IMG/VR virus record: IMGVR_UViG_3300032240_001872
Span: 1 to 64,000 of that record
Source: a virus
Direction: 5' to 3' (one strand)
Length of the DNA: 64,000 nucleotides
Below are positions 1 through 64,000 of this stretch, piece after piece. The notes below the pieces were generated by a model. It did not search any database and was not told where the DNA came from. It saw only the letters and a program-made list of their open reading frames with translations. The translations under genes were made by a program, and so were the position numbers. Each line of letters begins with the position of its first letter. Position 1 is the first letter of the stretch.

Positions 1-1192
1 AGAATCCACGGCCACTAGAATCACGGAAGTCTAACGACAATGTAGAACCATCGTTGGTTTTCAACTGTGCGTTATCACCTTTTACAAAGCCGGCTCCACT
101 TGGTAATGTCAAACTACCATCTGTGCCGAAGTTCCAAGTGTAAAATGTTGATCCAGCATCTGGACTTGTGGTGACACGCACATCTTGATCCTGAGCAAGT
201 ATCAAATTATATCCAGCATTGTTTTCTAATACGGCTTGATTGCCCTGGGGTGCTTTGAGTGTTACCGGCAAGCCAACAGGACCAGTGATAACTCCGCCTG
301 TGGGTAATGTTAATGTACCATCTGATGTCAATGTAACTACCGCGGTGCTAGATGTAAGTTGAAATGGAGTACCTCCGGCCTGTACAGGTTGAAAACTTAA
401 TGTACCGCTACCGTCGCTGTACAAGTATCCTGTAGCAGTAGTCATAAACCACGCGGGCTTGTTCACAACATCAGTCCAGTTGCCAGTTCTTGCAACTGTG
501 GCAAGGTTGTTGGTTAGGCTGTTGGCGATCAAGGTATTAACTGAAGCAGTTGTTACATAACCTCGAGTAGTTACATATGATTGTGTTGCATAGTTGGTTA
601 ATGAGTTAGCGATTAGGCTTGTAACTGTACTGACAAAATTGCTTAGACTATTTGCGATCAACGTTGTTACTGTGGCAGTACCAACTCCACTGACAAAGTT
701 AGTTAGGCTATTTGCTATCAATGCCTTTACTGTAGCAGTACTGACTCCGCCCGATGTATCAATTACATTCTGAAAACTCAGTGTACCACTGCCGTCGCTA
801 TATAGATAACCAGGCGTTGTTGTATTAAACCATGCAGGTTTATTAACGATGTCTAACCAGTTGCCACTTGTTGCAACTGCTGACAGTTGCGGAGCATTTG
901 TAATGATACCATAGTCAACTGTTGTAAGATATCCCCTGTCATTTGTAAATGCAGATACTAGGGTGGGTATAACTGGTATAGTTGGCTTGCCGCTTAGATC
1001 AGCATACAATCCACTAAATGCCACACTATTAAAATTAGGCTTACCAGTTACTTCACTCCAGCTGGGAGTAACTGCTGTTTTGATTGAGCTTAACGCAAGT
1101 TTGTAATTGCTACCGCTTGATACTATTGGAAATATAGTATCGCTGGGAGGACTTGTTAAAAATTGTAGTTGACTAAATTTAATTGATGACAT
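1..1192 (-). CDS. Tail-fibre/virion structural protein, C-terminus outside window
   Basis: This open frame begins at an ATG at 1192 and runs off the left edge, so it is partial. I translated the start by hand as MSSIKFSQLQFLTSPP. It carries a phrase of the type SGLYADLSGKPT, common in marine phage tail fibres. Two near-copies of a segment with NKPAWF, then GYLYSDGSGTLSFQ, are seen, with repeated ATVxxLIANSLTN units between them. The low-complexity, Thr/Ser/Gly-rich composition matches the fibre genes upstream on the same strand. It follows the protease gene by two bases, so it is probably the promoter-distal member of the tail-fibre operon. The specific fibre role (shaft, tip or adhesin) cannot be told from this fragment. 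Confidence 0.8.
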   Translation of the reverse strand, partial: MSSIKFSQLQFLTSPPSDTIFPIVSSGSNYKLALSSIKTAVTPSWSEVTGKPNFNSVAFSGLYADLSGKPTIPVIPTLVSAFTNDRGYLTTVDYGIITNAPQLSAVATSGNWLDIVNKPAWFNTTTPGYLYSDGSGTLSFQNVIDTSGGVSTATVKALIANSLTNFVSGVGTATVTTLIANSLSNFVSTVTSLIANSLTNYATQSYVTTRGYVTTASVNTLIANSLTNNLATVARTGNWTDVVNKPAWFMTTATGYLYSDGSGTLSFQPVQAGGTPFQLTSSTAVVTLTSDGTLTLPTGGVITGPVGLPVTLKAPQGNQAVLENNAGYNLILAQDQDVRVTTSPDAGSTFYTWNFGTDGSLTLPSGAGFVKGDNAQLKTNDGSTLSLDFRDSSGRGF

Positions 1193-1194
1193 TG

Positions 1195-2760
1195 TTAGAA
1201 TCCAGATGTAATTGACCAAGGATACGGATTATTGAACGGTTGATATAACTGTCTATTAACTGCTCCTTGTAGACCGGCAAACTGCACGTATCCGGCTCCG
1301 CCATAGTATGTTTCGTTTAGTGTATTTAATAGAGCATTCTCTTTAAGCCACTGCTGTACTTGCCATTGCTTATACCAAGGACGACTCTGTAATAGGCAAG
1401 CAACTACACCAGTGACCTGCGGACATGATTGACTTGTTCCACTAATCTTGTTTAGATAGAATGTTGCTGTTGTAGAAGTAGATATATTTCCACTTCTTGG
1501 ATCAACTACTGCGGGATCAGTATATGCGGCATTGATAAACGCTCCCATGATGCCTGCACCTGGCGCAAATATATCTACTCGGGGACCAGTATTTGAAAAA
1601 CTAATTTTATGTTCAGGGAGCGCATAGCTGGTAGCACCTACACAGATAACCCCATCTGCGGCAGCTGGACTGGTTCCTCTATGATAATAGTATTTTGATC
1701 CGCCAGCGGTAACCCAATAGTTATTGTAATCAGTGCCACCGCTTACATCACATTTCATTGCTTGATTGCCTGCAGACGCGGTAAAAATTATACCTGCTGA
1801 TATACAACTGGCTATCTCTGCTTCAATTGATGGTACACGTAGTCCAAAGGTAGTTGTTGATGTATTTGCTGCCGGTACTGAACCATCTGAACTGACCTGA
1901 CCGTACACAGAAAGAGGACCTGTAGCAGGATACATAACACCTTGCCAGAATGTACCAGTCATGTTGGCATATTGAATATCGTATCCCCAACTGTTGTTAC
2001 ATACTGTTGGACGTCTATATCCTGTCTCAGTTGTTGGCTTGGCATTGTGCCATGCTCGTAGAGTCTGTAGTGCGCTCACAGGATCTGTATAGTTGCTTAG
2101 GTTAGGATCGATGATGTTGAAGCTGTAGATATTGGCGGCTCTAGCCCAACCTTGTGTGTTGCCTGCGGCAATACTGGCACAGTTGCTACCGTGGCCGTCT
2201 AAGTCCCCTACCCAAGATGAAATACCAGTTCCGGGTATTATACCATATGTAGACCAATTGACTTCAACTACCCTTGTACCGCCGGTGCCATCAGGGTTAA
2301 CTGCGAACTCAGGATGATATTTGATTATACCAGTGTCCATCATAACGATGTCAACTCCGGCACCATCAAGATTGAAACCAAAGGCCGCAACTGTTGCAGT
2401 ATTAACACCAAAAGGTTCTACTGGACTTATGCTTCTTAGTAATCCCCAGTTCTTGTCTGTTGATGTATTTGTATATCCTGGTTTAGCAAATGTAGCTGTC
2501 GTTAATGTAAAGGTCTTAGGATGTAATCCTAGGTCTACAGGATCTCTATGCACGTCGGCAATTCTAGGATCATTAACCAGCTTTTCTGCTTCTGCCTCTG
2601 TTAGATAGTATACGCCATTGTATTCGCTATGTCGCATGGGATTTTGACACACAATAGGACGAGCAGGAACATATTCAGTGCCTGCAGGTGCAACAAGATC
2701 TTGATGGATACTTGGCTTGTGTTCAGGATCTTGCGCAACAACATAGTATCTATACTGCAT
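1195..2760 (-). CDS. Subtilisin-like (S8) serine protease, virion-associated
   Basis: A 521-residue protein from the ATG at 2760, one base after the upstream stop; a GTG at 2772 would add four residues and overlap the upstream gene. Numbering below uses that longer form. The S8 catalytic triad is visible: Asp146 in MMDTG, His194 in DGHGS and Ser447 in SGTSQS, with oxyanion Asn336 in SAGN. Residues 1-90 resemble a subtilisin I9-type propeptide (LTEAEAEKLVNDPRIADVHRDP), suggesting autoprocessing. The gene sits inside a tail-fibre operon, so it likely acts on virions or on host-surface proteins rather than as a secreted enzyme. A paralogue with a similar N-terminus forms the front of the large gene at 18757. 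No signal peptide is evident. Confidence 0.88.
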   Translation of the reverse strand: MQYRYYVVAQDPEHKPSIHQDLVAPAGTEYVPARPIVCQNPMRHSEYNGVYYLTEAEAEKLVNDPRIADVHRDPVDLGLHPKTFTLTTATFAKPGYTNTSTDKNWGLLRSISPVEPFGVNTATVAAFGFNLDGAGVDIVMMDTGIIKYHPEFAVNPDGTGGTRVVEVNWSTYGIIPGTGISSWVGDLDGHGSNCASIAAGNTQGWARAANIYSFNIIDPNLSNYTDPVSALQTLRAWHNAKPTTETGYRRPTVCNNSWGYDIQYANMTGTFWQGVMYPATGPLSVYGQVSSDGSVPAANTSTTTFGLRVPSIEAEIASCISAGIIFTASAGNQAMKCDVSGGTDYNNYWVTAGGSKYYYHRGTSPAAADGVICVGATSYALPEHKISFSNTGPRVDIFAPGAGIMGAFINAAYTDPAVVDPRSGNISTSTTATFYLNKISGTSQSCPQVTGVVACLLQSRPWYKQWQVQQWLKENALLNTLNETYYGGAGYVQFAGLQGAVNRQLYQPFNNPYPWSITSGF

Positions 2761-2761
2761 T

Positions 2762-5700
2762 TTATAATCCACGTAAGAATGTTGCTTGGAAGAATGTAGC
2801 AGTTGAACTAACTGGTAAACTCATTGCGGCGCCAGTTGTTTGATATGCAAATGCTTCTATAAAGTCACTGGACCCGTTACATTGTACGATAGCACTTGCT
2901 GTTACAATAACTCCACTTGCGTTGTTTGCAACTTTGTTACCTGCTTTATATGCCGCAGAATTTCTATATATGCTTACACCAACTAGGCCAGTACCGCTGG
3001 GCGCAGGTTGCATTGATACAGATACTTGATAGAACCCAGGAACCAGAGGAGTATATCTAAAGTTTGAAGTGTTATCAAAGTAACCACCAGTATCATATTC
3101 CTTGGTTTGGAATGTGATCTTGGTCGGAACGCCAGATGCAACTGCCGCCTGTGCAACACTTAGATATGTGCTTACTATTGGTCCATAACCTACTGGCACC
3201 GGAGTTGTACCCGTTGCAGTAGTAATATAGAAACTGGTAGCATTAACACGACCCCCGACACCAAGTCCACCGTTGGTAATCGTTACTGCACCAGAACTTG
3301 TGCTTCCAGATGCTTGAACGTTATTAACCTGTAGTGTGTTAGTGATAACACCGCCGTTAAAGATCGTGCTGGTTGACAACTGTAGTCCGTTAATAAAGAT
3401 CTTACCAGCTACGTTTACGTCTTGTCCTACAGATATACCACCTGCAACGGCTATAGCACCGTTGCCACTGGTACCAATGCTGGTACTGGTTGATCCTGTT
3501 GCGTTGTTAACAAACAACGGAGCAGTAATAGTACCACCGTTAAACACAGTACCAGTACTTAGGGTAGCACCGTTTAATATTAGACTTCCGTTGATATTAA
3601 CAGGACCTGTAACTCCCATACCACCTAATACAACCAGCCCGCCTGAACTTGTTCCAGTTGATACGGTACTTGTTTGTAAGATTCTAACAGGTACACCGGC
3701 ATCTGCACCACGGCGTGTTACAGTATCTAGATTACTTGTGACGTTAACAGTAACAGTACCTGTACCAATAAAACTTGCTGTTCCGTTGGTTAATAATGAA
3801 ATATCATTTCCTGGAACGATTGATGTTGGACCAGTATTTTTAATGTTGTAGGCAATTACTGTTGCAGTATTACTTGATGTAGTAATATCAATACCAATAT
3901 TTGGAATTAGTATTGCTTCAGTTAAAACACGACGACCGCGATCAAATAAACCTACGTTAGTGGCTGTTGAACTTGCTGTGCTGTCTGCACCTGCATATAC
4001 TCTACTACCAACATATATGTCTCCATATACACCAATACTGCCGTCAACTACCAACGCACCTGTTGATGTTCCAGTTGATCCTGATAATGATGTAATGCGT
4101 ATTGGTGTATTAGTAGTTGCGCCTCGACTTACAATAGTCTGTAGTGTTGAAGTATTCCAAATAGCATAAACACCACTTGATACCAATGCAACTCTTGTAT
4201 CAGTGCCGCCTTGTAATCCAGTTAATGGAGTACCTAAGTTTGCTTGTGTAACGACTTGTGATCCACCAACATATAAGTTTGTTCCAACCCATAGGCTCTT
4301 TGTAACACCCATACCGCCGGCAACAATAACAGCTCCAGATCCTGTTGAATCCACAGCATCTTGTGTTGAATAGAATGTGGCTGTGTTATATTGCGTTAGT
4401 TGTCCTTTATTGTCCCATTGTGCGTACAGGTTACCTGCACCATCTGACAGGCTAACATAGTTTGTTAGAGTAGCAATAGCAGAGCCATTGTAGCCACCGA
4501 TGATAACTTGATAACTGGCTGTTGTTAACGCAGAACCTGCACCATAACCAATTACAGTATTGTATGAACCTGTAGTTGCCTGTAGAGTATTGTTACCAAT
4601 AACAGTATTATATGAACCAGGACGTACTGTACCGTTCTGTATGTTATAACCAACATAGACGTTATTGGACTGTGCTACTATACTTTGATAGTTTGTGTAT
4701 CCGCCTAAGATTGTGTTATATGCGCTGGCTCCTGTGCCTACATAAGTCTGATGACCAAATGCAGAGTTAAATGTACCTGACACTACTCCAAGGCCGGAAC
4801 CAATACCAACTAAGGTATTGTTACTTCCGCTGACTAATGTTGTACCTGCGTTGAAACCAACTGCTGTATTTTGGTCTGCATTGACATTGATTAAAGCGTT
4901 GAAGCCAACTGCTGTAATATACTTTGCACCAGTATTATTTTGTAGGGCGCCTGCACCAATAGCAATGTTGTATGGTTGTGCAGAACCACCAGATCCAATC
5001 AACACACCGTTAATTGTACTTGGTTCGCCTGTGATGATGTTTTTACCAATACCAATACCACCCCATACTTGCAGGGCACCAGTTGAAGTTGATGTTGCAG
5101 GAGTTGATGTATTAACAAACAGAGTCGTGTTTGTAATAACCTGTCCTACAGCACGTAACTGTAGATCGTTGGCGCTGGAAATGATAGTAACTGCTGTGCC
5201 AGTTGTAAAAATATTAGTTGCAGATATTACACCATTAACTGATAAGTTGCCAGTGATAGTAAAGTTACCGTTAACACCAAGACTCAATGCACCATCGGGT
5301 GTTACACTCAAACCATAACCTGGACGAACAACACCGTTAGTTGTTGTAGTTGCCGCAGGAATGTTTGCCGCATTAACATCAATAGTACCGTCCACTGCGG
5401 CTGCGATTGAGTTACCAATCTTAACGCCACCGATTAAGAATTTTGTTGCTGTTGTTAGCACTTGACTAGGAACACTGACGCTACCAAATTTATCAATCTG
5501 TAGACCGTAGCCAATTGTGATACCACCAAGTGTAGCTGTTGTAGCTGTGTTAAGTGTGAAAGCCGCGGCAGAACTTAATGTGCCGTCACCTGCAATAGCC
5601 AGGCCACTACCAATCTTAACCCCACCAATAGTACTTGTAGTAGCTGTTGTTAGTGCTGTTGCCTGACTACTTAAGATACCGTTGCCATCAATCTGCAATC

Positions 5701-6655
5701 CTGTACCAACAATAACCCCACCAATACTTGAAGTACTGGCTGGTAACAATTGGAATGATAGCGTGTTGTTAACTGAAATGGTAACTGACTTAGTACCAGG
5801 GTTAGTCGACAATGTTACGTTGTTGCCTGCAACAAAGTTTAAACTGTCTGTACCGCTGGTAGCTGATATTATACCTTGACCAGGAACTGCAACTTTACCA
5901 AATGCTTTTGAGCTGGCATTGTCAACGTAGCCTTTGGTTGCCGCATCACTTGAACCAACTGGTGCTGCCAAGTTAGTGATACGCTTACCTGTTAGACTCA
6001 TGTTACCAGCTGGAGCAACAATCAAATCGCCTATCTGTGTAATAAGATTTGTAAGAGTAATATATGCAGTGAGTACGCCAGCCGCTGATATAGGACCAGG
6101 TATATTAAGATTAGAGCCATCGCTGGTAATGCTGGTAGCTGTTACTGTAGTTGTATTGAAATAAACTGCAATAGTTCCAGTGGTACCTTTGCCCACGTTA
6201 CCGCTGCCGCCACCTCCACCACCACCGCTGGAGTTAAATGTAATGGTGTTTGTTATAGGATCAGCAACTAATGTTATGTTGTTACCAGCCAAGAAGTTAA
6301 GAGTACTCTTTTCGCCGGCGGCTGTTAGTTGATCGTTGCCCACGTTAATTGTATCAAACGCAGGACCCATGTCTAACACTCCATCTTGCGTGATAGTTAG
6401 ATGTGGACCAACTTTGACGCCGCCAAGCTGATTAATGGTAGCAATAGCCACAGGAAACGTTGATGGCAGTCCTTGAATATCTCCGTAAGCACCTGAGTAT
6501 GCGAGACCGCTTAATCCTGCTGTAGCATAAGATTTAATGTCGCCTATTAATACTTTCTTTGTTCCTAGTGTTAATGAATCAACAATAGGTAGCGCATCAT
6601 TTGCTCTTATATTGCCTACGGCTAAGGCCGGCAGTTGTGAAATTTTAATTCCCAT
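2762..6655 (-). CDS. Large tail-fibre protein with YadA-like repeats and C1q-like tip
   Basis: A 1297-residue fibre. A Gly-rich linker lies at about 144-152. Six repeats of the form IGGVKIGSGLxIxxDGxLS lie at about 70-100 and 310-460. From about 520 on there are six copies of a unit reading STGxGAlvvxGGiGV. Residues about 560-725 hold short NTAVGFNA/NTVIGYGA repeats like the head of trimeric YadA-type adhesins. The last ~140 residues (TKITFQTKEYDTGGYF, then a Tyr-rich beta pattern, ending in FLRGL) look like a C1q/TNF-fold receptor-binding tip. This is the expected build of a trimeric host-recognition fibre. The domain names are my pattern recognition; the fold was not computed. Confidence 0.85.
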   Translation of the reverse strand: MGIKISQLPALAVGNIRANDALPIVDSLTLGTKKVLIGDIKSYATAGLSGLAYSGAYGDIQGLPSTFPVAIATINQLGGVKVGPHLTITQDGVLDMGPAFDTINVGNDQLTAAGEKSTLNFLAGNNITLVADPITNTITFNSSGGGGGGGSGNVGKGTTGTIAVYFNTTTVTATSITSDGSNLNIPGPISAAGVLTAYITLTNLITQIGDLIVAPAGNMSLTGKRITNLAAPVGSSDAATKGYVDNASSKAFGKVAVPGQGIISATSGTDSLNFVAGNNVTLSTNPGTKSVTISVNNTLSFQLLPASTSSIGGVIVGTGLQIDGNGILSSQATALTTATTSTIGGVKIGSGLAIAGDGTLSSAAAFTLNTATTATLGGITIGYGLQIDKFGSVSVPSQVLTTATKFLIGGVKIGNSIAAAVDGTIDVNAANIPAATTTTNGVVRPGYGLSVTPDGALSLGVNGNFTITGNLSVNGVISATNIFTTGTAVTIISSANDLQLRAVGQVITNTTLFVNTSTPATSTSTGALQVWGGIGIGKNIITGEPSTINGVLIGSGGSAQPYNIAIGAGALQNNTGAKYITAVGFNALINVNADQNTAVGFNAGTTLVSGSNNTLVGIGSGLGVVSGTFNSAFGHQTYVGTGASAYNTILGGYTNYQSIVAQSNNVYVGYNIQNGTVRPGSYNTVIGNNTLQATTGSYNTVIGYGAGSALTTASYQVIIGGYNGSAIATLTNYVSLSDGAGNLYAQWDNKGQLTQYNTATFYSTQDAVDSTGSGAVIVAGGMGVTKSLWVGTNLYVGGSQVVTQANLGTPLTGLQGGTDTRVALVSSGVYAIWNTSTLQTIVSRGATTNTPIRITSLSGSTGTSTGALVVDGSIGVYGDIYVGSRVYAGADSTASSTATNVGLFDRGRRVLTEAILIPNIGIDITTSSNTATVIAYNIKNTGPTSIVPGNDISLLTNGTASFIGTGTVTVNVTSNLDTVTRRGADAGVPVRILQTSTVSTGTSSGGLVVLGGMGVTGPVNINGSLILNGATLSTGTVFNGGTITAPLFVNNATGSTSTSIGTSGNGAIAVAGGISVGQDVNVAGKIFINGLQLSTSTIFNGGVITNTLQVNNVQASGSTSSGAVTITNGGLGVGGRVNATSFYITTATGTTPVPVGYGPIVSTYLSVAQAAVASGVPTKITFQTKEYDTGGYFDNTSNFRYTPLVPGFYQVSVSMQPAPSGTGLVGVSIYRNSAAYKAGNKVANNASGVIVTASAIVQCNGSSDFIEAFAYQTTGAAMSLPVSSTATFFQATFLRGL
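2790..3180 (-). other. C1q/TNF-like C-terminal domain of the long fibre
   Basis: The final ~130 codons of the long fibre gene lose the Thr/Ser repeats. They read like a jelly-roll: a TKITFQ strand, YFDNTSNFRYTPLVPGFYQVSVS (split here as YFDNTSNFRY and TPLVPGFYQVSVS), and a terminal ATFFQATFLRGL strand. The pattern of an aromatic-rich strand, GxYxxxxx and a hydrophobic C-terminus is typical of C1q-like domains in phage and bacterial adhesins. It is the likely receptor-binding tip. Boundaries are approximate. Confidence 0.6.
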
Positions 6656-6675
6656 GTCTTTATCCTAAAATTCTA

Positions 6676-8415
6676 TTACCATGTACCTGGAGCATTGCCA
6701 GCCGCAATAGGTATTCTTACCCATTGGTTAGTCGCTACGCACAGGTAAAAATATGATCCGTCGTATGTTACTTCTCCAGGGTTTCCAGCATCTGTACTTG
6801 AACCAAGTGTTGATGGACCTCTGTTGGTGATCTGGCCACCTGTTGTTCCTGCTGTTGCACTCAGCACACCGCTACCATCAATGGCCAAACCGTTACCAAC
6901 AATGATACCGCCGACTGTGGCATTTGATGCAGTTGTAATAACTGCGGCTGTTGTCTGTACAGTAGAGTCAGGGAATATAATTCCACCAACACCATTAATT
7001 TGTAAACTACCTGCAAGTGTTAGGTTACCGTTTTTACGCAACAACATCTTGCTGGACCAGCCAGTGGTTGCAATTGGGCTGTTGTATATACCTGCATCAA
7101 ACAAGTTTGCGCCTGCATTACTGTCTCCTACGATACGTAGACTAAAGTTTGTTGCGTCAGTTGCAAGACCTGCATTTAAGAATTGGTTGGTTCTTAACAA
7201 CAAAGAGTTATTGCCACTGCTATGAATGAGTGTGTTGGTTACTCGTATGTTACCGCTGGTTGGGGCAAGTATCAAATCCTCGTTTGGATTTAGTGTTCCG
7301 ATTGTGCTTACATTGAATGTGATGTCCTGGATACCATTGGCTGTGTTTGTGCTTACTGTGCCATCGCCGGCAATCTGTAGACCAACACCAATTTTGATTA
7401 ATCCTAATGTGCTGGTTGTAGCAGTTGACACTGAACGAGTGTCAATACTAATAGTACCATCACCACTTGTGAGTATGCCTGCACCAACTTTAACAACACC
7501 TAATGAAATGTTAGTTGCTGTGACTGTTGAACTGAAAACTGAACGTTGTGTTATCTGTCCGTTTAGATCTGAGTAGTTAAGCACTACATCGCCTGTTCTT
7601 CCTGCTACTGAAACAACCTCGGCTATGATACCGTCAATCTTGTCCCAGTTAGCACCGTTGAACAATGCTAGGTCACCTACGTTCCAAATAGCAATGCCAT
7701 CTAAATTAGTAGTACCTGCAAAATTTACCTTGTAGTAAGATCCTTTGGTTCCTGTACTGGCTGTGAGTACAGGACTATTTGTATTTGCGTTCCATGTACC
7801 TTGATAATTTAATGCACCTAAAACATTGCTGGCTATCTGTGTCAACGGAACGTGTCCGGTTGAATCTAATGTTGCGATGCCGTTTGGTTGACCTAGAGTG
7901 AATGAATTTGCTGGATCAAATCCCAATGCAGTTGATATGTCGGTGGAAGATAAAGTAACCTGACCACTGCGATTATTGAATAGTGTTACTCCAGCATTTG
8001 ATAACACACCAAATTGATTTATTGATAATCCGTTTCCAATGCGTACTCCGCCAATAACGTTTGCACTTGCAGTGGGTAGTATGTATGCACTGGCGGCAGA
8101 AATAACACCATCGGGAGTAATATTAATTCCTGATCCAATTTTAACACCACCGATATTTACGGCAGTTGCTGTCGTAAGACTTGCGCCAATATAGTGAGTG
8201 GCTGTATTATAGGTAAATCTTATTCCATAATCATTTTGGCTATCTGTAAGCGCAGGAGCCACAGCGTCAATGATAGCATTTGTATTAAGACCGGATGTTG
8301 CTCCCAAGATTTCAAAGTTTTTGTTAACCTTATAAAAGGCTGTGCGTAAGCTATCTCCGTCCCCTTTGTTAGCAGATGTTCCAGTGTTGATTACGAGTAT
8401 TGTTGCTGTTGTCAT
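6676..8415 (-). CDS. Tail-fibre protein with GGVKIG repeats
   Basis: A 579-residue fibre protein. The N-terminus has the phage motif INTGTSANKGDGDSLRTAF followed by KVNKNFEIL, commonly found in virion proteins of marine T4-like phages. At least five repeats of the form GGVKIGSGLxIxxDGVxS follow, shared with the neighbouring 1297-residue fibre. The C-terminus ends in GEVTYDGSYFYLCVATNQW, a compact beta-rich closing module seen at fibre ends. It starts at 8415, sharing one base with the stop of the upstream gene (TAATG), so the two are translationally coupled. Shared repeats with the next gene suggest duplication or recombination. Its exact place in the tail is unknown. Confidence 0.85.
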   Translation of the reverse strand: MTTATILVINTGTSANKGDGDSLRTAFYKVNKNFEILGATSGLNTNAIIDAVAPALTDSQNDYGIRFTYNTATHYIGASLTTATAVNIGGVKIGSGINITPDGVISAASAYILPTASANVIGGVRIGNGLSINQFGVLSNAGVTLFNNRSGQVTLSSTDISTALGFDPANSFTLGQPNGIATLDSTGHVPLTQIASNVLGALNYQGTWNANTNSPVLTASTGTKGSYYKVNFAGTTNLDGIAIWNVGDLALFNGANWDKIDGIIAEVVSVAGRTGDVVLNYSDLNGQITQRSVFSSTVTATNISLGVVKVGAGILTSGDGTISIDTRSVSTATTSTLGLIKIGVGLQIAGDGTVSTNTANGIQDITFNVSTIGTLNPNEDLILAPTSGNIRVTNTLIHSSGNNSLLLRTNQFLNAGLATDATNFSLRIVGDSNAGANLFDAGIYNSPIATTGWSSKMLLRKNGNLTLAGSLQINGVGGIIFPDSTVQTTAAVITTASNATVGGIIVGNGLAIDGSGVLSATAGTTGGQITNRGPSTLGSSTDAGNPGEVTYDGSYFYLCVATNQWVRIPIAAGNAPGTW

Positions 8416-8666
8416 TATTTTAATCCTGCTAATCGTTTCATTGTTTCTAAGTCCTGTTGTTCAACAACGGTATTGGTATTTTCTATAACCTGCTCTTCCA
8501 AAGTATCTACCATTCCACCAGTCTGCATGGGCAAATCCAAAACAAAACTGCGTAAAAAACTCATGCTACGATCTACAGTAGGCTGAGGAATTGGTTCCGA
8601 ACGAGCTTCTTTGATCGCATGTGCGCTGGTGGCTATTTCTTGTAAAATGGTTCTTTGGCGGTTCAT
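8415..8666 (-). CDS. Small unknown protein at the head of the tail-fibre operon
   Basis: An 83-residue protein that I do not recognise. It is polar, with a Glu/Asp-rich stretch around 55-72 (LEEQVIENTNTVVEQQDLE) and the C-terminal ending MKRLAGLK. It is the first gene of the leftward tail-fibre run. An AATAAATA late-promoter-like box lies six bases before its ATG, and no Shine-Dalgarno sequence is visible between the two. Its stop overlaps the next start by one base. The position suggests a small virion or assembly factor, but that is inference only. Confidence 0.75.
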   Translation of the reverse strand: MNRQRTILQEIATSAHAIKEARSEPIPQPTVDRSMSFLRSFVLDLPMQTGGMVDTLEEQVIENTNTVVEQQDLETMKRLAGLK

Positions 8667-8672
8667 ACAAGG

Positions 8673-8680
8673 TATTTATT
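8673..8680 (-). promoter_or_regulatory. Late-promoter-like box AATAAATA
   Basis: On the minus strand the box is followed by CCTTGT and then the ATG at 8666. It matches the T4-type late consensus TATAAATA in seven of eight positions. At the usual spacing, transcription would begin almost at the start codon. Confidence 0.6.
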
Positions 8681-8691
8681 GGTTTGAGCTC

Positions 8692-8720
8692 TTGATTAAA
8701 CCATTGTGATGTGTTATAAT
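8692..8720 (+). promoter_or_regulatory. Sigma-70-like promoter for the HNH gene
   Basis: TTGATT at 8692-8697 and a perfect TATAAT at 8715-8720 are separated by 17 bases. The predicted start near 8727 gives a leader of about 29 bases before the HNH endonuclease ATG. This implies early expression by host RNA polymerase. Confidence 0.6.
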
Positions 8721-8739
8721 TAAACATTGTTTTAACCCC

Positions 8740-8747
8740 TATAAATA
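8740..8747 (+). promoter_or_regulatory. Perfect TATAAATA late-promoter-like box
   Basis: It exactly matches the T4 late consensus and ends eight bases before the HNH ATG at 8756. Together with the sigma-70-like promoter just upstream, it suggests the HNH gene can be read both early and late. Confidence 0.5.
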
Positions 8748-8755
8748 GACATATT

Positions 8756-9277
8756 ATGTCAGACTGTTTAATTTTGAATACGGACGGAAGCCCAGTTTCA
8801 CTGCTTCCATTAAGCACGATCACATGGCAAGATGCTATCAAATATATAGTTTTGGAAAAAGCTCATGTACTTGAATGGCACGATGACTGGATCGTAAGAT
8901 CAGCACGATGGGAAACTCGTGTTCCTGCTGTCATTATGGTTAAAGAATACATGAAAAAGAAAACAAGTATTCGTTATTCCAAGCAGAATGTGTTCCTGCG
9001 TGACGGGTATAAGTGTCAATACTGCGGTGTTGACGTTAACCGCCGCACGGCCACGTTAGATCACTTGATTCCAGTATCCAAAGGTGGAAAATCAGTTTGG
9101 GAAAATGCTGTTTGTGCTTGTTCTAAGTGTAACAGCCATAAGGGCAATAAATCGGGCTTTAAACCAAAGAAAGCCCCTCACAGACCTAACTACTATGAAT
9201 TAGTAGAAAAGCGCAGACTTTTTGAATTTCATATTAGCCATCCTGCGTGGAAGGCCTATTTAGGTCTAGAGTCTTAA
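8756..9277 (+). CDS. HNH endonuclease
   Basis: A 173-residue HNH nuclease. The core is around 88-135: CQYCG, then LDHLIPVSKGGKSVWEN, then CACSKCNSHKG, giving two CxxC zinc pairs around the His-His/Asn metal-binding fold. Residues 1-80 form an N-terminal domain of the kind found in stand-alone phage HNH proteins. It lies between two operons and faces the epimerase gene, overlapping its 3' end by 44 bases. It could be a homing-type nuclease or act in DNA processing; its surroundings do not decide this. There is no clear Shine-Dalgarno sequence ahead of its ATG. Confidence 0.9.
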   Translation: MSDCLILNTDGSPVSLLPLSTITWQDAIKYIVLEKAHVLEWHDDWIVRSARWETRVPAVIMVKEYMKKKTSIRYSKQNVFLRDGYKCQYCGVDVNRRTATLDHLIPVSKGGKSVWENAVCACSKCNSHKGNKSGFKPKKAPHRPNYYELVEKRRLFEFHISHPAWKAYLGLES

Positions 9278-10073
9278 TCCAATCTGGAATTAATCTAGTA
9301 GCAGACCATCCAAGTAATTCTTTTGCTTGGGTGGTATTCGAACAGGTGTCTTTTGCATAACCCAGTAATTCTTGTTCTGTAACAATAGGACAATTGAACA
9401 GGGGGGCAAGTTCTTCTAGACTCCAATTTTGTCCTGTGCCTAGATCTAGGGTAACATTTTCTGGCTTGTATCCTGCTGTACGTATAAGTGCATCAGCAAC
9501 ATCGTCTACGTGTACAAAATCTCTACGTTGTTGTCCACCACCGCGAAGCAGTATGGGTTTACCGTTCAAGGCAGAATGTAGCCAATTGCCTATTACCAGT
9601 CCTTTATCTCCGTAGGGAGCGTCTTCGCCGTAGCAGGTAAAGATTCTGCAGATAGTATATCGTAGATCTAATGAGCGGCTGTAGGCTTCTATGATCTGTT
9701 CACCTGACTGCTTGGTCCAACTGTAGGGGTTAAGAGGACCGTCACCATTGCCATAAACTGAACTAGAGCTGGCAAATACTAGGTGTACTCCAAATGTTGC
9801 GCACATCTGGGCAACGTATTCAGTAAGCTCAATATTGTCTTTAATATATGCAGATGTTGATCCCCAACTTGTAGGAATCCTGGGACGGGCCGCAAGATGG
9901 ATAACTGCATCTACATCTGTAAGGGCAAACTGGAACTCCCGTCTGCCTTCAGGACTGTTGAGGTCATAGTTTGTTTTACGGTCAAACCCGTAATATCCGA
10001 TATCTAATTGATCCAGTTGTTGGCAAACATGCTTGCCGATCCAACCATCGCTTCCTGTTACTATTATGTTCAT
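9234..10073 (-). CDS. NAD-dependent epimerase/dehydratase
   Basis: A 279-residue extended short-chain dehydrogenase of the sugar-nucleotide epimerase type. The NAD-binding TGSDGWIG lies at residues 6-13. A VIHLAA strand follows at about 66, the active-site YSWTK (Tyr and Lys four apart) at about 118-122, and [12 protein letters not shown] at about 184-195. Such enzymes act on UDP- or GDP-sugars. It overlaps the IF-1 gene start by four bases (ATGA) and is the last gene of the leftward 9.2-16.6 kb operon. Its substrate cannot be read from the sequence. The several glycosyltransferase-like genes elsewhere in the window would be plausible users of its product. Confidence 0.88.
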
Positions 10074-10285
10074 TGTCTGTATACAATCCTGCCTTTGGTC
10101 AGGTCATACGCACTCATTTCTACTTTAACATTGTCACCTAACAATATTTGAATGCGGTTTTGTCTAATTTTACCCGATACATGGGCCAGTATTAGAATAC
10201 CGTTATCTAACAATACCCTAAACATTGCGTTGGGTAGTACTTCTTCCACTTTACCTATTACGGTAATAACATCATCTTTTGCCAC
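10070..10285 (-). CDS. infA: Translation initiation factor IF-1
   Basis: A 71-residue S1/OB-fold protein that aligns along its whole length with bacterial IF-1 (usually 72 residues). Family landmarks are present: [29 protein letters not shown] and [12 protein letters not shown] start it at the GTG at 10285, because the protein then begins VAKDD like bacterial MAKED. An AAAGGAG sits 11 bases upstream and the gene follows the preceding stop by 16 bases. An ATG at 10336 would add 17 non-homologous residues. In bacteria IF-1 binds the 30S A-site during initiation. A phage copy may tune host ribosomes toward viral messages; that purpose is inference. Confidence 0.93.
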
Positions 10286-10296
10286 GGGGCTACTTT

Positions 10297-10303
10297 CTCC
10301 TTT
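10297..10303 (-). promoter_or_regulatory. Shine-Dalgarno AAAGGAG for the IF-1 GTG start
   Basis: AAAGGAG on the minus strand ends 11 bases before the GTG at 10285 and overlaps the preceding gene's TAA. It decides the GTG start of the IF-1 gene over the upstream ATG. Confidence 0.7.
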
Positions 10304-10910
10304 ATAAAATAATCTTCGTAGGTACAATAAGATCAATATTGATTACTGATCTTGTATCATGATCGATTGGATTTGAACTGGCGTGAAAATACTTACCAGG
10401 AAAACATATCGCACGACCTTTCTTGGGTGAAATGCGCTGTTTTTCGGTCAAACTTGTGAAATCTGAACCGTAAATCTCATTGAAAATGATAGTATCTCCG
10501 TCTGACTCATTTATATAGTATAGCACTACGATGTGGCTGAATCCAGCATCAACATGGGCTGGATTATATTTTCCAGGCTGGAAGCGACGATTGTTTGTCA
10601 GCATGTTGGCTTTGATTCTATGCAGTTCCGGGGACTTGATAGAAAATTTATCTATGGCTGTGTATATCAACGGCCTAATAAAATCAAAGTGTTTGTCAGC
10701 GGTTTGGACTTGGCTGTGGTAAAATAGATGTGTGTATTGATATGAATCAATCGTGTTACTATCTACGAATAATTCGGGTTTGGCGGTTTCAACGGTATAG
10801 ATATTTGATGGACCAAAATGCCAGTCAAAGGAATAGTCAATAGACATTTCTTCTATGGCATTTTGATATGTTGGCGATACTAGATCGTCAATTACTACAA
10901 TGTCTGTCAA
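10302..10910 (-). CDS. 2OG-Fe(II) oxygenase, prolyl-hydroxylase-like
   Basis: A 202-residue protein with the 2-oxoglutarate/Fe(II) dioxygenase signature. Metal ligands are His119 and Asp121 (AHVDAG) and His176 (FHAS), and Arg187 (TRSVINID) binds 2-oxoglutarate. GDTIIFNE is a typical jelly-roll strand. Enzymes of this type hydroxylate protein or small-molecule C-H bonds using O2 and 2-oxoglutarate. It overlaps the ligase stop by four bases (ATGA) and precedes IF-1 by 16 bases. One possible target would be a ribosomal or translation protein, since IF-1 is next door, but nothing in the sequence proves this. Confidence 0.85.
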
Positions 10911-12202
10911 ATCTTTTCGCCTGCTGTAAAGCCACGGAAACGGAGGAATCGTGGAAAGCGCAAACTGTAGGTGCCATCTTGATTTTGGGTAATAGCATCA
11001 GCACGAACTTCAACTACTTGTCCGTCTACCTTGCATGACCAGAACTCATCGCGATCTTCGTCTGTGAAGCCAGATCCAACATTGACCTTGATCAATTTGC
11101 CGTCCTCTGTACCTTCACATACCAATGCACCCATCTTACCCACATTGCGTCCTGTGCCTTCTTCTGTTTCTTTAACCGTAAGGCTAACTTCGATGAAAGG
11201 CTTCTGCTTGAGCCAGCTGACACTACGTTTGCACTCATAGGGCGCATTAGGATCTTTGATCATGATGCCTTCAAAGCCCTTTTCAATTGCTTCCTTATTG
11301 AATTCTTTAAACTGCATCTCGCCCACATAGCCATCAAGGTCTACTTCTGTTTGTGAGATAATGTCAATATGACCGCATTTGTCAAATACTGTTTTAAATG
11401 TTTTCAACAATGAGCTACGACGGCGCTGGCCCATTACTGATTTGCCTTTTTGGAATTCACTGAGCGGAACAATGTCAAACAACATGAGACGAGCATCTTG
11501 TGCCTGTACGTCATCCTTGCGATGTACTTGTTTCATTAGATCTTGAAAGCTCTTGCTAACTACTTCTCCGTCGAGAACATAGCTTCTACCCAAGTCGTCG
11601 ATATTAGCCAAAAGGCTATCTGATATGTGGCTAAAGTTTTCCAACACTTTACCATTTCTTGTGTATTGTACAACGGTTCTAGCTTCAAAGTTGACAACGG
11701 TGATACATCGTACTCCGTCCAACTTTGGTTCGAGCAGTTTAACACCCGTAATTTTCTTCTCATGATTGGCTCCATCATGCGCCAGCATACATTCAAAAAC
11801 CGGAACTGGTTCAATGCTTGTACCTTTTACTGCTTTATTTACAGTCTTTTCGCTAACACCGCAACGCAGGTCTTTGATAAGAATACGACGGTACCAGTAG
11901 TTCCATTGGTCTTGGGTACTTGCACTTAGAGCAAGTTCAATAGCTGACTTTGCATCGTTGCCTGTGAGTTGGCGTGTATAGAGCAAGTGAGCAAGTTCTT
12001 TAAATGCATCATATGGCAGGCCTTGACCGTCCGGTCCCGAGTGTGTGGGAACTTTCTTAACACCAAAAGTGATGTAGTTGTTTAACGCAAGATGCACACC
12101 TGCGAAGAACTCAATGTTGCCTGCATGGGCTTCACGTTCAATGATGGCTTCTTTAGCCAGGCGGCTGTTGTCTGCTTCAAGTTCTTTAATGATATTATGC
12201 AT
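10907..12202 (-). CDS. ATP-dependent DNA ligase
   Basis: A 431-residue ligase of the phage T4 gp30 type (T4 has 487). Nucleotidyltransferase motif I, EPKLDGVR, places the AMP-accepting Lys at residue 160. YVLDGEVV (about 208-215), ARLMLFDIVP (about 237), EGIMIKD and RSVSWLKQKP match motifs III, IIIa, IV and V. Residues 1-130 look like the alpha-helical N-terminal domain, and an OB domain follows motif V. It seals nicks in phage replication and repair. A consensus sigma-70 promoter lies 27 bases upstream, so the ligase and the genes after it (oxygenase, IF-1, epimerase) can be expressed early. An AGAAAGG ribosome site precedes the ATG. Confidence 0.95.
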   Translation of the reverse strand: MHNIIKELEADNSRLAKEAIIEREAHAGNIEFFAGVHLALNNYITFGVKKVPTHSGPDGQGLPYDAFKELAHLLYTRQLTGNDAKSAIELALSASTQDQWNYWYRRILIKDLRCGVSEKTVNKAVKGTSIEPVPVFECMLAHDGANHEKKITGVKLLEPKLDGVRCITVVNFEARTVVQYTRNGKVLENFSHISDSLLANIDDLGRSYVLDGEVVSKSFQDLMKQVHRKDDVQAQDARLMLFDIVPLSEFQKGKSVMGQRRRSSLLKTFKTVFDKCGHIDIISQTEVDLDGYVGEMQFKEFNKEAIEKGFEGIMIKDPNAPYECKRSVSWLKQKPFIEVSLTVKETEEGTGRNVGKMGALVCEGTEDGKLIKVNVGSGFTDEDRDEFWSCKVDGQVVEVRADAITQNQDGTYSLRFPRFLRFRGFTAGEKI

Positions 12203-12228
12203 GGTAACCTTTCTAAGTGTATGTGTAT

Positions 12229-12257
12229 ATTATAGCACTCTTTTACCAGTTTGTCAA
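12229..12257 (-). promoter_or_regulatory. Consensus sigma-70 promoter for the ligase gene
   Basis: On the minus strand TTGACA (12252-12257) and TATAAT (12229-12234) are both perfect and 17 bases apart. This is the strongest host-type promoter I found. It overlaps the 3' end of the preceding gene. Confidence 0.88.
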
Positions 12258-12491
12258 GACCTGTATGCTCAAATCTGAGTCTAAACCGTTGGTTAAACGT
12301 ACTTTTCCACACACTTTGGTTGCATAAGTCATTGTAAATGTTGAACGAATAGCGCCTTTTTCGGTTAACCAATGTAGGAAAACCCTGCAATTTGGGCTAG
12401 GAACTAGGATAGCTTCTTCGCCAAAATCATAGTCCAAAACGGCTCTGCTACCCAATTGGATGTTCTTTGTTTGTAGTTGTTTGTACAGCAT
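12243..12491 (-). CDS. Small unknown protein
   Basis: An 82-residue protein of no family I recognise. The ATG at 12491 shares one base with the stop of the preceding gene (TAATG), so I prefer it to a start at 12521. It contains a short alternating hydrophobic pattern (GSRAVLDYDFGEEAILV) and three Trp/Phe-rich strands, which suggests a small beta-rich fold. The ligase promoter lies across its last codons. No function is proposed. Confidence 0.65.
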   Translation of the reverse strand: MLYKQLQTKNIQLGSRAVLDYDFGEEAILVPSPNCRVFLHWLTEKGAIRSTFTMTYATKVCGKVRLTNGLDSDLSIQVLTNW

Positions 12492-13216
12492 TAGAGTAAA
12501 GGAATCCAGTGATTTTCCCATGCACGGTTGTCGATAAACTCGCCAGGGACAATATCAAACGCAATGGTAATGCGTGGACGGTTTTTGATTTTCCAAGGTA
12601 TGTTTCTGTGCAGGTCGTTACTGCTAAGGCCCATGATCAACATGTTGTTACGGCCAACAACATCGATAAGTTCATACTCGTCGTTATGCTCTAGCACTCC
12701 TTGATACTGATCTGCAACATCTCTACTCTGTTTGTAGTATTTTGGTTGTAGAGCATAGGTAGTTTTACTCACGTCAACGTCCAGGCAATAAAAGCCGTGC
12801 CATGCCTGCATGTGTTCAGGCCAGTGGTGATGCCACCCTATGCTTTCTGCACCTTCTTCGTAGACATTGATCCAGGCCTGCATGTAATGTATTTTGTTGG
12901 TTGTTCTTGTACTTTGCCAGAATGTGCTGATCTCTTTAAACAGTTCCCACAATGGCTGTGCAGAAAACATAAAGATATTGTATTTTTCAAATGTCTTGGT
13001 TGTGCCCTTGAATCCGTTAGTTTCTACAGAATCTTCTGGATAGCGCATCTTAACAGTATTTGCGGCCATAAGCGTACTGGCCATTAGATTTTCAAGATTA
13101 AGATCCAGTTGCTTTATCTTAAAATAGCCTGCTGTCCACTCATTCCGGGCTGAAGCTGGAGCCGCATCCGCAGGTTGTCTGGGCGTTGGGGTTTTTAATA
13201 TTAAATTGTGATCCAT
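12491..13216 (-). CDS. Putative 2OG-Fe(II) oxygenase (cyanophage-like)
   Basis: Up to 241 residues. The oxygenase core shows HHH at 129-131 (GWHHHWPEH), His203 (DLHRNIPW) and an Arg pair at 213-215 ([11 protein letters not shown]). This is the pattern of the putative 2OG-Fe(II) oxygenases common in marine T4-like phages. The ATG at 13216 lies 77 bases inside the ErpA-like gene, an unusually long overlap. The next in-frame ATG (13084) would remove a plausible N-terminal strand, so the true start is unsure. It sits downstream of ErpA in the iron-protein operon. Substrate unknown. Confidence 0.78.
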
Positions 13217-13448
13217 TTATATCTTCTTTGTAGTCTATTTCAGCGCCGGTGAGATACTGCATGCTCATGGCATCTACTATGACATTTTCAATAACAAAAT
13301 CATCTTCATTCTGCTCGTTGTCAATAGTAAACCCATACTGCATACCACTGCATCCGCCACCTTGCACAAATACACGGACATATTTGCTTCCATCTTCTAA
13401 CAAGATGTCTGCAAGTTTAATCTTAGCGTTTTCTGAAATAGTAATCAT
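13140..13448 (-). CDS. ErpA/IscA-type Fe-S cluster carrier
   Basis: A 102-residue A-type carrier. The three conserved cluster-ligating cysteines are present: Cys33 in [10 protein letters not shown] and Cys93/Cys95 in TCGCGSSF. The GMQYGF and SSFS forms are closer to ErpA than to IscA. A-type carriers receive [2Fe-2S] or [4Fe-4S] units and deliver them to client enzymes, including radical SAM proteins. Its ATG overlaps the halogenase stop by four bases, so it is in the same operon as IscU. A second A-type carrier (IscA) is encoded at 16610. Having both in a phage is unusual. Confidence 0.93.
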
Positions 13449-14701
13449 ATTATAATTCTTCCACCAGTATTTAAGTTGGCGTCGATAGCCTCGATAGTTT
13501 TCTTGTTCTTTTCAGCATCGGTAAAGTAATTATAACCAAACTTTTTATCAATTAGGTTTAGATGATAGCCACTAAACACCCAGCCTTCTGCATAGTGCGG
13601 GAGTCCCATTTGATTCCTGTTGTAGCAGTCAATTAGAGCTCTTCTAAAGTTCTTGCTTTTCATTAGGTGCTCAGTAGTACGCTCTTTGGCCATGGACCAA
13701 AACGGAGTATCAAATGTGCTTCCGCCGTGATAGAAGAAACATATCATATCTTCTAGCTGTTGTGCGTAGTCTACAAATCGCTCGTTCAATTCTGCTTGTG
13801 TTATGTTGCCTTTGAGATGTTCTATGAATATGTAATTGGTGTAGACATAAAAATAGATACTGCTGGCGCTGATAGGCTCAAAGAAAATAGCACGATTACC
13901 ATTCTTAAGTATGCCGCCTTCGTAGACTTTCTTAGCATAGTAGCTTTTGAATTCGTATTCTATTTGACCTTCAAGACGGCCAACATTGTCAACATCTACG
14001 TTGAATATACGACAAATGTCTTCATAGGCTTGCTCCACAGGCGTAACTGTGTCATTGAATAGGTAGCCGTAAGTTCTGCGATGCTTCAAAGGAATGCCAA
14101 ACATCCATCCATTTGCAGTAGCACGATGTTCTGTGTATTGCCAGTCACCGGGTTTATATTCTGTATGAATGATACCGTGATTCAACGGAAGGCTGGTTAC
14201 AATATGATATCCAGAGTAGTCCTCGGGAAATCCACGGGTATCTACAACATGATCAAAATGATGGGCAACGCCGTTTACAATAACATCTACTCCGTTACCT
14301 GTGCTGACAATATCGTCTACTAGGCCTTCCACGGTTTTAAACTTTAAAGGAAAGCGTTCTGCAAGACGGGGAAATACAAAGTCTTTTAGTTTAAAATTGT
14401 TGATGTGTATCGCGACGCCGCCGTCAAGCAAGGGATTGAACCAATCGTCTGATCTCCAGTCTATAAACTTATTGCCAAACTTTAGAGTGCTGTCCATAGC
14501 ATCTAGGTCGTCCATGAAGCTGAACCCACAGGCTTGTTCTAAGACTGTGATCAATCCGCTGTTAGTGCTTTCACCGATGCCTAGTATCTTTGTGTTGGGG
14601 TCGTATATGTTAGTAATTTCAAATCCGTTAGGCACATTGGCACATAACTGTGCGGCCGAGATCACTCCAGCTGATCCTGCCCCTATTACCGCTATTTTCA
14701 T
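13445..14701 (-). CDS. Flavin-dependent tryptophan-halogenase-like enzyme
   Basis: A 418-residue FAD protein. GAGSAG at 7-12 is the dinucleotide-binding turn, followed by GIGEST (41-46). The halogenase catalytic lysine context is seen in [12 protein letters not shown] (Lys74 and Lys78). The family motif GWxWxIP appears as GWMFGIP at 198-204, with Trp replaced by Phe. [12 protein letters not shown] resembles the conserved EPLEST segment. It is shorter than characterised halogenases (about 510-540). It is joined by four-base overlaps to IscU upstream and ErpA downstream. Halogenation of a Trp or a small molecule is the family role; the modified GWxWxIP leaves a non-halogenating monooxygenase possible. 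Confidence 0.8.
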
Positions 14702-15078
14702 TTATGTTTTTCTTTATAGTCTGCTATCGCGGCTTTGATAGCATCTTCTGCTAGGATTGAACAATGTATCTTCACCGGAGGCAACGCTAATTCTTCGGCG
14801 ATTTGGGAGTTTTTAAGGTTAGAAGCATCATCAATATGCATACCCTTAACCCACTCTGTAACCAACGACGAACTGGCGATTGCTGAACCGCATCCATATG
14901 TCTTGAAACGAGCATCTCTAATAATACCATCTTCGTCTACCTTTATTTGTAGTTTCATTACATCACCGCAGGCAGGCGCACCAACCATACCTGTACCTAC
15001 ATCAGTGTCTTCTTTTGGAAAACTTCCAACATTACGAGGATTTTCATAATGATCTATTACTTTGTCACTGTAAGCCAT
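14698..15078 (-). CDS. iscU: IscU Fe-S cluster assembly scaffold
   Basis: A 126-residue protein that matches bacterial IscU nearly residue for residue over long stretches, such as AYSDKVIDHYENPRNVGSF and VGAPACGDVMKLQIKV. Cluster ligands Cys37, Cys63 and Cys106 and Asp39 are all in place. The HscA-recognition motif LPPVK is at 99-103. IscU accepts sulfur from IscS and builds [2Fe-2S] and [4Fe-4S] clusters. A strong AAGGAG lies seven bases before the ATG, inside the preceding gene. The very high similarity suggests fairly recent capture from a proteobacterial host. No iscS, hscA, hscB or fdx is in this window, so it probably plugs into the host system. Confidence 0.97.
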   Translation of the reverse strand: MAYSDKVIDHYENPRNVGSFPKEDTDVGTGMVGAPACGDVMKLQIKVDEDGIIRDARFKTYGCGSAIASSSLVTEWVKGMHIDDASNLKNSQIAEELALPPVKIHCSILAEDAIKAAIADYKEKHK

Positions 15079-15839
15079 TCGCCAACTCCTTCAAATAATT
15101 CGCCCGCCGAGATAATTTCTTTATCCCCAAATTTAGAGATCATCTTATCGTATACATACTGATTAGATTTTATCATTTTCTGTTTCAGTTCACAGCCCGA
15201 TAGCATCACATGTTTAGATATAGGCTTAGAACTATCAGTGCATCTTATACTTATCGCTATCCGATTGGTTAGATTATCCTGTGTTCTATGAATTACTCCA
15301 CCCCTAAGTAATAATAGATCCCCAACATGTAATTGAGGAGTTTCTTTGATATCCTCAATATTTACAGAAACTTTAAATACGTCTCCGGTAGTATCATTAT
15401 AAACTGTTGTACCTGTTTCATCGGGCTCGTATCTCGATGCGCCTATCTCAGATAAATCTAACTTGTCTAATGGAACAACACAAAGTCCAGACAAGTTAGG
15501 ATCTGCCTTAACTAATGGAATATACATGTTGATATAATTACGTGTTTGTTGCAACATGTAATAGGGTTCATGATCTTGATGCCAAGGCCAGTTAATAATT
15601 TCTGTGTTTACAAAAAACCCATTAATCCAAAGATCAATACCTTCAATATCTTTTACCACCGCCTCTATTTTAGATTTAATTTTTTTAATCAATGTTAGTG
15701 TACAAGGTGGTAATTCATAGTTTTTATTGGCGGTAGGACTGCTTTTTTTATACTCTTTTATTGCTAACTGTACCTCTTCGTCAGATAAAAAATTTGGAAT
15801 GACTTCAAACCCCTGTGTTCTAAATTGATCAGAGATCAT
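15057..15839 (-). CDS. Phytanoyl-CoA dioxygenase-like 2OG-Fe(II) oxygenase
   Basis: A 260-residue protein from the ATG at 15839, which has AGAGGA upstream and overlaps the previous stop by 11 bases. It has the PhyH-family layout: His87 and Asp89 (WPWHQDHEP), His184 (GVIHRT) and Arg193 (NRIAISIR), with NGFFVN and LLLLRGG strands. Members hydroxylate lipids or secondary metabolites. It lies immediately upstream of IscU, overlapping it by 22 bases, and downstream of the Asp/Asn hydroxylase. The substrate is unknown; halogenase and oxygenases in one operon suggest a small-molecule tailoring set, as inference. Confidence 0.85.
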   Translation of the reverse strand: MISDQFRTQGFEVIPNFLSDEEVQLAIKEYKKSSPTANKNYELPPCTLTLIKKIKSKIEAVVKDIEGIDLWINGFFVNTEIINWPWHQDHEPYYMLQQTRNYINMYIPLVKADPNLSGLCVVPLDKLDLSEIGASRYEPDETGTTVYNDTTGDVFKVSVNIEDIKETPQLHVGDLLLLRGGVIHRTQDNLTNRIAISIRCTDSSKPISKHVMLSGCELKQKMIKSNQYVYDKMISKFGDKEIISAGELFEGVGEWLTVTK

Positions 15840-16551
15840 ACCGCCATCCTCTAACAAAAGGAGGAGTATTTGCTTCAAGCTCCGGATCATAGGGATCCCC
15901 CGGAACAGCACCAATTGCCCTTGCATCTAAATCAAACAAAAATACCAGTCTCCATTCTGAACTATAGTTATGGGCACTATGCTGTAGTTGGTTGTTAAAC
16001 GCAAACAAATCAGTCCATTCAACTTCATTTCCGTAGACTTCTAAAAAGATATCGCCTTTGGGAATTATTAACGGTATATGTACTCTAATAAATTTTCCAT
16101 CTCTGTTTTCTGGGCCAGTATGTCTTTGTAAAATTGTATAAGGCCCAATTAAACTATAATTCATTATAGGGCATATATCGTTGTATTTTTTTAACATGTT
16201 TGTAGCTGTTGGAAATTTTTTGTAATCTTCCTCGCTATGGGCATACATTCTATTTCCGTATCCGTCGTCAAATCTAAACTGTTTAACCATCCAACCTTTT
16301 GGATTGGGGCTCCACTTTTTAGTCGTAGGATCTCTTGATACTAGATACTTGTTTTTTGATGTTTCATAATCATTGCTTACACCAGTATACTCTTCTTCCA
16401 TTACAGGTTGACAATGTACATCGCGAGCATCTTCTAGGCTGGCAAATCCTGCCATGAAATCGTCAAGCAACCCCTGTTGATTGGCCATAATTTCGTCTGC
16501 GATTGGGATTTCACTTCTGGTATAAAGTGCTTTAGGAACGTGTTTTGACAT
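15829..16551 (-). CDS. Aspartyl/asparaginyl beta-hydroxylase-like oxygenase
   Basis: A 240-residue protein with the Asp/Asn hydroxylase core. His144 in RHTGPENRDGKFIRVHIPL is followed by Arg156 and His158. GDIFLEVYG comes next, then QHSAHN (His191/His194) and Arg201 in EWRLVFLFD. The family uses Fe(II) and 2-oxoglutarate to hydroxylate Asp/Asn side chains or related substrates. It is the first gene of the leftward operon that holds IscU and IF-1. An AATAAATA box lies about 40 bases upstream, leaving a leader with an AGAGG-like ribosome site. Confidence 0.85.
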   Translation of the reverse strand: MSKHVPKALYTRSEIPIADEIMANQQGLLDDFMAGFASLEDARDVHCQPVMEEEYTGVSNDYETSKNKYLVSRDPTTKKWSPNPKGWMVKQFRFDDGYGNRMYAHSEEDYKKFPTATNMLKKYNDICPIMNYSLIGPYTILQRHTGPENRDGKFIRVHIPLIIPKGDIFLEVYGNEVEWTDLFAFNNQLQHSAHNYSSEWRLVFLFDLDARAIGAVPGDPYDPELEANTPPFVRGWRYDL

Positions 16552-16574
16552 TTTTTTCGCTTGCCTCTTATTCT

Positions 16575-16582
16575 ACTAAATA
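16575..16582 (+). promoter_or_regulatory. Possible late box ACTAAATA upstream of iscA
   Basis: ACTAAATA keeps the TAAATA core and ends 27 bases before the iscA ATG. It is weaker than the other boxes and rests on the core match alone. Confidence 0.3.
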
Positions 16583-16591
16583 TGTTATAGG

Positions 16592-16599
16592 TATTTATT
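16592..16599 (-). promoter_or_regulatory. Late-promoter-like box AATAAATA
   Basis: On the minus strand it precedes the ATG at 16551 by 40 bases, giving an ordinary leader. It is the presumed late promoter of the IscU/IF-1 operon. Confidence 0.55.
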
Positions 16600-16609
16600 G
16601 TAGCATATA

Positions 16610-16936
16610 ATGATCATTTTAACATCTGACGCAGTCAAAAAAGTATCACAAAACCTGGCCAAACGTGGTAAGGGGGTTGGTATTAGGATAGGTGTTAAAA
16701 CCACCGGATGCAGTGGATTGGCTTATGTACTGGAATACGTAGACGAATACAGATCTGAAGTAGGAGTCACAAATTATGCATACCAAGATTTTGTAGTGTT
16801 GGTTAGTGCAAAGGATGAACCTTACTTAAAAGGATTAACAATGGATTGGGTACGCAACGGACTAAATGAAGGATTTGAATTTAATAATCCAAATGAAAGG
16901 GATCGTTGCGGATGCGGAGAAAGTTTTAGGGTTTAA
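16610..16936 (+). CDS. iscA: IscA Fe-S cluster carrier
   Basis: A 108-residue A-type carrier, closer to IscA than to ErpA. Cys34 lies in TTGCSGLAYVLEYVDE, and Cys100 and Cys102 in RCGCGESFRV. RGKGVGIRIGV and LNEGFEFNNPNE match bacterial IscA strongly. IscA carries Fe or Fe-S units from IscU to client proteins. It is transcribed divergently from the IscU operon, 58 bases away, and is followed after six bases by virion genes, so it seems to be read with late structural genes. With IscU and ErpA it gives the phage three Fe-S assembly factors. Confidence 0.95.
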   Translation: MIILTSDAVKKVSQNLAKRGKGVGIRIGVKTTGCSGLAYVLEYVDEYRSEVGVTNYAYQDFVVLVSAKDEPYLKGLTMDWVRNGLNEGFEFNNPNERDRCGCGESFRV

Positions 16937-16942
16937 AAATAT

Positions 16943-17854
16943 ATGGCAACCAGCAAAGTAGTAGCACTTAGTTACAACAATATTCAATCAAAGATAGGGG
17001 CAATATTAGGGCCACCTAGTCCGTCTGTATTGGATCTTGGTTATAATCTTACTGTAAGTAGCGTACAAGTTCAGCCTGGTAAAAGAGTCTACGGCCAAGA
17101 TGCCAACTTGATGATCGGCGACTTAAACACTATTTTTACTCATCAAACCACATTAGATTCTGGTCTAACTACATTTAGTCAAGGTCAACTAATCAAAACA
17201 GGAGACCTTACACCGCTATCTTCAAAAACAGATACTGCATACGCCAATCGTAACACAGTTGGTCTTGCAAATTTATCTCAAATAAATTCAGATTCATACA
17301 GCGACGGAACTACATGGTCGGCGTATAGGATACACACCGTAACACTAGATTGGGGCAGTAATGCTGAATTCCGTGGTTGGGGTAATTTAGGTGGTTTCAT
17401 AACTATTGGTGCAGGTTTCCAAGGAGGCAGCGGCACACTTCAAACAAATTCTTGGAGCCAGCTGTTGCAATCTACGGGAGTGGTGGTTCTTGGAAATGTA
17501 GCGGCAACACAAGAAAATCAAACACGTAACGGCAGTTTTCCAAATGGCGGGCTATATAATATCTTGCAAAACGGCCAACAAGGTGCTAATGCAGGTACCG
17601 CTTTTAAAATCTTAGCCACAGACGCAAACTATACAGGTAACTTGTATAAAATAACAATAACACCATACGGTGGTGCTGATGCATTTAACTGCAAGGGATT
17701 TACAATAACAGCAACAATGACAGATCCTCATACTTCTCCACCTAAGGCAAAAAATTCAGATTTCATTGATGCAGATTTTACATGGACCGTTAACACCTAT
17801 TATGCGTTTAACAAATCCCCCACTGCATCTAACGTTACTAACAGTATATCGTAA
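16943..17854 (+). CDS. Virion structural protein, paralogue A
   Basis: A 303-residue protein whose N-terminus (NNIQSKIGAILGPPSPSVLDLG) and FTHQ segment match the proteins encoded at 17864 and at the C-terminus of the gene at 18757. A central WGSNAEFRGWGNLGGFI corresponds to FWNAGG segments in those paralogues. It is Gly/Ser/Asn/Thr-rich with no enzymatic motif, as expected for a tail or fibre-associated protein. It follows iscA by six bases and precedes paralogue B by nine. The exact virion role is unknown. Confidence 0.78.
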   Translation: MATSKVVALSYNNIQSKIGAILGPPSPSVLDLGYNLTVSSVQVQPGKRVYGQDANLMIGDLNTIFTHQTTLDSGLTTFSQGQLIKTGDLTPLSSKTDTAYANRNTVGLANLSQINSDSYSDGTTWSAYRIHTVTLDWGSNAEFRGWGNLGGFITIGAGFQGGSGTLQTNSWSQLLQSTGVVVLGNVAATQENQTRNGSFPNGGLYNILQNGQQGANAGTAFKILATDANYTGNLYKITITPYGGADAFNCKGFTITATMTDPHTSPPKAKNSDFIDADFTWTVNTYYAFNKSPTASNVTNSIS

Positions 17855-17863
17855 GGAAATAAT

Positions 17864-18748
17864 ATGGGAAAAATATACGCATCAGATTGGAATCCTATTC
17901 AATCTTCTATAGCTAATATTATGGGAGCTCCGAGCGGAACTGCTTACGGATGGAACAAAGCATCTAGTGTAACAAGTGCGCAGGTTAACAGCACACAGCA
18001 GATTAATCATACTCACTATAACGTTCTTAAAGACGATATTAATTTTTGTTATACACATATTACGGGATCAAATTCTTCATTACCTATTAGAAATGCAGGA
18101 ACACAAATAACCCAAGCTGATTTAACCAACGTCGCTGCCGCCCAATCTTACATTAGCACAAATAAAACCACGGCCGCCTCCTCACAACTGACTACATCTA
18201 ACATATTCAGTAACACCCAGGCATACACATGGACATCTTCATTGGGAGCCACGTATACATGGTCTTGGGCAAATGCTACCCAGTTTAACGCTTTTTGGAA
18301 TGCTGGTGGACAAATTTATTGGAACACATCTAGATATGCAGGTTCATCAACACCACAGAATCAAGGCTGGACGAATCTCTTGGCCAATTCGGGATTTATC
18401 TATATTACAGCAACAGCCTCGGGTCAAGTAGGTGCTACTTGGGCAGGAACTGTTTATAATACTAACGGTATAGGCGGCTTTTCAACCGTGCCGTCAATAT
18501 TTACAAAGGTATATGATCAGGATTTAAATTATACCAATAATTATTATCAAACTGAAGTATGGTTAGATGCCCAAGCTGGTAATGGAGCCACAACAATGAA
18601 TTTGAAGATATCTCTAATCGATACCCACGTGGGAACTGCTGGAGGCCCCGATGAAATTGATGGTAACGTTGCATTAACTATAACTCAAAAATATCCATAT
18701 ACATGGGCGGCTGGTGCGGCCACTTCCAGCAACGGCTTCTTGACCTAA
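17864..18748 (+). CDS. Virion structural protein, paralogue B
   Basis: A 294-residue paralogue of the preceding gene. It shares SDWNPIQSSIANIMGAPSG, the DDINFCYTHI segment and ATQFNAFWNAGGQIYWN. It is rich in Thr, Asn and aromatic residues and has no catalytic signature. AAGGAAATA precedes the ATG. It is most likely a tail-associated or fibre protein. The three-way repeat with the gene before and the C-terminal domain of the gene after suggests local duplication. Confidence 0.78.
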   Translation: MGKIYASDWNPIQSSIANIMGAPSGTAYGWNKASSVTSAQVNSTQQINHTHYNVLKDDINFCYTHITGSNSSLPIRNAGTQITQADLTNVAAAQSYISTNKTTAASSQLTTSNIFSNTQAYTWTSSLGATYTWSWANATQFNAFWNAGGQIYWNTSRYAGSSTPQNQGWTNLLANSGFIYITATASGQVGATWAGTVYNTNGIGGFSTVPSIFTKVYDQDLNYTNNYYQTEVWLDAQAGNGATTMNLKISLIDTHVGTAGGPDEIDGNVALTITQKYPYTWAAGAATSSNGFLT

Positions 18749-18756
18749 GGAATAAC

Positions 18757-21700
18757 ATGAACGAATTAATTGAATACATTGTAATTGTACACAACATTGA
18801 AGACAAGCCGGCACTACACGACGAAATTATAAATTCCGGCGGTAGCGAATGCGTGCCTGATCGAGCTGTTGATTGCTGTTTAAATCCAACTGCCAGTCGT
18901 TCCACTCATTACATGATGACTGAAGCAGAAGCTGAATTATTAAGGCAAGATCCAAGGGTGTGGGAAATAACTAGAACCATGAAGGATTTAGGAATCGAAG
19001 CTGTACCTGCTGGCGGTTACACACAAACTTCTAATTTATGGAGTAGAGGTTATACAACTGCTCAAGGAGACAACAATTGGGGCATCTTAAGGGCAGTGGA
19101 AGGTGTTCAAAGATTTCAGTGGGGAAGTGACAGTCCTCAACAATTATTCGATGTATCAGCAACTGTGAATATTCCATTTAGCGGCACTAACGTTGACGTA
19201 GTAATTGTAGATGGCCACGCTGATCCGGCGCACCCAGAGTACGCGGTTAACTCGGATGGTAGTGGTGGGAGTCGGTATAATCAATTTAACTGGTTAAGTC
19301 TTAGTAACGGACTTTGGGGATCGACTAACGGCAATTACATATACACCCCATATCGTCAATCCCAAGGAGCGACCGTGGCCTTAGAATCCAACAATATGCA
19401 CGGTTCTCACGTCGCTGGCATTGCATGTGGTAATACTAACGGTTGGGCAAGGAGCGCCAACATCTACAACATATATCCATATGGCAATGATAGCAATGCT
19501 TTTAACTTTACCACTAATCAGTTTATTAACGGATACTTTTTTGAGTACATAAAATATTGGCACCAGAACAAGGCGGTTAACCCTGCGACTGGTACTAGAA
19601 ATCCGACCATTATAAACAACAGTTGGGTCATTCAAAAAGTTATTGATATATCTACTATCAGTTCGGTTACCTACAGAGGAATTACTTACACAGCACCGTC
19701 GGGCGGATTTAGTGTAGCTACCCTTAATGGTTATGGTTTTCCAACTTATAGTAATACTCAGGTTAGAATACTATACCGATATCCTGCATATGAATCACAA
19801 TTACAAGACTGTATTAATGCAGGAATCATAGTAGTCAGTGCCGCTGGTAATTATTCTACAAAGATAGCCAGAGACGATCAATCTACAACTGATCCTGATT
19901 ATAATAATAGTCTTGTAACTTCTGGAACGACATATTACTATAATAGAGGAACATTTACTACAGTTTCTAATGGTATTGTAGTTGGTGCTCTAAGTTCTTC
20001 CTACATTGATATCAAATCAGGATATTCTGAAACAGGTCCTAGAATCGATGTATGGTCTCCTGGTTCTTACATTACAAGCTCAGTTTTTAATAATACCACC
20101 TACAGCGGCGCTGTTGCTGACACTAGAAATAGCAATTACTATCAGGTTAAGATTAACGGAACATCAATGGCAAGCCCGCAGGTCACAGGACTGTTAGCAT
20201 GTTTGTTAGAGTTATTCCCAACAACTACTCAAGCAGATGCACAACAGTACTTAATCGACCACGGTAAAGAAGGCACTATGCAGGACGGCGGTTATAACGT
20301 TGTCAACCCGCTATACGACACCGGACTACTTCAAGGTGCACCAAATAGAACCTTGTATGCATATTGGCCGCCTGCGCCTACTGCAACTGTGGCATTGCCT
20401 TCAACAACTATCAAAACAGACACTGTGGCAAAATTTACTCCCGTAGTAGGATCAGGCGGAGTAGGACAATTGGTTTATACCATCAGTCCTGCTCTGCCCT
20501 TAAGTTCCTTAGATGGTACTGCACAATGTTGGATTGAAGCAATAGCCGGAAGAACTGATGTAGCCTACTTTCATTTAGTATCTGCAACGCCAGTCGATAA
20601 CTTTAAAGTAGGAGACGGAATCTTTGGAGCAGGGATAACAGATGGTTCAGTGTTACAATTTCCAACAGATTCAGGCAAGCTAACCTGGACCATCTCGCCA
20701 GGTTATACTTCTAACGTAGGTAGTGCTGGTAGTCCAGTTTACTTTGATACAGGCTTACATATTAATAATAAGACTGGCGAAATTACAGGAAGAACTGTGA
20801 GAACTCAAGTGTCGACTACTTATACTGTTACAGTTACAGGAGGAGGCGTGTCAGCGACTGCACAGTTTTCTTTAGCGATCACTCCAGGTTCGTCATATGG
20901 TATCACACGTAATGTAGCCTACGGATCTGATGCGATACAACAATGTGACTTCTGGGAAGTGCAGAGTGGTACCCCAAAAGGAGTTATCGTTTGGGTTCAC
21001 GGTGGCGGATGGGTAGGGGGTGCCAAAGGACCTGTCGGGTTTACAACAAGTCAGGGGGGCAACTGGATTAATGATGAAGATCAAATAAGACAACTGGTAC
21101 AGAAAGGCTATTATGTTGTTAACTGCAATTATCGATTGGCTACAACTGATACTAATTATATTCCTACAGGTGGTAGTAGTACCGCTAACTATCATCCAGC
21201 CGGCGCTGATGATATCGAAACTATCATAAGATTTTGTACGACCGCCAACGCCGGGTCTAGTTATAGTTCAGTATGGAATACAATTTCAGCTAGAGCCAAC
21301 ACCTATGGACTCATCATTGCTGGAGAAAGTGCAGGCGGACACTTGGTAGCTTATGCTGGTATGAAGTATATCAATGATTACGGACAAGGTCCTATCACTG
21401 CTATTTGCCCAGTAGTAGGTCCTATGGATTTAGACCATGTAACACTGGAAAATATTGGGCCAACGAACATAACTCAGACTGCTAAGGATATAGTTAATAA
21501 TTATGTAAACGCTGTTAATAATAGTACAGCGTTACAAGCGGCTTCACCTAGATACAAGTATGGATCTCTGGCAAGTCCTGGACCATGGCGTACTGCTGTA
21601 AAAAATTCTGGTGTGAAATTTATTTTTGTAAACAACATCAATGATACATTAGTTCCGTCAATTCTCACTGACAATTTCATTAACACTCTACAATCAGAAT

Positions 21701-23115
21701 TAGGAAATAATAGAGTTAAGTATATCAAACTAGATGAAGGTGGCGATTGGGCGGCGGCCAATATTGCATATCCCAATCATAATTTAACCAGCGCGATTTC
21801 AACTATTGCAGAAACAGTAGCGGCGCTTGGTAATATAATAACGCCGTCAGTATTAGTTACATCAAAAATCATCACAGCAGGACAAGCGACATCATTTACT
21901 CCAGTAACCTTCGTTGGCGGTGCAGGAACTGTCACGTATAGCATAAACCCAAGTCTTCCAGCAGGGATGAGTTTTAATACCTCCAATGGTGCTATTACTG
22001 GAACACCTAGTGCGTTTTCACAAACCACTACATATACAGTTACAGGAACGGATTCGGCCAGTAATACAGCATCTGGTACGTTTACCTTATTGGTTCAGTC
22101 CGCGCCGTCAGTAGGCGGAACAACTCCAGTGAATCATAACGATTGGAACGCATTACACAACAAAGTTGCAACGGTGCTTGGAGCCCCTGATGGTTCCATA
22201 GTCGACTTAGGGTGGAATCAGGGTATTATAAGCGGTATCGTAAATACCAATGACACGATCACCGGTATTGAATACGATCAGATTGCTCAAGACGTTGACG
22301 TTTGCTATCAACACATTGCCAATACAAGATATCAACCTCCATCTAGAGTACCAGTTACTGAAAAGTATCATGTTACACAGTCAGACTATACAGGTCTAAG
22401 TGCGGCTGTTGACTACTGTTATGCAAATAGAACTACAGTTTCTCCGACCAAATTAACTGCATCTTCATGGACTGCACATAGCGGTAATATAACATGGACT
22501 TTGATCCATGGATTTGGTTATCAGATTGATTTCGCAGATAATGCCGCCTTTAGAAGTTTTTGGAACGCGGGCGGGACTATATCTTGGAATTTTGGATTCG
22601 TTCCCACAGCATCTCCTCCATTCGCTCCTATTAATCAAAATTGGGTAGATTTGTTAAGTGGTATTGGTACCTTTACACTTTCTAGAAATTCTTTTACTCA
22701 AACTGGGCAAGTTACCGGTTATAATGCTACTATATATTCGAACGTGTCTTCCGGAGTCTATGGCGGAAATATGTTAGTAAATCCAGACCCAATATCCAAT
22801 CCTGGAACAGCATTGTCTATGAAATGTTTTGGTGGCGACCCAAATTATACCAGTAGTTATATAGAAATGTGGCTCGGTCTGGATAGTAGTAATTTGCTTG
22901 CCGCGAAATCTATTTGGGTCGTTTCTGCAGTAGTTACTGCCCACACTGGATTAGGTGGCTCTAATAACTACACCTCTGATGGTAATTTAAGCCTATCACA
23001 AACCACTAGATATCCATTCAATATTCAACAGGTTGGTCAGAGCCATGCGTATAATTACACTGACGGCGTCAGAACTAACGCTCTAAGCTACCCAGGAATA
23101 CAGCCGTCATTTTAA
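18757..23115 (+). CDS. Multidomain tail protein: subtilisin protease + esterase + virion domain
   Basis: A 1452-residue protein from the ATG at 18757, which has AAGGAA before it; an in-frame start at 18703 would overlap the previous gene. Domains in order: I9-like propeptide (1-80); S8 protease with Asp152 (VDGHAD), His215 (MHGSH), oxyanion Asn365 and Ser470 (GTSMAS); a putative Ig-like domain (about 545-710); an alpha/beta-hydrolase of carboxylesterase type with HGGGW (748-752), nucleophile Ser858 in GESAGG, Asp963 and His1008; a second Ig-like domain (about 1028-1115); and a C-terminal domain (about 1125-1452) shared with the two preceding virion proteins. The likely job is to degrade or de-esterify host surface polymers during adsorption; this is inference. 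Confidence 0.88.
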   Translation: MNELIEYIVIVHNIEDKPALHDEIINSGGSECVPDRAVDCCLNPTASRSTHYMMTEAEAELLRQDPRVWEITRTMKDLGIEAVPAGGYTQTSNLWSRGYTTAQGDNNWGILRAVEGVQRFQWGSDSPQQLFDVSATVNIPFSGTNVDVVIVDGHADPAHPEYAVNSDGSGGSRYNQFNWLSLSNGLWGSTNGNYIYTPYRQSQGATVALESNNMHGSHVAGIACGNTNGWARSANIYNIYPYGNDSNAFNFTTNQFINGYFFEYIKYWHQNKAVNPATGTRNPTIINNSWVIQKVIDISTISSVTYRGITYTAPSGGFSVATLNGYGFPTYSNTQVRILYRYPAYESQLQDCINAGIIVVSAAGNYSTKIARDDQSTTDPDYNNSLVTSGTTYYYNRGTFTTVSNGIVVGALSSSYIDIKSGYSETGPRIDVWSPGSYITSSVFNNTTYSGAVADTRNSNYYQVKINGTSMASPQVTGLLACLLELFPTTTQADAQQYLIDHGKEGTMQDGGYNVVNPLYDTGLLQGAPNRTLYAYWPPAPTATVALPSTTIKTDTVAKFTPVVGSGGVGQLVYTISPALPLSSLDGTAQCWIEAIAGRTDVAYFHLVSATPVDNFKVGDGIFGAGITDGSVLQFPTDSGKLTWTISPGYTSNVGSAGSPVYFDTGLHINNKTGEITGRTVRTQVSTTYTVTVTGGGVSATAQFSLAITPGSSYGITRNVAYGSDAIQQCDFWEVQSGTPKGVIVWVHGGGWVGGAKGPVGFTTSQGGNWINDEDQIRQLVQKGYYVVNCNYRLATTDTNYIPTGGSSTANYHPAGADDIETIIRFCTTANAGSSYSSVWNTISARANTYGLIIAGESAGGHLVAYAGMKYINDYGQGPITAICPVVGPMDLDHVTLENIGPTNITQTAKDIVNNYVNAVNNSTALQAASPRYKYGSLASPGPWRTAVKNSGVKFIFVNNINDTLVPSILTDNFINTLQSELGNNRVKYIKLDEGGDWAAANIAYPNHNLTSAISTIAETVAALGNIITPSVLVTSKIITAGQATSFTPVTFVGGAGTVTYSINPSLPAGMSFNTSNGAITGTPSAFSQTTTYTVTGTDSASNTASGTFTLLVQSAPSVGGTTPVNHNDWNALHNKVATVLGAPDGSIVDLGWNQGIISGIVNTNDTITGIEYDQIAQDVDVCYQHIANTRYQPPSRVPVTEKYHVTQSDYTGLSAAVDYCYANRTTVSPTKLTASSWTAHSGNITWTLIHGFGYQIDFADNAAFRSFWNAGGTISWNFGFVPTASPPFAPINQNWVDLLSGIGTFTLSRNSFTQTGQVTGYNATIYSNVSSGVYGGNMLVNPDPISNPGTALSMKCFGGDPNYTSSYIEMWLGLDSSNLLAAKSIWVVSAVVTAHTGLGGSNNYTSDGNLSLSQTTRYPFNIQQVGQSHAYNYTDGVRTNALSYPGIQPSF
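22129..23115 (+). other. C-terminal virion domain shared with the two upstream genes
   Basis: Codons about 1125-1452 of the multidomain gene (NDWNALHNKVATVLGAPDG, DVDVCYQHI, FRSFWNAGGTISWN) repeat the whole-length pattern of the proteins at 16943 and 17864. It probably anchors the enzymatic domains to the virion. Confidence 0.7.
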
Positions 23116-23128
23116 TTAAAGGCGCAAA

Positions 23129-23470
23129 ATGGATGAAAGATTAGTCAAGGCATTAGAACATGCTGATTATCGACAGACTCTTGGTATTGAAAGACAGCGG
23201 TTAAAAGACAAAGCTCACGCAGATCTTATCATAGGCTACAATGGTGGCATGTTTACTGTTGATCGAACACTTATTGGATTTGTAACAGCTATCAAAGAAT
23301 ACGGATCTGCTGTTATTTTAGATGACAACGGATATCCAGTTGAAATTGAAGACCTAGATGAATTCCAAGCAAGGGTAGTTGGTACATATTTTGAAGTTAC
23401 CAACAAATACCTAACAGACTATAACGAAATCAAACAAAAAAGATCTGCGGCAAAATTGGTGGATTTATGA
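23129..23470 (+). CDS. Small conserved-looking phage protein, function unknown
   Basis: A 113-residue, charged, mainly helical protein that I cannot assign. It has YNGGMFTVDRTLIGF and LDDNGYPVEIEDLDEFQ, with a basic Lys/Arg-rich C-terminus. AAAGGCG lies before its ATG, and its end overlaps the next start by four bases. It reads like small helper proteins found among structural genes of marine T4-like phages, but no role can be given. Confidence 0.72.
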   Translation: MDERLVKALEHADYRQTLGIERQRLKDKAHADLIIGYNGGMFTVDRTLIGFVTAIKEYGSAVILDDNGYPVEIEDLDEFQARVVGTYFEVTNKYLTDYNEIKQKRSAAKLVDL

Positions 23471-24297
23471 ACCAAGGTTGTTGTATATTTGCCTACGACG
23501 GCGATATAGCCTACGGCACTCAAGCGGCTCTGTCAGCTCGGTTAGTTAAGAAATATCTTAATATACCTGTTAGTCTTATAACAGATGAAGATACTTCGAA
23601 GCGGGTTGATCACAGTATTTTTGATCAAATCATTATAACTGAAATAGAAGACACAGGTAACTCACGTATGCTGTCCGGAGAAGCCATTGCTTTTAAAAAC
23701 ACCAACAGAAATAAAATCTACGATCTTACTCCGTATGATCGTACACTATTAATCGACAGTGATTTTTTAGTATTCAGTAATCGTCTAAAAGATTATTTAG
23801 ATAGTGGTTACAATTTTATGATATGCGAAAACATGAAAGATCTATGCCCCAATAGACCCGGAAGTAAAGTCACGTTCGGTCCAGCAAGTCTTCGCATGCT
23901 GTGGGCAACAAATATTATATTCAACAAAACTCCCGAAAATAAAATTCTTTTTGATCTAGTAGAACACATTCGCGAAAACTGGGAATGGTATGGAGTGCTT
24001 TATCATTTTGATACCAGGAGATTCCGTAACGACTATGCATTTACAGTAGCATGTCATATTATGGGAGGATTTGGCGCTGATCAATATTATATAGCCTTGC
24101 CTAGTCCCATATTGTTTAATGATCAAGATTCATTAGTTGGTAAGAAGGCCGTGGAAAAAATAATAGCTAAAAAAGATCTAACATGGATTGTTGGGGAGCA
24201 AAACATATTAGTTAAAACGCAAAATCAAGATATTCACATGATGAACAAACTAGATTTACTGAAAAAAATAGATACATTTTTAAATTTATATGATTGA
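23467..24297 (+). CDS. Glycosyltransferase-like protein (GT-A fold, DSD motif)
   Basis: A 276-residue protein with a nucleotide-sugar transferase layout. CCIFAYDGDIAYGTQA and ARLVKKYLNIPVSLITDED form the first Rossmann-like half. RTLLIDSDFLVF carries the metal-binding DxD motif (about residues 96-103), and MLWATNIIFN follows. It resembles GT8-type transferases in order and spacing. The next gene has the same DSD context, so the two are likely distant paralogues. It sits right after the tail genes, so it may glycosylate virion proteins or host surface; donor and acceptor are unknown. Confidence 0.7.
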   Translation: MNQGCCIFAYDGDIAYGTQAALSARLVKKYLNIPVSLITDEDTSKRVDHSIFDQIIITEIEDTGNSRMLSGEAIAFKNTNRNKIYDLTPYDRTLLIDSDFLVFSNRLKDYLDSGYNFMICENMKDLCPNRPGSKVTFGPASLRMLWATNIIFNKTPENKILFDLVEHIRENWEWYGVLYHFDTRRFRNDYAFTVACHIMGGFGADQYYIALPSPILFNDQDSLVGKKAVEKIIAKKDLTWIVGEQNILVKTQNQDIHMMNKLDLLKKIDTFLNLYD

Positions 24298-25150
24298 TAA
24301 ACTTTTAGACAAAGGCTATTTTATGATAGCCAATAGTACCAAAGAAACCAACTATATAAGATTGGCCTATGTTACTGCGTTGACTATAAAATTGACTCAG
24401 CCAGACGGATATAATAATGTAAGCATAGCCACCACCCATGTACAAAATGCACAATCTTTAAAGTTGTCTTGGGTTTTTGATAGCATCATTGATTACGAAG
24501 GTCCTAAAGGTATGAACGCAAGATCACGTGCTTACGAACATACTCCTTATAAAGAAACAGTATTCATTGATAGCGATTTCCTTTTCCTCAATGATGTGAG
24601 CCACTGGTGGCCGTACATGCAGAAACACGATTTATGGTGTGCTACTCGTCCTATGACATTCCGAGGTGAGACAATGACCAGCAAATATTATCGGCAAGCG
24701 TTTGTTGATAATAATTTACCAGATTTTTATTCGGGATGGCTCTATTTTAAACAGAGTAGGGAAACATCTAAATTTTGGGATATCATGCGAGCGTTAACTG
24801 ACTACCCAGAAACATGGAAAGATCAATTAACTGGTTGCAATTTTGAAAGTATTCCTACAGACGAAGCATGCGCCCTAGCCGCCAAAATGTTAGACATAGT
24901 AGAAGACATGAGCGATCCTAAAATGCCGTTTCCTAGATTTACTCACATGAAACCAAAAAGTCAAGGGTTTGTCGATGGCGTTAATTGGCCGGACTACATT
25001 GCCTTTTATTATAACAAAGATTTTAATGTAAAAATAGGACCATATCATCAACAAGATATTTTGCATTATACCAAGAAAGATCTAATAAGCGATGGCTTGA
25101 TTAACATGTTAGAGGAGAAAGTATGGAACAAGTACAAAGATATTATGTAA
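24290..25150 (+). CDS. Glycosyltransferase-like protein (DSD motif)
   Basis: A 286-residue protein with YIRLAYVTALTIKLTQPDG, FDSIIDYEGPKGMNARSRAYEHTPY and ETVFIDSDFLFLNDV, the last holding the DxD metal motif (about residue 93). PDFYSGWLYFK and IPTDEACALAAKML resemble the acceptor-side region of GT8-like enzymes. It overlaps the preceding gene by eight bases and the following one by 28. Role assumed to be sugar transfer; no substrate evidence. Confidence 0.7.
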   Translation: MIDKLLDKGYFMIANSTKETNYIRLAYVTALTIKLTQPDGYNNVSIATTHVQNAQSLKLSWVFDSIIDYEGPKGMNARSRAYEHTPYKETVFIDSDFLFLNDVSHWWPYMQKHDLWCATRPMTFRGETMTSKYYRQAFVDNNLPDFYSGWLYFKQSRETSKFWDIMRALTDYPETWKDQLTGCNFESIPTDEACALAAKMLDIVEDMSDPKMPFPRFTHMKPKSQGFVDGVNWPDYIAFYYNKDFNVKIGPYHQQDILHYTKKDLISDGLINMLEEKVWNKYKDIM

Positions 25151-25686
25151 AGTTTGATTCTTCTACATTAGAAATTAAGTCAATGGGGCAACATTATACA
25201 GAAGAGCCCGGATGTTCTATACTAGAGGTTGATTGGAATTTAATAAAACCATTTTTTGTTGATTTTAAAAACCTATATGAGTTCTATCCTCTAATTGAAA
25301 ATGAAAAAATTACAGGATTTAGACGTAAGCGCATGTTCATGAGTCAATTGGTTAAAAATGACGACTTAGAAACAGTTAAATCCTTAAGACCTTATGAAAA
25401 TTTTATTGCAGACTGTGCAATAATAGCTTTGCTAGATAACAACGTTTTAAAATTGCATTACGATAAAGATCATTTTGACAGTCTTACCAATCAAGAAAAT
25501 ATTGAAAGATTGACATTAGTTAAAGGAGTAATGTATAATATACATATTACAGAAAAGGGTAATCCTTATTGTTTGTATGACTGTCAAGAAATACAAGTAG
25601 ACGACTTAATAGAAGGAATACCAATTTTATTACCATATACAGGGCCAACACCTATTTCAGTTTATGTCTCTACTAAAAATCAATGA
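25123..25686 (+). CDS. Unknown phage protein
   Basis: A 187-residue acidic protein without recognised motifs. AGAGGAGAAAGT gives a strong ribosome site before its ATG. The order of short beta segments (RYYVKFDSSTLEIKSMG, LEVDWNLIKPF, ALLDNNVLKLHYD, NIHITEKGNPY) suggests an all-beta protein, possibly a virion or chaperone component. It lies between two glycosyltransferase pairs and overlaps both neighbours, so it is co-expressed with them. Confidence 0.65.
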   Translation: MEQVQRYYVKFDSSTLEIKSMGQHYTEEPGCSILEVDWNLIKPFFVDFKNLYEFYPLIENEKITGFRRKRMFMSQLVKNDDLETVKSLRPYENFIADCAIIALLDNNVLKLHYDKDHFDSLTNQENIERLTLVKGVMYNIHITEKGNPYCLYDCQEIQVDDLIEGIPILLPYTGPTPISVYVSTKNQ

Positions 25687-26539
25687 ACTAGATTGCGTGT
25701 TCATCTCTTATGATGAACCAAATGCAGAACTAAACTATGCCAAGTTGCTATATGAAGCTCCGTGGGCAAAACGTGTTCACGGAGTTAAAGGTAGTGATGC
25801 TTGCCACAAGGCTGCGGCCAACCTGAGCGAAACAGAGTGGTTTGTTACTGTGGACGCAGACAATATTGTTAATCCTAAGTTTTGGGATTTAGAAATTGAG
25901 TTAGACAATTATCCAAATGCACAGGCATTTAACTGGCCAGGTCGCAATAACATCAACGGCTTGCGTTACGGCAACGGCAGTCTCAAGGCATGGCGTAAAG
26001 ACTTTGTGCTTAATATGAAAACACACGAGGCCGCAGAGGAAGACAAAGGTCAGGTAGACTTTTGTTGGGAAGCTGGTTATTATCCGCTTACTGTTAGTTA
26101 CTCAGATACGATTATAAACACAACTCCATTACAAGCATGGCGAGCAGGATTTCGTGAAGGTGTAAAGATGTGTTTAGATCGCGGCATACGATTAGAACAA
26201 GGCAAGAACGCTAAGGAAGTCATATGGTGGGAGAACCTACATAGGCTAAAGCAGTGGCTCACGTTGGGTATACATGCTGATCAAGGTGCGTGGGCAATAG
26301 TCGGTGCGTGGCAAGGCGTTTACCTTACTATGTGTACTGATTGGGACATTACCAATGTCCGAGATTTTGAAGTACTAAATGAAATGTTTAGTAGAATAGC
26401 CGGCATAGATCCCTTAGAACTAATTCAAATGTATCAAATAAAAACAAAAGATTTTATCAGTGTGCCTGTACTCAATGCAGATACAAGCGCCTATGTAGTT
26501 AACACCTTTGACGAATTTTACAGGCTCAATCGTGTATGA
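25664..26539 (+). CDS. Glycosyltransferase-like protein (DAD motif)
   Basis: A 291-residue protein with CVFISYDEPNAELNYAKLL, VKGSDACHKAAANLSETEW and FVTVDADNIVNP, which carries the DxD motif (about 63-66). WPGRNNINGLRYGNGSLKAW follows. The layout is that of family-2-like glycosyltransferases seen in marine phages. The next gene is a clear paralogue, sharing FISYxEPNAExNY and VKGxxxAHxAAA. The start lies 23 bases inside the preceding gene. Acceptor and donor unknown. Confidence 0.72.
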   Translation: MSLLKINELDCVFISYDEPNAELNYAKLLYEAPWAKRVHGVKGSDACHKAAANLSETEWFVTVDADNIVNPKFWDLEIELDNYPNAQAFNWPGRNNINGLRYGNGSLKAWRKDFVLNMKTHEAAEEDKGQVDFCWEAGYYPLTVSYSDTIINTTPLQAWRAGFREGVKMCLDRGIRLEQGKNAKEVIWWENLHRLKQWLTLGIHADQGAWAIVGAWQGVYLTMCTDWDITNVRDFEVLNEMFSRIAGIDPLELIQMYQIKTKDFISVPVLNADTSAYVVNTFDEFYRLNRV

Positions 26540-27233
26540 TATAATTTTTATTAGTTACGGAGAACCAAACGCTGAGGACAACTATCAGCGGGTTAAATCA
26601 CGATTTCCTTTAGTAAAGCGTGTTAAGGATGTTAAAGGAATACATCAAGCACACGTGGCGGCCGCCCGTAAGAGCTTTACTGAAATGTTTTGGGTCGTCG
26701 ACGGCGATGCTCATATTCTAGATTCTTTCAACTTTGATTATAAAGTACCCGAATGGGATTTAGAATGTGTGCATGTGTGGCGCAGTCGAAACCCGCTTAA
26801 TAACTTAGAATATGGCTACGGCGGAGTTAAACTGTTACCTAAAAAACTCACGATAAAAATGGATATATCAAAACCAGATATGACAACCAGCATCAGCACC
26901 AAGTTTAAAGCCATGGAAGAAGTTAGTAATATCACAGCATTCAATACAGATGCATTTAGTACTTGGCGAAGTGCTTTTAGAGAGTGTGCCAAACTCTCTA
27001 GCAAAGTTATCGATGGCCAAGTAGATACAGAAAGCGAAGCTAGGTTATATTTTTGGTGTCAGTTAAACACACATGTTCCGTTTGGAGCGCAAGGCTATGC
27101 AGGGGCGCTGTCTGGCAGAAAATTTGGCCTCGAGAACGTAGCTGAAATAAGTAAGATTAACAATTACGAATGGTTAAAAGAACAATATGAACTGGCTTAT
27201 AAGAATATTAACGACTCCCTGGCGCTGGTATAA
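26532..27233 (+). CDS. Glycosyltransferase-like protein, paralogue of the preceding gene
   Basis: A 233-residue protein from a GTG at 26532, which overlaps the previous stop by eight bases; an in-frame TTG at 26508 would extend it by eight residues. It shares IIFISYGEPNAEDNYQ, VKGIHQAHVAAARKS and WVVDGDAHIL (DxD) with its neighbour, then RNPLNNLEYGYGGVKLL. It is shorter at the C-terminus than the paralogue. Both probably arose by tandem duplication. The function is presumed sugar transfer. Confidence 0.68.
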   Translation: MYDIIFISYGEPNAEDNYQRVKSRFPLVKRVKDVKGIHQAHVAAARKSFTEMFWVVDGDAHILDSFNFDYKVPEWDLECVHVWRSRNPLNNLEYGYGGVKLLPKKLTIKMDISKPDMTTSISTKFKAMEEVSNITAFNTDAFSTWRSAFRECAKLSSKVIDGQVDTESEARLYFWCQLNTHVPFGAQGYAGALSGRKFGLENVAEISKINNYEWLKEQYELAYKNINDSLALV

Positions 27234-27288
27234 AACTCGCCAACATATTAAAGAATTGCGTAAGCGCGACCCATTTATCTACAAATGA
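27187..27288 (+). CDS. 33-residue basic small protein
   Basis: A short frame, ATG at 27187 to TGA at 27286-27288, which I translate as MNWLIRILTTPWRWYKTRQH followed by IKELRKRDPFIYK. It starts within the end of the glycosyltransferase gene and its stop overlaps the carbamoyltransferase ATG as ATGA, so it bridges an otherwise 51-base gap. The N-terminal half is hydrophobic and Trp-rich with flanking Arg/Lys, compatible with a membrane-associated amphipathic helix. The RDPFIYK ending recalls tiny proteins in marine T4-like phages. Function unknown. Confidence 0.55.
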   Translation: MNWLIRILTTPWRWYKTRQHIKELRKRDPFIYK

Positions 27289-28778
27289 TTACTTGGGGGA
27301 TATCAGCTAACAGTCATAATGCGGCAGTTGCTGTGTTTGCTAATGAACGACTGGTATTTGCTTCTGAAACAGAAAGATGGAGCGGAATTAAAAACGATCC
27401 AGACCTCGATAAAGATCTAATATACGATTTACATTATAAGGGTCTTACACCAGATCAAGTAGTTTGGTACGAGCGGCCATTAGTTAAAACTTTTAGACAA
27501 CTCGAGGCAGGACAAGGTTGGCGCTACAAAGAAAACAACATAAAAAGATATCTAAAAGAATATCTTCCTAGTACTCCAATAAAATATGTAAGCCATCACA
27601 AGAGTCATGCCGCAGGCGGCTACCATACCAGTGGGTTTAATAGTGCATGCATCGTTGTCATAGATGCAATTGGAGAATATGAGTCTCTTAGCATTTGGTC
27701 TGGCGTAGGAGAAGAATTACATAAAGTTTATAGTTTAGATTATCCTAATAGCATTGGTTTATTTTATAGTGCTATGACACAACGCTGTGGACTAAAACCC
27801 AACGAAGAAGAATATATTCTTATGGGAATGGCCGCATACGGAAATCCTAAAAGACTATGGAAAGAAATGCTTTCCGATTTTATAAGTTTGCCAAATGATG
27901 ACTGGGGACATATCTTCCGTCTCAAGCAAAATCTGCATAGAGGATGCCTAGATTGGAGGCCCGACTTAACTACCGAACAAGATATATTTGATATTGCGGC
28001 GGCTACACAATATATCTATGAAATGATATTTGAAAGAATATTAATGTGTGCCAGTCAAGATGTAGATCTTACGCCTAATCTTGTTATTGCGGGCGGGTGC
28101 GCATTAAACTGTGTAGCTAATCGCCTGGCAGGCAAGTACTTTAACAACGTTTGGATTATGCCTGCGCCCGGGGACAGTGGTAGTGCTATAGGAGCGGTGC
28201 TGGCCGCAAACCCAAATTGGAGGATGCGCACTGGAGAATTTACTCCCTTCCTTGGGCACGATATGGGAAGTCACGTAACTAATCATGAAATAGTGTCCTA
28301 TTTAGAACAACACCAGATATGCGGTGTTGCTAGAGGTCGAGCAGAGTTCGGTCCTCGTGCATTAGGCAATAGAAGTTTGTTAGCCGATCCCCGTGGCAAA
28401 GACATTAAGGAAACAGTAAATGCAATTAAACAACGACAACAATTTAGACCATTTGCTCCCGCAATTTTGGAGGAGCTATGCGACACTTACTTTGATATGC
28501 CTAGCGGTTGGAGTGATAGTAGGTATATGCAAGTCGTCGCTCGCTGTAGGGTTCCTGAGCTATTTCCTGCTATCGTTCATGCTGACGGGACTTCTCGTGT
28601 GCAAACTGTTCCAAAAGACGGAAGCAAGTTTAGAGAACTCTTAGAATTATGGTATGCTCGGACAGGATGTCCTATGTTGTTGAACACCAGCTTAAACATT
28701 AAAGGCAAGCCGATGGTTAATGATGCCAACGATGCGTTAGAATTTCAAAACACCTATAATGTCAAAGTGTTTACGTAG
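27285..28778 (+). CDS. Carbamoyltransferase (NodU/CmcH family)
   Basis: A 497-residue enzyme. The N-terminal ASKHA-like half has GISANSHNAAVAVF and the metal-binding HHKSHAAGGYH (His104-His114). The C-terminal half has the family signature GRAEFGPRALGNRSLLADPR, followed by FRPFAPA and LLNTSLNIKGKPMV. Members transfer a carbamoyl group from carbamoyl phosphate to sugars or antibiotics, via ATP. It is somewhat shorter than typical members (about 540-600). It follows the glycosyltransferase-like genes, so a glycan or nucleotide-sugar acceptor is plausible. Its 3' end overlaps the opposing gene by eight bases. Confidence 0.92.
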   Translation: MITWGISANSHNAAVAVFANERLVFASETERWSGIKNDPDLDKDLIYDLHYKGLTPDQVVWYERPLVKTFRQLEAGQGWRYKENNIKRYLKEYLPSTPIKYVSHHKSHAAGGYHTSGFNSACIVVIDAIGEYESLSIWSGVGEELHKVYSLDYPNSIGLFYSAMTQRCGLKPNEEEYILMGMAAYGNPKRLWKEMLSDFISLPNDDWGHIFRLKQNLHRGCLDWRPDLTTEQDIFDIAAATQYIYEMIFERILMCASQDVDLTPNLVIAGGCALNCVANRLAGKYFNNVWIMPAPGDSGSAIGAVLAANPNWRMRTGEFTPFLGHDMGSHVTNHEIVSYLEQHQICGVARGRAEFGPRALGNRSLLADPRGKDIKETVNAIKQRQQFRPFAPAILEELCDTYFDMPSGWSDSRYMQVVARCRVPELFPAIVHADGTSRVQTVPKDGSKFRELLELWYARTGCPMLLNTSLNIKGKPMVNDANDALEFQNTYNVKVFT

Positions 28779-29562
28779 CCCAACCCATATTAATTAGTAA
28801 ATTTTTTAATACACTATCGTCTGGTAGACTAGATGCAATAATTGAAGCTAGAACGTGATCATTTTCACATTGTTCACTTAAGACTGCCATTATTTCGTAA
28901 CTTCCCAACCAATACTTTGAATCTAATCTAGCTACTGCTCTACAAACTTCTGGGTCTAAAGACATTGCATTTGCAACAGCTGATCGAATATCCACACTCT
29001 GACCAAATTCTGATTGTAACGCATCTAGTGATGCAGTTGTATCTAATGTTATTGCTCTTACTAAGGCAATACGATTTTCGTCTTGTCTAAACTGCTCTGC
29101 TAAATTACGCTGTTTTTGTTCTTCTGTAAGATTTTTTTGGAATAACACCATCTCAGAGTATTCTTTTTCCATATCTATCATTCTTTGATGTAGCTCAGCT
29201 TCTTGGCGTACCATACTTGCTTCATCAATTTGATCTTGTTGAAGCTTCATAGATGCAACATCTTGCAGATATTGATTGTATAAATTCTTAGCTTCTTGTA
29301 CCATTCCATAAACTCTTTTAGATCTGTGTTTAGGATCCGACGTAAGAATATGATACTGGTCCCACACGTCTACATCTTTTCGATTATCATGGCCGGGCTC
29401 AACTATTATGTTTCCGTCGATATTATATTTTATTTTTCTGCCAGGCTTAGTAAATGCTTCCATAATGCTTCCTAAGAGAGGATAGGGAGCGTTCATTGAC
29501 AAAATGACTTCGTTGTTTTCTTCTATAGAAATATTAATTAAGGATATTGATGTATTGAGCAT
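28771..29562 (-). CDS. Unknown protein with central coiled coil
   Basis: A 263-residue protein. Residues about 80-165 are rich in Glu, Gln, Lys and heptad-like hydrophobics (NLYNQYLQDVASMKLQQDQ, RQEAELHQRMIDMEKEYSE), indicating a long coiled coil. The C-terminal ~90 residues look helical (IRSAVANAMSLDPEVCRAVARLD). No catalytic motif is seen. It overlaps the upstream gene on the same strand by 25 bases and the carbamoyltransferase end by eight. It may be a structural or scaffold-type protein. Confidence 0.65.
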   Translation of the reverse strand: MLNTSISLINISIEENNEVILSMNAPYPLLGSIMEAFTKPGRKIKYNIDGNIIVEPGHDNRKDVDVWDQYHILTSDPKHRSKRVYGMVQEAKNLYNQYLQDVASMKLQQDQIDEASMVRQEAELHQRMIDMEKEYSEMVLFQKNLTEEQKQRNLAEQFRQDENRIALVRAITLDTTASLDALQSEFGQSVDIRSAVANAMSLDPEVCRAVARLDSKYWLGSYEIMAVLSEQCENDHVLASIIASSLPDDSVLKNLLINMGWAT

Positions 29563-30248
29563 TGTGTGTTTACTATGTTGACCATTTCATTTTTAAATCC
29601 AGATCCTTCGACGCCTAGAAGATTTTCTATATTTTCTGTCATAAGTTTAAATCTTTCAAGATATTCCTCTCTCGAATATGTAAACTTCATGGGTCCTGCC
29701 CAGAAAATATTTTTTGTTACTGGATCATAAAACGGATTTCCGTTTAAACTTAGCGGATATGTGTGAGATTTCAGATCGCCTGCCGCTATATCAATGACTT
29801 GGATTAGCTGTTCTGAAGCCATTAAAAACTTAGGAAATATTTCTCGAAGAGCTGTTAATTTATCTTCTACTGCTATTAAATTTTCAAAAGGTATACCGTA
29901 GCTATTATATGGACGAGATTGCTCAACATAAGTTATCACCAATCCCATTATACTATGTAATTCTATCAATGTTGGTTTTTCAATAGCGACAGTTTTATTT
30001 GTATCTGAGAGATCACTGAGTTGTTTTTTTCTAATATATAATTCAGTTCTATCGCCGTACTCTAATGAATAGGTTTTTCCATTATAATCGCGATATTCTG
30101 CTTTTCCTGCACCGATTAGAAAAAACCCAGTAGGAGCAATTTCCCACATGCGGTCGCCATCTTGATTGACCCTAGCAACATTGTTGTAGAAAGAATCGGA
30201 CAATTCTGGAGTCCATGACAGCAGTTTTTGTTGTAGAATTTCAAGCAT
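29538..30248 (-). CDS. Unknown protein
   Basis: A 236-residue protein that I do not recognise. It has NNVARVNQDGDRMWEIAPTGFFLIGAGKAEYRDYNGKTYS near the front (positions about 22-60), a beta-rich stretch, and a helical C-terminus. It is the head gene of a two-gene leftward unit with the coiled-coil protein. A CATAAATA box lies 20 bases before its ATG, at the stop of the upstream radical SAM gene. No function is offered. Confidence 0.62.
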   Translation of the reverse strand: MLEILQQKLLSWTPELSDSFYNNVARVNQDGDRMWEIAPTGFFLIGAGKAEYRDYNGKTYSLEYGDRTELYIRKKQLSDLSDTNKTVAIEKPTLIELHSIMGLVITYVEQSRPYNSYGIPFENLIAVEDKLTALREIFPKFLMASEQLIQVIDIAAGDLKSHTYPLSLNGNPFYDPVTKNIFWAGPMKFTYSREEYLERFKLMTENIENLLGVEGSGFKNEMVNIVNTQCSIHQYP

Positions 30249-30267
30249 TATTAATCCCGGTATACCT

Positions 30268-31215
30268 TTATTTATGCTTGGGCATCTTACTGTCTGCAGA
30301 GCTTACACAAGAGTCTGTAACGCACAAACTTGGAGTTTTTAATAAACTAAAATTTGTTAATGTTCCTATAGATTCTTCTTTGCAAGAATACCCTCGTTTA
30401 ACTTCATTTCCTCGGATAATTAGTCCTTGGAATCCTGCAGAGCACTTCCAGTTCTTAAATCTATTGAATCCTAATGCGTTGAATCTTTCAGCTTGATCAA
30501 TATAGTAGTTGTTAATTCCGTCAGTTAATCTAATCTGAAACCCTTCTTGCTGTTCAAAATCGTCTTGCATAATTCTAATCATCTCGGGCGTGTAGCCGTC
30601 AACAATGGCAGTAGCAGTATTGTTACTCTGCGGTTTAAGGGTAACGTTGATTCCTTTAGATCGAAATCTGTTACATCTTTCCAAGGTTTCAAAAAACTTA
30701 TCAGGAACCATAACTTGATTAATAGTGACATGCACTAAATCTTCCATGAGCTGTAGGCACTTATCGCTGAATTCATTTTCCTTTGCAAACTCTGCATGAA
30801 AGCTGGCTGTAATGCTCCTTCTTTGTAACATTTCTGTCGATATATGCCATCGTTTCCACCAATTTAAACTAGGACTTAGATTGGTAGTCATATGTACTGA
30901 TTGGTACGGAGATTCTAGTTCGTCTAGATATTTGATTAACTCTAGTAGATTTTTATAGGCAGTAGGTTCGCCGCCACTAAAACTCCAATGAAACTCAGTA
31001 AAACCATTTAGTCTTGCTTGTCTTTTGATTTCATCTATAGTGTTTTTATATATGTCCAACGATTCATGGTCCGGGGTATCGTTTCGAGCATATGGCCAAC
31101 AGTAAGAGCAATTATAGTTACAAAATCTACCTAGTATCCAACTAACATTAAATCTAGGATTATCTAGTAAAGTTTGTTGCCCGAAATAATTAATTTGTTC
31201 TAGAGGTATTGTCAT
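30268..31215 (-). CDS. Radical SAM enzyme
   Basis: A 315-residue radical SAM protein. The [4Fe-4S] motif CNYNCSYC has Cys32, Cys36 and Cys39. The SAM-binding GGEPT is in FSGGEPTAY. Late cysteines (CSAGFQGL, GYSCKEE, CVTDSCVSS) suggest auxiliary cluster binding as in SPASM/twitch proteins. It overlaps the upstream cobalamin-binding-type radical SAM gene by 26 bases, giving a run of three radical SAM genes. Overall order resembles the proteins at 53557, 58407 and 62305 (WxLGxRCNYxCxYC), so these form one subfamily. Substrate unknown. Confidence 0.9.
   Translation of the reverse strand: MTIPLEQINYFGQQTLLDNPRFNVSWILGRFCNYNCSYCWPYARNDTPDHESLDIYKNTIDEIKRQARLNGFTEFHWSFSGGEPTAYKNLLELIKYLDELESPYQSVHMTTNLSPSLNWWKRWHISTEMLQRRSITASFHAEFAKENEFSDKCLQLMEDLVHVTINQVMVPDKFFETLERCNRFRSKGINVTLKPQSNNTATAIVDGYTPEMIRIMQDDFEQQEGFQIRLTDGINNYYIDQAERFNALGFNRFKNWKCSAGFQGLIIRGNEVKRGYSCKEESIGTLTNFSLLKTPSLCVTDSCVSSADSKMPKHK
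30269..30276 (-). promoter_or_regulatory. Late-promoter-like box CATAAATA
   Basis: On the minus strand it is 20 bases before the ATG at 30248 and overlaps the stop codon of the upstream gene. It would drive the two unknown genes 29538 and 28771 on their own. Confidence 0.5.
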
Positions 31216-32821
31216 TCTTTAATTTTTCTAGTAGTGGGGTAAAATATTGTTCTATAACTGTGTCAAAATATAATTTCGTCATGTCTATAGAGTTTAGCAG
31301 ATCTTTGTATTCCTGCTGTGACATGTTCTTTGTTAATTCTCTATTTGAAAGTATAGGATGATTGAGAGACGATTTATAAAAATCACCCGTGTATATTCTT
31401 TTAGGTACTGATCGATCGTACGAAGCGGCTAATTCGGTGGCTTGTTCAAATGTATATATTCCGCTACAGTCTTCTTTCTTTTTCCAGCTGACTCTATCGT
31501 ATGCTGTTTTAATTTCTCCAAAGTAATATCCGTGTTTATCGTAATTCTTGTCAAACTCACTCTTATATATCCAGTGGTTTCCGTGCTCAGTAGTATCTTT
31601 TCCATCAAAGATGTTTATCGGAAACACCCAAGATTCGTGTATAGGACATTCTGGATCTCGCAAATAATCACAAGTAGATGCAATAGATTCTTCCGGTTCG
31701 GTCGGAAGTCCTACCATAAAACCTGCTTGGATGTGTACATCATTACCCCATACTTCTTTGCATTTAGCAAGAGCTTCTTTTGTTTTTTCGGCCTTCATCG
31801 CTTTTCCAACTGCTTTTCCTGCGCCTGGATGAAATGTTTCAACTCCCATATAAGTTTGTTCTAGACCTATTTCTTTAAGTAACGTAATCTGTTCAGGGTG
31901 TACTGCTAATAAGTCTAATCTTGTATAGCACCAGAACTTAATTTTAAAAGGTAACGAATTAACTACCTCTTTAAACATTAGTAATTTTTCTGTAGTATCA
32001 TTAAAGGTATCATCCATAATGTAATACTGTGTTATTCCCCAACGATTATAATTTTCTAGCAATTCATCTTTTAATACTTCTTTGTATTTTAGATAATCGT
32101 CTATATTTTTTTGCCCTATGAGAGGATAAGAGCAGTATGTACATTTGAATCTGCATCCGCGAGCTACCTCTAAAGAAAGCGTTTCGTTGGGAGTAATAAA
32201 GTCGTAGTCAGTGTATGATGTTTTGCTTTTTCTAAAATCCCACACCGGAAGTTGTGCTTTATAATCGTAATCAAGAACTTTATTGAATAGTCTTTTCTTA
32301 GAACGACCGGTTACTGAATCTAGGTAATCAATAACCATTGTTTCTGATAAGCCGTATATAAAATTATCTACGTCTTGAAAATCTGTAAAAAATCCTATTC
32401 CAGACCCACCAAATACAATTTTAGTTTTTGAATTTAAATTTTTAATACAGTCAAACCATGGGGCCTGGCGACCTGCGGCAATCTCATCAATTAATCTTTT
32501 TGAATACATAGACTCTGTATCAAATCTAAGTATATCAGTTTCTCTTCTATCTCTACCGGGCACTTCTGTACTTAATGGTTCGCCAGGAATGCGCATAGGC
32601 ATAAAAGTAGTAGAAAACCCAACCATATAGGTTTCTTCTCCGACTGTATTTTTTAATATTTCATTGTACATTTCTCCGTCAATTGCTGAAGAAAAATTAA
32701 CCACAAGGCAAGTGTACCCATTATCTCTAATATGAGATGCCAATCGATAAGCTCCATAGTTTCTAGTCTTGGTATCTTGAACTGGCGTATCTGCAAATAT
32801 TATTACATTAAATTTTGGCAT
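31190..32821 (-). CDS. Radical SAM enzyme with N-terminal B12-binding-like domain
   Basis: A 543-residue protein. Residues 1-170 look like a Rossmann cobalamin-binding domain as in class B radical SAM enzymes (RNYGAYRLASHIRDNGY, TYMVGFSTT, KIVFGGSGIG). The classic DxHxxG cobalamin loop is not seen, so B12 binding is uncertain. The cluster motif CRFKCTYC has Cys223, Cys227 and Cys230. IMDDTFNDTTEKL and MGVETFHPGAGKAVGKAM are shared with the next gene. It overlaps that gene by 14 bases; the two are tandem paralogues. Methyl transfer or C-C chemistry is the family role; the substrate is unknown. Confidence 0.9.
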   Translation of the reverse strand: MPKFNVIIFADTPVQDTKTRNYGAYRLASHIRDNGYTCLVVNFSSAIDGEMYNEILKNTVGEETYMVGFSTTFMPMRIPGEPLSTEVPGRDRRETDILRFDTESMYSKRLIDEIAAGRQAPWFDCIKNLNSKTKIVFGGSGIGFFTDFQDVDNFIYGLSETMVIDYLDSVTGRSKKRLFNKVLDYDYKAQLPVWDFRKSKTSYTDYDFITPNETLSLEVARGCRFKCTYCSYPLIGQKNIDDYLKYKEVLKDELLENYNRWGITQYYIMDDTFNDTTEKLLMFKEVVNSLPFKIKFWCYTRLDLLAVHPEQITLLKEIGLEQTYMGVETFHPGAGKAVGKAMKAEKTKEALAKCKEVWGNDVHIQAGFMVGLPTEPEESIASTCDYLRDPECPIHESWVFPINIFDGKDTTEHGNHWIYKSEFDKNYDKHGYYFGEIKTAYDRVSWKKKEDCSGIYTFEQATELAASYDRSVPKRIYTGDFYKSSLNHPILSNRELTKNMSQQEYKDLLNSIDMTKLYFDTVIEQYFTPLLEKLKNDNTSRTN

Positions 32822-34421
32822 TTCTTAACTTAATTAGTAATAGATTAAAATAGTCAGTATGCACCGTGTTATAATAAAGTTCATCAAAATTGATATTATC
32901 CATAATATTTCTATATTCTCGTGGTGTCATATCGATAGTGGCTTCTCTATCACGCAGTATAGGATGATTAAAGCTACTTGCGTAAAAATCACCACGACGC
33001 TCTCTTTGGTAAGGTTTAAGTTCCGCTAGAGTAGCATCCGCTATGTCTTGCGCTATGGCAAAAGAGGGAATGTCAGTATCATCATCCTTTTGCCAGGCCA
33101 GCATGCCTTCCACACCTGTATGGGGAAAGTAGTAGCCAAAATCTTCGTAGTTGTTGTCAAACCAGCTGGTGGGGAACCACTTGTTGCGTTCTGATTTTTT
33201 GACTATGTTTAAAGGGTAACAAGTGCTGATGTCCAAAGGACAGTCTGTTTGCTTTAACCAGTCAACGGTTTGACGCCAACTGGCTTGTGTTTCGTAGGGC
33301 AAGCCAATCATAAAGCCGCCTTCCATCCACACACGGTCTCCCCATACTTCTTTGGCTTTGTATAGTGTATCCTTGCGGCGACTGCTGGGCATGCCTTTGC
33401 CGATAGTCTTGCTACTCTTATCGTTAAACGTTTCAAGACCAAAGAACGTTTCAGCAATACCTATTTCTTTAAGCAACATCATTTGTTCAGGATGTGTGGC
33501 CAGCAAGTCAATACGTGTATAACACCAGAACTTGATTTTAAAAGGCAAGTCGCTCATGACCTTGGCCAGCATTTCTAACTTTTCAGTGCTGTCGTTAAAT
33601 GTGTCATCCACAATAAAGTATTTGGTAGTGCCCCAACGTTCGTAGTTCTCTAACAGCTCATCTCGTATGTGTGTGGAATACTTGAGATAGTCGTTAACAT
33701 TCTTCTGTCCAATGAGAGGAAAGTTGCAGAAGGCACATTTGAATCTACATCCACGCCCTACTTCAAGCACTTGCGTTTCCTGTGGTTGTATAAAGTCCCA
33801 CTCAGTATAACGTGTACTGCTTTCACGAAAGTCCCATGTAGGTTGGTGTGCTTTACGGTCATGGTCAACAAATTTGCTAAAGATTCGTTTACTTTTACCA
33901 CTGAGCTTGTCCAGCAAGTCTATGGTCATGGTTTCAGCGATACCAAATATAACATGATCAACATTTGGTATATCCATATAGAAATCTGCTTTTGCACCAC
34001 CCAATACTATCTTGAGTTTGGGATTAATTGTTTTTGGATACTGCAACCATTCAGCAACTTCATTCTTACCAAACTTGACCACAAGATTGTCTTTGCGCCA
34101 GTCTAGTTTTTCATTTTTGTCGTGGCTTAGTTCGTGTTGAACGCCTATGTGATGTCCGGGTATCTGATTGGTATATTCTCCGGGTTTTTCTGGCCAACGG
34201 TATGGCAACCATGTGGTACTGAAACCGACCATAAGAGTATTAGGACCAACTGTTAGATCTAGTATTTCTTTGTACAGATCAAATGTCAATGCAGAACTAA
34301 AATCTATAACGATACATGAATAGCCATTAGCACGTATATGGCTGGCTATTCTATGTACACCATATCCTCTAATCTTATGGTGTGGGTAGGGGGCATCTGC
34401 AAACAGAATTACATCGAACAT
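32808..34421 (-). CDS. Radical SAM enzyme with N-terminal B12-binding-like domain, paralogue
   Basis: A 537-residue close paralogue of the following gene. Shared segments include RGYGVHRIASHIRANGYSC, GRGCRFKCAFCNFPLIGQK (Cys225, Cys229, Cys232), DDTFNDSTEKLEM, KFWCYTRIDLLATHPEQ and a C-terminal FNHPILRDRE/MTPREYRNIM block. It is the head of a leftward operon; its ATG is four bases after a CTTAAATA box. A third, more distant relative is at 42632. Like its neighbour it lacks an obvious DxHxxG, so cobalamin use is inferred from domain position only. Confidence 0.9.
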   Translation of the reverse strand: MFDVILFADAPYPHHKIRGYGVHRIASHIRANGYSCIVIDFSSALTFDLYKEILDLTVGPNTLMVGFSTTWLPYRWPEKPGEYTNQIPGHHIGVQHELSHDKNEKLDWRKDNLVVKFGKNEVAEWLQYPKTINPKLKIVLGGAKADFYMDIPNVDHVIFGIAETMTIDLLDKLSGKSKRIFSKFVDHDRKAHQPTWDFRESSTRYTEWDFIQPQETQVLEVGRGCRFKCAFCNFPLIGQKNVNDYLKYSTHIRDELLENYERWGTTKYFIVDDTFNDSTEKLEMLAKVMSDLPFKIKFWCYTRIDLLATHPEQMMLLKEIGIAETFFGLETFNDKSSKTIGKGMPSSRRKDTLYKAKEVWGDRVWMEGGFMIGLPYETQASWRQTVDWLKQTDCPLDISTCYPLNIVKKSERNKWFPTSWFDNNYEDFGYYFPHTGVEGMLAWQKDDDTDIPSFAIAQDIADATLAELKPYQRERRGDFYASSFNHPILRDREATIDMTPREYRNIMDNINFDELYYNTVHTDYFNLLLIKLRNAKI

Positions 34422-34425
34422 GCTG

Positions 34426-34433
34426 TATTTAAG
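34426..34433 (-). promoter_or_regulatory. Late-promoter-like box CTTAAATA
   Basis: Minus strand; followed by CAGC and the ATG at 34421. It abuts the plus-strand box at 34433-34440, so one divergent control region of under 30 bases serves both genes. Confidence 0.5.
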
Positions 34434-34440
34434 ATAAATA
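34433..34440 (+). promoter_or_regulatory. Late-promoter-like box GATAAATA
   Basis: Plus strand; followed by CCTACATA and the ATG at 34449. The SGNH block I starts 11 residues in, which supports this start and hence the very short leader. Confidence 0.6.
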
Positions 34441-34448
34441 CCTACATA

Positions 34449-35207
34449 ATGAAAAACTTTGAATCAGTACTTGCATTTGGCGATAGCCATACAGTTGGCG
34501 CAGAAACTATTGTAAATTTAGAAGATTTAGATCTTGTACTGTCTGGTAAAAAATCTCAGTGGGAAGCTGAAGAGATTACAAAATCTCTTGCCTTTCCTGC
34601 CAAGGTTGCGGCCTCTCTTAATATTCCTTGTTTCAACTACGCTATGTCTGGTGGAAGTAACGACCGTAGTATTAGATTATTATCAGATGCTCTTATAAGT
34701 CATCCAAACAGTCTTGTATTATTTTGTTATACTGCTGGCGAAAGAAGAGAATTTTATTATCCAGACAAAGGTAATTTCTTAGGTAGAGATAATGATGATT
34801 ATCTACAACTTGGTATACAATGGTACGGCGCTATTAAAGACAAGGCTGATGAATTTGCGTGTTTTGCTTCTGTTAATGATTATTTTGTAGAAAATATTCT
34901 GAGAGTCAATAAGACAGAAAACTCAAGATTCGTTAACATGATGCAATATGTTGAATTGGTCTGTGAAAAACATGCTTTAGATTATAGACATATATTATTA
35001 TATCCGGGATTGGTAACATATAATAAAACCAAAACGTGGCATTCACTGGATCATACAAAGATATTAAACTTAGCCGGGTTTACCAACGAGGGGTATGGAT
35101 CTTATCTCGAATGGGCAGAACGCTACAATTTTGAAAAGGGCCCATTTCACCACTACAAAGAAGAAGCCCATTTGGCTTTATCAAATAAAATATTGGAGAC
35201 ACTATGA
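34449..35207 (+). CDS. SGNH/GDSL-like hydrolase
   Basis: A 252-residue protein from the ATG at 34449. GDSH at 11-14 (LAFGDSHTVGAE) is the nucleophile block of SGNH hydrolases, and YAMSGGSNDRS at about 58 resembles the second conserved Gly/Asn block. A late His (GPFHHYKEEAH) could complete the triad. Such enzymes cleave esters, often O-acetyl groups from polysaccharides. An in-frame start at 34338 would lie inside the opposing gene and lacks support. It overlaps the SpeD-like gene by four bases. Confidence 0.75.
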   Translation: MKNFESVLAFGDSHTVGAETIVNLEDLDLVLSGKKSQWEAEEITKSLAFPAKVAASLNIPCFNYAMSGGSNDRSIRLLSDALISHPNSLVLFCYTAGERREFYYPDKGNFLGRDNDDYLQLGIQWYGAIKDKADEFACFASVNDYFVENILRVNKTENSRFVNMMQYVELVCEKHALDYRHILLYPGLVTYNKTKTWHSLDHTKILNLAGFTNEGYGSYLEWAERYNFEKGPFHHYKEEAHLALSNKILETL

Positions 35208-35554
35208 CCTGGGGCTATCATTTATTACTCGATTGTGCAGGATGCAATCAAAGTATTGATAACGACATAGTAATTGAAAAATTTGTTGTTGAACTAATTC
35301 CTCGAATAGGTATGCAGGCAGTTGACGGCCCTAGGATTGAATATCTATTGCCCAAGACTCCTAACGCAGGATTCAGCATGATGCAAATGATCCAAACCAG
35401 TAATATTACAGCACACTTTGTTAGTGCAACTAGAGAGGGTTATATCGATCTATTCAGTTGTAAATCGTTTGATAAAGATATTGTTATTGAATTGGTTAAG
35501 AAATATTTTGATCCAAAAAGTATTAAAGAAACTTTCTTGCAAAGACAGGCTTAA
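35204..35554 (+). CDS. speD: S-adenosylmethionine decarboxylase-like protein (SpeD family)
   Basis: A 116-residue protein with the small bacterial SpeD layout: GYHLLLDCAGC at 4-14, then the cleavage region QTSNITAHF (Ser66, His71) and the catalytic Cys86 in IDLFSCK. In characterised SpeD the sequence at self-cleavage is ESHxxIHT. Here Glu and the first His are replaced by Thr and Asn, but the pyruvoyl-forming Ser, the His and the Cys remain. SpeD makes decarboxylated SAM for spermidine synthesis, and speD occurs in other marine phages. Altered flanking residues could mean a changed substrate. In this SAM-rich region it may also supply another SAM derivative. Confidence 0.75.
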   Translation: MTWGYHLLLDCAGCNQSIDNDIVIEKFVVELIPRIGMQAVDGPRIEYLLPKTPNAGFSMMQMIQTSNITAHFVSATREGYIDLFSCKSFDKDIVIELVKKYFDPKSIKETFLQRQA

Positions 35555-36633
35555 GGATCAATCCATATATCTTCTCTACTTCGATATCTATAACGCTCGT
35601 TAACGGTATCCCATAATGGCATACCTTTGTTAATTGCGGCATCACGAAGCATTACTTGATGTAAAAAATTACTAATAGGCTTGTTTGGCACAAAGTCACA
35701 CCAAGGGCCGCATCGTAGTTCTTCCATGTCAATAGTCTTAGGATCACTCCATTGTATCAGCCTGTGGGTGATACCGTTGATCTTAACCATGTAGTGATAC
35801 AAGTTATCATCTCCAGGGATCTTTTCCCAAGTCCATCCTCGACTATCAGCATAGTCTTTAATAGATTTTACATGGTCACTTAGATAGTAGCGCGGTTCAT
35901 CGGGACTACGACCAATATCGCTACCTGCACGTATACGATACTGATAAACTCCATTACCAATACGCTGTATTTCTTCTAGTACTTCAGGTATGTGATTAAC
36001 ATCTTCTAAAGTGTATCCAACATAGTAGATAGTCATACCAGCGTCTTTGCAATTTTGTATACCTTGCAGTTGCTTCTTATGTACAGTTTTACCTTGATAA
36101 GAATGATGATTAAGTCCAATCATTACAGATCGTGCGCCTGCTTGTTTAATTTCGTTTACCCAACTTGCATCAGACAATTTAACCCCATTAGTAAGTATGG
36201 TGATATCTTGATGTAGTCTACCTAATTGTTGTTGCTGTTCAGTTATTTTAGATATTAGATTAGGTAAGTCTTTTCTAAGTGTAGGTTCTGCTCCTGCAAG
36301 GATAACACTACCTACATCATCTGGCCAACTGGCTATTTGTGCTAATATAAGATCAATAGGCTTGTCTGTTGTAGCATTCTCTGGTTCGTGATAGCAATGC
36401 GGGCACTTAAGATTACATCTATCAGTTACTTCAATTAACACTCCGCTAGGGGTATCGTAGCCTCTAGCATCATATACCAAAGACTTATAAAATTCTGCAT
36501 CTCTTTCGATCATGTATTCAACTGTGCCGTGTTCTGAGCAAGTTTTACGCATCCATACAGAATCGTCTCTTTCAAACTTTTCAGCTGGGACGTGCCTATA
36601 GCAATGCTCGCATAATGATACTGTTATTTCCAT
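35551..36633 (-). CDS. Radical SAM enzyme with N-terminal Cys-rich knuckle (Tes-like)
   Basis: A 360-residue protein. Residues 8-36 form a small metal-binding knuckle, CEHCYRHVPAEKF then KTCSEHG. The radical SAM motif CNLKCPHC has Cys73, Cys77 and Cys80. AGAEPT replaces the usual GGEPT. The order Cys-knuckle, then CNLxCPHC, then AGxEPT recalls the archaeal tetraether-lipid-synthase and MJ0619-type radical SAM families, though this protein is shorter. CGPWCDF near the C-terminus may bind a further cluster. Its stop shares TTAA with the stop of the opposing speD-like gene. Substrate unknown; a lipid role is speculative. Confidence 0.85.
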   Translation of the reverse strand: MEITVSLCEHCYRHVPAEKFERDDSVWMRKTCSEHGTVEYMIERDAEFYKSLVYDARGYDTPSGVLIEVTDRCNLKCPHCYHEPENATTDKPIDLILAQIASWPDDVGSVILAGAEPTLRKDLPNLISKITEQQQQLGRLHQDITILTNGVKLSDASWVNEIKQAGARSVMIGLNHHSYQGKTVHKKQLQGIQNCKDAGMTIYYVGYTLEDVNHIPEVLEEIQRIGNGVYQYRIRAGSDIGRSPDEPRYYLSDHVKSIKDYADSRGWTWEKIPGDDNLYHYMVKINGITHRLIQWSDPKTIDMEELRCGPWCDFVPNKPISNFLHQVMLRDAAINKGMPLWDTVNERYRYRSREDIWIDP

Positions 36634-37166
36634 CTTGGACCTTTTAATAGTTGTTCTAAGAATACATCTTTATTTAAGCGCCAAAAAGTTTGTATATGAC
36701 CTCTGTAGAACTTGGTATCTGCAAGAGTCAGGCAACCAGTTAATTCTAATGCTGGACCCCAAACAGTATGTACTAATCGCTGTGTGCCTATTTCACTAGG
36801 ATGCGTAGTAATGTACATATCGTGGTCGCCTACCCATTCAACACATTGTGGTATGAAGAACTGTGCTGTTACATTTTGATGTGACGTAATGCCTTCTCTA
36901 GTACGTAAATGATGCAATGGCATCATGTCTGTAAATGCACAAGTTCTTGCACAGATTCTATATCCGCCATCGTCTAGTGAATGTGCGCCTACACTGCCTA
37001 CGGCTGTATTGTTGTAGTAAAGAATCCACACGCACCACTCACGTTCATTACGAAAGCAATCTACCATGGCTTTTTGGCTAGAGTTGTTAGTAAAACCCCG
37101 GCGGTCAGCTTCTGCATAGAAGTCTGTCAAATCTAAATCTTCAGACCACGGTATTAGTTTATACAT
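36624..37166 (-). CDS. GNAT-like acetyltransferase, tentative
   Basis: A 180-residue protein. WCVWILYYNNTAVGSVGAHSL resembles the beta4/turn region of GNAT N-acetyltransferases, and IPQCVEWVGDHDMYITTHPS would fit the later strand-helix. The classical Q/RxxGxG/A acetyl-CoA loop is not evident, so the call is tentative. It overlaps the radical SAM gene downstream by ten bases and the kinase-like gene upstream by 13, indicating one translational unit. Confidence 0.5.
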   Translation of the reverse strand: MYKLIPWSEDLDLTDFYAEADRRGFTNNSSQKAMVDCFRNEREWCVWILYYNNTAVGSVGAHSLDDGGYRICARTCAFTDMMPLHHLRTREGITSHQNVTAQFFIPQCVEWVGDHDMYITTHPSEIGTQRLVHTVWGPALELTGCLTLADTKFYRGHIQTFWRLNKDVFLEQLLKGPRWK

Positions 37167-37831
37167 TTTTCAATAAAGTCCGCAGGATAATGTGTTCTAA
37201 AACTTTCCCAACACAAGCGATCAAAAGTAGTCCACGGAGCAGGTGCATTCCAGTCTATGTTTAGACCTATTAGGTACTTCTTCATCTCTTCCTGTCGTCC
37301 AGTATGAATATGGCTTTGCACACTACTAACAGTTATGTTAGGTTCATCCCTGTGATATGTAAAAAAATAATTAATGCTCTTTAATTTACCGTCAACTATA
37401 AAATAGCTACTAGGATGCATACTATATTTGTGTAGTCCCAAATGTTTATGGGCTTGAATGATTTCAAACATCTGGTCTTGCCAGCCGGGTAATACTTTAT
37501 CAAAGGTACAGTTGTTATCTAAACTTCTTTGCCAAAGATCATGTCCGTCAACCTTGAGGTAAATCTTTTTAGACTTATAATCTATATCTAATATTTGCGG
37601 AACAAGATTAGGATATGCGCCACGCATCAGTGATAGATACTTTACCTCCCTTTCCCACTTTTCCTCCATCACATCGGAATCTACTACTTGGTTTTGACCC
37701 TTGTGATATTCAGTGTCGTTATTGTACCATTGAACAAAAACTTCTTGGTCAGTAGACATCAAACTGGTGTAAATTAGGTTATTCCGCCATTGATTTCCAG
37801 CGAACCTATTATAGTAGTATTCATATTGCAT
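37154..37831 (-). CDS. Kinase-fold-like protein, possibly degenerate
   Basis: A 225-residue protein with YLKVDGHDLWQ and HKHLGLHKYSMHPSSYFIVDGKLKSINYFF. The second segment has the spacing of a kinase catalytic loop (HxxG-x-D-x-x-x-N), but Ser/Lys replace the usual catalytic Asp/Asn. A near-matching segment occurs in the protein at 38671. It could be a pseudokinase or an aminoglycoside-phosphotransferase-like relative. It heads a leftward operon ending in the Tes-like radical SAM gene. Only the motif similarity supports this reading. Confidence 0.45.
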   Translation of the reverse strand: MQYEYYYNRFAGNQWRNNLIYTSLMSTDQEVFVQWYNNDTEYHKGQNQVVDSDVMEEKWEREVKYLSLMRGAYPNLVPQILDIDYKSKKIYLKVDGHDLWQRSLDNNCTFDKVLPGWQDQMFEIIQAHKHLGLHKYSMHPSSYFIVDGKLKSINYFFTYHRDEPNITVSSVQSHIHTGRQEEMKKYLIGLNIDWNAPAPWTTFDRLCWESFRTHYPADFIEKCIN

Positions 37832-37865
37832 AAAAGATAATTATCATTATACAGAACGGTACACC

Positions 37866-38669
37866 ATGATAAAAGGAATTAACAATCAGCCCTACGTCGA
37901 CATGACTCCATATATCAATATGGACGAGTTCGATCAACTACAGCCGGAAATTATCCGAGGGTTTGCAGAAGCTAGAGAGTTTGCTAAGGAAGGCACTTGG
38001 ATGAAACCAGGTTTCAGTTTTAACAATATGAGCTACAAACTACACTGGAAACCTATATACCAAGCCATGGAAGAATTTATGGAATTACCAAAAGATGATC
38101 CTGTCTATCTAGGTGGTATAGATCTTTTTAGAGATTTCAAAGACTACAAACAACGCAACAAGTTCACACGATACTTGAAAATGGCCATGGGTGCTTATGA
38201 TCCTTATATATACTATTTCTTATGGGGAGAAGGATCGTGGGATGATAGAACTGCCGCACGTAAACTAACTGAAGAGGCACAATACTTCCCTAATGTAGTC
38301 AAATGGGTAGAAGATCTAATTACCTTAGGTATATTTGAACATATAGGCCGTGTTATATTCTTCCACTGTGAAGCAGATGGCATACCATTTGAACATAGAG
38401 ATTTAGATGCCAAGAACGGAGTTGATGTTGTTAAACCTCACCGTAATGAATTTATACACATACGACCTAACACAAAGAAAGCATTTTATCTTTGGGATCC
38501 AGAGTCCAAGAACAAAACATATCTTAATACTCGTGCCGCATGGTGGAATGACGTTGACTGGCATGGCGGCGAACGCATTATGGAACAAAGTTATAGTTTA
38601 CGTATCGATGGTAAGTTTACAGAAGCATTTCGTAAAAAGTTAGGTATTAGTCATTTGGAGAATTATTAA
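37866..38669 (+). CDS. 2OG-Fe(II) oxygenase-like protein
   Basis: A 267-residue protein in which a cupin-type metal site can be traced: His177 and Asp179 in FEHRDLD, His233 in DWHGGER and Arg246 in SLRIDG. FIHIRPNTKKAFYLWD is the strand between. This spacing fits small phage 2OG-Fe(II) oxygenases. It is divergent from the kinase-like gene and is followed after one base by its paralogue at 38671, so kinase-like, oxygenase and radical SAM genes cluster here. Confidence 0.65.
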   Translation: MIKGINNQPYVDMTPYINMDEFDQLQPEIIRGFAEAREFAKEGTWMKPGFSFNNMSYKLHWKPIYQAMEEFMELPKDDPVYLGGIDLFRDFKDYKQRNKFTRYLKMAMGAYDPYIYYFLWGEGSWDDRTAARKLTEEAQYFPNVVKWVEDLITLGIFEHIGRVIFFHCEADGIPFEHRDLDAKNGVDVVKPHRNEFIHIRPNTKKAFYLWDPESKNKTYLNTRAAWWNDVDWHGGERIMEQSYSLRIDGKFTEAFRKKLGISHLENY

Positions 38670-38670
38670 T

Positions 38671-39297
38671 ATGATGAGTGAGAATTGGATTCCTGTTGAG
38701 CGTGGAGTTTACAGTCTTTATAAGAGCATAGACAATAAGTTCCTTTGTCAGGCATACGAAAATACGGAAAAGTACGGAATGATGCTTATGAGAAGTTGTT
38801 TTATTCGCGACTTAAATCTAATCGACGTGTGTTCTCCAATCGCTCAGTATCCTTGGTGCGCAGAGTTTGCAGATGAGACTAGGGACGGATATAAAATATT
38901 CTTGCACTTTGACGGAATTCTATGTCAGGAGATACTAGATCGTGGAGAAAAATTAGAGGACTATTGTCCAGATTGGAAACAGCAACTAGAACAGATGTGT
39001 GCAGACTTACACAAAGAAGGTATCTGTAAGTTGTCAATGTATACAAAATGTTTCTTTATTGATAGTAACAAACAACTCAAGGCATTTGGACATTTTTCAA
39101 CTTCTAGGTATCTAGAACAACCAATGCATATGGAAATGTATATGCCTCTGTTTAACGATGAACGTAGTGCAATGGTAAAACAACTAATGGTAGGAAGCAC
39201 ATTAGATATGAGATTGCTAAGAGAAAAAGCCTTTAATGAGTATATTAAATGGCCCGACGATGTACTTCCAGAAATTTATAAGAAAGTATTTCTATGA
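38671..39297 (+). CDS. Kinase-fold-like protein, paralogue of 37154
   Basis: A 208-residue protein (ATGATG start; the second ATG is equally likely). WKQQLEQMCADLHKEGICKLSMYTKCFFID then LKAFGHFS matches the catalytic-loop-like region of the protein at 37154, and again lacks the canonical Asp. The two flank the oxygenase gene symmetrically. A TTTGGAG precedes the start. Function unknown; a pseudokinase or recognition subunit is a guess. Confidence 0.45.
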   Translation: MMSENWIPVERGVYSLYKSIDNKFLCQAYENTEKYGMMLMRSCFIRDLNLIDVCSPIAQYPWCAEFADETRDGYKIFLHFDGILCQEILDRGEKLEDYCPDWKQQLEQMCADLHKEGICKLSMYTKCFFIDSNKQLKAFGHFSTSRYLEQPMHMEMYMPLFNDERSAMVKQLMVGSTLDMRLLREKAFNEYIKWPDDVLPEIYKKVFL

Positions 39298-40356
39298 TTT
39301 TTGTACATTCTTATACATAGAGAACTGTACGTCTTGTTTTCCACACACTCCAGAACACACCAATAATCTTCCAGTATCGAACTTCTTCTGCCACGACTCT
39401 ACAAGAGCCTGATAGAAAGATCCATTTAGTATATCATTCCAATCGGTGTTGTTTAGATTAATTTTATCGGCGCCGTGAGTAGTCCATAGATCATGGTATC
39501 CGTCAACGTCATCTACTTTTAATGTAAATTTTGCACCAGCAAGATAGCAACACGGAAGCAAGTGACCTTCTGCATCTATATACGCTTCAAAGGTTTCTTG
39601 TGCTTGACATTTAATACACGTCTTCTCTGCAGACGCTAACCATTCTATTTGCGTAGTTGGAACTGGTTTATCTCTTCGAAGTAACGGAGATATCTTATCT
39701 TCAGTTTTTGGAGGGCGCAGTGGTAGACCGTTACCACCTAGTGTTTCTGGTCTACCAAACATTTCTTCAACTAAGAATCTATTATTGTAAATTGTATAAA
39801 AATTTTTAAATCCTAGTTCAATTGACAGTTGTTTTGCTTGTTCAATTTGAGATTCGTTATGTTCAAATACTATAAACTGCCACCAGGCTCGGCCGCCCGT
39901 ATTAATAAACGATTCGACATTGTTTATAAGTTTATTCCAACGAACATTGACTCGGTATATGTAATTTGTATCTTCTAACCCGTCTATTCCAAATATTATA
40001 ACATCATTGGGAAGTAGAGTTTTTCCTAATTCAGCCCACCATTCGGGATTTTTCATCCCACCATTTGTTGCAATGACCAATTCTATATGTGGGTAATTCG
40101 TTTTGATATATTTGCATACTTCTATAAAATTAGGAGCGGTACAGGGATCACCGACTGTTCCGCAAAAATTAATCTTTTGTAAATTTTCGTAGACTTTTTT
40201 AGGAATATTATTCTGATAAAACTCTATAGGCAAATATGTTTGATTAATCCGGCTATAATCACCATTCCACCACTCTCGCAAACATTGCGGACACGCGGCA
40301 TTACACATACTACTATGTTCTATTTGAATTACTTTAACAGAATTATAAAAAGACAT
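39292..40356 (-). CDS. Radical SAM/SPASM-like enzyme
   Basis: A 354-residue protein. The cluster motif CNAACPQC has Cys18, Cys22 and Cys25. INFCGTVGDPC takes the place of GGEP, a variant shared with the protein at 60721 (MCGNLGDP). The C-terminal half has CIKCQAQ, LLPCCYLAG and CSGVCGKQD, the cysteine spacing of a SPASM-type auxiliary cluster domain. SPASM proteins often modify peptides. Its ATG shares a base with the stop of the upstream dioxygenase gene (TAATG). Confidence 0.9.
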   Translation of the reverse strand: MSFYNSVKVIQIEHSSMCNAACPQCLREWWNGDYSRINQTYLPIEFYQNNIPKKVYENLQKINFCGTVGDPCTAPNFIEVCKYIKTNYPHIELVIATNGGMKNPEWWAELGKTLLPNDVIIFGIDGLEDTNYIYRVNVRWNKLINNVESFINTGGRAWWQFIVFEHNESQIEQAKQLSIELGFKNFYTIYNNRFLVEEMFGRPETLGGNGLPLRPPKTEDKISPLLRRDKPVPTTQIEWLASAEKTCIKCQAQETFEAYIDAEGHLLPCCYLAGAKFTLKVDDVDGYHDLWTTHGADKINLNNTDWNDILNGSFYQALVESWQKKFDTGRLLVCSGVCGKQDVQFSMYKNVQKS

Positions 40357-41414
40357 TAGGGAAGTTTAAAATCTTTTATGCCAAGCAAATTAACGATTTC
40401 TGTAATTTCGTTTTTATATTGTTCTGCATAGTGTGGTTGTATATAAGGTTGCCACGCCGACTCTTGTAGATATGTATAGTCGTATTGGATTCTATATGCA
40501 AGCCTATTAGGGTTTGAACCTCCCAATCTTCGATGCATCACAATACTATTATCAAACAACAATAAGTCTTGTTGATTTTCAGTATACCAATGATCGTATG
40601 TATATTGTTCTTGGCATAATTCTTCCCATAGCCATTTAATAAATTTATTACTCTCTACATCAGTCATGCCTTTTATCCTGCCAACTTTTTCTAATGACAG
40701 GTGTATTCCCATATGGCCCGCAGGACTTCTAATTACTAACGGAACCTCAGTATCTTCAGTGCCGCATCCGCTATTATGGTAATACAGTATAGAAAGATCC
40801 CTAGTACCGCCAGGATTTAATGTTTCCATATCAAAGGTATGTAACAGTACCATTTCGTTTAATTCGCTACGAAAACTTTCAGTTTGTTTTTCATACCAAT
40901 CAGTTGTGGTGAGCCACCCAGTGGCTGAATCAACCATGTTTTCACCAGACAATAATGCAACAGCAGGAGAAAAATGCAGGCGGCCACCTTCATTGCTGTG
41001 CCATCCTAATTGGCCCGAGCCAAATAATCCAAGAGATGCTCCGTCTTCGGCAAATCGACCAGTTACCCTTACAACTTGCCCGTCATGTATTGTCCGGAGA
41101 GCTTTCCGTAAGTACGTTTTATGTGCTTCACTTAATAGATCGCTATCTTTCCTTAATTGTTCAGAAACCCATTCCATTCCTTGAGGGTATGCTTTTGTTA
41201 ATTCAGCAGAGACTGAAAATCTAGGCTCCCCCCACTTGGCCATCCATTTTTGATATTTGTCTAAGGGCATATTAGTATTGCGTATGACAGTAACAAGATT
41301 ATCTAAATGTAATTTGCCAATTTCCATCCATTCATCTTGTGTGAGGTTTTCAAAGTCTACGTCGTCAATATAAATTCCAAATCTACCGCATCCCGGCATT
41401 TTACTTACTTTCAT
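40356..41414 (-). CDS. TauD-like 2OG-Fe(II) dioxygenase
   Basis: A 352-residue enzyme of the TauD/clavaminate synthase-like superfamily. The metal site is GWHSNEGGRLHF, with His139 and Asn141 where TauD has Asp; Glu142 next to it could serve instead. The distal His294 (FDNSIVMHRR) and Arg304/Arg308 (NRLAYRIQYD) are present. A strong GGAGGAAATA precedes the ATG at 41414, which overlaps the methyltransferase end by 14 bases. The metal-ligand change is worth noting. Members hydroxylate small molecules such as amino acids or taurine. Confidence 0.85.
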   Translation of the reverse strand: MKVSKMPGCGRFGIYIDDVDFENLTQDEWMEIGKLHLDNLVTVIRNTNMPLDKYQKWMAKWGEPRFSVSAELTKAYPQGMEWVSEQLRKDSDLLSEAHKTYLRKALRTIHDGQVVRVTGRFAEDGASLGLFGSGQLGWHSNEGGRLHFSPAVALLSGENMVDSATGWLTTTDWYEKQTESFRSELNEMVLLHTFDMETLNPGGTRDLSILYYHNSGCGTEDTEVPLVIRSPAGHMGIHLSLEKVGRIKGMTDVESNKFIKWLWEELCQEQYTYDHWYTENQQDLLLFDNSIVMHRRLGGSNPNRLAYRIQYDYTYLQESAWQPYIQPHYAEQYKNEITEIVNLLGIKDFKLP

Positions 41415-42042
41415 TATTTCCTCCGTATATTAATGCAACTTGAAAATAGTCAGGGTTACCATCAAATTGCATATTATAGTTATTATCCTTAATTTGTTCT
41501 TTCAATTCTTCTATAGAAAATGCCGCAAGCAGAGAATTGTAAAAATCTCGTTTAAATATTTCCGGATCTTGTCCGTTTATCATTTCTACGATAGCATCTG
41601 CAACTTCTATACTTTGTGGCCTAATAATATCCATAACTAGAATTTTATCTGATATTGATTTTATTGCATCCCATAAGACCGCTGGATCATGTAAATGGTG
41701 TAGAGTGTTGATTGATATTGCACAATCAGCAGTATCTTCTATATCAGCAAACTGTTTGCATATAACTGTGATGTTATATCCCTGTATATTCTTTTCTGCT
41801 TGCTTGATCATGTTAGGACTACCGTCATAGCCTACTATAACTAATTTTGGATATTTTTTAGCCAATGCAACTAGATAATCAGCAGTTCCGCACCCAAGGT
41901 CGACAATTTTTCCTTCAGTTATATTGATATTTTTTTCGTAATAATTTAAGAATCCCTCAATTCCAAATTCTTTATTTCCTGCGTTGTATGCCGCAACTTG
42001 ATCAACGTCATCCATTAACTCGGGTTCTATAATACGTTGCAT
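41401..42042 (-). CDS. Class I SAM-dependent methyltransferase
   Basis: A 213-residue protein with standard motifs. VDLGCGTADYLVALAKKYP is motif I, VGYDGSPNMIKQAE carries the acidic loop of motif II, and CAISINTLHHLHDP is the motif IV region. ILVMDIIRP follows. The likely reaction is SAM-dependent methylation of a small molecule. It lies in a leftward operon of SDR, radical SAM, 2OG oxygenase, this gene, TauD-like oxygenase and SPASM radical SAM, which looks like a multi-step tailoring pathway. Confidence 0.9.
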   Translation of the reverse strand: MQRIIEPELMDDVDQVAAYNAGNKEFGIEGFLNYYEKNINITEGKIVDLGCGTADYLVALAKKYPKLVIVGYDGSPNMIKQAEKNIQGYNITVICKQFADIEDTADCAISINTLHHLHDPAVLWDAIKSISDKILVMDIIRPQSIEVADAIVEMINGQDPEIFKRDFYNSLLAAFSIEELKEQIKDNNYNMQFDGNPDYFQVALIYGGNNESK

Positions 42043-42635
42043 ATATTAGCACCTATCATAATTCGATCCTGGATTGCATTGTTAGGCAATGTTTTGTGAT
42101 TTAGGTATCCCGGAAACAATATTAAGTCACCTGTTTTAACAGGAACATGGTATTCCCAAAATTCTGGATGATTCCTAACCAAGTCCATATCATATGGTTG
42201 ATGTTTCATCAGGGCCATCATAGGATGTTCAAATACTAAATTACCACCATTATCCGGCTGTTGTAGATAAAAACTTGCAATCATTTGTACAGGACTGTGA
42301 GCATGCACATCTATGAATGATCCAGTTTTATATACATTCGTCCACATTTCAAAAACACTAGGCTGTTGTAATGGAGAATATCCTAAATCTTTCCAATATA
42401 TGTGAGAATGTTCTTCGATAAATTTTACTAGGGATTTAAATTTAGTTTGAGTATGCAGGTCTCTAGATGTGTTATATGAACACAAACCGTCTCCCCTCAT
42501 AAATTCTTGATTGTTCTCTTTGGCAGAACTATAAGATTTTTCAAGTAGTACATTTACTGTGTCTAACATTGACTGGCAATCAAAACCGCTAGATACATGA
42601 TATATTTTAGTTGGAAATATGTTGATCGTACTCAT
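42027..42635 (-). CDS. 2OG-Fe(II) oxygenase (cyanophage-like family)
   Basis: A 202-residue protein starting FPTKIYH, as is typical for the putative 2OG-Fe(II) oxygenases of marine phages. Metal-site residues are His111 and His113 (IDVHAHSP), His180 (YLNHKT) and Arg191 (QDRIMIGANI). SFYLQQPDNGGNLVFEHP forms the central strands. It overlaps the upstream radical SAM gene by four bases. The protein at 12491 is a distant relative. Confidence 0.88.
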   Translation of the reverse strand: MSTINIFPTKIYHVSSGFDCQSMLDTVNVLLEKSYSSAKENNQEFMRGDGLCSYNTSRDLHTQTKFKSLVKFIEEHSHIYWKDLGYSPLQQPSVFEMWTNVYKTGSFIDVHAHSPVQMIASFYLQQPDNGGNLVFEHPMMALMKHQPYDMDLVRNHPEFWEYHVPVKTGDLILFPGYLNHKTLPNNAIQDRIMIGANICNVL

Positions 42636-44110
42636 TTTTCTAATTTTTTCTTTTTATATTCTTTTTCAGGCTCTCTAGTGCTCATCGGTTGCTGTGTGAA
42701 ATCGATCTTCATTATCTCTTCCATGCTTAGACCGTAAAACGCATGATCACTAAACGCATACATTGAAATACCCATTTGTATTTTTTTATCAATAACTTTT
42801 CGATAGAAGTCATTACTTATTCTACAAGCGTCAGCGAAACTCATATTATCGTTAGCCCAATTCATATTTGATATACCGTGTTTGATACGAGTAATTGATC
42901 CCATTGCTTCCCATTCGGGTGGAGGAGGTGGCGGTTCTTCTGTGCCTTCTCTGTATCCGTATTTTTCAAAGTCTTTAGATATAAGGCTCAACACATCTTG
43001 CTTTGGGTCTAACGGAATTTCTAATGGCCAGACGTGTATTGATTCACCTTGCCAGTTGTCTTCAATCCATTGTAATGTCTTTGTTTGACTATCGATCGTT
43101 TCGTGTGGTAATCCAACAACAATGCCCATTGAGGATCTATAGTGTCCCCTAGCTTTAAAATATTCTCTGGCTTCTATTAGGCCTGCTTGTAACTTCTCAG
43201 GGTTCATGCCTTTACCAATGGCTTTGGCAGTAGCGGCATTCATTGTTTCTACACCATAGAAGTGTCCAAAGAACCCCAGTCTAGCCATTGGATCCCAGTC
43301 TTGCTTCCTTGCTACCATTAGGTCAGCACGGATGAATCCAGAGAAGTATGTATCAAATGATAACTGGTCAGCAATATCTGCAAACTTCTGTATCTTTTCT
43401 GTACGATCATTAAATGTTTCGTCAGCAACATAATAATTACTTACTCCCCATCGATCATAATTATCCCGCATTTCTATTCCAAAGTCCTCAGCATCTCGAC
43501 TATAGTCTCCTTTAACTCCAAGTACTGGAAAATTACAATAGTCACATTGAAATTTACAACCTCTAGAAAATTCCACAGTTAACCATTCCCAGGGCTGTAT
43601 GTAATCGCGGTCTTCATATATTACCTTAAGACTCTTCATAGGAAAACTAGGATATGATGTGTTGGCACTAATAACACGCTTTGCTCCAAAAAACAAAGGA
43701 TCAAAAGCTATTTTAACTCCCGGGGTCCCTATCATATACTTTACTAATTCTAAGATAGCCATTTCACCGTACCCGTGAATGTAGTAATCAACACCCTTTG
43801 CTTCAATACGTGGCCGACTTTGCCCGCCAATTACTATCTTAACATGGGGAAACGTTAATGTGATCCAATCTATAAATTGATCCATTTCCGGAGTCCAGTA
43901 TGCAAAGAAACTGCTGAAGCCTATAAAAATTGAGTTAGAGGTTATTCTTCGATGGCAAATTTCTTTTAGTTCTTCAAATTTCCAACTTGCGGCATATTCA
44001 ATTACTTCGGCATCCCATCCTTGCTCACGCAAAAAGGATGCAATACGATAAGGGCCAGACGGACGTCTTACTCCTAACCAATGAACGTTAAAAAACAAGG
44101 CATGGTGCAT
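42632..44110 (-). CDS. Radical SAM enzyme with N-terminal B12-binding-like domain
   Basis: A 492-residue relative of the tandem pair at 31190/32808. GPYRIASFLREQGWDAEVIEY and KIVIGGQSRPRIE define the N-terminal Rossmann-like domain. The cluster motif CKFQCDYC has Cys185, Cys189 and Cys192, and ADETFNDRTEKIQ and YGVETMNAATAKAIGKGM follow. A Pro-rich loop (EEPPPPPPEWE) sits near residue 395. The C-terminus is strongly basic (KEYKKKKLEK). It starts one base after the SDR stop. Substrate unknown. Confidence 0.9.
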   Translation of the reverse strand: MHHALFFNVHWLGVRRPSGPYRIASFLREQGWDAEVIEYAASWKFEELKEICHRRITSNSIFIGFSSFFAYWTPEMDQFIDWITLTFPHVKIVIGGQSRPRIEAKGVDYYIHGYGEMAILELVKYMIGTPGVKIAFDPLFFGAKRVISANTSYPSFPMKSLKVIYEDRDYIQPWEWLTVEFSRGCKFQCDYCNFPVLGVKGDYSRDAEDFGIEMRDNYDRWGVSNYYVADETFNDRTEKIQKFADIADQLSFDTYFSGFIRADLMVARKQDWDPMARLGFFGHFYGVETMNAATAKAIGKGMNPEKLQAGLIEAREYFKARGHYRSSMGIVVGLPHETIDSQTKTLQWIEDNWQGESIHVWPLEIPLDPKQDVLSLISKDFEKYGYREGTEEPPPPPPEWEAMGSITRIKHGISNMNWANDNMSFADACRISNDFYRKVIDKKIQMGISMYAFSDHAFYGLSMEEIMKIDFTQQPMSTREPEKEYKKKKLEK

Positions 44111-44111
44111 A

Positions 44112-44723
44112 TTACATCCTGTTAAGTAACGATAGACTGTATATGAAACAATTAGATTTAATTGAATTAATCATAAATTCAACAGCATTTGTAACATCAT
44201 CAACGTCTATTAATACTCCCCTCTTTTTAAAATCTTTATAATGTTCAAGTAAATTTTCTGGATCAATCCCATAGGGATTTTCAAAACCGGTTTCAACGAT
44301 ACCCAATAATAAACTCATGGCTTTACATTTACTGTCTCGTTGATCACAAATATCAAATGTTTTTTGATTTAATCTGTGTTTTTCTTCCGCATAAGGAACT
44401 AGATGTGGCAATTTATTTGCAACGTCAAACATAGGATCTGACGCAAGAGTACTAACATTAATGATAAAATGCTCTTGACCGTTATGTATATTTTTCCAAA
44501 GTTCTGCAATCTTAGTCTGCTGGTCAAAATGATATGCATTGTTAATAAAGACATCGCAGTCACGAGTTTCGTCTAGAATACGTAGTATGTCTGTATCTTT
44601 TGAAATGTCATAACCGTTGGTTCTACTAAAGCCAACAACATCATAGGTTTCTGATAGTCGACTGAGCAAACTTTTACCAATTCCTTTAGTATGCCCAGTT
44701 ATGGCAATCTTTTTAATGTTCAT
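44112..44723 (-). CDS. Short-chain dehydrogenase/reductase
   Basis: A 203-residue SDR. ITGHTKGIGKS (9-16 core) is the NAD(P)-binding TGxxxGIG, VFINNAY corresponds to NNAG, and YAEEKHRL supplies the catalytic Tyr and Lys. I start it at the ATG at 44723, because the Rossmann strand begins at once and an AGTAAATA box lies five bases upstream; the ATG at 44729 overlaps that box. A close paralogue is at 48050. It heads a leftward operon of six genes. Confidence 0.88.
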   Translation of the reverse strand: MNIKKIAITGHTKGIGKSLLSRLSETYDVVGFSRTNGYDISKDTDILRILDETRDCDVFINNAYHFDQQTKIAELWKNIHNGQEHFIINVSTLASDPMFDVANKLPHLVPYAEEKHRLNQKTFDICDQRDSKCKAMSLLLGIVETGFENPYGIDPENLLEHYKDFKKRGVLIDVDDVTNAVEFMINSIKSNCFIYSLSLLNRM

Positions 44724-44728
44724 ATTCA

Positions 44729-44736
44729 TATTTACT
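44729..44736 (-). promoter_or_regulatory. Late-promoter-like box AGTAAATA
   Basis: Minus strand; followed by TGAAT and the ATG at 44723. It pairs with the identical box on the plus strand at 44750-44757. Confidence 0.5.
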
Positions 44737-44749
44737 TTATAAACTACTC

Positions 44750-44757
44750 AGTAAATA
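44750..44757 (+). promoter_or_regulatory. Late-promoter-like box AGTAAATA
   Basis: Plus strand; followed by CAGTC and the ATG at 44763. No Shine-Dalgarno sequence fits between box and ATG. Confidence 0.5.
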
Positions 44758-44762
44758 CAGTC

Positions 44763-45419
44763 ATGAGCGCATTAGAATACAAAGACTATCCCTTATTGCC
44801 AGATTGGTTAGAAGATCATCTTTATAATATACTTGAAGATCAACACTCTAGTGCGATTACCTATGACGACGATTTCAAAGAACGTATGCTTAAAGAAGCA
44901 GAAATGCTGATGGGTGGAGCAGATCAAGCAACACTAGATGCTATTGCATTTTTAGACTATAATGAAGAAGATACTTTAGGCGGTCCATTTACTGATCCTA
45001 GCGCATATGAATTTTTTACTGAGAGACTGGCAAGATTTGATTTTATTCCAGTAGACCAGATCGTGATAGATTGGGTCACTGCAAATATACCAGAAAAGGT
45101 CATAGGTGTTAATTTACAAGTTATGCATAGCGGAGAAATAATTACTCCGCATATTGACGAACTGCGGCATTATGCATTGAACTATACATTAGAGCGCGGT
45201 GGCCATGTACGTACATGTTTTTATGAAGTTTTACCAGAATGGTCACATCAAAAAGCATACGCTAGAACATTAATACCATTTGGTAAACTTAAAGAGACAC
45301 TATCGGAAGAGATTCCAGAAAGGCGTTGGCATAAACTAGATATACAGGTCATCCACGGTGTCTTAGATTTAGATCCAACTAAAAAGAGAATTGCATTAAG
45401 CGTAAGCATAAGCAGATGA
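44763..45419 (+). CDS. 2OG-Fe(II) oxygenase-like protein
   Basis: A 218-residue protein with His130 and Asp132 (ITPHIDEL), His198 (VIHGVLD) and Arg209 (KKRIALSVSI). NLQVMHSGEIITPHIDE and LNYTLERGGHV are typical jelly-roll strands. It probably hydroxylates an amino acid or small molecule. It heads a two-gene rightward unit with a class III aminotransferase (four-base overlap), which hints that both act on the same amine or amino acid. Confidence 0.78.
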   Translation: MSALEYKDYPLLPDWLEDHLYNILEDQHSSAITYDDDFKERMLKEAEMLMGGADQATLDAIAFLDYNEEDTLGGPFTDPSAYEFFTERLARFDFIPVDQIVIDWVTANIPEKVIGVNLQVMHSGEIITPHIDELRHYALNYTLERGGHVRTCFYEVLPEWSHQKAYARTLIPFGKLKETLSEEIPERRWHKLDIQVIHGVLDLDPTKKRIALSVSISR

Positions 45420-46609
45420 ATACAAACATAATATTTCCCTACGCAACTAATGATAACCAACCTACACGTAGCATAGAACAGTATACCGACTATGGCTTCA
45501 TTGAAAACGGTGCAGAGTACTTGGATTTAAGTTTAGGTGCTTGCGGTTGCTTTCCGTTAGGGTTTAAACGCAACGATATTATTGAAGCTGTTACTAAGCG
45601 CATGATCAACAATCCGTTCTGTGGCGGGGAGTTTTATACTACCAATCCTGCTGTAATTGAATTGACAGATAAGATAGCTAATCTAAGCGGTGGATATAAA
45701 ACTGCATTTGCCCTAAGCGGCAGTGATGCCGTAGAAGGTGCATTACGATTAGCACAGATGTACAATAAGCGTAACAAATTCTTAGGGTTCACAAAAAGTT
45801 ATCACGGCAGTACGTTCCTAAGTTCGAGCGTAAGTGATGCAACATACATGACCAACACATTTGGTAAAGATGTTCGCTGTGTTATTAGCAACTATACACT
45901 AGACAATATCACAGATGACTTGTGTGCTGTTGTGATAGAAACTGCCAGTTGGCAAAATGGATTATATGATCCAGGACAAGATTTTTGGAAAGGTCTACGA
46001 AAGATATGTACCGATAAAGACATAGTCCTTATTGTCGATGACATCGCAATGTGCGGTGGGAAGACTGGTACATTCTTTGGGTGGCAGGGTAGGATACAAC
46101 CTGATATTTTTACAATGGGCAAGGCCTTAACTGGCGGTTACTTTCCACTGAGTGCTGTATGTGCTGATACAAAGATATTTGATCGTGTTAAGCATGATGT
46201 CTTTATACACGGCTTCAGCTATAGTTTTAGCCTAAGCGGAATCTATTCTGCATTAGAATATATGAATGTGTTAGAAAAAGAGCAACTGTTAGTTAATCAA
46301 CCCAAAATAGAACTCTGGGGACAACAGATGTGTAAGAGGTTTAAAGACAGCGGCCTGATTAAAGATTACAGTAATTATGGACTGTTGTTTAACCTAGTAC
46401 TGCCTAATGAAAAGCCTATGGACAGCACGTTTGAACGCTTTCTATATCAGTACGGAATAAATGCAGGAATGTGGAATGAGGGAGGCACTGGTGTGCTGTT
46501 TGTAGTTCCGCTTAATGCTCCCGCTATGTGGTTTGAAGAACTAGAATATAGATTGAATACTGCTCTATTTGATTATAGAGCGATTGTCGCCTTCCCTAGA
46601 CAAATCTAA
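45416..46609 (+). CDS. Class III PLP-dependent aminotransferase
   Basis: A 397-residue enzyme. YLDLSLGACGCFPLGF corresponds to the family N-terminal region. LSGSDAVEGALRLAQ binds the PLP phosphate, VDDIAMCGG holds the PLP-pyridine Asp, and the Schiff-base Lys236 is in TMGKALTGGYFPLSAV. It transfers amino groups between an omega-amine or amino acid and a keto acid. Its 3' end overlaps the opposing amidinotransferase gene by 45 bases. The adjacent amidinotransferase suggests amine or guanidine chemistry in this sub-region. Confidence 0.93.
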   Translation: MNTNIIFPYATNDNQPTRSIEQYTDYGFIENGAEYLDLSLGACGCFPLGFKRNDIIEAVTKRMINNPFCGGEFYTTNPAVIELTDKIANLSGGYKTAFALSGSDAVEGALRLAQMYNKRNKFLGFTKSYHGSTFLSSSVSDATYMTNTFGKDVRCVISNYTLDNITDDLCAVVIETASWQNGLYDPGQDFWKGLRKICTDKDIVLIVDDIAMCGGKTGTFFGWQGRIQPDIFTMGKALTGGYFPLSAVCADTKIFDRVKHDVFIHGFSYSFSLSGIYSALEYMNVLEKEQLLVNQPKIELWGQQMCKRFKDSGLIKDYSNYGLLFNLVLPNEKPMDSTFERFLYQYGINAGMWNEGGTGVLFVVPLNAPAMWFEELEYRLNTALFDYRAIVAFPRQI

Positions 46610-47638
46610 TGTCATACAATGTACACCGCTTTCCCAGAATAGCCCGTGTCGCTGTTTGACTACATGCGGAGTAATTCCCCAACCTTCTAGCATTTTAAAT
46701 AATCTAGGTTGAGTATTAGAAAAGATAACGTTTTGCGGATTAATGACCAGAACGTTACTGTCAAAGAATACATCCTGCGCATATCCCTTCCATTCGTTTA
46801 ACCAAGTATCAATCCATTCTTTGGTAAACTTGCCGCCTGTTTTTGTATAGCTGGCAATAAACTTTTCATCATCAAATTTATCAACTAGATTTTCAAACTC
46901 TACAATTTCTTTGTTGCGCAATGGTTCAGGTACCCATGACTTGTTAGCACAGAATACTAGATCATCGTTAGTCATAAACCAGCCATGATCAATGTGTCCC
47001 CAACTCTTTTGAAAGTTGCGTCCTGCGCTGACAATAGTGCTGGAAGGTAAATTACGGCTCATCCATTCAAGGCCTGACTCTGTACCGGGACCTTCTGTGT
47101 TGGTAATCAACTTATCTCCACATTTAAACATAGTAGCAGTATGCCAAAGTATACGATTGCCTAATGTATGATGATATATTTCCTTGCCGTCTGCCCACCA
47201 TTTGTCTTTTTGCAATGCTTTTAGTACAGGTGGCGGTTGGCTAATCCAATTATACCCTTCATCAAACTTTTGTTTGAATATGTGATTGTAATTAATACTA
47301 TCTAAGTATCTATCCGGCATGCTGGTATATGTTTGGTAGATTGTTTTTCCATATGCAAGATATTGATCGCGTGGAACCACCGGAGCAGTTGGATTTAGTA
47401 TCTTAAAGTATCCTAGATCAACATATGATTTATATTCAGGAACTTTTGGTCTATGCACTTTGATTTTAAATGCAGTCAAGTAGTCTGCAAGATTCTGCAG
47501 GTCCTCCTTAGTTTCCTCTAATATCTTATTAAACTGTAGTTCTGCACCTTTGGGTAGTACACTATCTAATGTACCAGGGGCATAGCAGTCACCGACAATA
47601 ACTTCTTGTAAGGGATCCCAATTTGTGTAAATGCTCAT
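46565..47638 (-). CDS. Amidinotransferase (glycine amidinotransferase-like)
   Basis: A 357-residue member of the amidinotransferase/arginine deiminase fold. NWDPLQEVIVG is the family start, GHIDHGWF carries the catalytic His region, and ESGVHCMTLDLSRE holds the nucleophilic Cys341. Length and ends match glycine/inosamine amidinotransferases better than deiminases. It transfers an amidino group from arginine to an amine. It is the last gene of a leftward operon with an unknown protein and an SDR upstream. Confidence 0.9.
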   Translation of the reverse strand: MSIYTNWDPLQEVIVGDCYAPGTLDSVLPKGAELQFNKILEETKEDLQNLADYLTAFKIKVHRPKVPEYKSYVDLGYFKILNPTAPVVPRDQYLAYGKTIYQTYTSMPDRYLDSINYNHIFKQKFDEGYNWISQPPPVLKALQKDKWWADGKEIYHHTLGNRILWHTATMFKCGDKLITNTEGPGTESGLEWMSRNLPSSTIVSAGRNFQKSWGHIDHGWFMTNDDLVFCANKSWVPEPLRNKEIVEFENLVDKFDDEKFIASYTKTGGKFTKEWIDTWLNEWKGYAQDVFFDSNVLVINPQNVIFSNTQPRLFKMLEGWGITPHVVKQRHGLFWESGVHCMTLDLSREGDNRSIIK

Positions 47639-48057
47639 GTGTTTAATATTTCCTGTAAGTAGTCAGCATCCCAAAAACTATAGTAGGATGTGTTAGCTAA
47701 TTTAGTTCTAGCTGTTTCTAAGGTATCGCGCCACTGACACAGTATTATGTTATACTTGCCGTTGTTAGTTTGTACACCATTTATAAAAGTATCCCTGTCC
47801 TTATGGTCAGGAAGGAATACCATTTCTGGATACATGTTATTGTATTCTGTTGCAATATCTGTAAGTTCATCAATCGAATAATGATCTGGTAATTTGTAAA
47901 TGATAAGATCAAAGTCCCAGGGTGGAGGACTAATATCGGATCCGTTAGTTTCAATAACTTCGTATTGTGTTCCCTTAGCGTAAGGACACACTGGCATATT
48001 ATTAAGTTGCTGTTGAGGTGTTGATATATGATCAACCCATTGTTTTAAATTATCCAT
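47635..48057 (-). CDS. Unknown protein with CPYAK motif
   Basis: A 140-residue protein. MPVCPYAKGTQYEVIE lies near 21-36 and a Pro-rich PPPWDFDLIIYKLPD follows. The rest is mixed alpha/beta, with MVFLPDHKDRDTF. I do not recognise the family. It overlaps the SDR end by eight bases and the amidinotransferase start by four, so it is clearly part of the operon and may assist one of these enzymes. Confidence 0.6.
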   Translation of the reverse strand: MDNLKQWVDHISTPQQQLNNMPVCPYAKGTQYEVIETNGSDISPPPWDFDLIIYKLPDHYSIDELTDIATEYNNMYPEMVFLPDHKDRDTFINGVQTNNGKYNIILCQWRDTLETARTKLANTSYYSFWDADYLQEILNT

Positions 48058-48661
48058 TTGATATCGTTAACGATGATATGAAGTTACGACTGTTTGCATG
48101 AGTTAATACATTTGCAATGGATTCTACTACGTCGTTCACTTCTAATATTGTTCCTTTGTTTTCTAAAGTTTGATAAAACTCTGCCATCCCTTGATCAAAT
48201 GGAAACCCGCTAATAAAATCTGTATTAACAATTCCAGGCATAGCTGTAATACATCTAGCTTTTGATTCGCTAAGATTAATAGTATTACCTACATTGTTCA
48301 GCAACATTTTGTTTATTCCGTACTCTACTATTTTTTTATTTTTTATATTCAACTTATGCACTACATTTTCGCTACTGCCTAATGAACTCATATTAAGAAT
48401 ATAATGTTCTTTTTCATAATGAGCATTATGCCATTGTAAAGCAATATAAGCCTGTTGCTCATCGTAATAGGCATTATTAATGAATAAATCACAGTCTATC
48501 GTCTTCTCTATAATTTCTAAGATGTCATCATTGCAACTGATATCGTAACCATTAGATTTACTAAATCCCTGTACTATACACCCCTTACTTACAAAGTAAT
48601 TGTATAAGCCTTTACCTATTCCAGCAGTATGCCCTGTAATAGCAACTGATTTAAATTCCAT
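48050..48661 (-). CDS. Short-chain dehydrogenase/reductase, paralogue
   Basis: A 203-residue SDR from the ATG at 48661, which overlaps the previous stop by 11 bases; a start at 48712 is less likely because the Rossmann strand VAITGHTAGIGKG begins immediately here. INNAYYDEQQAY matches the paralogue at 44112, as does GYDIS. The active-site Tyr-x-x-x-Lys appears as YGINK. The pair probably arose by duplication. Confidence 0.87.
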   Translation of the reverse strand: MEFKSVAITGHTAGIGKGLYNYFVSKGCIVQGFSKSNGYDISCNDDILEIIEKTIDCDLFINNAYYDEQQAYIALQWHNAHYEKEHYILNMSSLGSSENVVHKLNIKNKKIVEYGINKMLLNNVGNTINLSESKARCITAMPGIVNTDFISGFPFDQGMAEFYQTLENKGTILEVNDVVESIANVLTHANSRNFISSLTISNG

Positions 48662-49982
48662 TCCAGTCTCCATTTGTATGCCATGTAGGCCTTTGTAATT
48701 TATCTGATACATTGCCCACCATGATCAGTGTAGCATCTGGTACGTATTTTTTTAATTTGTCTAGTAACAAACGTTCATTATATATCCTGTGCTTCAACGG
48801 AACAAATGGGGCGACTGGGTCATAATTAAAAATATGACTAAGGTGTATAATTGTACTAGGTACATTGTCTACCCACGTGCTCACAGGCAACGCTGTGTTA
48901 AGCACAAGATCCTGGTGATGAAACTCAAACTTAACTTTATGTATCATATCATTCCACATGCGAGGATCAACCGTTTGATCTCCTCCTGTCATAGTAATCA
49001 TGTGTTCACCGCCTGAGCTTAAAATGCTCTTTCGACTGGCAATATAATCTTTAACAAAAGTTATATAGTCGTAGTTAGGATTCCAATTTGTAACTATATG
49101 TTGCATACATTCAAGTGCAAATAAGTTATAGTCAACAAACTTGACTGTAGTATTTTCATCGTATCCATAGTAGAGCAAATACTCATACCACTGTAGTCCA
49201 CTTGATTGAATTACCAACTGTTGTATAGGACCTTTGAAATCTACAGCAACAAACTCTTCTGTGTTGTAGGGATAAAACAATGCCTGACTTGCAACGCTGT
49301 ACTTTCCATATAGGTACGAGCTCTTAGGAATAAAAGCAGGTTCGTAGTTAGGATAGTAATACATCTTGTTGTTTCTAAACCGTTCTGGAAATGGTCTAAC
49401 ATGTTTGTTGTTAGCAAATGCCACACTTAGAATGTTCCATCCGTGCCACTTATGTTTATACTGTTTAGGAGTATCGCCACCTGTCACCCAAATAGGTGTA
49501 TAATCATCGTGTATATTTTCTTCACTGCGGCGTGGCTCTATTTGTGTATGTAGGGAATAATAAGCAAACTCTCCAACTTCTGGACAGCCTAAATCTTTAT
49601 AAATGTCTAGGTTAATAATGTAGCATTGTTCATGTAGTTCATAGTAACCATCGTCTCTGTCTGGAATGTGCCCATAGATAAAAATGTTTCTATCACTATA
49701 TACTTCGTCCTCTACATAGTTAAAGAACTCGTCACCGTTAATAAATTCTGTGCCTGTACTTAGTACAACTGCATGACTATAGTCTTTGGCGGCTTCCCTG
49801 AGCATAGCATCTTCGTCTAAGCCTTGTATAACATTGAATCCGCTATCAATAATTTTGCTCAAAACAAAGTCGCTGAGATTCTTCATCAACTCAGCAGTCC
49901 ATGCGGTTTGGCAGGTGTGTATTCTATCCAAGAAGATAAAGACAATATCTTCTGATCCTGCCGGCGTATTAAATTTGACCAT
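48651..49982 (-). CDS. Large unknown protein
   Basis: A 443-residue protein with no family I can name. Two Rossmann-like stretches are suggested: VFIFLDRIHTCQTAWTAELM with AVVLSTGTEFINGDE near the start, and TVKFVDYNLFALECMQHIVTNW near residue 285. Tyr and Asn are abundant. It could be a glycosyl- or methyl-transferase-like enzyme, but no catalytic motif is clear. It overlaps the upstream oxygenase gene by 14 bases and the SDR by 11. Confidence 0.6.
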   Translation of the reverse strand: MVKFNTPAGSEDIVFIFLDRIHTCQTAWTAELMKNLSDFVLSKIIDSGFNVIQGLDEDAMLREAAKDYSHAVVLSTGTEFINGDEFFNYVEDEVYSDRNIFIYGHIPDRDDGYYELHEQCYIINLDIYKDLGCPEVGEFAYYSLHTQIEPRRSEENIHDDYTPIWVTGGDTPKQYKHKWHGWNILSVAFANNKHVRPFPERFRNNKMYYYPNYEPAFIPKSSYLYGKYSVASQALFYPYNTEEFVAVDFKGPIQQLVIQSSGLQWYEYLLYYGYDENTTVKFVDYNLFALECMQHIVTNWNPNYDYITFVKDYIASRKSILSSGGEHMITMTGGDQTVDPRMWNDMIHKVKFEFHHQDLVLNTALPVSTWVDNVPSTIIHLSHIFNYDPVAPFVPLKHRIYNERLLLDKLKKYVPDATLIMVGNVSDKLQRPTWHTNGDWNGI

Positions 49983-50622
49983 ATTGTTTATTATAACATC
50001 TTACGAACATTTCGCAAAACTCTTTCTTACGATTACCTAAAATAATATTAGCAATCATATGTACTCTGGACTTACTACTGCGATTAAACACAGCATGATT
50101 TTTGCTTATGTTAATCATAAAGATTTTACCTTCTTTCCAAGGAACAACACCGTGTCCTTCTATTTCCATTTCACAGTTTATCGGATGGGTGATAGCCAAG
50201 TTGATAGGCAGTACAGCATCTAACGGTTCAATACCAGGGGGCAAGTTGCCGTCATTGTGCCAATCGATGTAGCCGCCGGGTCCAATCTTCATAAAGCGGA
50301 TACGGCTGTATCTTTCAGCAGGAAATTGATTTTTCCAAAAGTCTGTTATAGCAGGAGTCTTATATGCTAGGTCAGTGTATTGATAAGGTGCATTATATTC
50401 GTCATAGCCGTAGTTGTCCGCAGTATATGTTTTATCTACGCCCAACCCGTGCAAACAACAGCTAGACCATTGACTACTATCGCTTTGTCTATATTCGTTA
50501 AAGTAGGGCTCGATTTCTAGTATCTGCTGTTTCCACACATCGACTGGAAAATCTAGATCAAGTTCAAGCCACGGAATATAGGTTGTGTTTAAGATCTTAC
50601 GTGCTTGTTCTATAATATCCAT
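49969..50622 (-). CDS. Asp/Asn hydroxylase-like 2OG-Fe(II) oxygenase
   Basis: A 217-residue protein. SRIRFMKIGPGGYIDWHNDGNLPP gives His122 and Asp124. LPINLAITHP is the next strand, KNHAVFN holds His176 and SRVHMIANI holds Arg186. This is the Asp/Asn beta-hydroxylase arrangement. It is one of six consecutive oxygenase-like genes on this strand (49969-53579). It overlaps the next by 13 bases. Confidence 0.83.
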   Translation of the reverse strand: MDIIEQARKILNTTYIPWLELDLDFPVDVWKQQILEIEPYFNEYRQSDSSQWSSCCLHGLGVDKTYTADNYGYDEYNAPYQYTDLAYKTPAITDFWKNQFPAERYSRIRFMKIGPGGYIDWHNDGNLPPGIEPLDAVLPINLAITHPINCEMEIEGHGVVPWKEGKIFMINISKNHAVFNRSSKSRVHMIANIILGNRKKEFCEMFVRCYNKQYGQI

Positions 50623-51179
50623 TGTTTAAATATTTCCTTTGCTTGTTCCATCGTAAGTCCTGCCTCTGGTGCAGATTTAATACTAATATCACAACTTAGA
50701 ACCCACCTAGGTTCAAACATACTATTATGTATGTTGTGCGGAATTCCTGTTTGAACAATACTAGGCCATTTTATGGATTGGCTGTGTAAATGTTCCACTT
50801 GTGAAGGATGATATTGTACATATGGCGTTCCTGCTTGTGTTTTTGTATTTTCAAAAGGTTCTTGTCTATCTTTAACAACATACCAATGCATTAAACTTCC
50901 TGCGCCAGCCACACACCAATTCATACATGCGCGATCCGATAGCTCTCCGTAGCCATCAATATGTATGCCACATTGTTTTCCCTTAGGGGTATAAAATATT
51001 AAAGGAGGATAAGTCATAACTAACCCTAAACTGTCTAACCACTCAGTAAATTCAATTGAAACATTGTTGTGGTCAGCGAACCATATTTCAGCCGTATCTC
51101 CTGTCTGATTTAATATACTAGGATCTTTTAACGGATGAGCAACAGGGATAGATAAGTCAACACAATAATTACTTTTCAT
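50610..51179 (-). CDS. 2OG-Fe(II) oxygenase-like protein
   Basis: A 189-residue protein from the ATG at 51179, 11 bases inside the preceding gene. His73 and Asp75 (GIHIDGYGE), His148/His151 (IPHNIHNS) and Arg158 (PRWVLSCDI) fit the double-stranded beta-helix metal site. MNWCVAGAGSLMHWY is a central strand pair. Part of the tandem oxygenase array; substrate unknown. Confidence 0.75.
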   Translation of the reverse strand: MKSNYCVDLSIPVAHPLKDPSILNQTGDTAEIWFADHNNVSIEFTEWLDSLGLVMTYPPLIFYTPKGKQCGIHIDGYGELSDRACMNWCVAGAGSLMHWYVVKDRQEPFENTKTQAGTPYVQYHPSQVEHLHSQSIKWPSIVQTGIPHNIHNSMFEPRWVLSCDISIKSAPEAGLTMEQAKEIFKQWIL

Positions 51180-51732
51180 TTGGCCATCCAAAAAAGTTAA
51201 ACATATATTTTGTTTTAACACCCATGTTTAATCCACCATGCCAGTCTTGCCAGCTGTCCCATTTATATGCATCTCCTTGTGCCGCATTGTAGATTGCATG
51301 TCCATCTATGATTGATACTTGCCCAAAACTAGGTTCACAAATATAAACTGTATAATGCTCCGGTACACCAATTTCTAACCACTTACGTTCTTGTTCTGGC
51401 GTTTTATAATCTGGATGCCACGGGACAAGATGGCCAGGCGGAACCGAGCTTACCCAACAGCCTGCTGGCTTGACCTTTAGATATTCGGCAAACTTATCAA
51501 CCCATTCTTGAGGAAAGTGCTCGCCTGGCAGAAAGTCTACCCATTGCACACTAGGACTATCTACGTATCCTGCCTTACCCCAAATCTTTATTAGTGATTC
51601 TACTTTTGGATTATTAACGTGTATATTATCTGTTTGATCAGAACCCCTATGTCTTGGCGGTACTGATTCTAGTATGGAAATAAGTTTTGACCATTCCATA
51701 TGATTGTTTGTATTACCAATAAATGTGGCCAT
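51169..51732 (-). CDS. 2OG-Fe(II) oxygenase-like protein, tandem paralogue
   Basis: A 187-residue protein beginning MATFIGN. GCWVSSVPPGHLVPWHPDYK gives His106 and Asp108, DWHGGLNMG gives His165, and KTKYMFNFFGW closes the fold with Lys in place of the usual Arg. The next gene upstream shares MAKFIGN, VEWINYYPGKHF, HKD, AWHAGGN and KFLFNFLG, so the two are tandem duplicates. Their stop and start share a base. Confidence 0.75.
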   Translation of the reverse strand: MATFIGNTNNHMEWSKLISILESVPPRHRGSDQTDNIHVNNPKVESLIKIWGKAGYVDSPSVQWVDFLPGEHFPQEWVDKFAEYLKVKPAGCWVSSVPPGHLVPWHPDYKTPEQERKWLEIGVPEHYTVYICEPSFGQVSIIDGHAIYNAAQGDAYKWDSWQDWHGGLNMGVKTKYMFNFFGWPNEK

Positions 51733-52274
51733 TACTTTATTCCTAAAAAGTTAAACAAAAATTTGTCGTGCAATCCACAATTACCGCCTGCATGCCAAGC
51801 CATATAATCGTCCCATTGATAGGTGTTACCCGATGCTTCGCAATGAAAACATTGATCGTCTACGATAAAGACACCACCGGGATGAGGCTGGCTAATGAAT
51901 GTGCCAAATCTAATTAATTCTCCTTGAGACAGATATGTTTCTATTTGATCGTCTATATCTTTATGTATTGGTGCATATTTGCCAGGACGAATCCTACTAA
52001 TCCATGCTCTTGCGCATCTCGTATTAGTAAACTTTTCAAATTCTTTGATTGGTAGATCATCAAAATGCTTTCCGGGGTAGTAATTAATCCATTCAACTGT
52101 GTCTACTTTGTTGTATCCAGCAGTTTCCCACAGATCAATTATTTCATTAAATCTACCATCTGTATTTTTATAGAAAGCCTGTTTATTATCTCTAACATCG
52201 CCTTCCTGTATCAGCAATGTTTCAATAATACTATCCCATTTGCCAGCAAAAAAATTACCTATAAATTTAGCCAT
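51732..52274 (-). CDS. 2OG-Fe(II) oxygenase-like protein, tandem paralogue
   Basis: A 180-residue protein from the ATG at 52274 (an in-frame alternative is at 52286). His104 and Asp106 (APIHKDIDD), His161 (AWHAGGN) and Lys171 (HDKFLFNF) trace the metal and co-substrate site. Lys instead of Arg at the end is shared with its paralogue at 51169 and may signal a subfamily with different 2-oxoglutarate binding. It overlaps the upstream gene by eight bases. Confidence 0.75.
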   Translation of the reverse strand: MAKFIGNFFAGKWDSIIETLLIQEGDVRDNKQAFYKNTDGRFNEIIDLWETAGYNKVDTVEWINYYPGKHFDDLPIKEFEKFTNTRCARAWISRIRPGKYAPIHKDIDDQIETYLSQGELIRFGTFISQPHPGGVFIVDDQCFHCEASGNTYQWDDYMAWHAGGNCGLHDKFLFNFLGIK

Positions 52275-52926
52275 GCTGATCCTCAATCACGTATTCTTTA
52301 AATTTTTCTACACTTCGTTCTATTAGTTGTCTATGTTTATCATTATCTAATATACCAATACAGACCAATATAAGTCTTCCATCTAACACAACGTCAGCAC
52401 CGTGATATACGTCTCTATTGTTAAAAGAATATACAGGGTAGTCTTTAAGTATAGTGGGATATATTTTTTTACTATTGTAATCTTTAGCAAGATAGAAAGA
52501 ATCTTGTCCGTAGTGTGGAGACAATAATACATTGTACCTCTCAGGGCTAATCGCAGATTCGGAATAAACTCTATCTCTGTGTGTAGGTAATAATTCAGTA
52601 TGCATGTTTAGTGCCGCACCTACTATTTGTTGATAAGGTAGCAATTTTAATAGATCTACTAATTCTGGAAACTGTTCTAGAACTCCAGGGGCATAGTATA
52701 AAGTGTTGTCCTCTCTTAATTCAAAATCAGCATTGGTATCTGGTTTGAATACATCTGTAGCATCTTTCCAGTTGCTTATCGGATTACGAGACACAATGGC
52801 ACACATTTGAGATGTATAGCCCGTTGTTTGGTATAGGTTAGGCATATAATTGCTATTAAAATAGTCTACTAACTTTTGGTAATCGGGTAACTTAACAGTA
52901 ATATCTACAGGTGTATAGATTATCAT
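52267..52926 (-). CDS. 2OG-Fe(II) oxygenase-like protein
   Basis: A 219-residue protein with His116 and Asp118 (LPTHRDRV), His175 (DVYHGADVV) and Arg184 (GRLILVCIGIL). The spacing matches small phage oxygenases. It is fourth in the tandem array and overlaps the upstream gene by four bases. Substrate unknown. Confidence 0.72.
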   Translation of the reverse strand: MIIYTPVDITVKLPDYQKLVDYFNSNYMPNLYQTTGYTSQMCAIVSRNPISNWKDATDVFKPDTNADFELREDNTLYYAPGVLEQFPELVDLLKLLPYQQIVGAALNMHTELLPTHRDRVYSESAISPERYNVLLSPHYGQDSFYLAKDYNSKKIYPTILKDYPVYSFNNRDVYHGADVVLDGRLILVCIGILDNDKHRQLIERSVEKFKEYVIEDQHG

Positions 52927-53579
52927 ACTATTACAAATCCTTCGGGCAACACAGTTTTAAGAACATCAATAATAGCAGGATATATCTTAAATTTAACTCC
53001 GGTTGGTGTCGTACTAAAATCACTAATCATTCGCATCTTATTAACATTGTTAAGCCAAGGGCTTAAGACTGCATCAAATTTATGTCTAACATGATCACCT
53101 GTTGCCTGTATTTCAATAGATACTAATGCATCATTAATTACTTTAGTTAGCAGTTGACGTACTACTAACTGTATACGATCTCCACGACCAAAGTTTGCGG
53201 CAGTATGTTTCTTTCCAGCGTTCATTAGATACCAATAGCCGTCTGCTATTAGTAGATTCATTTGCTCGGTGTCTAGATCGATGAGATAGCTGTCATTGCC
53301 TGCAATGTTTAAATGATATCGATCATCTATATCTGCATGGCTTTGATAACAGGTACCTTCTTTTAATATAATGATACGTGCTTCGCCAATATCAAAGTCA
53401 AATCCTGATAACAACTTCTCCCATACTGTATTCTTATATTCTTCTTTAATGGTCCAAGGATCGTAAAAGAAACTTCCAGTTGGCTCGTTAATAGTCAAAC
53501 GAAATTCATCAGACGGTAAGTTATTAACTGCATCTGCAAGTAATTCCTTATTAATCTTAATGTCTGTTTTCTTCAGCAT
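52923..53579 (-). CDS. 2OG-Fe(II) oxygenase-like protein
   Basis: A 218-residue protein from the ATG at 53579 (TTG at 53582 just before it). His81 and Asp83 (YQSHADIDDRYHL), His125 (GKKHTAANF) and Arg135 (GDRIQLVVRQ) resemble the Asp/Asn hydroxylase site. The last ~75 residues form an extra domain. It overlaps the upstream radical SAM gene by 23 bases, linking the oxygenase array to radical SAM chemistry. Confidence 0.75.
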   Translation of the reverse strand: MLKKTDIKINKELLADAVNNLPSDEFRLTINEPTGSFFYDPWTIKEEYKNTVWEKLLSGFDFDIGEARIIILKEGTCYQSHADIDDRYHLNIAGNDSYLIDLDTEQMNLLIADGYWYLMNAGKKHTAANFGRGDRIQLVVRQLLTKVINDALVSIEIQATGDHVRHKFDAVLSPWLNNVNKMRMISDFSTTPTGVKFKIYPAIIDVLKTVLPEGFVIV

Positions 53580-54648
53580 CAAACACTCCTGTATCTACAA
53601 TAGTACTTAACGTAGATATTAATTGTTTACGATCTACACTTTTTGGAGCGCATAGTCCGCAAGCACAAAACGTATTAGGACATACAATAATAGGCATTGT
53701 ATTATTAACTAGGTTATTTCTTAGCGTATCGAGTATAGCACTACTATTACTAATTGATCCAATAGGACCAGTAGTACCATCAAATCGTGCTTGGCAAGTC
53801 TGATGATGATACACGCTGTCTGTTTGTTGTTCAATATGCAAGAAGTACCAATTAACTGAGCAATGCCAGTCTTTAAACTTTCTATAGGTCAAGAACTTGA
53901 CTTCCTGTGTGTCAGTGTCGTTGCTAATTTTCATACTTCTTCCGCCACAACACGGCCGACCAATCTCTGCACCAAAACCAGATGAACTGTTTGAATCCAC
54001 ATTCCAATAACTATTGAACCATTTAAGTTGGTCCTGTGTGTATCGGTGCCCGTATGTTTCTCCTCCTGGGTTCTCTCCAATCATTCTAGGAATATACTGT
54101 ATTCCTTGTTGTTTAAGAATATTACATACATCAACACACTCATCAAAATGTTGTGCATGGAACATGACATTAACTTTAACTGATGTATTACTGTGCAACT
54201 GACGCACACGTTCTAATACACGCTTCTTAAGTTTAGCATCTGCTTCTGCATGATAACTCACTGTTACATAACTAAAGGTATTTCCTACGGCCTCTGCAAC
54301 ACGCTTGCCCATTGCACCATTTGTAGTTAATGCTAGATGTAGGTCTACGCCAGGTAGCTGTTTACTGTTTAGATGATTAACTAACTGTAGAAATTTAGGA
54401 TTAACAGTTGGCTCTCCTCCTGTTAGACTAATATGAAAGTCTTTGTTAGTTCTGTATTCTGCAATAGTACTAATATAGTCAAATATAAAATCAGCAGTTG
54501 TAGTCAATTGATCTAGTGTAGCATGTTTGCTAAAGTTGTCATGATGTATCGGCGCACAATATGTACAGTCGTAGTTACATCTTCTACCTAAGTCCCAGGT
54601 TATCATAAAAGGATCCGAACTGGTGGTAGTTAAACAATTAAATTTCAT
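53557..54648 (-). CDS. Radical SAM enzyme with Cys-rich C-terminus
   Basis: A 363-residue protein. ITWDLGRRCNYDCTYC has Cys24, Cys28 and Cys31, and SLTGGEPTVNP binds SAM. C-terminal cysteines (PCCGGRS, WHCSVNW, HHQTCQ, CPNTFCACGLC) indicate one or two extra clusters. It shares WxLGxRCNYDCTYC with the protein at 58407. It overlaps the upstream twitch-type radical SAM gene by four bases, and the oxygenase array follows. Confidence 0.9.
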   Translation of the reverse strand: MKFNCLTTTSSDPFMITWDLGRRCNYDCTYCAPIHHDNFSKHATLDQLTTTADFIFDYISTIAEYRTNKDFHISLTGGEPTVNPKFLQLVNHLNSKQLPGVDLHLALTTNGAMGKRVAEAVGNTFSYVTVSYHAEADAKLKKRVLERVRQLHSNTSVKVNVMFHAQHFDECVDVCNILKQQGIQYIPRMIGENPGGETYGHRYTQDQLKWFNSYWNVDSNSSSGFGAEIGRPCCGGRSMKISNDTDTQEVKFLTYRKFKDWHCSVNWYFLHIEQQTDSVYHHQTCQARFDGTTGPIGSISNSSAILDTLRNNLVNNTMPIIVCPNTFCACGLCAPKSVDRKQLISTLSTIVDTGVFDAEENRH

Positions 54649-56057
54649 AATAGATGTGCAAGCTCTGGAAATATTTCTTTAGCATTAGTATTTCTATGAA
54701 TATCAAGTTTTTCTACATATTCTTTAAATGCAGGCAACAAATGACTTTTATCATTGGATAGCATAAACTTTAGAAATGCTTCATACCTAGGCCATGCATA
54801 GGGATTGTTCTTCCAGAAGTCATCATCTTGTGTATAGTTGTCCCATAGCCATTGCTTGAGTTCTGCAAATTTTTCTACTATTTCTTGTTTGTCTGCGGCT
54901 GGCAATACCTGTACGTTTAGCCATGTAGGAATGTGTACAACGTGCATATTAAAGATGCCACCACCGTAAAGCATACCTTCTGGGTTAAGGTCTAGGTTAA
55001 TCCGTTTAAAGCCGCTGGTCACTTTCCATTTTACAAAGTCGGGCAAGTGCTTAACGTTCAGTATCTGTATTGCAGGTACGATAGATGTTTCAATGTTATC
55101 AGGTGCATTATCTAGCATGGTTAGATTTTCCATTACATTGCTCCATTCACTAGGGTATCTAATGTACCAATTGCGTAGTTCCATTCCGTCTAAACTAAAC
55201 CCAATTCTTACCTTTTTAAATTTGCTCCATAGGTCTACCATACGCTTACTGATCAGCAATCCGTTGGTATTGTAACGTATCATAATCTTGTCGGCATAAC
55301 CTTGTCGTATAATTTCTTCTAAGAATAGTGCATGCTCTTTAATGATCAACGGCTCTCCACCCGCAAAGTATACTTGCTTTAGGTTAGGAATCTGTGCATA
55401 CATCTCTTTCCAGAAGTCTGGATTCTCGTGCCACGAGTTATTGAATGATGCTTTGTCCCAAGACATAAAACGTTTTAGTTCAGTTGCTTGATATGTTGGA
55501 TATACCTTAGCATGTTCGTCTACCCATTTACTGCTGTCGTGCGGACTACACATCACACATTTCAATTGGCATGTATGTCCCAGTCGTAAGTCTAAGTAAA
55601 CCAGCTTCTCAGGAACTGTACCATCTTCTGCTGTGTTTGCAATTAGCTCTGGAATATCTACATCACTCTGTGACCAGAATAACGATTCCCAAAGACGCTT
55701 ACTGCTTATGCCACTGCTTTCTTCTGTAAAGCATCTATTACAGCTTGCTGGTATCTTACCTTCCATCATGGTCAATCTTACATCTTTCATGTACTCGTTG
55801 TTCCATGCGCTCATAGGTGTTTCACGGCCAAAGTTTGCAGGCTCGCCTTTTTCATTCTTAACTAAACCAACTGTATGATCTACTCCAGGGGCACTGGCAT
55901 TAGAACTACAGCATAAACGCATATCACCATTAGGGCGTGTAGCAAAGTGTATCCACGGCAACGCACAAAAAGTAGGCGATCCAGATATCTCTGTTAGAGT
56001 CTTTTGCCATTTACCGACTTGTGTATCCTCTGATTGTATCCAAAATTGTTTGTTCAT
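54645..56057 (-). CDS. Twitch-type radical SAM enzyme
   Basis: A 470-residue protein from the ATG at 56057, fixed by the CATAAATA box five bases upstream. An N-terminal Cys domain (FCALPWIHFATRPNGDMRLCC at 30-50, SCNRCF at 105-110) precedes the core motif CQLKCVMC (Cys163, Cys167, Cys170). YFAGGEPL follows, then SLDGMELRNWYIRYPS. This order, with an N-terminal cysteine module before the radical SAM core, is shared with the two rightward genes at 56098 and 57152. The family often works on peptides or glycans; substrate unknown. Confidence 0.9.
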   Translation of the reverse strand: MNKQFWIQSEDTQVGKWQKTLTEISGSPTFCALPWIHFATRPNGDMRLCCSSNASAPGVDHTVGLVKNEKGEPANFGRETPMSAWNNEYMKDVRLTMMEGKIPASCNRCFTEESSGISSKRLWESLFWSQSDVDIPELIANTAEDGTVPEKLVYLDLRLGHTCQLKCVMCSPHDSSKWVDEHAKVYPTYQATELKRFMSWDKASFNNSWHENPDFWKEMYAQIPNLKQVYFAGGEPLIIKEHALFLEEIIRQGYADKIMIRYNTNGLLISKRMVDLWSKFKKVRIGFSLDGMELRNWYIRYPSEWSNVMENLTMLDNAPDNIETSIVPAIQILNVKHLPDFVKWKVTSGFKRINLDLNPEGMLYGGGIFNMHVVHIPTWLNVQVLPAADKQEIVEKFAELKQWLWDNYTQDDDFWKNNPYAWPRYEAFLKFMLSNDKSHLLPAFKEYVEKLDIHRNTNAKEIFPELAHLL

Positions 56058-56062
56058 GGAAA

Positions 56063-56070
56063 TATTTATG
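56063..56070 (-). promoter_or_regulatory. Late-promoter-like box CATAAATA
   Basis: Minus strand; followed by TTTCC and the ATG at 56057. Confidence 0.6.
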
Positions 56071-56084
56071 TACCTACATAATAG

Positions 56085-56092
56085 GGTAAATA
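56085..56092 (+). promoter_or_regulatory. Late-promoter-like box GGTAAATA
   Basis: Plus strand; followed by TTTCC and the ATG at 56098. Confidence 0.55.
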
Positions 56093-56097
56093 TTTCC

Positions 56098-57159
56098 ATG
56101 AGTGCTACCATCTGCGCATATCCTTGGAATAGTTTAGCTATAAACCCTAATGGTAGGGTGCTTCCTTGCTGTCGGTACGCCGCACCAAACTATACTATTG
56201 TAGACTATTCAAGAACATCAGAACATTGGAACGAGCTACGCAATAGAATGTTAGCTGGAGAGAAATCTCAAGGCTGTGAAAAATGTTATAGAGATGAGGC
56301 AAGCGGTAATACCAGTATGCGTCAACGTAGTCTTGACTTTGTACCAAAAGAAAACCAAATAGTACCTTTAGACAAGCTAGAGATCTCATTCAACAACTTG
56401 TGCAATTTGGCATGCGTACATTGCAGTAGTGCATATAGCACCACATGGTATTCAGAGGACTATAAGAAAGGTAAGATTGGTAAAATAGGAATCATTGAAA
56501 ACAGTTTTCCTATAACCGATGAAGACCTTAGTCAGTTAACTGAACTAAAGATTATAGGTGGTGAGCCAATGCTACAGCAAGACAAGTTTATCGAGCTGTT
56601 AGACAAGGTTAACTTATCTAACCTAACTGTATGGATATATACTAACGGTACACACTTGCCTAATAATAGACTATTGGCACAGTTAAAAAAATGCAGAGAG
56701 TTTAAACTAAGTGTTAGTGTTGACGGCATAGATACTGTTAACGATTGGTATAGATGGCCCAGCAAGTTCGATCAAGTTATAGAAAACATGAAGGTATACG
56801 ACGAATGGTTCAATCAACAGAAACGAGTGCATTGTGTAATTAATGCGGTTAATGTTATGTACTTAGAAGAGTACATAGATTTTATGACAACTAATTTTTC
56901 AACATGGGAAATAGAATGGGATTGGATAGTGCATCCAGAGTGGCAACGAGTATCTGTGCTACCTAATACTATCAAAGAACAATTGATTGCTGACTTTAGT
57001 AATAAAGGATATCCCTATACCACTACTATAGATAGGCTGTCTGATAAGATCAGTCTCGATTGGACTGATTTTAAAAACAATGTAAATCAATTATCATCTG
57101 ATAGAAACTTAGATTTTCTAGCAATGGTACCAAAATTTTCTAAGGCATGGAATGAGTAA
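56098..57159 (+). CDS. Twitch-type radical SAM enzyme
   Basis: A 353-residue protein from the ATG at 56098; an in-frame start at 56050 would lie across the promoter box. The N-terminal module has ICAYPWNSLAINPNGRVLPCC and GCEKCYRDEASG. The core motif CNLACVHC has Cys102, Cys106 and Cys109. KIIGGEPML and SVSVDGIDTVNDWYRWPS follow. It is a shorter version of the divergent gene at 54645 and overlaps the next twitch gene by eight bases. Confidence 0.9.
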   Translation: MSATICAYPWNSLAINPNGRVLPCCRYAAPNYTIVDYSRTSEHWNELRNRMLAGEKSQGCEKCYRDEASGNTSMRQRSLDFVPKENQIVPLDKLEISFNNLCNLACVHCSSAYSTTWYSEDYKKGKIGKIGIIENSFPITDEDLSQLTELKIIGGEPMLQQDKFIELLDKVNLSNLTVWIYTNGTHLPNNRLLAQLKKCREFKLSVSVDGIDTVNDWYRWPSKFDQVIENMKVYDEWFNQQKRVHCVINAVNVMYLEEYIDFMTTNFSTWEIEWDWIVHPEWQRVSVLPNTIKEQLIADFSNKGYPYTTTIDRLSDKISLDWTDFKNNVNQLSSDRNLDFLAMVPKFSKAWNE

Positions 57160-58414
57160 TAGTAAAACATTTTGTATGCATCCTTTTACAGGATTAGCTA
57201 CTAGAGAAGACGGCGCTGTTAAAGTTTGCTGTCGTAGTCAACCCGTTGGGTTTATACAAAACCATAGTTTGGAGGAGATATGGAACGGCCCTACTATGCG
57301 TAGAATACGCAAAGATGTTCTAAGCGACAAGCGTCCGCCAGAATGTATGCCATGTTTCCAATTAGAAGATCAAGGCGTAGAAAGTCTACGTCAACGACAC
57401 ACTAATGGTATTATTCCTGAAGCACGTATAAATCTATATCCTAATGCTTTGGACAGTTTAGGTAATGATTATAAGATGCCGTTTGAGTTTCCAACTATAG
57501 AGATTAAACTTAACAATCTATGCAATCTTAAATGCCGTATGTGCAATCCACTAGACAGCACCAACTGGAAAGATTGGGATCAAGTTGAAGAGTTTTATAA
57601 AAAAGAAAACAACTATCTTGTACCTACAATACAAAAGTTGGTCAACAAGCCAGGACAGTATATAGGTCCATTTGACAATACAGAAAATTGGTGGCACAGT
57701 TTTGAAAAGCTATTACCGCATTTTCGTCGTGTAGAGTTTGCAGGCGGGGAACCATTAATGGATCCGCAACATTACAAGATATTAGATATGCTCAAACCTT
57801 ATGGTAAGGATATTGAGATCAAGTATGCCACTAATGGCACAACGCTAGGAATTAGCAAAGGAAGAACTATACATGATTATTGGCCCCATTTTAGATCAGT
57901 TGCCGTTAATGTCAGCCTTGACGGCATTGGTCCTGTTTACGAGTACATACGTGGTAACTCTAATTGGACTGAAGTTGTGGAGAATATTCAAGACATACAA
58001 ACAATCTCGAACGTCAGCAGAGTCGTTGGCGCCGTTGCAGTACAAGTAAGTAATGTGTTAATCTTAGATAAAATGATTGAAGAGTTTCTTGACAAAATGG
58101 GCGTTGTATTTTATACTAACATGGTGCAACATCCAAATGTTTTATCTGTTCAGGTATTGCCAAAGGCTCTAAAAGACCTAGCCATCACAAGGTTACAGGC
58201 AGTAAAATTAAAAGTACCTGACTACAAATATGTCAAAGAAAACCCTATCCTATTAGGCATAACATTAAAACAAATAGACGGTGTAATTAATTACTTGAAC
58301 GCAAAAGATCAGCATAGCAAATGGAAAGATTGTATTGAATTTAATCGTAGATTAGATGTGACCCGTAATCAAAGTTTTCTTGATGTCACCCCAGAGTTTA
58401 AACCGTATGCTTAA
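57152..58414 (+). CDS. Twitch-type radical SAM enzyme
   Basis: A 420-residue protein. The N-terminal FCMHPFTGLATREDGAVKVCC and ECMPCFQLEDQG form the leading cysteine module. The core motif CNLKCRMC has Cys124, Cys128 and Cys131, with EFAGGEPLMDP and NVSLDGIGPVYEYIRG after it. With the genes at 54645 and 56098 it makes three related enzymes within 3.8 kb. It overlaps the next radical SAM gene by eight bases. Confidence 0.9.
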   Translation: MSNSKTFCMHPFTGLATREDGAVKVCCRSQPVGFIQNHSLEEIWNGPTMRRIRKDVLSDKRPPECMPCFQLEDQGVESLRQRHTNGIIPEARINLYPNALDSLGNDYKMPFEFPTIEIKLNNLCNLKCRMCNPLDSTNWKDWDQVEEFYKKENNYLVPTIQKLVNKPGQYIGPFDNTENWWHSFEKLLPHFRRVEFAGGEPLMDPQHYKILDMLKPYGKDIEIKYATNGTTLGISKGRTIHDYWPHFRSVAVNVSLDGIGPVYEYIRGNSNWTEVVENIQDIQTISNVSRVVGAVAVQVSNVLILDKMIEEFLDKMGVVFYTNMVQHPNVLSVQVLPKALKDLAITRLQAVKLKVPDYKYVKENPILLGITLKQIDGVINYLNAKDQHSKWKDCIEFNRRLDVTRNQSFLDVTPEFKPYA

Positions 58415-59333
58415 AGTTACAGGCCGTTGGGGACATGAGAGTTCTATCAAAGTAGAATGGAACCTTGGAAAACGCTGTAACTACGACTGTACATATTGTC
58501 CAACAAGTATACACGATAACTCTAGCGACCATATTGATATAGAAACGCTCAAAAAAGTTATAGACCAATTAGTTGCGCTAGGAAAGCCTATTAGACTCAG
58601 TTTTACTGGGGGCGAACCTACTGTACATCCTAAATTTGAAGAACTTGTTAACTATGCTAAACATGTTGGTATACATTGGATCAGCGTGACTACCAACGGT
58701 ACACGCAAGCCCGAATGGTATGATCGATTGCGAGTAGATCAATTTGTGTTTAGTGTACACTTTGAATATGACTATCAGCGAGTTATACATACTATAACAA
58801 GCCTTAAGAACTTTGCTAAAACATCTATTGTTGTACAACTAATGGCCCATCACGATCATATGGCAAACGTTAAAGATGTAGCAGAATACTTAAAGATTAT
58901 GGAGTTTCCTTTTACTGTTCGTAGAATACGCTGGACGGAAGGTGATCATAATATTTTTGATGACATGCGATATCACCCAGATGATTTTAAGTGGCTTATG
59001 GAGCGAGAAGCAACAGTTAAGACCAATGTAATAATTTGGTTAGACGACAAGTATACACAAATACCAAAACATGCCAACGATGTTATAAAAGAACATCTAA
59101 ACAAATTCAAAGGGTGGACCTGTAATGCAGGCATAGAAAGTCTAATGATCAACTGGGACGGAGATGTGCATCGTGCAACTTGTAGGGTAGGCGGCAGTCT
59201 AGGTAATATATACGAAGGCAACTTTATTGTACCTAATGAATCTGTAACTTGCGATCGAGACTTCTGCACCTGTGCGGCAGATATTCCGTTGACTAAGATT
59301 AAGTCTTTGAGTTTTCAATCAGTTGAATCATAA
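58407..59333 (+). CDS. Radical SAM enzyme
   Basis: A 308-residue protein from the ATG at 58407, overlapping the previous stop by eight bases; upstream in-frame codons at 58380 are less likely. VEWNLGKRCNYDCTYC has Cys24, Cys28 and Cys31, and SFTGGEPTVHP binds SAM. GWTCNAG, TCRVGG and CDRDFCTCAAD near the end are probable auxiliary-cluster cysteines. It is closest in layout to 53557 and 62305. The 3' end overlaps the opposing gene by 35 bases. Confidence 0.9.
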   Translation: MLKVTGRWGHESSIKVEWNLGKRCNYDCTYCPTSIHDNSSDHIDIETLKKVIDQLVALGKPIRLSFTGGEPTVHPKFEELVNYAKHVGIHWISVTTNGTRKPEWYDRLRVDQFVFSVHFEYDYQRVIHTITSLKNFAKTSIVVQLMAHHDHMANVKDVAEYLKIMEFPFTVRRIRWTEGDHNIFDDMRYHPDDFKWLMEREATVKTNVIIWLDDKYTQIPKHANDVIKEHLNKFKGWTCNAGIESLMINWDGDVHRATCRVGGSLGNIYEGNFIVPNESVTCDRDFCTCAADIPLTKIKSLSFQSVES

Positions 59334-59547
59334 AAGAACTGCAATTTCTAAAAGTTTCAAGCATTTTATCAGGGTCAGCTAACCACTGTTTATATTGCTC
59401 AGTCTGTTGCCAAGATTGTGCGGTGTGTCCATCAAATTGATGTAGTCTATCGGCCAAATCGTACATTGGATCCCCAGGAAAGTCTAAATCATTTATTAAA
59501 CTAAAAGATTCTAAGATTTCTACAGTTATGCGGTTAGCAGTTTTCAT
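59299..59547 (-). CDS. Small unknown protein
   Basis: An 82-residue acidic protein (FPGDPMYDLADRLHQFDGHT, then LADPDKMLETFRNCSSFM) with helical character and no recognised family. It is the last gene of the leftward operon that begins at 63270 and overlaps the preceding gene by 14 bases. Next to radical SAM enzymes, a small protein like this could in principle be a peptide substrate or partner, but it lacks a Cys-, Gly- or Ser-rich core. Confidence 0.6.
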   Translation of the reverse strand: MKTANRITVEILESFSLINDLDFPGDPMYDLADRLHQFDGHTAQSWQQTEQYKQWLADPDKMLETFRNCSSFMIQLIENSKT

Positions 59548-60724
59548 TTATTATTCTCATTGTAATTGTATGTTGAGTTTCACTAAGATGATTTATCAGT
59601 ATCTTCATATTGTGATCCCAATTAGATTTAACTTCTAACAACTCTTTTTCCAGATCATTAGGATTATTGTCAAAATGTTGTAAGGCATTAATTGTTGCTG
59701 TTAATCTTTTGGCAGGGTCTTTTATTTTATCAATTTGGTAAGTTATCTGGGAGAATTTAAAATCATATAAATCTGTCAATGTGTGATAAAGATCAAAACT
59801 TGCTACAGGTAATATAACTTGCCTGAACAATATTGGTTTTAGAGTTTTTTCAGTAAAAAATAAGTTGTTCTCAAAAAAATGAGTTTCTGTACATACATTT
59901 ATAGGAGCATCTAATGCTTCATCATTTTTCATAGACGGTAAAGTTTCAGAATCCATACTGATAGTATCAACTGATAAAGGTAACAGTTTATTGAGTTCTA
60001 TCAATTCTTCACGAGTTATCTCTATTCCAAGTTGTTTTCCTAAACTAATACATCGACTATTGAAATGTGATAGATGCATAGACACTATCCCTTTATCTAA
60101 TAACTTTTCTTTATACAACATATAAAAGATAAAGATGCGGCCCCACCTTTTATGTCTGTTAAAACTCCAATATAGTTTTTTGTATTGAGTAGGAATTAAA
60201 TTAGGCCATTCATTCGTAAAAAACTCCTTAGTATCTTGCGCATTATATCCCTTTGCAATCGACCCTAATAACAACTGAGAAAAATGTAGATTTGGAAAGT
60301 ATTTTGCTTTGAACGGCGGTTTTTTTACTCGCATGGTTCGACACCATTTTAAAAAACTTCTATCTGTATCAATATCATTATCAACATAGCAAAGAGTTTT
60401 TGGTCGAAACCTATTATAAAAGGACATTAGAAATTCATATACGGGCTGTTGACTCTTAGATTCAATAGGGCACTGACCTAATAACTTTATAGGGCCTTCG
60501 TATACATTGTTTATTATTACATGATCAAAACTTTTAATCCATTCTTGATCTTTTATTATTATAGGAGATAGTTCTAAAGAAAACAAATTAAACAGTTCAA
60601 TAACAAGAACATTTGCTTTATCACTGGAGTTATATCGCCGGCCACTGACGTCGACGTTTTCAATTATTGCCGATGTTTGATTCAATTGCCAAAGTTTATA
60701 ACAAGTGTATGCCAATTCTGTCAT
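59534..60724 (-). CDS. Glycosyltransferase-like protein, tentative
   Basis: A 396-residue protein. YWSFNRHKRWGRIFIFYML and, later, VCTETHFFENNLFFTEKTLKPILFRQVILPVAS resemble the C-terminal nucleotide-binding region of fucosyltransferase/exostosin-like enzymes (an FTEK segment followed by PV). The N-terminal half is not recognisable. It lies between a radical SAM gene and a small unknown gene in a leftward operon. The call is based on the FTEK-type pattern only. Confidence 0.45.
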   Translation of the reverse strand: MTELAYTCYKLWQLNQTSAIIENVDVSGRRYNSSDKANVLVIELFNLFSLELSPIIIKDQEWIKSFDHVIINNVYEGPIKLLGQCPIESKSQQPVYEFLMSFYNRFRPKTLCYVDNDIDTDRSFLKWCRTMRVKKPPFKAKYFPNLHFSQLLLGSIAKGYNAQDTKEFFTNEWPNLIPTQYKKLYWSFNRHKRWGRIFIFYMLYKEKLLDKGIVSMHLSHFNSRCISLGKQLGIEITREELIELNKLLPLSVDTISMDSETLPSMKNDEALDAPINVCTETHFFENNLFFTEKTLKPILFRQVILPVASFDLYHTLTDLYDFKFSQITYQIDKIKDPAKRLTATINALQHFDNNPNDLEKELLEVKSNWDHNMKILINHLSETQHTITMRIINENC

Positions 60725-61725
60725 GTGAATTGAGATCCAGATTTATCAAATTTACCGCATTGCTTGGCACATTCATACAAGGGATTCCCGTTCCATGTTT
60801 CTTCAATTTTATTAAAGTATCCCGAATCAAATACATCTTGTAATGTTTGCTCGTGTAGGTTAGGAAACTCTCCTATCTTATCCATAAAGTCAATTCTAGT
60901 ATGTTGTTTGTGTAACTTTTCTTTAAAATCAATCCAACAGCACGGGCTTATGTTTCCGCTGGCAGCAACGTAAATCTGTTGATACTTAACAGCTTTACAT
61001 GTTATTGTACAGTTAGAAACTATTTGCTCTGATGGCAAGTCTCTAGAATATTGTAGTATCTGCGGCAACATGGTTTCTGTTTTAGAACTTGGGTATAGGC
61101 TGTAGATAGTCTTGCCCTCATCATCTAATACAGGAAACTTAACATCCGTAAATCTAGTTGTATGTTTTATTTGAAACTTTCTAAATCCTAGTTGTTCCGA
61201 TAAAGAACGACAGTTTTCAATTTGGTGTTCATTATGTTTGAATACTAACATGTGCCACTCAGCTTCGCCACCTACTTGTATAAATGCTTGAGCATTTTCT
61301 ATAATTTTGTCGTAATTCGTATCTATTCTATGTAAACTATGTGTGTCAGCAAGCCCGTCTATTCCAAATACAACCCTAGTACCTGTGTAAGCAATTTGTT
61401 CCCACCATTGTGCGCTTCTAGCACTACCGTTGGTATGCATGCTCAAATGTATAGTGGGATTTACTTCTCTCAAGTACTGTAGTATTTCCAAACAGTCTTT
61501 AGCAATTATAGGATCGCCTAGGTTACCGCACATGAACAAACTGTTTAACTGTTTGATAAAATCTACACTGAACCATAACTTGAAAGTCTCTAGGTCAATT
61601 TCAACTAAGGACATTAGTGGATTTAACATGCCGCCGTTAATACGTCTTGGGCACATAGGACAACGTGCTTGACATTTAGTTGTTACTTCTAAATGAATAT
61701 CTCGGATATCTTTTAAATTATACAT
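60721..61725 (-). CDS. Radical SAM/SPASM-like enzyme
   Basis: A 334-residue protein from the ATG at 61725 (a TTG at 61731 would add two residues). CQARCPMC has Cys18, Cys22 and Cys25. MCGNLGDP stands where GGEP is usual, as in the protein at 39292. NCTITCKAVKYQQIYVAASG, SPCCWID and ECAKQCGKFD give SPASM-like cysteines. The two proteins also share VFGIDGLADTHSLHR/FGIDGLEDTNYIYR and FKHNEHQIE/FEHNESQIE, so they are paralogues. Confidence 0.9.
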   Translation of the reverse strand: MYNLKDIRDIHLEVTTKCQARCPMCPRRINGGMLNPLMSLVEIDLETFKLWFSVDFIKQLNSLFMCGNLGDPIIAKDCLEILQYLREVNPTIHLSMHTNGSARSAQWWEQIAYTGTRVVFGIDGLADTHSLHRIDTNYDKIIENAQAFIQVGGEAEWHMLVFKHNEHQIENCRSLSEQLGFRKFQIKHTTRFTDVKFPVLDDEGKTIYSLYPSSKTETMLPQILQYSRDLPSEQIVSNCTITCKAVKYQQIYVAASGNISPCCWIDFKEKLHKQHTRIDFMDKIGEFPNLHEQTLQDVFDSGYFNKIEETWNGNPLYECAKQCGKFDKSGSQFT

Positions 61726-62311
61726 GTCCAATAATCATCCAACGAGTATATAAAGGTAGATGTAGATGTCCTGCCCATATTATGTTATTAAGATGGCATT
61801 GTTTTTTAAAATGATCTAAACTGTCTGCAGGCCTAACATGTTCATCTATTGCGTAGTTATTGCTCTGTAGCACTAACAAACTATTGTGTGGCATTCCGCT
61901 CAACCATAGGTCATATTGATCTTGTGTAATATGTTCGCAACTGGTATTAATAACTAGATCTGCATCACTACGGATAGCACACATATCAGAAGTAACTGCT
62001 ACAAAACGGCCTTCTATTTCTTCTTTCTTGTTCATCATTGTAGCCACGTGCTGACATAACGGGTCAATATCAACGCTACGAATAGTTGTAACAGGCACAC
62101 GACTCTGGAACAGCATACTGGCTAATACTCCTACCCAACCACCGTGTATATCTACACTGATAGGATTAACAATAGTCGATTCTAAGGCATTGATTAACCA
62201 TTCTTTACTCTTAAGTTGCCCGCTCCAGAACGCATCCATAGTACGCATTGGATTATTGCTTTCACGGATGGCACACATCCAGTAATGTAAGTGTTCAGTA
62301 TCTATTAGCAT
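61718..62311 (-). CDS. SAM-dependent methyltransferase-like protein
   Basis: A 197-residue protein. SVDIHGGWVGVLASMLFQ has the position of motif I, though DIHGGW replaces the usual DxGxGxG, and IRSVDIDPLCQHVA supplies the acidic loop. ADLVINTSCEHI fits the motif IV region. The fold looks like a class I methyltransferase with a non-standard SAM loop. It overlaps radical SAM genes on both sides. Confidence 0.6.
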   Translation of the reverse strand: MLIDTEHLHYWMCAIRESNNPMRTMDAFWSGQLKSKEWLINALESTIVNPISVDIHGGWVGVLASMLFQSRVPVTTIRSVDIDPLCQHVATMMNKKEEIEGRFVAVTSDMCAIRSDADLVINTSCEHITQDQYDLWLSGMPHNSLLVLQSNNYAIDEHVRPADSLDHFKKQCHLNNIIWAGHLHLPLYTRWMIIGHV

Positions 62312-63270
62312 TTCTTTTTATTCATATTGGTTTCAAAATTGCACCAGCATGCTGGTTGCTGGCAAATAGTTGTAGTTATTTCTGGTTGAAACTTTTCCAT
62401 AAAGTCTTCATCAAACACATTATACTCTTTACCATTGTATAGTTTGTTTCCGCATATACCGGATACTTCTCCGTCAAATTTAACATTTAGCCAATCAACT
62501 CCTAAATTACATTCCCATCCTTTAAAGTTGTTTAGCCTATCTGTTACTATTTGATGATCGTTTACCTTGTGCTTCTTACCTGCCTCATCTATTACTGAAG
62601 TTTTAATGCTCCTTATAGATGCTGTTTTTAAATAATACAGTATATTAGAACTACGAATAGTCAATGTCTTTAGTAGCTCTTTCTGTTCATCAGTGTAGGA
62701 TGCCTTGTCATGTATAACTTCAGAACATCTAATGCTCCAAGCATGTTTACTATTCTTGTAGTATTCTATGGCATTGACACATTCATCCCACAGAGAGGGA
62801 TCCATCATAACTTCTACATTTACTAACACATTCTTTGAATACAGATAATCAGCTACATCTCTATTGTGTTCTTTCTTAGAAAACGATTGATGATGGCTTA
62901 TTGATATTCTGTCTAAGTAAGGTCCTGCTTGTTTCCACCAATCAAGTTTCTTAGATGCGTTAGTAGTCAAAGAAAACCGGCAGTCATAATTCTGTTTAAA
63001 ATGCTTGATGAAATCAACAAACCTAGACCAATGGGTCACTTCTCCTCCAATTAGGTGTATTTGAAACTTTTTCTTATTAGTATGTTCTTTATAATAATCT
63101 AGTATATAGGAAATATGTTTAACGTACAAGTCAAAGTCTGGCCATTTGTACGTGCCAGTGTTACACCCCGGAAAACAATACCAACATTTATAGTTACAGA
63201 TGTTACCTATGTAGAGATCAATCCTAAAGAAATCATCAGGCCAGGGTTGTTTTACTTCAACTATGTTCAT
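62305..63270 (-). CDS. Radical SAM enzyme with GGEVT variant
   Basis: A 321-residue protein from the ATG at 63270. ICNYKCWYCFPGCNTG has Cys25, Cys29 and Cys32 with a fourth Cys four residues on. LIGGEVTHW replaces GGEPT. GWECNLGVDW, SGICGN and ICQQPACWCNF near the end suggest an auxiliary cluster. It heads the leftward five-gene operon; a TTTAAATA box lies four bases before its ATG. Confidence 0.9.
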   Translation of the reverse strand: MNIVEVKQPWPDDFFRIDLYIGNICNYKCWYCFPGCNTGTYKWPDFDLYVKHISYILDYYKEHTNKKKFQIHLIGGEVTHWSRFVDFIKHFKQNYDCRFSLTTNASKKLDWWKQAGPYLDRISISHHQSFSKKEHNRDVADYLYSKNVLVNVEVMMDPSLWDECVNAIEYYKNSKHAWSIRCSEVIHDKASYTDEQKELLKTLTIRSSNILYYLKTASIRSIKTSVIDEAGKKHKVNDHQIVTDRLNNFKGWECNLGVDWLNVKFDGEVSGICGNKLYNGKEYNVFDEDFMEKFQPEITTTICQQPACWCNFETNMNKKKC

Positions 63271-63274
63271 GATG

Positions 63275-63282
63275 TATTTAAA
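63275..63282 (-). promoter_or_regulatory. Late-promoter-like box TTTAAATA
   Basis: Minus strand; followed by CATC and the ATG at 63270. Confidence 0.5.
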
Positions 63283-63297
63283 CGTATTATAGTAGCA

Positions 63298-63305
63298 TAT
63301 AAATA
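63298..63305 (+). promoter_or_regulatory. Perfect TATAAATA late-promoter-like box
   Basis: Plus strand; followed by TTTC and the ATG at 63310. It is an exact T4 late consensus. Confidence 0.65.
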
Positions 63306-63309
63306 TTTC

Positions 63310-63984
63310 ATGATACCAATATTCATAGGCTACGATCCTAAAGAAGCAATAGCATACCATACGTGTGTTAACAGTATAATACGAACTGCATCTAAGCCTA
63401 TATCAGTTATACCATTATCATTAAATCTATTAGATGGTTATACCGAAACTCATATTGACGGTAGTAATACTTTTACCTATACAAGATTTCTAGTACCTAC
63501 TCTGATGGACTACAAAGGCTGGGCTATCTTTGTAGACGGAGATATGTTACTACGCGACGACATTAACAAACTATGGGAGTTGCGAGATGAAAGCAAAGCA
63601 GTTATGGTTGTTAAACATGATTACGAAACTAGAGCAAATAGCAAGTATCTCAAAGCAAGAAATAATAACTATCCCAGAAAAAATTGGTCAAGCGTCATCT
63701 TATGGAATTGCGGGCATGCCAGCAATAGAAACATTACCGCAGAGTTTGTACAACAATCAACAGGAGACTTTCTGCATAGATTTTCCTGGTTAGATGATCA
63801 ACAGATTGGAGAGCTACCAAAGGAATGGAATTGGTTAGACGTTGAATACGAATGGAACCCACTTGCAAAATTAGTACACTACACATTAGGAACACCGTGT
63901 TTCCATGAGTTTGCTGATAAAGGAGACTTTGCTGATGAATGGCACAAAGAACGCATATTAACAAATCATGCTGACCAAGTATAA
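63310..63984 (+). CDS. Glycosyltransferase-like protein (DGD motif)
   Basis: A 224-residue protein from the ATG at 63310; an in-frame start at 63115 would lie inside the opposing gene. IPIFIGYDPKEAIAYHTC is the nucleotide-sugar-binding start of GT8-like enzymes, YTRFLVPTLMDYKGWAIFVDGDML carries the DxD metal motif, and SVILWNCGH and LDDQQIGELP follow. GTPCFHEFAD near the end may supply the distal metal His. It likely adds a sugar to a glycan or protein. The last 16 bases of the window after it hold no recognisable gene start. Confidence 0.85.
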   Translation: MIPIFIGYDPKEAIAYHTCVNSIIRTASKPISVIPLSLNLLDGYTETHIDGSNTFTYTRFLVPTLMDYKGWAIFVDGDMLLRDDINKLWELRDESKAVMVVKHDYETRANSKYLKARNNNYPRKNWSSVILWNCGHASNRNITAEFVQQSTGDFLHRFSWLDDQQIGELPKEWNWLDVEYEWNPLAKLVHYTLGTPCFHEFADKGDFADEWHKERILTNHADQV

Positions 63985-64000
63985 AGCAAGAGTACAACCT

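Follow-up and report, generated by a model that had tools for sequence, protein, structure and literature searches.

On balance, we think that the six packed genes described here belong to a multistep phage tailoring pathway in which a conserved core is combined with exchangeable oxygenases, the array itself contributing five putative Fe(II)/2-oxoglutarate (2OG)-type families. The array occupies the minus strand at positions 49969-53579 of the window, by which we mean the whole stretch analysed, covering the opening 64 kb of a virus record 79,749 bases long, and it lies within a gapless cassette of about 33 kb (30268-63360 in window coordinates; Table 1). Genes are named by their first coordinate.

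Six array genes in five families

The initial annotation had placed six genes here, each with an HxD...H...R/K site and overlapping by 1-13 bases, and the list of open reading frames (ORFs) agrees: counted from ATG starts, neighbours overlap by 13, 11, 1, 8 and 4 bases. However, a motif search alone is ruled out as proof of an oxygenase, as 13 of 77 control ORFs from a related phage were also positive, as were 12-19% of shuffles of the six proteins. Since the motif is this frequent by chance, its conservation was checked in orthologues: for each of the six genes, alignments of 7-15 proteins per family show no change at either His or at the Asp. Similarly, nonsynonymous change is much below synonymous change (pN 0.13-0.49 against pS about 0.7-0.8), with synonymous sites so saturated that dN/dS values for the array genes are unreliable. 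By these alignments, the six ORFs encode real proteins under selection.

Profile comparison divides the six genes into five families without detectable sequence relation, the exception being the pair 51169/51732. This rules out the tandem amplification of one family, and the array does not have the make-up of a recent tandem array, its only paralogues being this pair. The pair had been described as a recent-looking duplication; because the two proteins share 31% identity and fall into two groups (support 100 and 99) that each span several viruses, the duplication is old.

All six proteins had also been assigned to the 2OG-Fe(II) type. A family match or a predicted fold supports this for five of them, a count that takes in 51169 through the alignment it shares with 51732 and 52923 at the border only; for 52267, which matched no 2OG family in Pfam, the assignment comes down to the motif and its conservation. 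In Pfam, 49969 passes the cut-off of PF05118, the aspartyl/asparaginyl beta-hydroxylases (44.8 bits against 22.6, E 1.5e-11), 52923 scores 22.4 bits, 0.2 below that cut-off, and the other four array genes gave no match to the family. PDB sequence searches with four family profiles returned nothing, or weak chance-level matches only.

The double-stranded beta-helix of 2OG enzymes is predicted for two families, that of 51732/51169 with high confidence (pLDDT 92.9) and that of 50610 (pLDDT 86.5). The best solved folds for 51732 are mainly peptide hydroxylases, with AspH at the top, followed by proline hydroxylases, and AlkB ranked below. The array resembles the PF05118 enzymes in two of its genes, one of them borderline, and in the AspH fold, whereas the sequence match extends to just these two of the six and the fold matches have TM-scores of only about 0.45. 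For 50610, the nearest solved folds are cupins, cysteine dioxygenases and JmjC hydroxylases, all with TM-scores below 0.5, and its close, uncharacterised viral homologues reach a TM of about 0.8; from this predicted fold alone, a 2OG oxygenase and some other cupin-type metalloprotein cannot be told apart. In each of the two models the HxD closes an early core strand, the distal His opens a late strand and the Lys/Arg opens the next, an arrangement that, taken from strand positions rather than coordinates, would fit a 2OG enzyme.

Eight further genes had brought the oxygenases of the window to fourteen. The motif is present in five of the eight and absent from 12491, 15829 and 42027, and Pfam 2OG-type families are matched by 10302 (below the cut-off), 15057, 15829, 40356 and 42027; 12491, 37866 and 44691 (earlier placed at 44763) match none of these. 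Thus, 15829 and 42027 lack the HxD pattern yet belong by match to 2OG-type families, 12491 has neither pattern nor match, and 40356, TauD-like by Pfam, carries His-Ser-Asn at the expected HxD position. Because support for the eight is so unequal, the total of fourteen is better taken as a list of candidates of differing strength. Beyond the window, Pfam identifies further 2OG-type genes on the same contig at 69380 and 74449, and the motif alone points to one at 73886.

A gapless cassette in uncultured jumbo phages

Table 1. Features of the cassette, with positions in the window and strand.
Feature	Position	Strand
Radical-SAM protein, core, proximal cassette edge	30268..31215	-
Two B12-type radical-SAM genes, 31190-32821 and 32808-34421	31190..34421	-
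S-adenosylmethionine decarboxylase (PF02675)	35204..35554	+
Radical-SAM protein, TrsS/Tes-like	35551..36633	-
Two core genes, 36624-37166 and 37154-37831	36624..37831	-
Candidate oxygenase, most conserved cassette protein; H177xD179...H233...R246 invariant, no Pfam match	37866..38669	+
Accessory block: radical-SAM 39292, TauD-like 40356, methyltransferase 41401, 2OG-FeII_Oxy_5 42027, B12-type radical-SAM 42632	39292..44110	-
Candidate oxygenase 44691 (motif only) and class-III aminotransferase 45416	44691..46609	+
Amidinotransferase-like protein; HCxTxDxxR read in the sequence, no Pfam match	46565..47638	-
Conserved gene directly downstream of the array, 14-base overlap with it	48651..49982	-
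Array gene 6: PF05118-type oxygenase, 217 aa; HND and distal His/Arg invariant	49969..50622	-
Array gene 5: predicted beta-helix oxygenase-like protein, H73xD75...H148...R158, no Pfam family	50610..51179	-
Array gene 4: paralogue of 51732 (31% identity), Lys at the 2OG-binding position	51169..51732	-
Array gene 3: predicted beta-helix oxygenase, H104xD106...H161...K171; core family of the viral group	51732..52274	-
Array gene 2: candidate oxygenase from invariant H116xD118...H175 alone	52267..52926	-
Array gene 1: borderline PF05118 oxygenase; core family of the viral group	52923..53579	-
Radical-SAM gene directly upstream of the array	53557..54648	-
Twitch/SPASM radical-SAM protein, core	54645..56111	-
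Twitch radical-SAM protein, core	57152..58414	+
Radical-SAM protein, core (start 58380 or 58383)	58380..59333	+
Radical-SAM protein, core, fast evolving	60721..61731	-
Methyltransferase-like protein, core; by reading, no Pfam match	61718..62311	-
Radical-SAM protein, distal cassette edge	62305..63360	-

The cassette is 99.9% coding, and its radical-SAM genes are no less prominent than its oxygenases, a point that the initial annotation had overlooked, together with the viral nature of the locus. We count about 13 of them, and the contig has 13 matches to PF04055; three are of the B12 type, 32808 and 42632 being called by NCBIfam and 31190 being placed with this group because it is 47-54% identical to it. 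Outside the cassette lie genes for a NifU-like scaffold (14698), a tryptophan-halogenase family protein (13445) and a carbamoyltransferase (27285), and a scaffold for Fe-S assembly encoded in the region would suit so many radical-SAM enzymes.

Ten related viral contigs were found when three of the array genes were used as queries, and all of them keep the cassette. The order of the array is conserved in every one except G006; all six genes are present in G001, G008 and the near-identical sequences G003 and G004, and five of the six in G002, G007, G009 and G010. A profile of 37866 matched 388 stretches in uncultured viral contigs, a rough count from two peptide patterns that may include near-duplicate records, and the best 80 of the 388 were kept. 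Among 29 large contigs carrying 37866, all have the 51732 and 52923 families and between 7 and 17 radical-SAM genes, while no more than one or two clearly have the 50610 family. By this distribution, the array is a lineage-specific assembly of two core genes plus accessory ones. The accessory genes are unlike between G000 and G033 despite common flanks, and further variation includes a flavin-dependent halogenase inside the G009 cassette (E 1.3e-88) and a QueC-like PP-loop protein in G007 and G033.

The 331-kb contig G033 matches most of the window in inverted orientation, including both flanks of the cassette, at about 30-86% identity, and has the same cassette core with other oxygenases. T4-type structural genes are found in the relatives, and because the G033 portal is 53% identical to that of PA5oct and the G009 baseplate hub is nearest to PA5oct-like jumbo phages (about 33% identity), the carriers are uncultured T4-like jumbo myoviruses. 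A cyanophage identity was dropped on the same matches. Unlike these carriers, the PA5oct-like phages lack the 37866 family, which is absent from all 50,697 isolate-phage records searched. With tblastn, 51732, 52267, 37866, 32808 and 48651 gave no match in those records, and neither did a megablast search with window positions 40000-64000, which rules out an already known phage locus. A cellular origin was likewise rejected, as the 37866 profile, the one searched, found no relative in 84,980 bacterial and archaeal species (one genome each).

A proposed tailoring pathway and its alternatives

A fixed core, variable tailoring enzymes and a gapless, operon-like layout would together have the look of a multistep modification pathway. 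The core would comprise the radical-SAM proteins 30268, 54645, 57152, 58383 and 60721, the oxygenases 37866, 51732 and 52923, the methyltransferase-like 61718, and 36624 and 37154, and would act on a common product. Exchangeable oxygenases, radical-SAM and B12-type enzymes, halogenases and amidino- or aminotransferases would then vary this product from phage to phage. We infer catalysis, the use of 2-oxoglutarate and a single shared product. The initial annotation had proposed multi-site hydroxylation of one substrate; multi-site modification is plausible, given that conserved enzyme genes surround the array in a gapless cassette, but the case for it is indirect, and the common locus may merely be a hot spot of gene exchange rather than the mark of one shared substrate.

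Our leading guess, held less firmly than the pathway itself, is that the product decorates the virion, either a tail or receptor-binding protein or a glycan on one of them, since tail, receptor-binding, glycosyltransferase-like and carbamoyltransferase genes adjoin the cassette. We lean towards the tail because a receptor-binding gene with an Mtd_N domain directly adjoins the cassette in G007, and because in the window the cassette has tail genes to one side, although these are separated from the array by more than 20 kb; both are arguments from proximity. It is also tempting to speculate, although we hold this only tentatively, that the pathway is virus-specific, with no cellular counterpart found, and that a large group of uncultured jumbo phages, having a radical-SAM and 2OG oxygenase core in common, varies one product by recombining halogenases, B12-type enzymes and accessory oxygenases. 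Such diversification could be likened to that of bacterial surface antigens or natural products.

The same enzymes might instead serve a virus-borne natural-product cluster, yielding a diffusible small molecule or modified peptide that acts on the host or on competitors. The B12-type and twitch/SPASM radical-SAM proteins, 2OG oxygenases, aminotransferase, amidinotransferase-like protein and halogenase are all of the tailoring type such a cluster would use. However, we consider this unlikely: neither a precursor-peptide gene nor an assembly-line enzyme was seen among the enzyme-sized genes of the cassette, and no export genes were recognised. Within the cassette, the lack of a precursor-peptide gene is evidence against a standard RiPP cluster, although a precursor may be encoded elsewhere in the genome.

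Phage base hypermodification uses radical-SAM, aminotransferase and acyltransferase enzymes, and the cassette could by analogy modify nucleic acid, hypermodifying DNA or altering host RNA so that the phage escapes defence or translation is redirected. The QueC-like gene of some relatives would suit this role, as would the unusual conservation of the 37866 protein, which is what an invariant substrate would impose. Against it, the solved folds nearest to 51732 are those of peptide hydroxylases ahead of AlkB, the heavy turnover of accessory enzymes would be odd for a fixed base modification, and no base hydroxymethylase was recognised within the window. We therefore judge a nucleic-acid target quite improbable. 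The proposal of Sullivan et al. (2010; PMC3037559) for cyanophages, that 2OG genes act through host 2-oxoglutarate and nitrogen status, seems very improbable for this locus, as the constant order of five distinct families alongside radical-SAM genes points to specific substrates and not to bulk consumption of the co-substrate.

Relation to known phages and significance

Many 2OG genes, or many radical-SAM genes, have already been reported in marine phages. A cyanophage genome often has between one and five 2OG genes, and that of S-SCSM1 has 24 2OG-Fe(II) oxygenase genes (PMC9602691). S-SCSM1 resembles the present case in that a single T4-like phage encodes numerous small 2OG oxygenases, diverse and unlike one another; in contrast, its families are pfam13640, 13661, 13759 and 05721, and that paper does not use the term radical SAM. 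Similarly, the 183-kb marine T4-like genome TARA_ERS488813_N000010 has 12 radical-SAM genes together with Fe-S assembly genes (PMC5332604), although there they are treated as Fe-S metabolism, and 2OG goes unmentioned in that paper. A conserved cassette joining 2OG and radical-SAM genes is one that we did not find described in the open-licence literature, as far as its accessible portions go, whether on radical SAM in jumbo or huge phages, on biosynthetic clusters of viruses or on the modification of tail fibres.

Phage 2OG and radical-SAM genes are usually listed singly, as auxiliary genes of unexplained role. Their linkage in a cassette gives a defined set, with a core of about eleven proteins and ordered accessory genes, and also offers small oxygenases and radical-SAM enzymes that are uncharacterised. 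Because the gene set is defined, the role of these enzymes in phages becomes testable, by heterologous expression and mass spectrometry.

Oxygenases of the gene cluster

The TauD-family protein of the window carries His-Ser-Asn at the position where the HxD motif is expected, so that its metal site may be altered. The core family of predicted beta-helix 2OG-type oxygenases that includes window gene 51732 is, judging from its sequence matches, locally expanded in two related viral contigs, G022 and G023, with 6-7 matches per contig.

Other genes in the window and its relatives

One in-cassette gene of the related contig G009 strongly matches the tryptophan-halogenase family (E 1.3e-88). The two subtilase-like genes of the window belong to one shared phage family, and the longer, by reading of its sequence, is an apparent fusion with an alpha/beta-hydrolase-like domain and tail-like repeats.

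Coordinates of the genes discussed, including RNA genes of G033, a related phage contig of 331 kb
Gene	Location	Remark
TauD-family	window 40356-41414	
Tryptophan-halogenase family	window 13445-14701	outside cassette
Tryptophan-halogenase family	G009 65796-67343 (= L042:11796-13343)	inside G009 cassette
Permuted-type tmRNA	G033, L142:14035-14428	tag ANDEVYALAA
tRNA	G033, L143:7801-7875	anticodon CTA
NifU-like Fe-S scaffold	window 14698-15078	PF01592
Subtilase-like	window 1195-2772	
Subtilase-like	window 18703-23115	longer of two

Fe-S scaffold

The relatives' copies of the NifU-like gene are 82-86% identical to that of the window, and this scaffold plausibly backs up the numerous radical-SAM enzymes.
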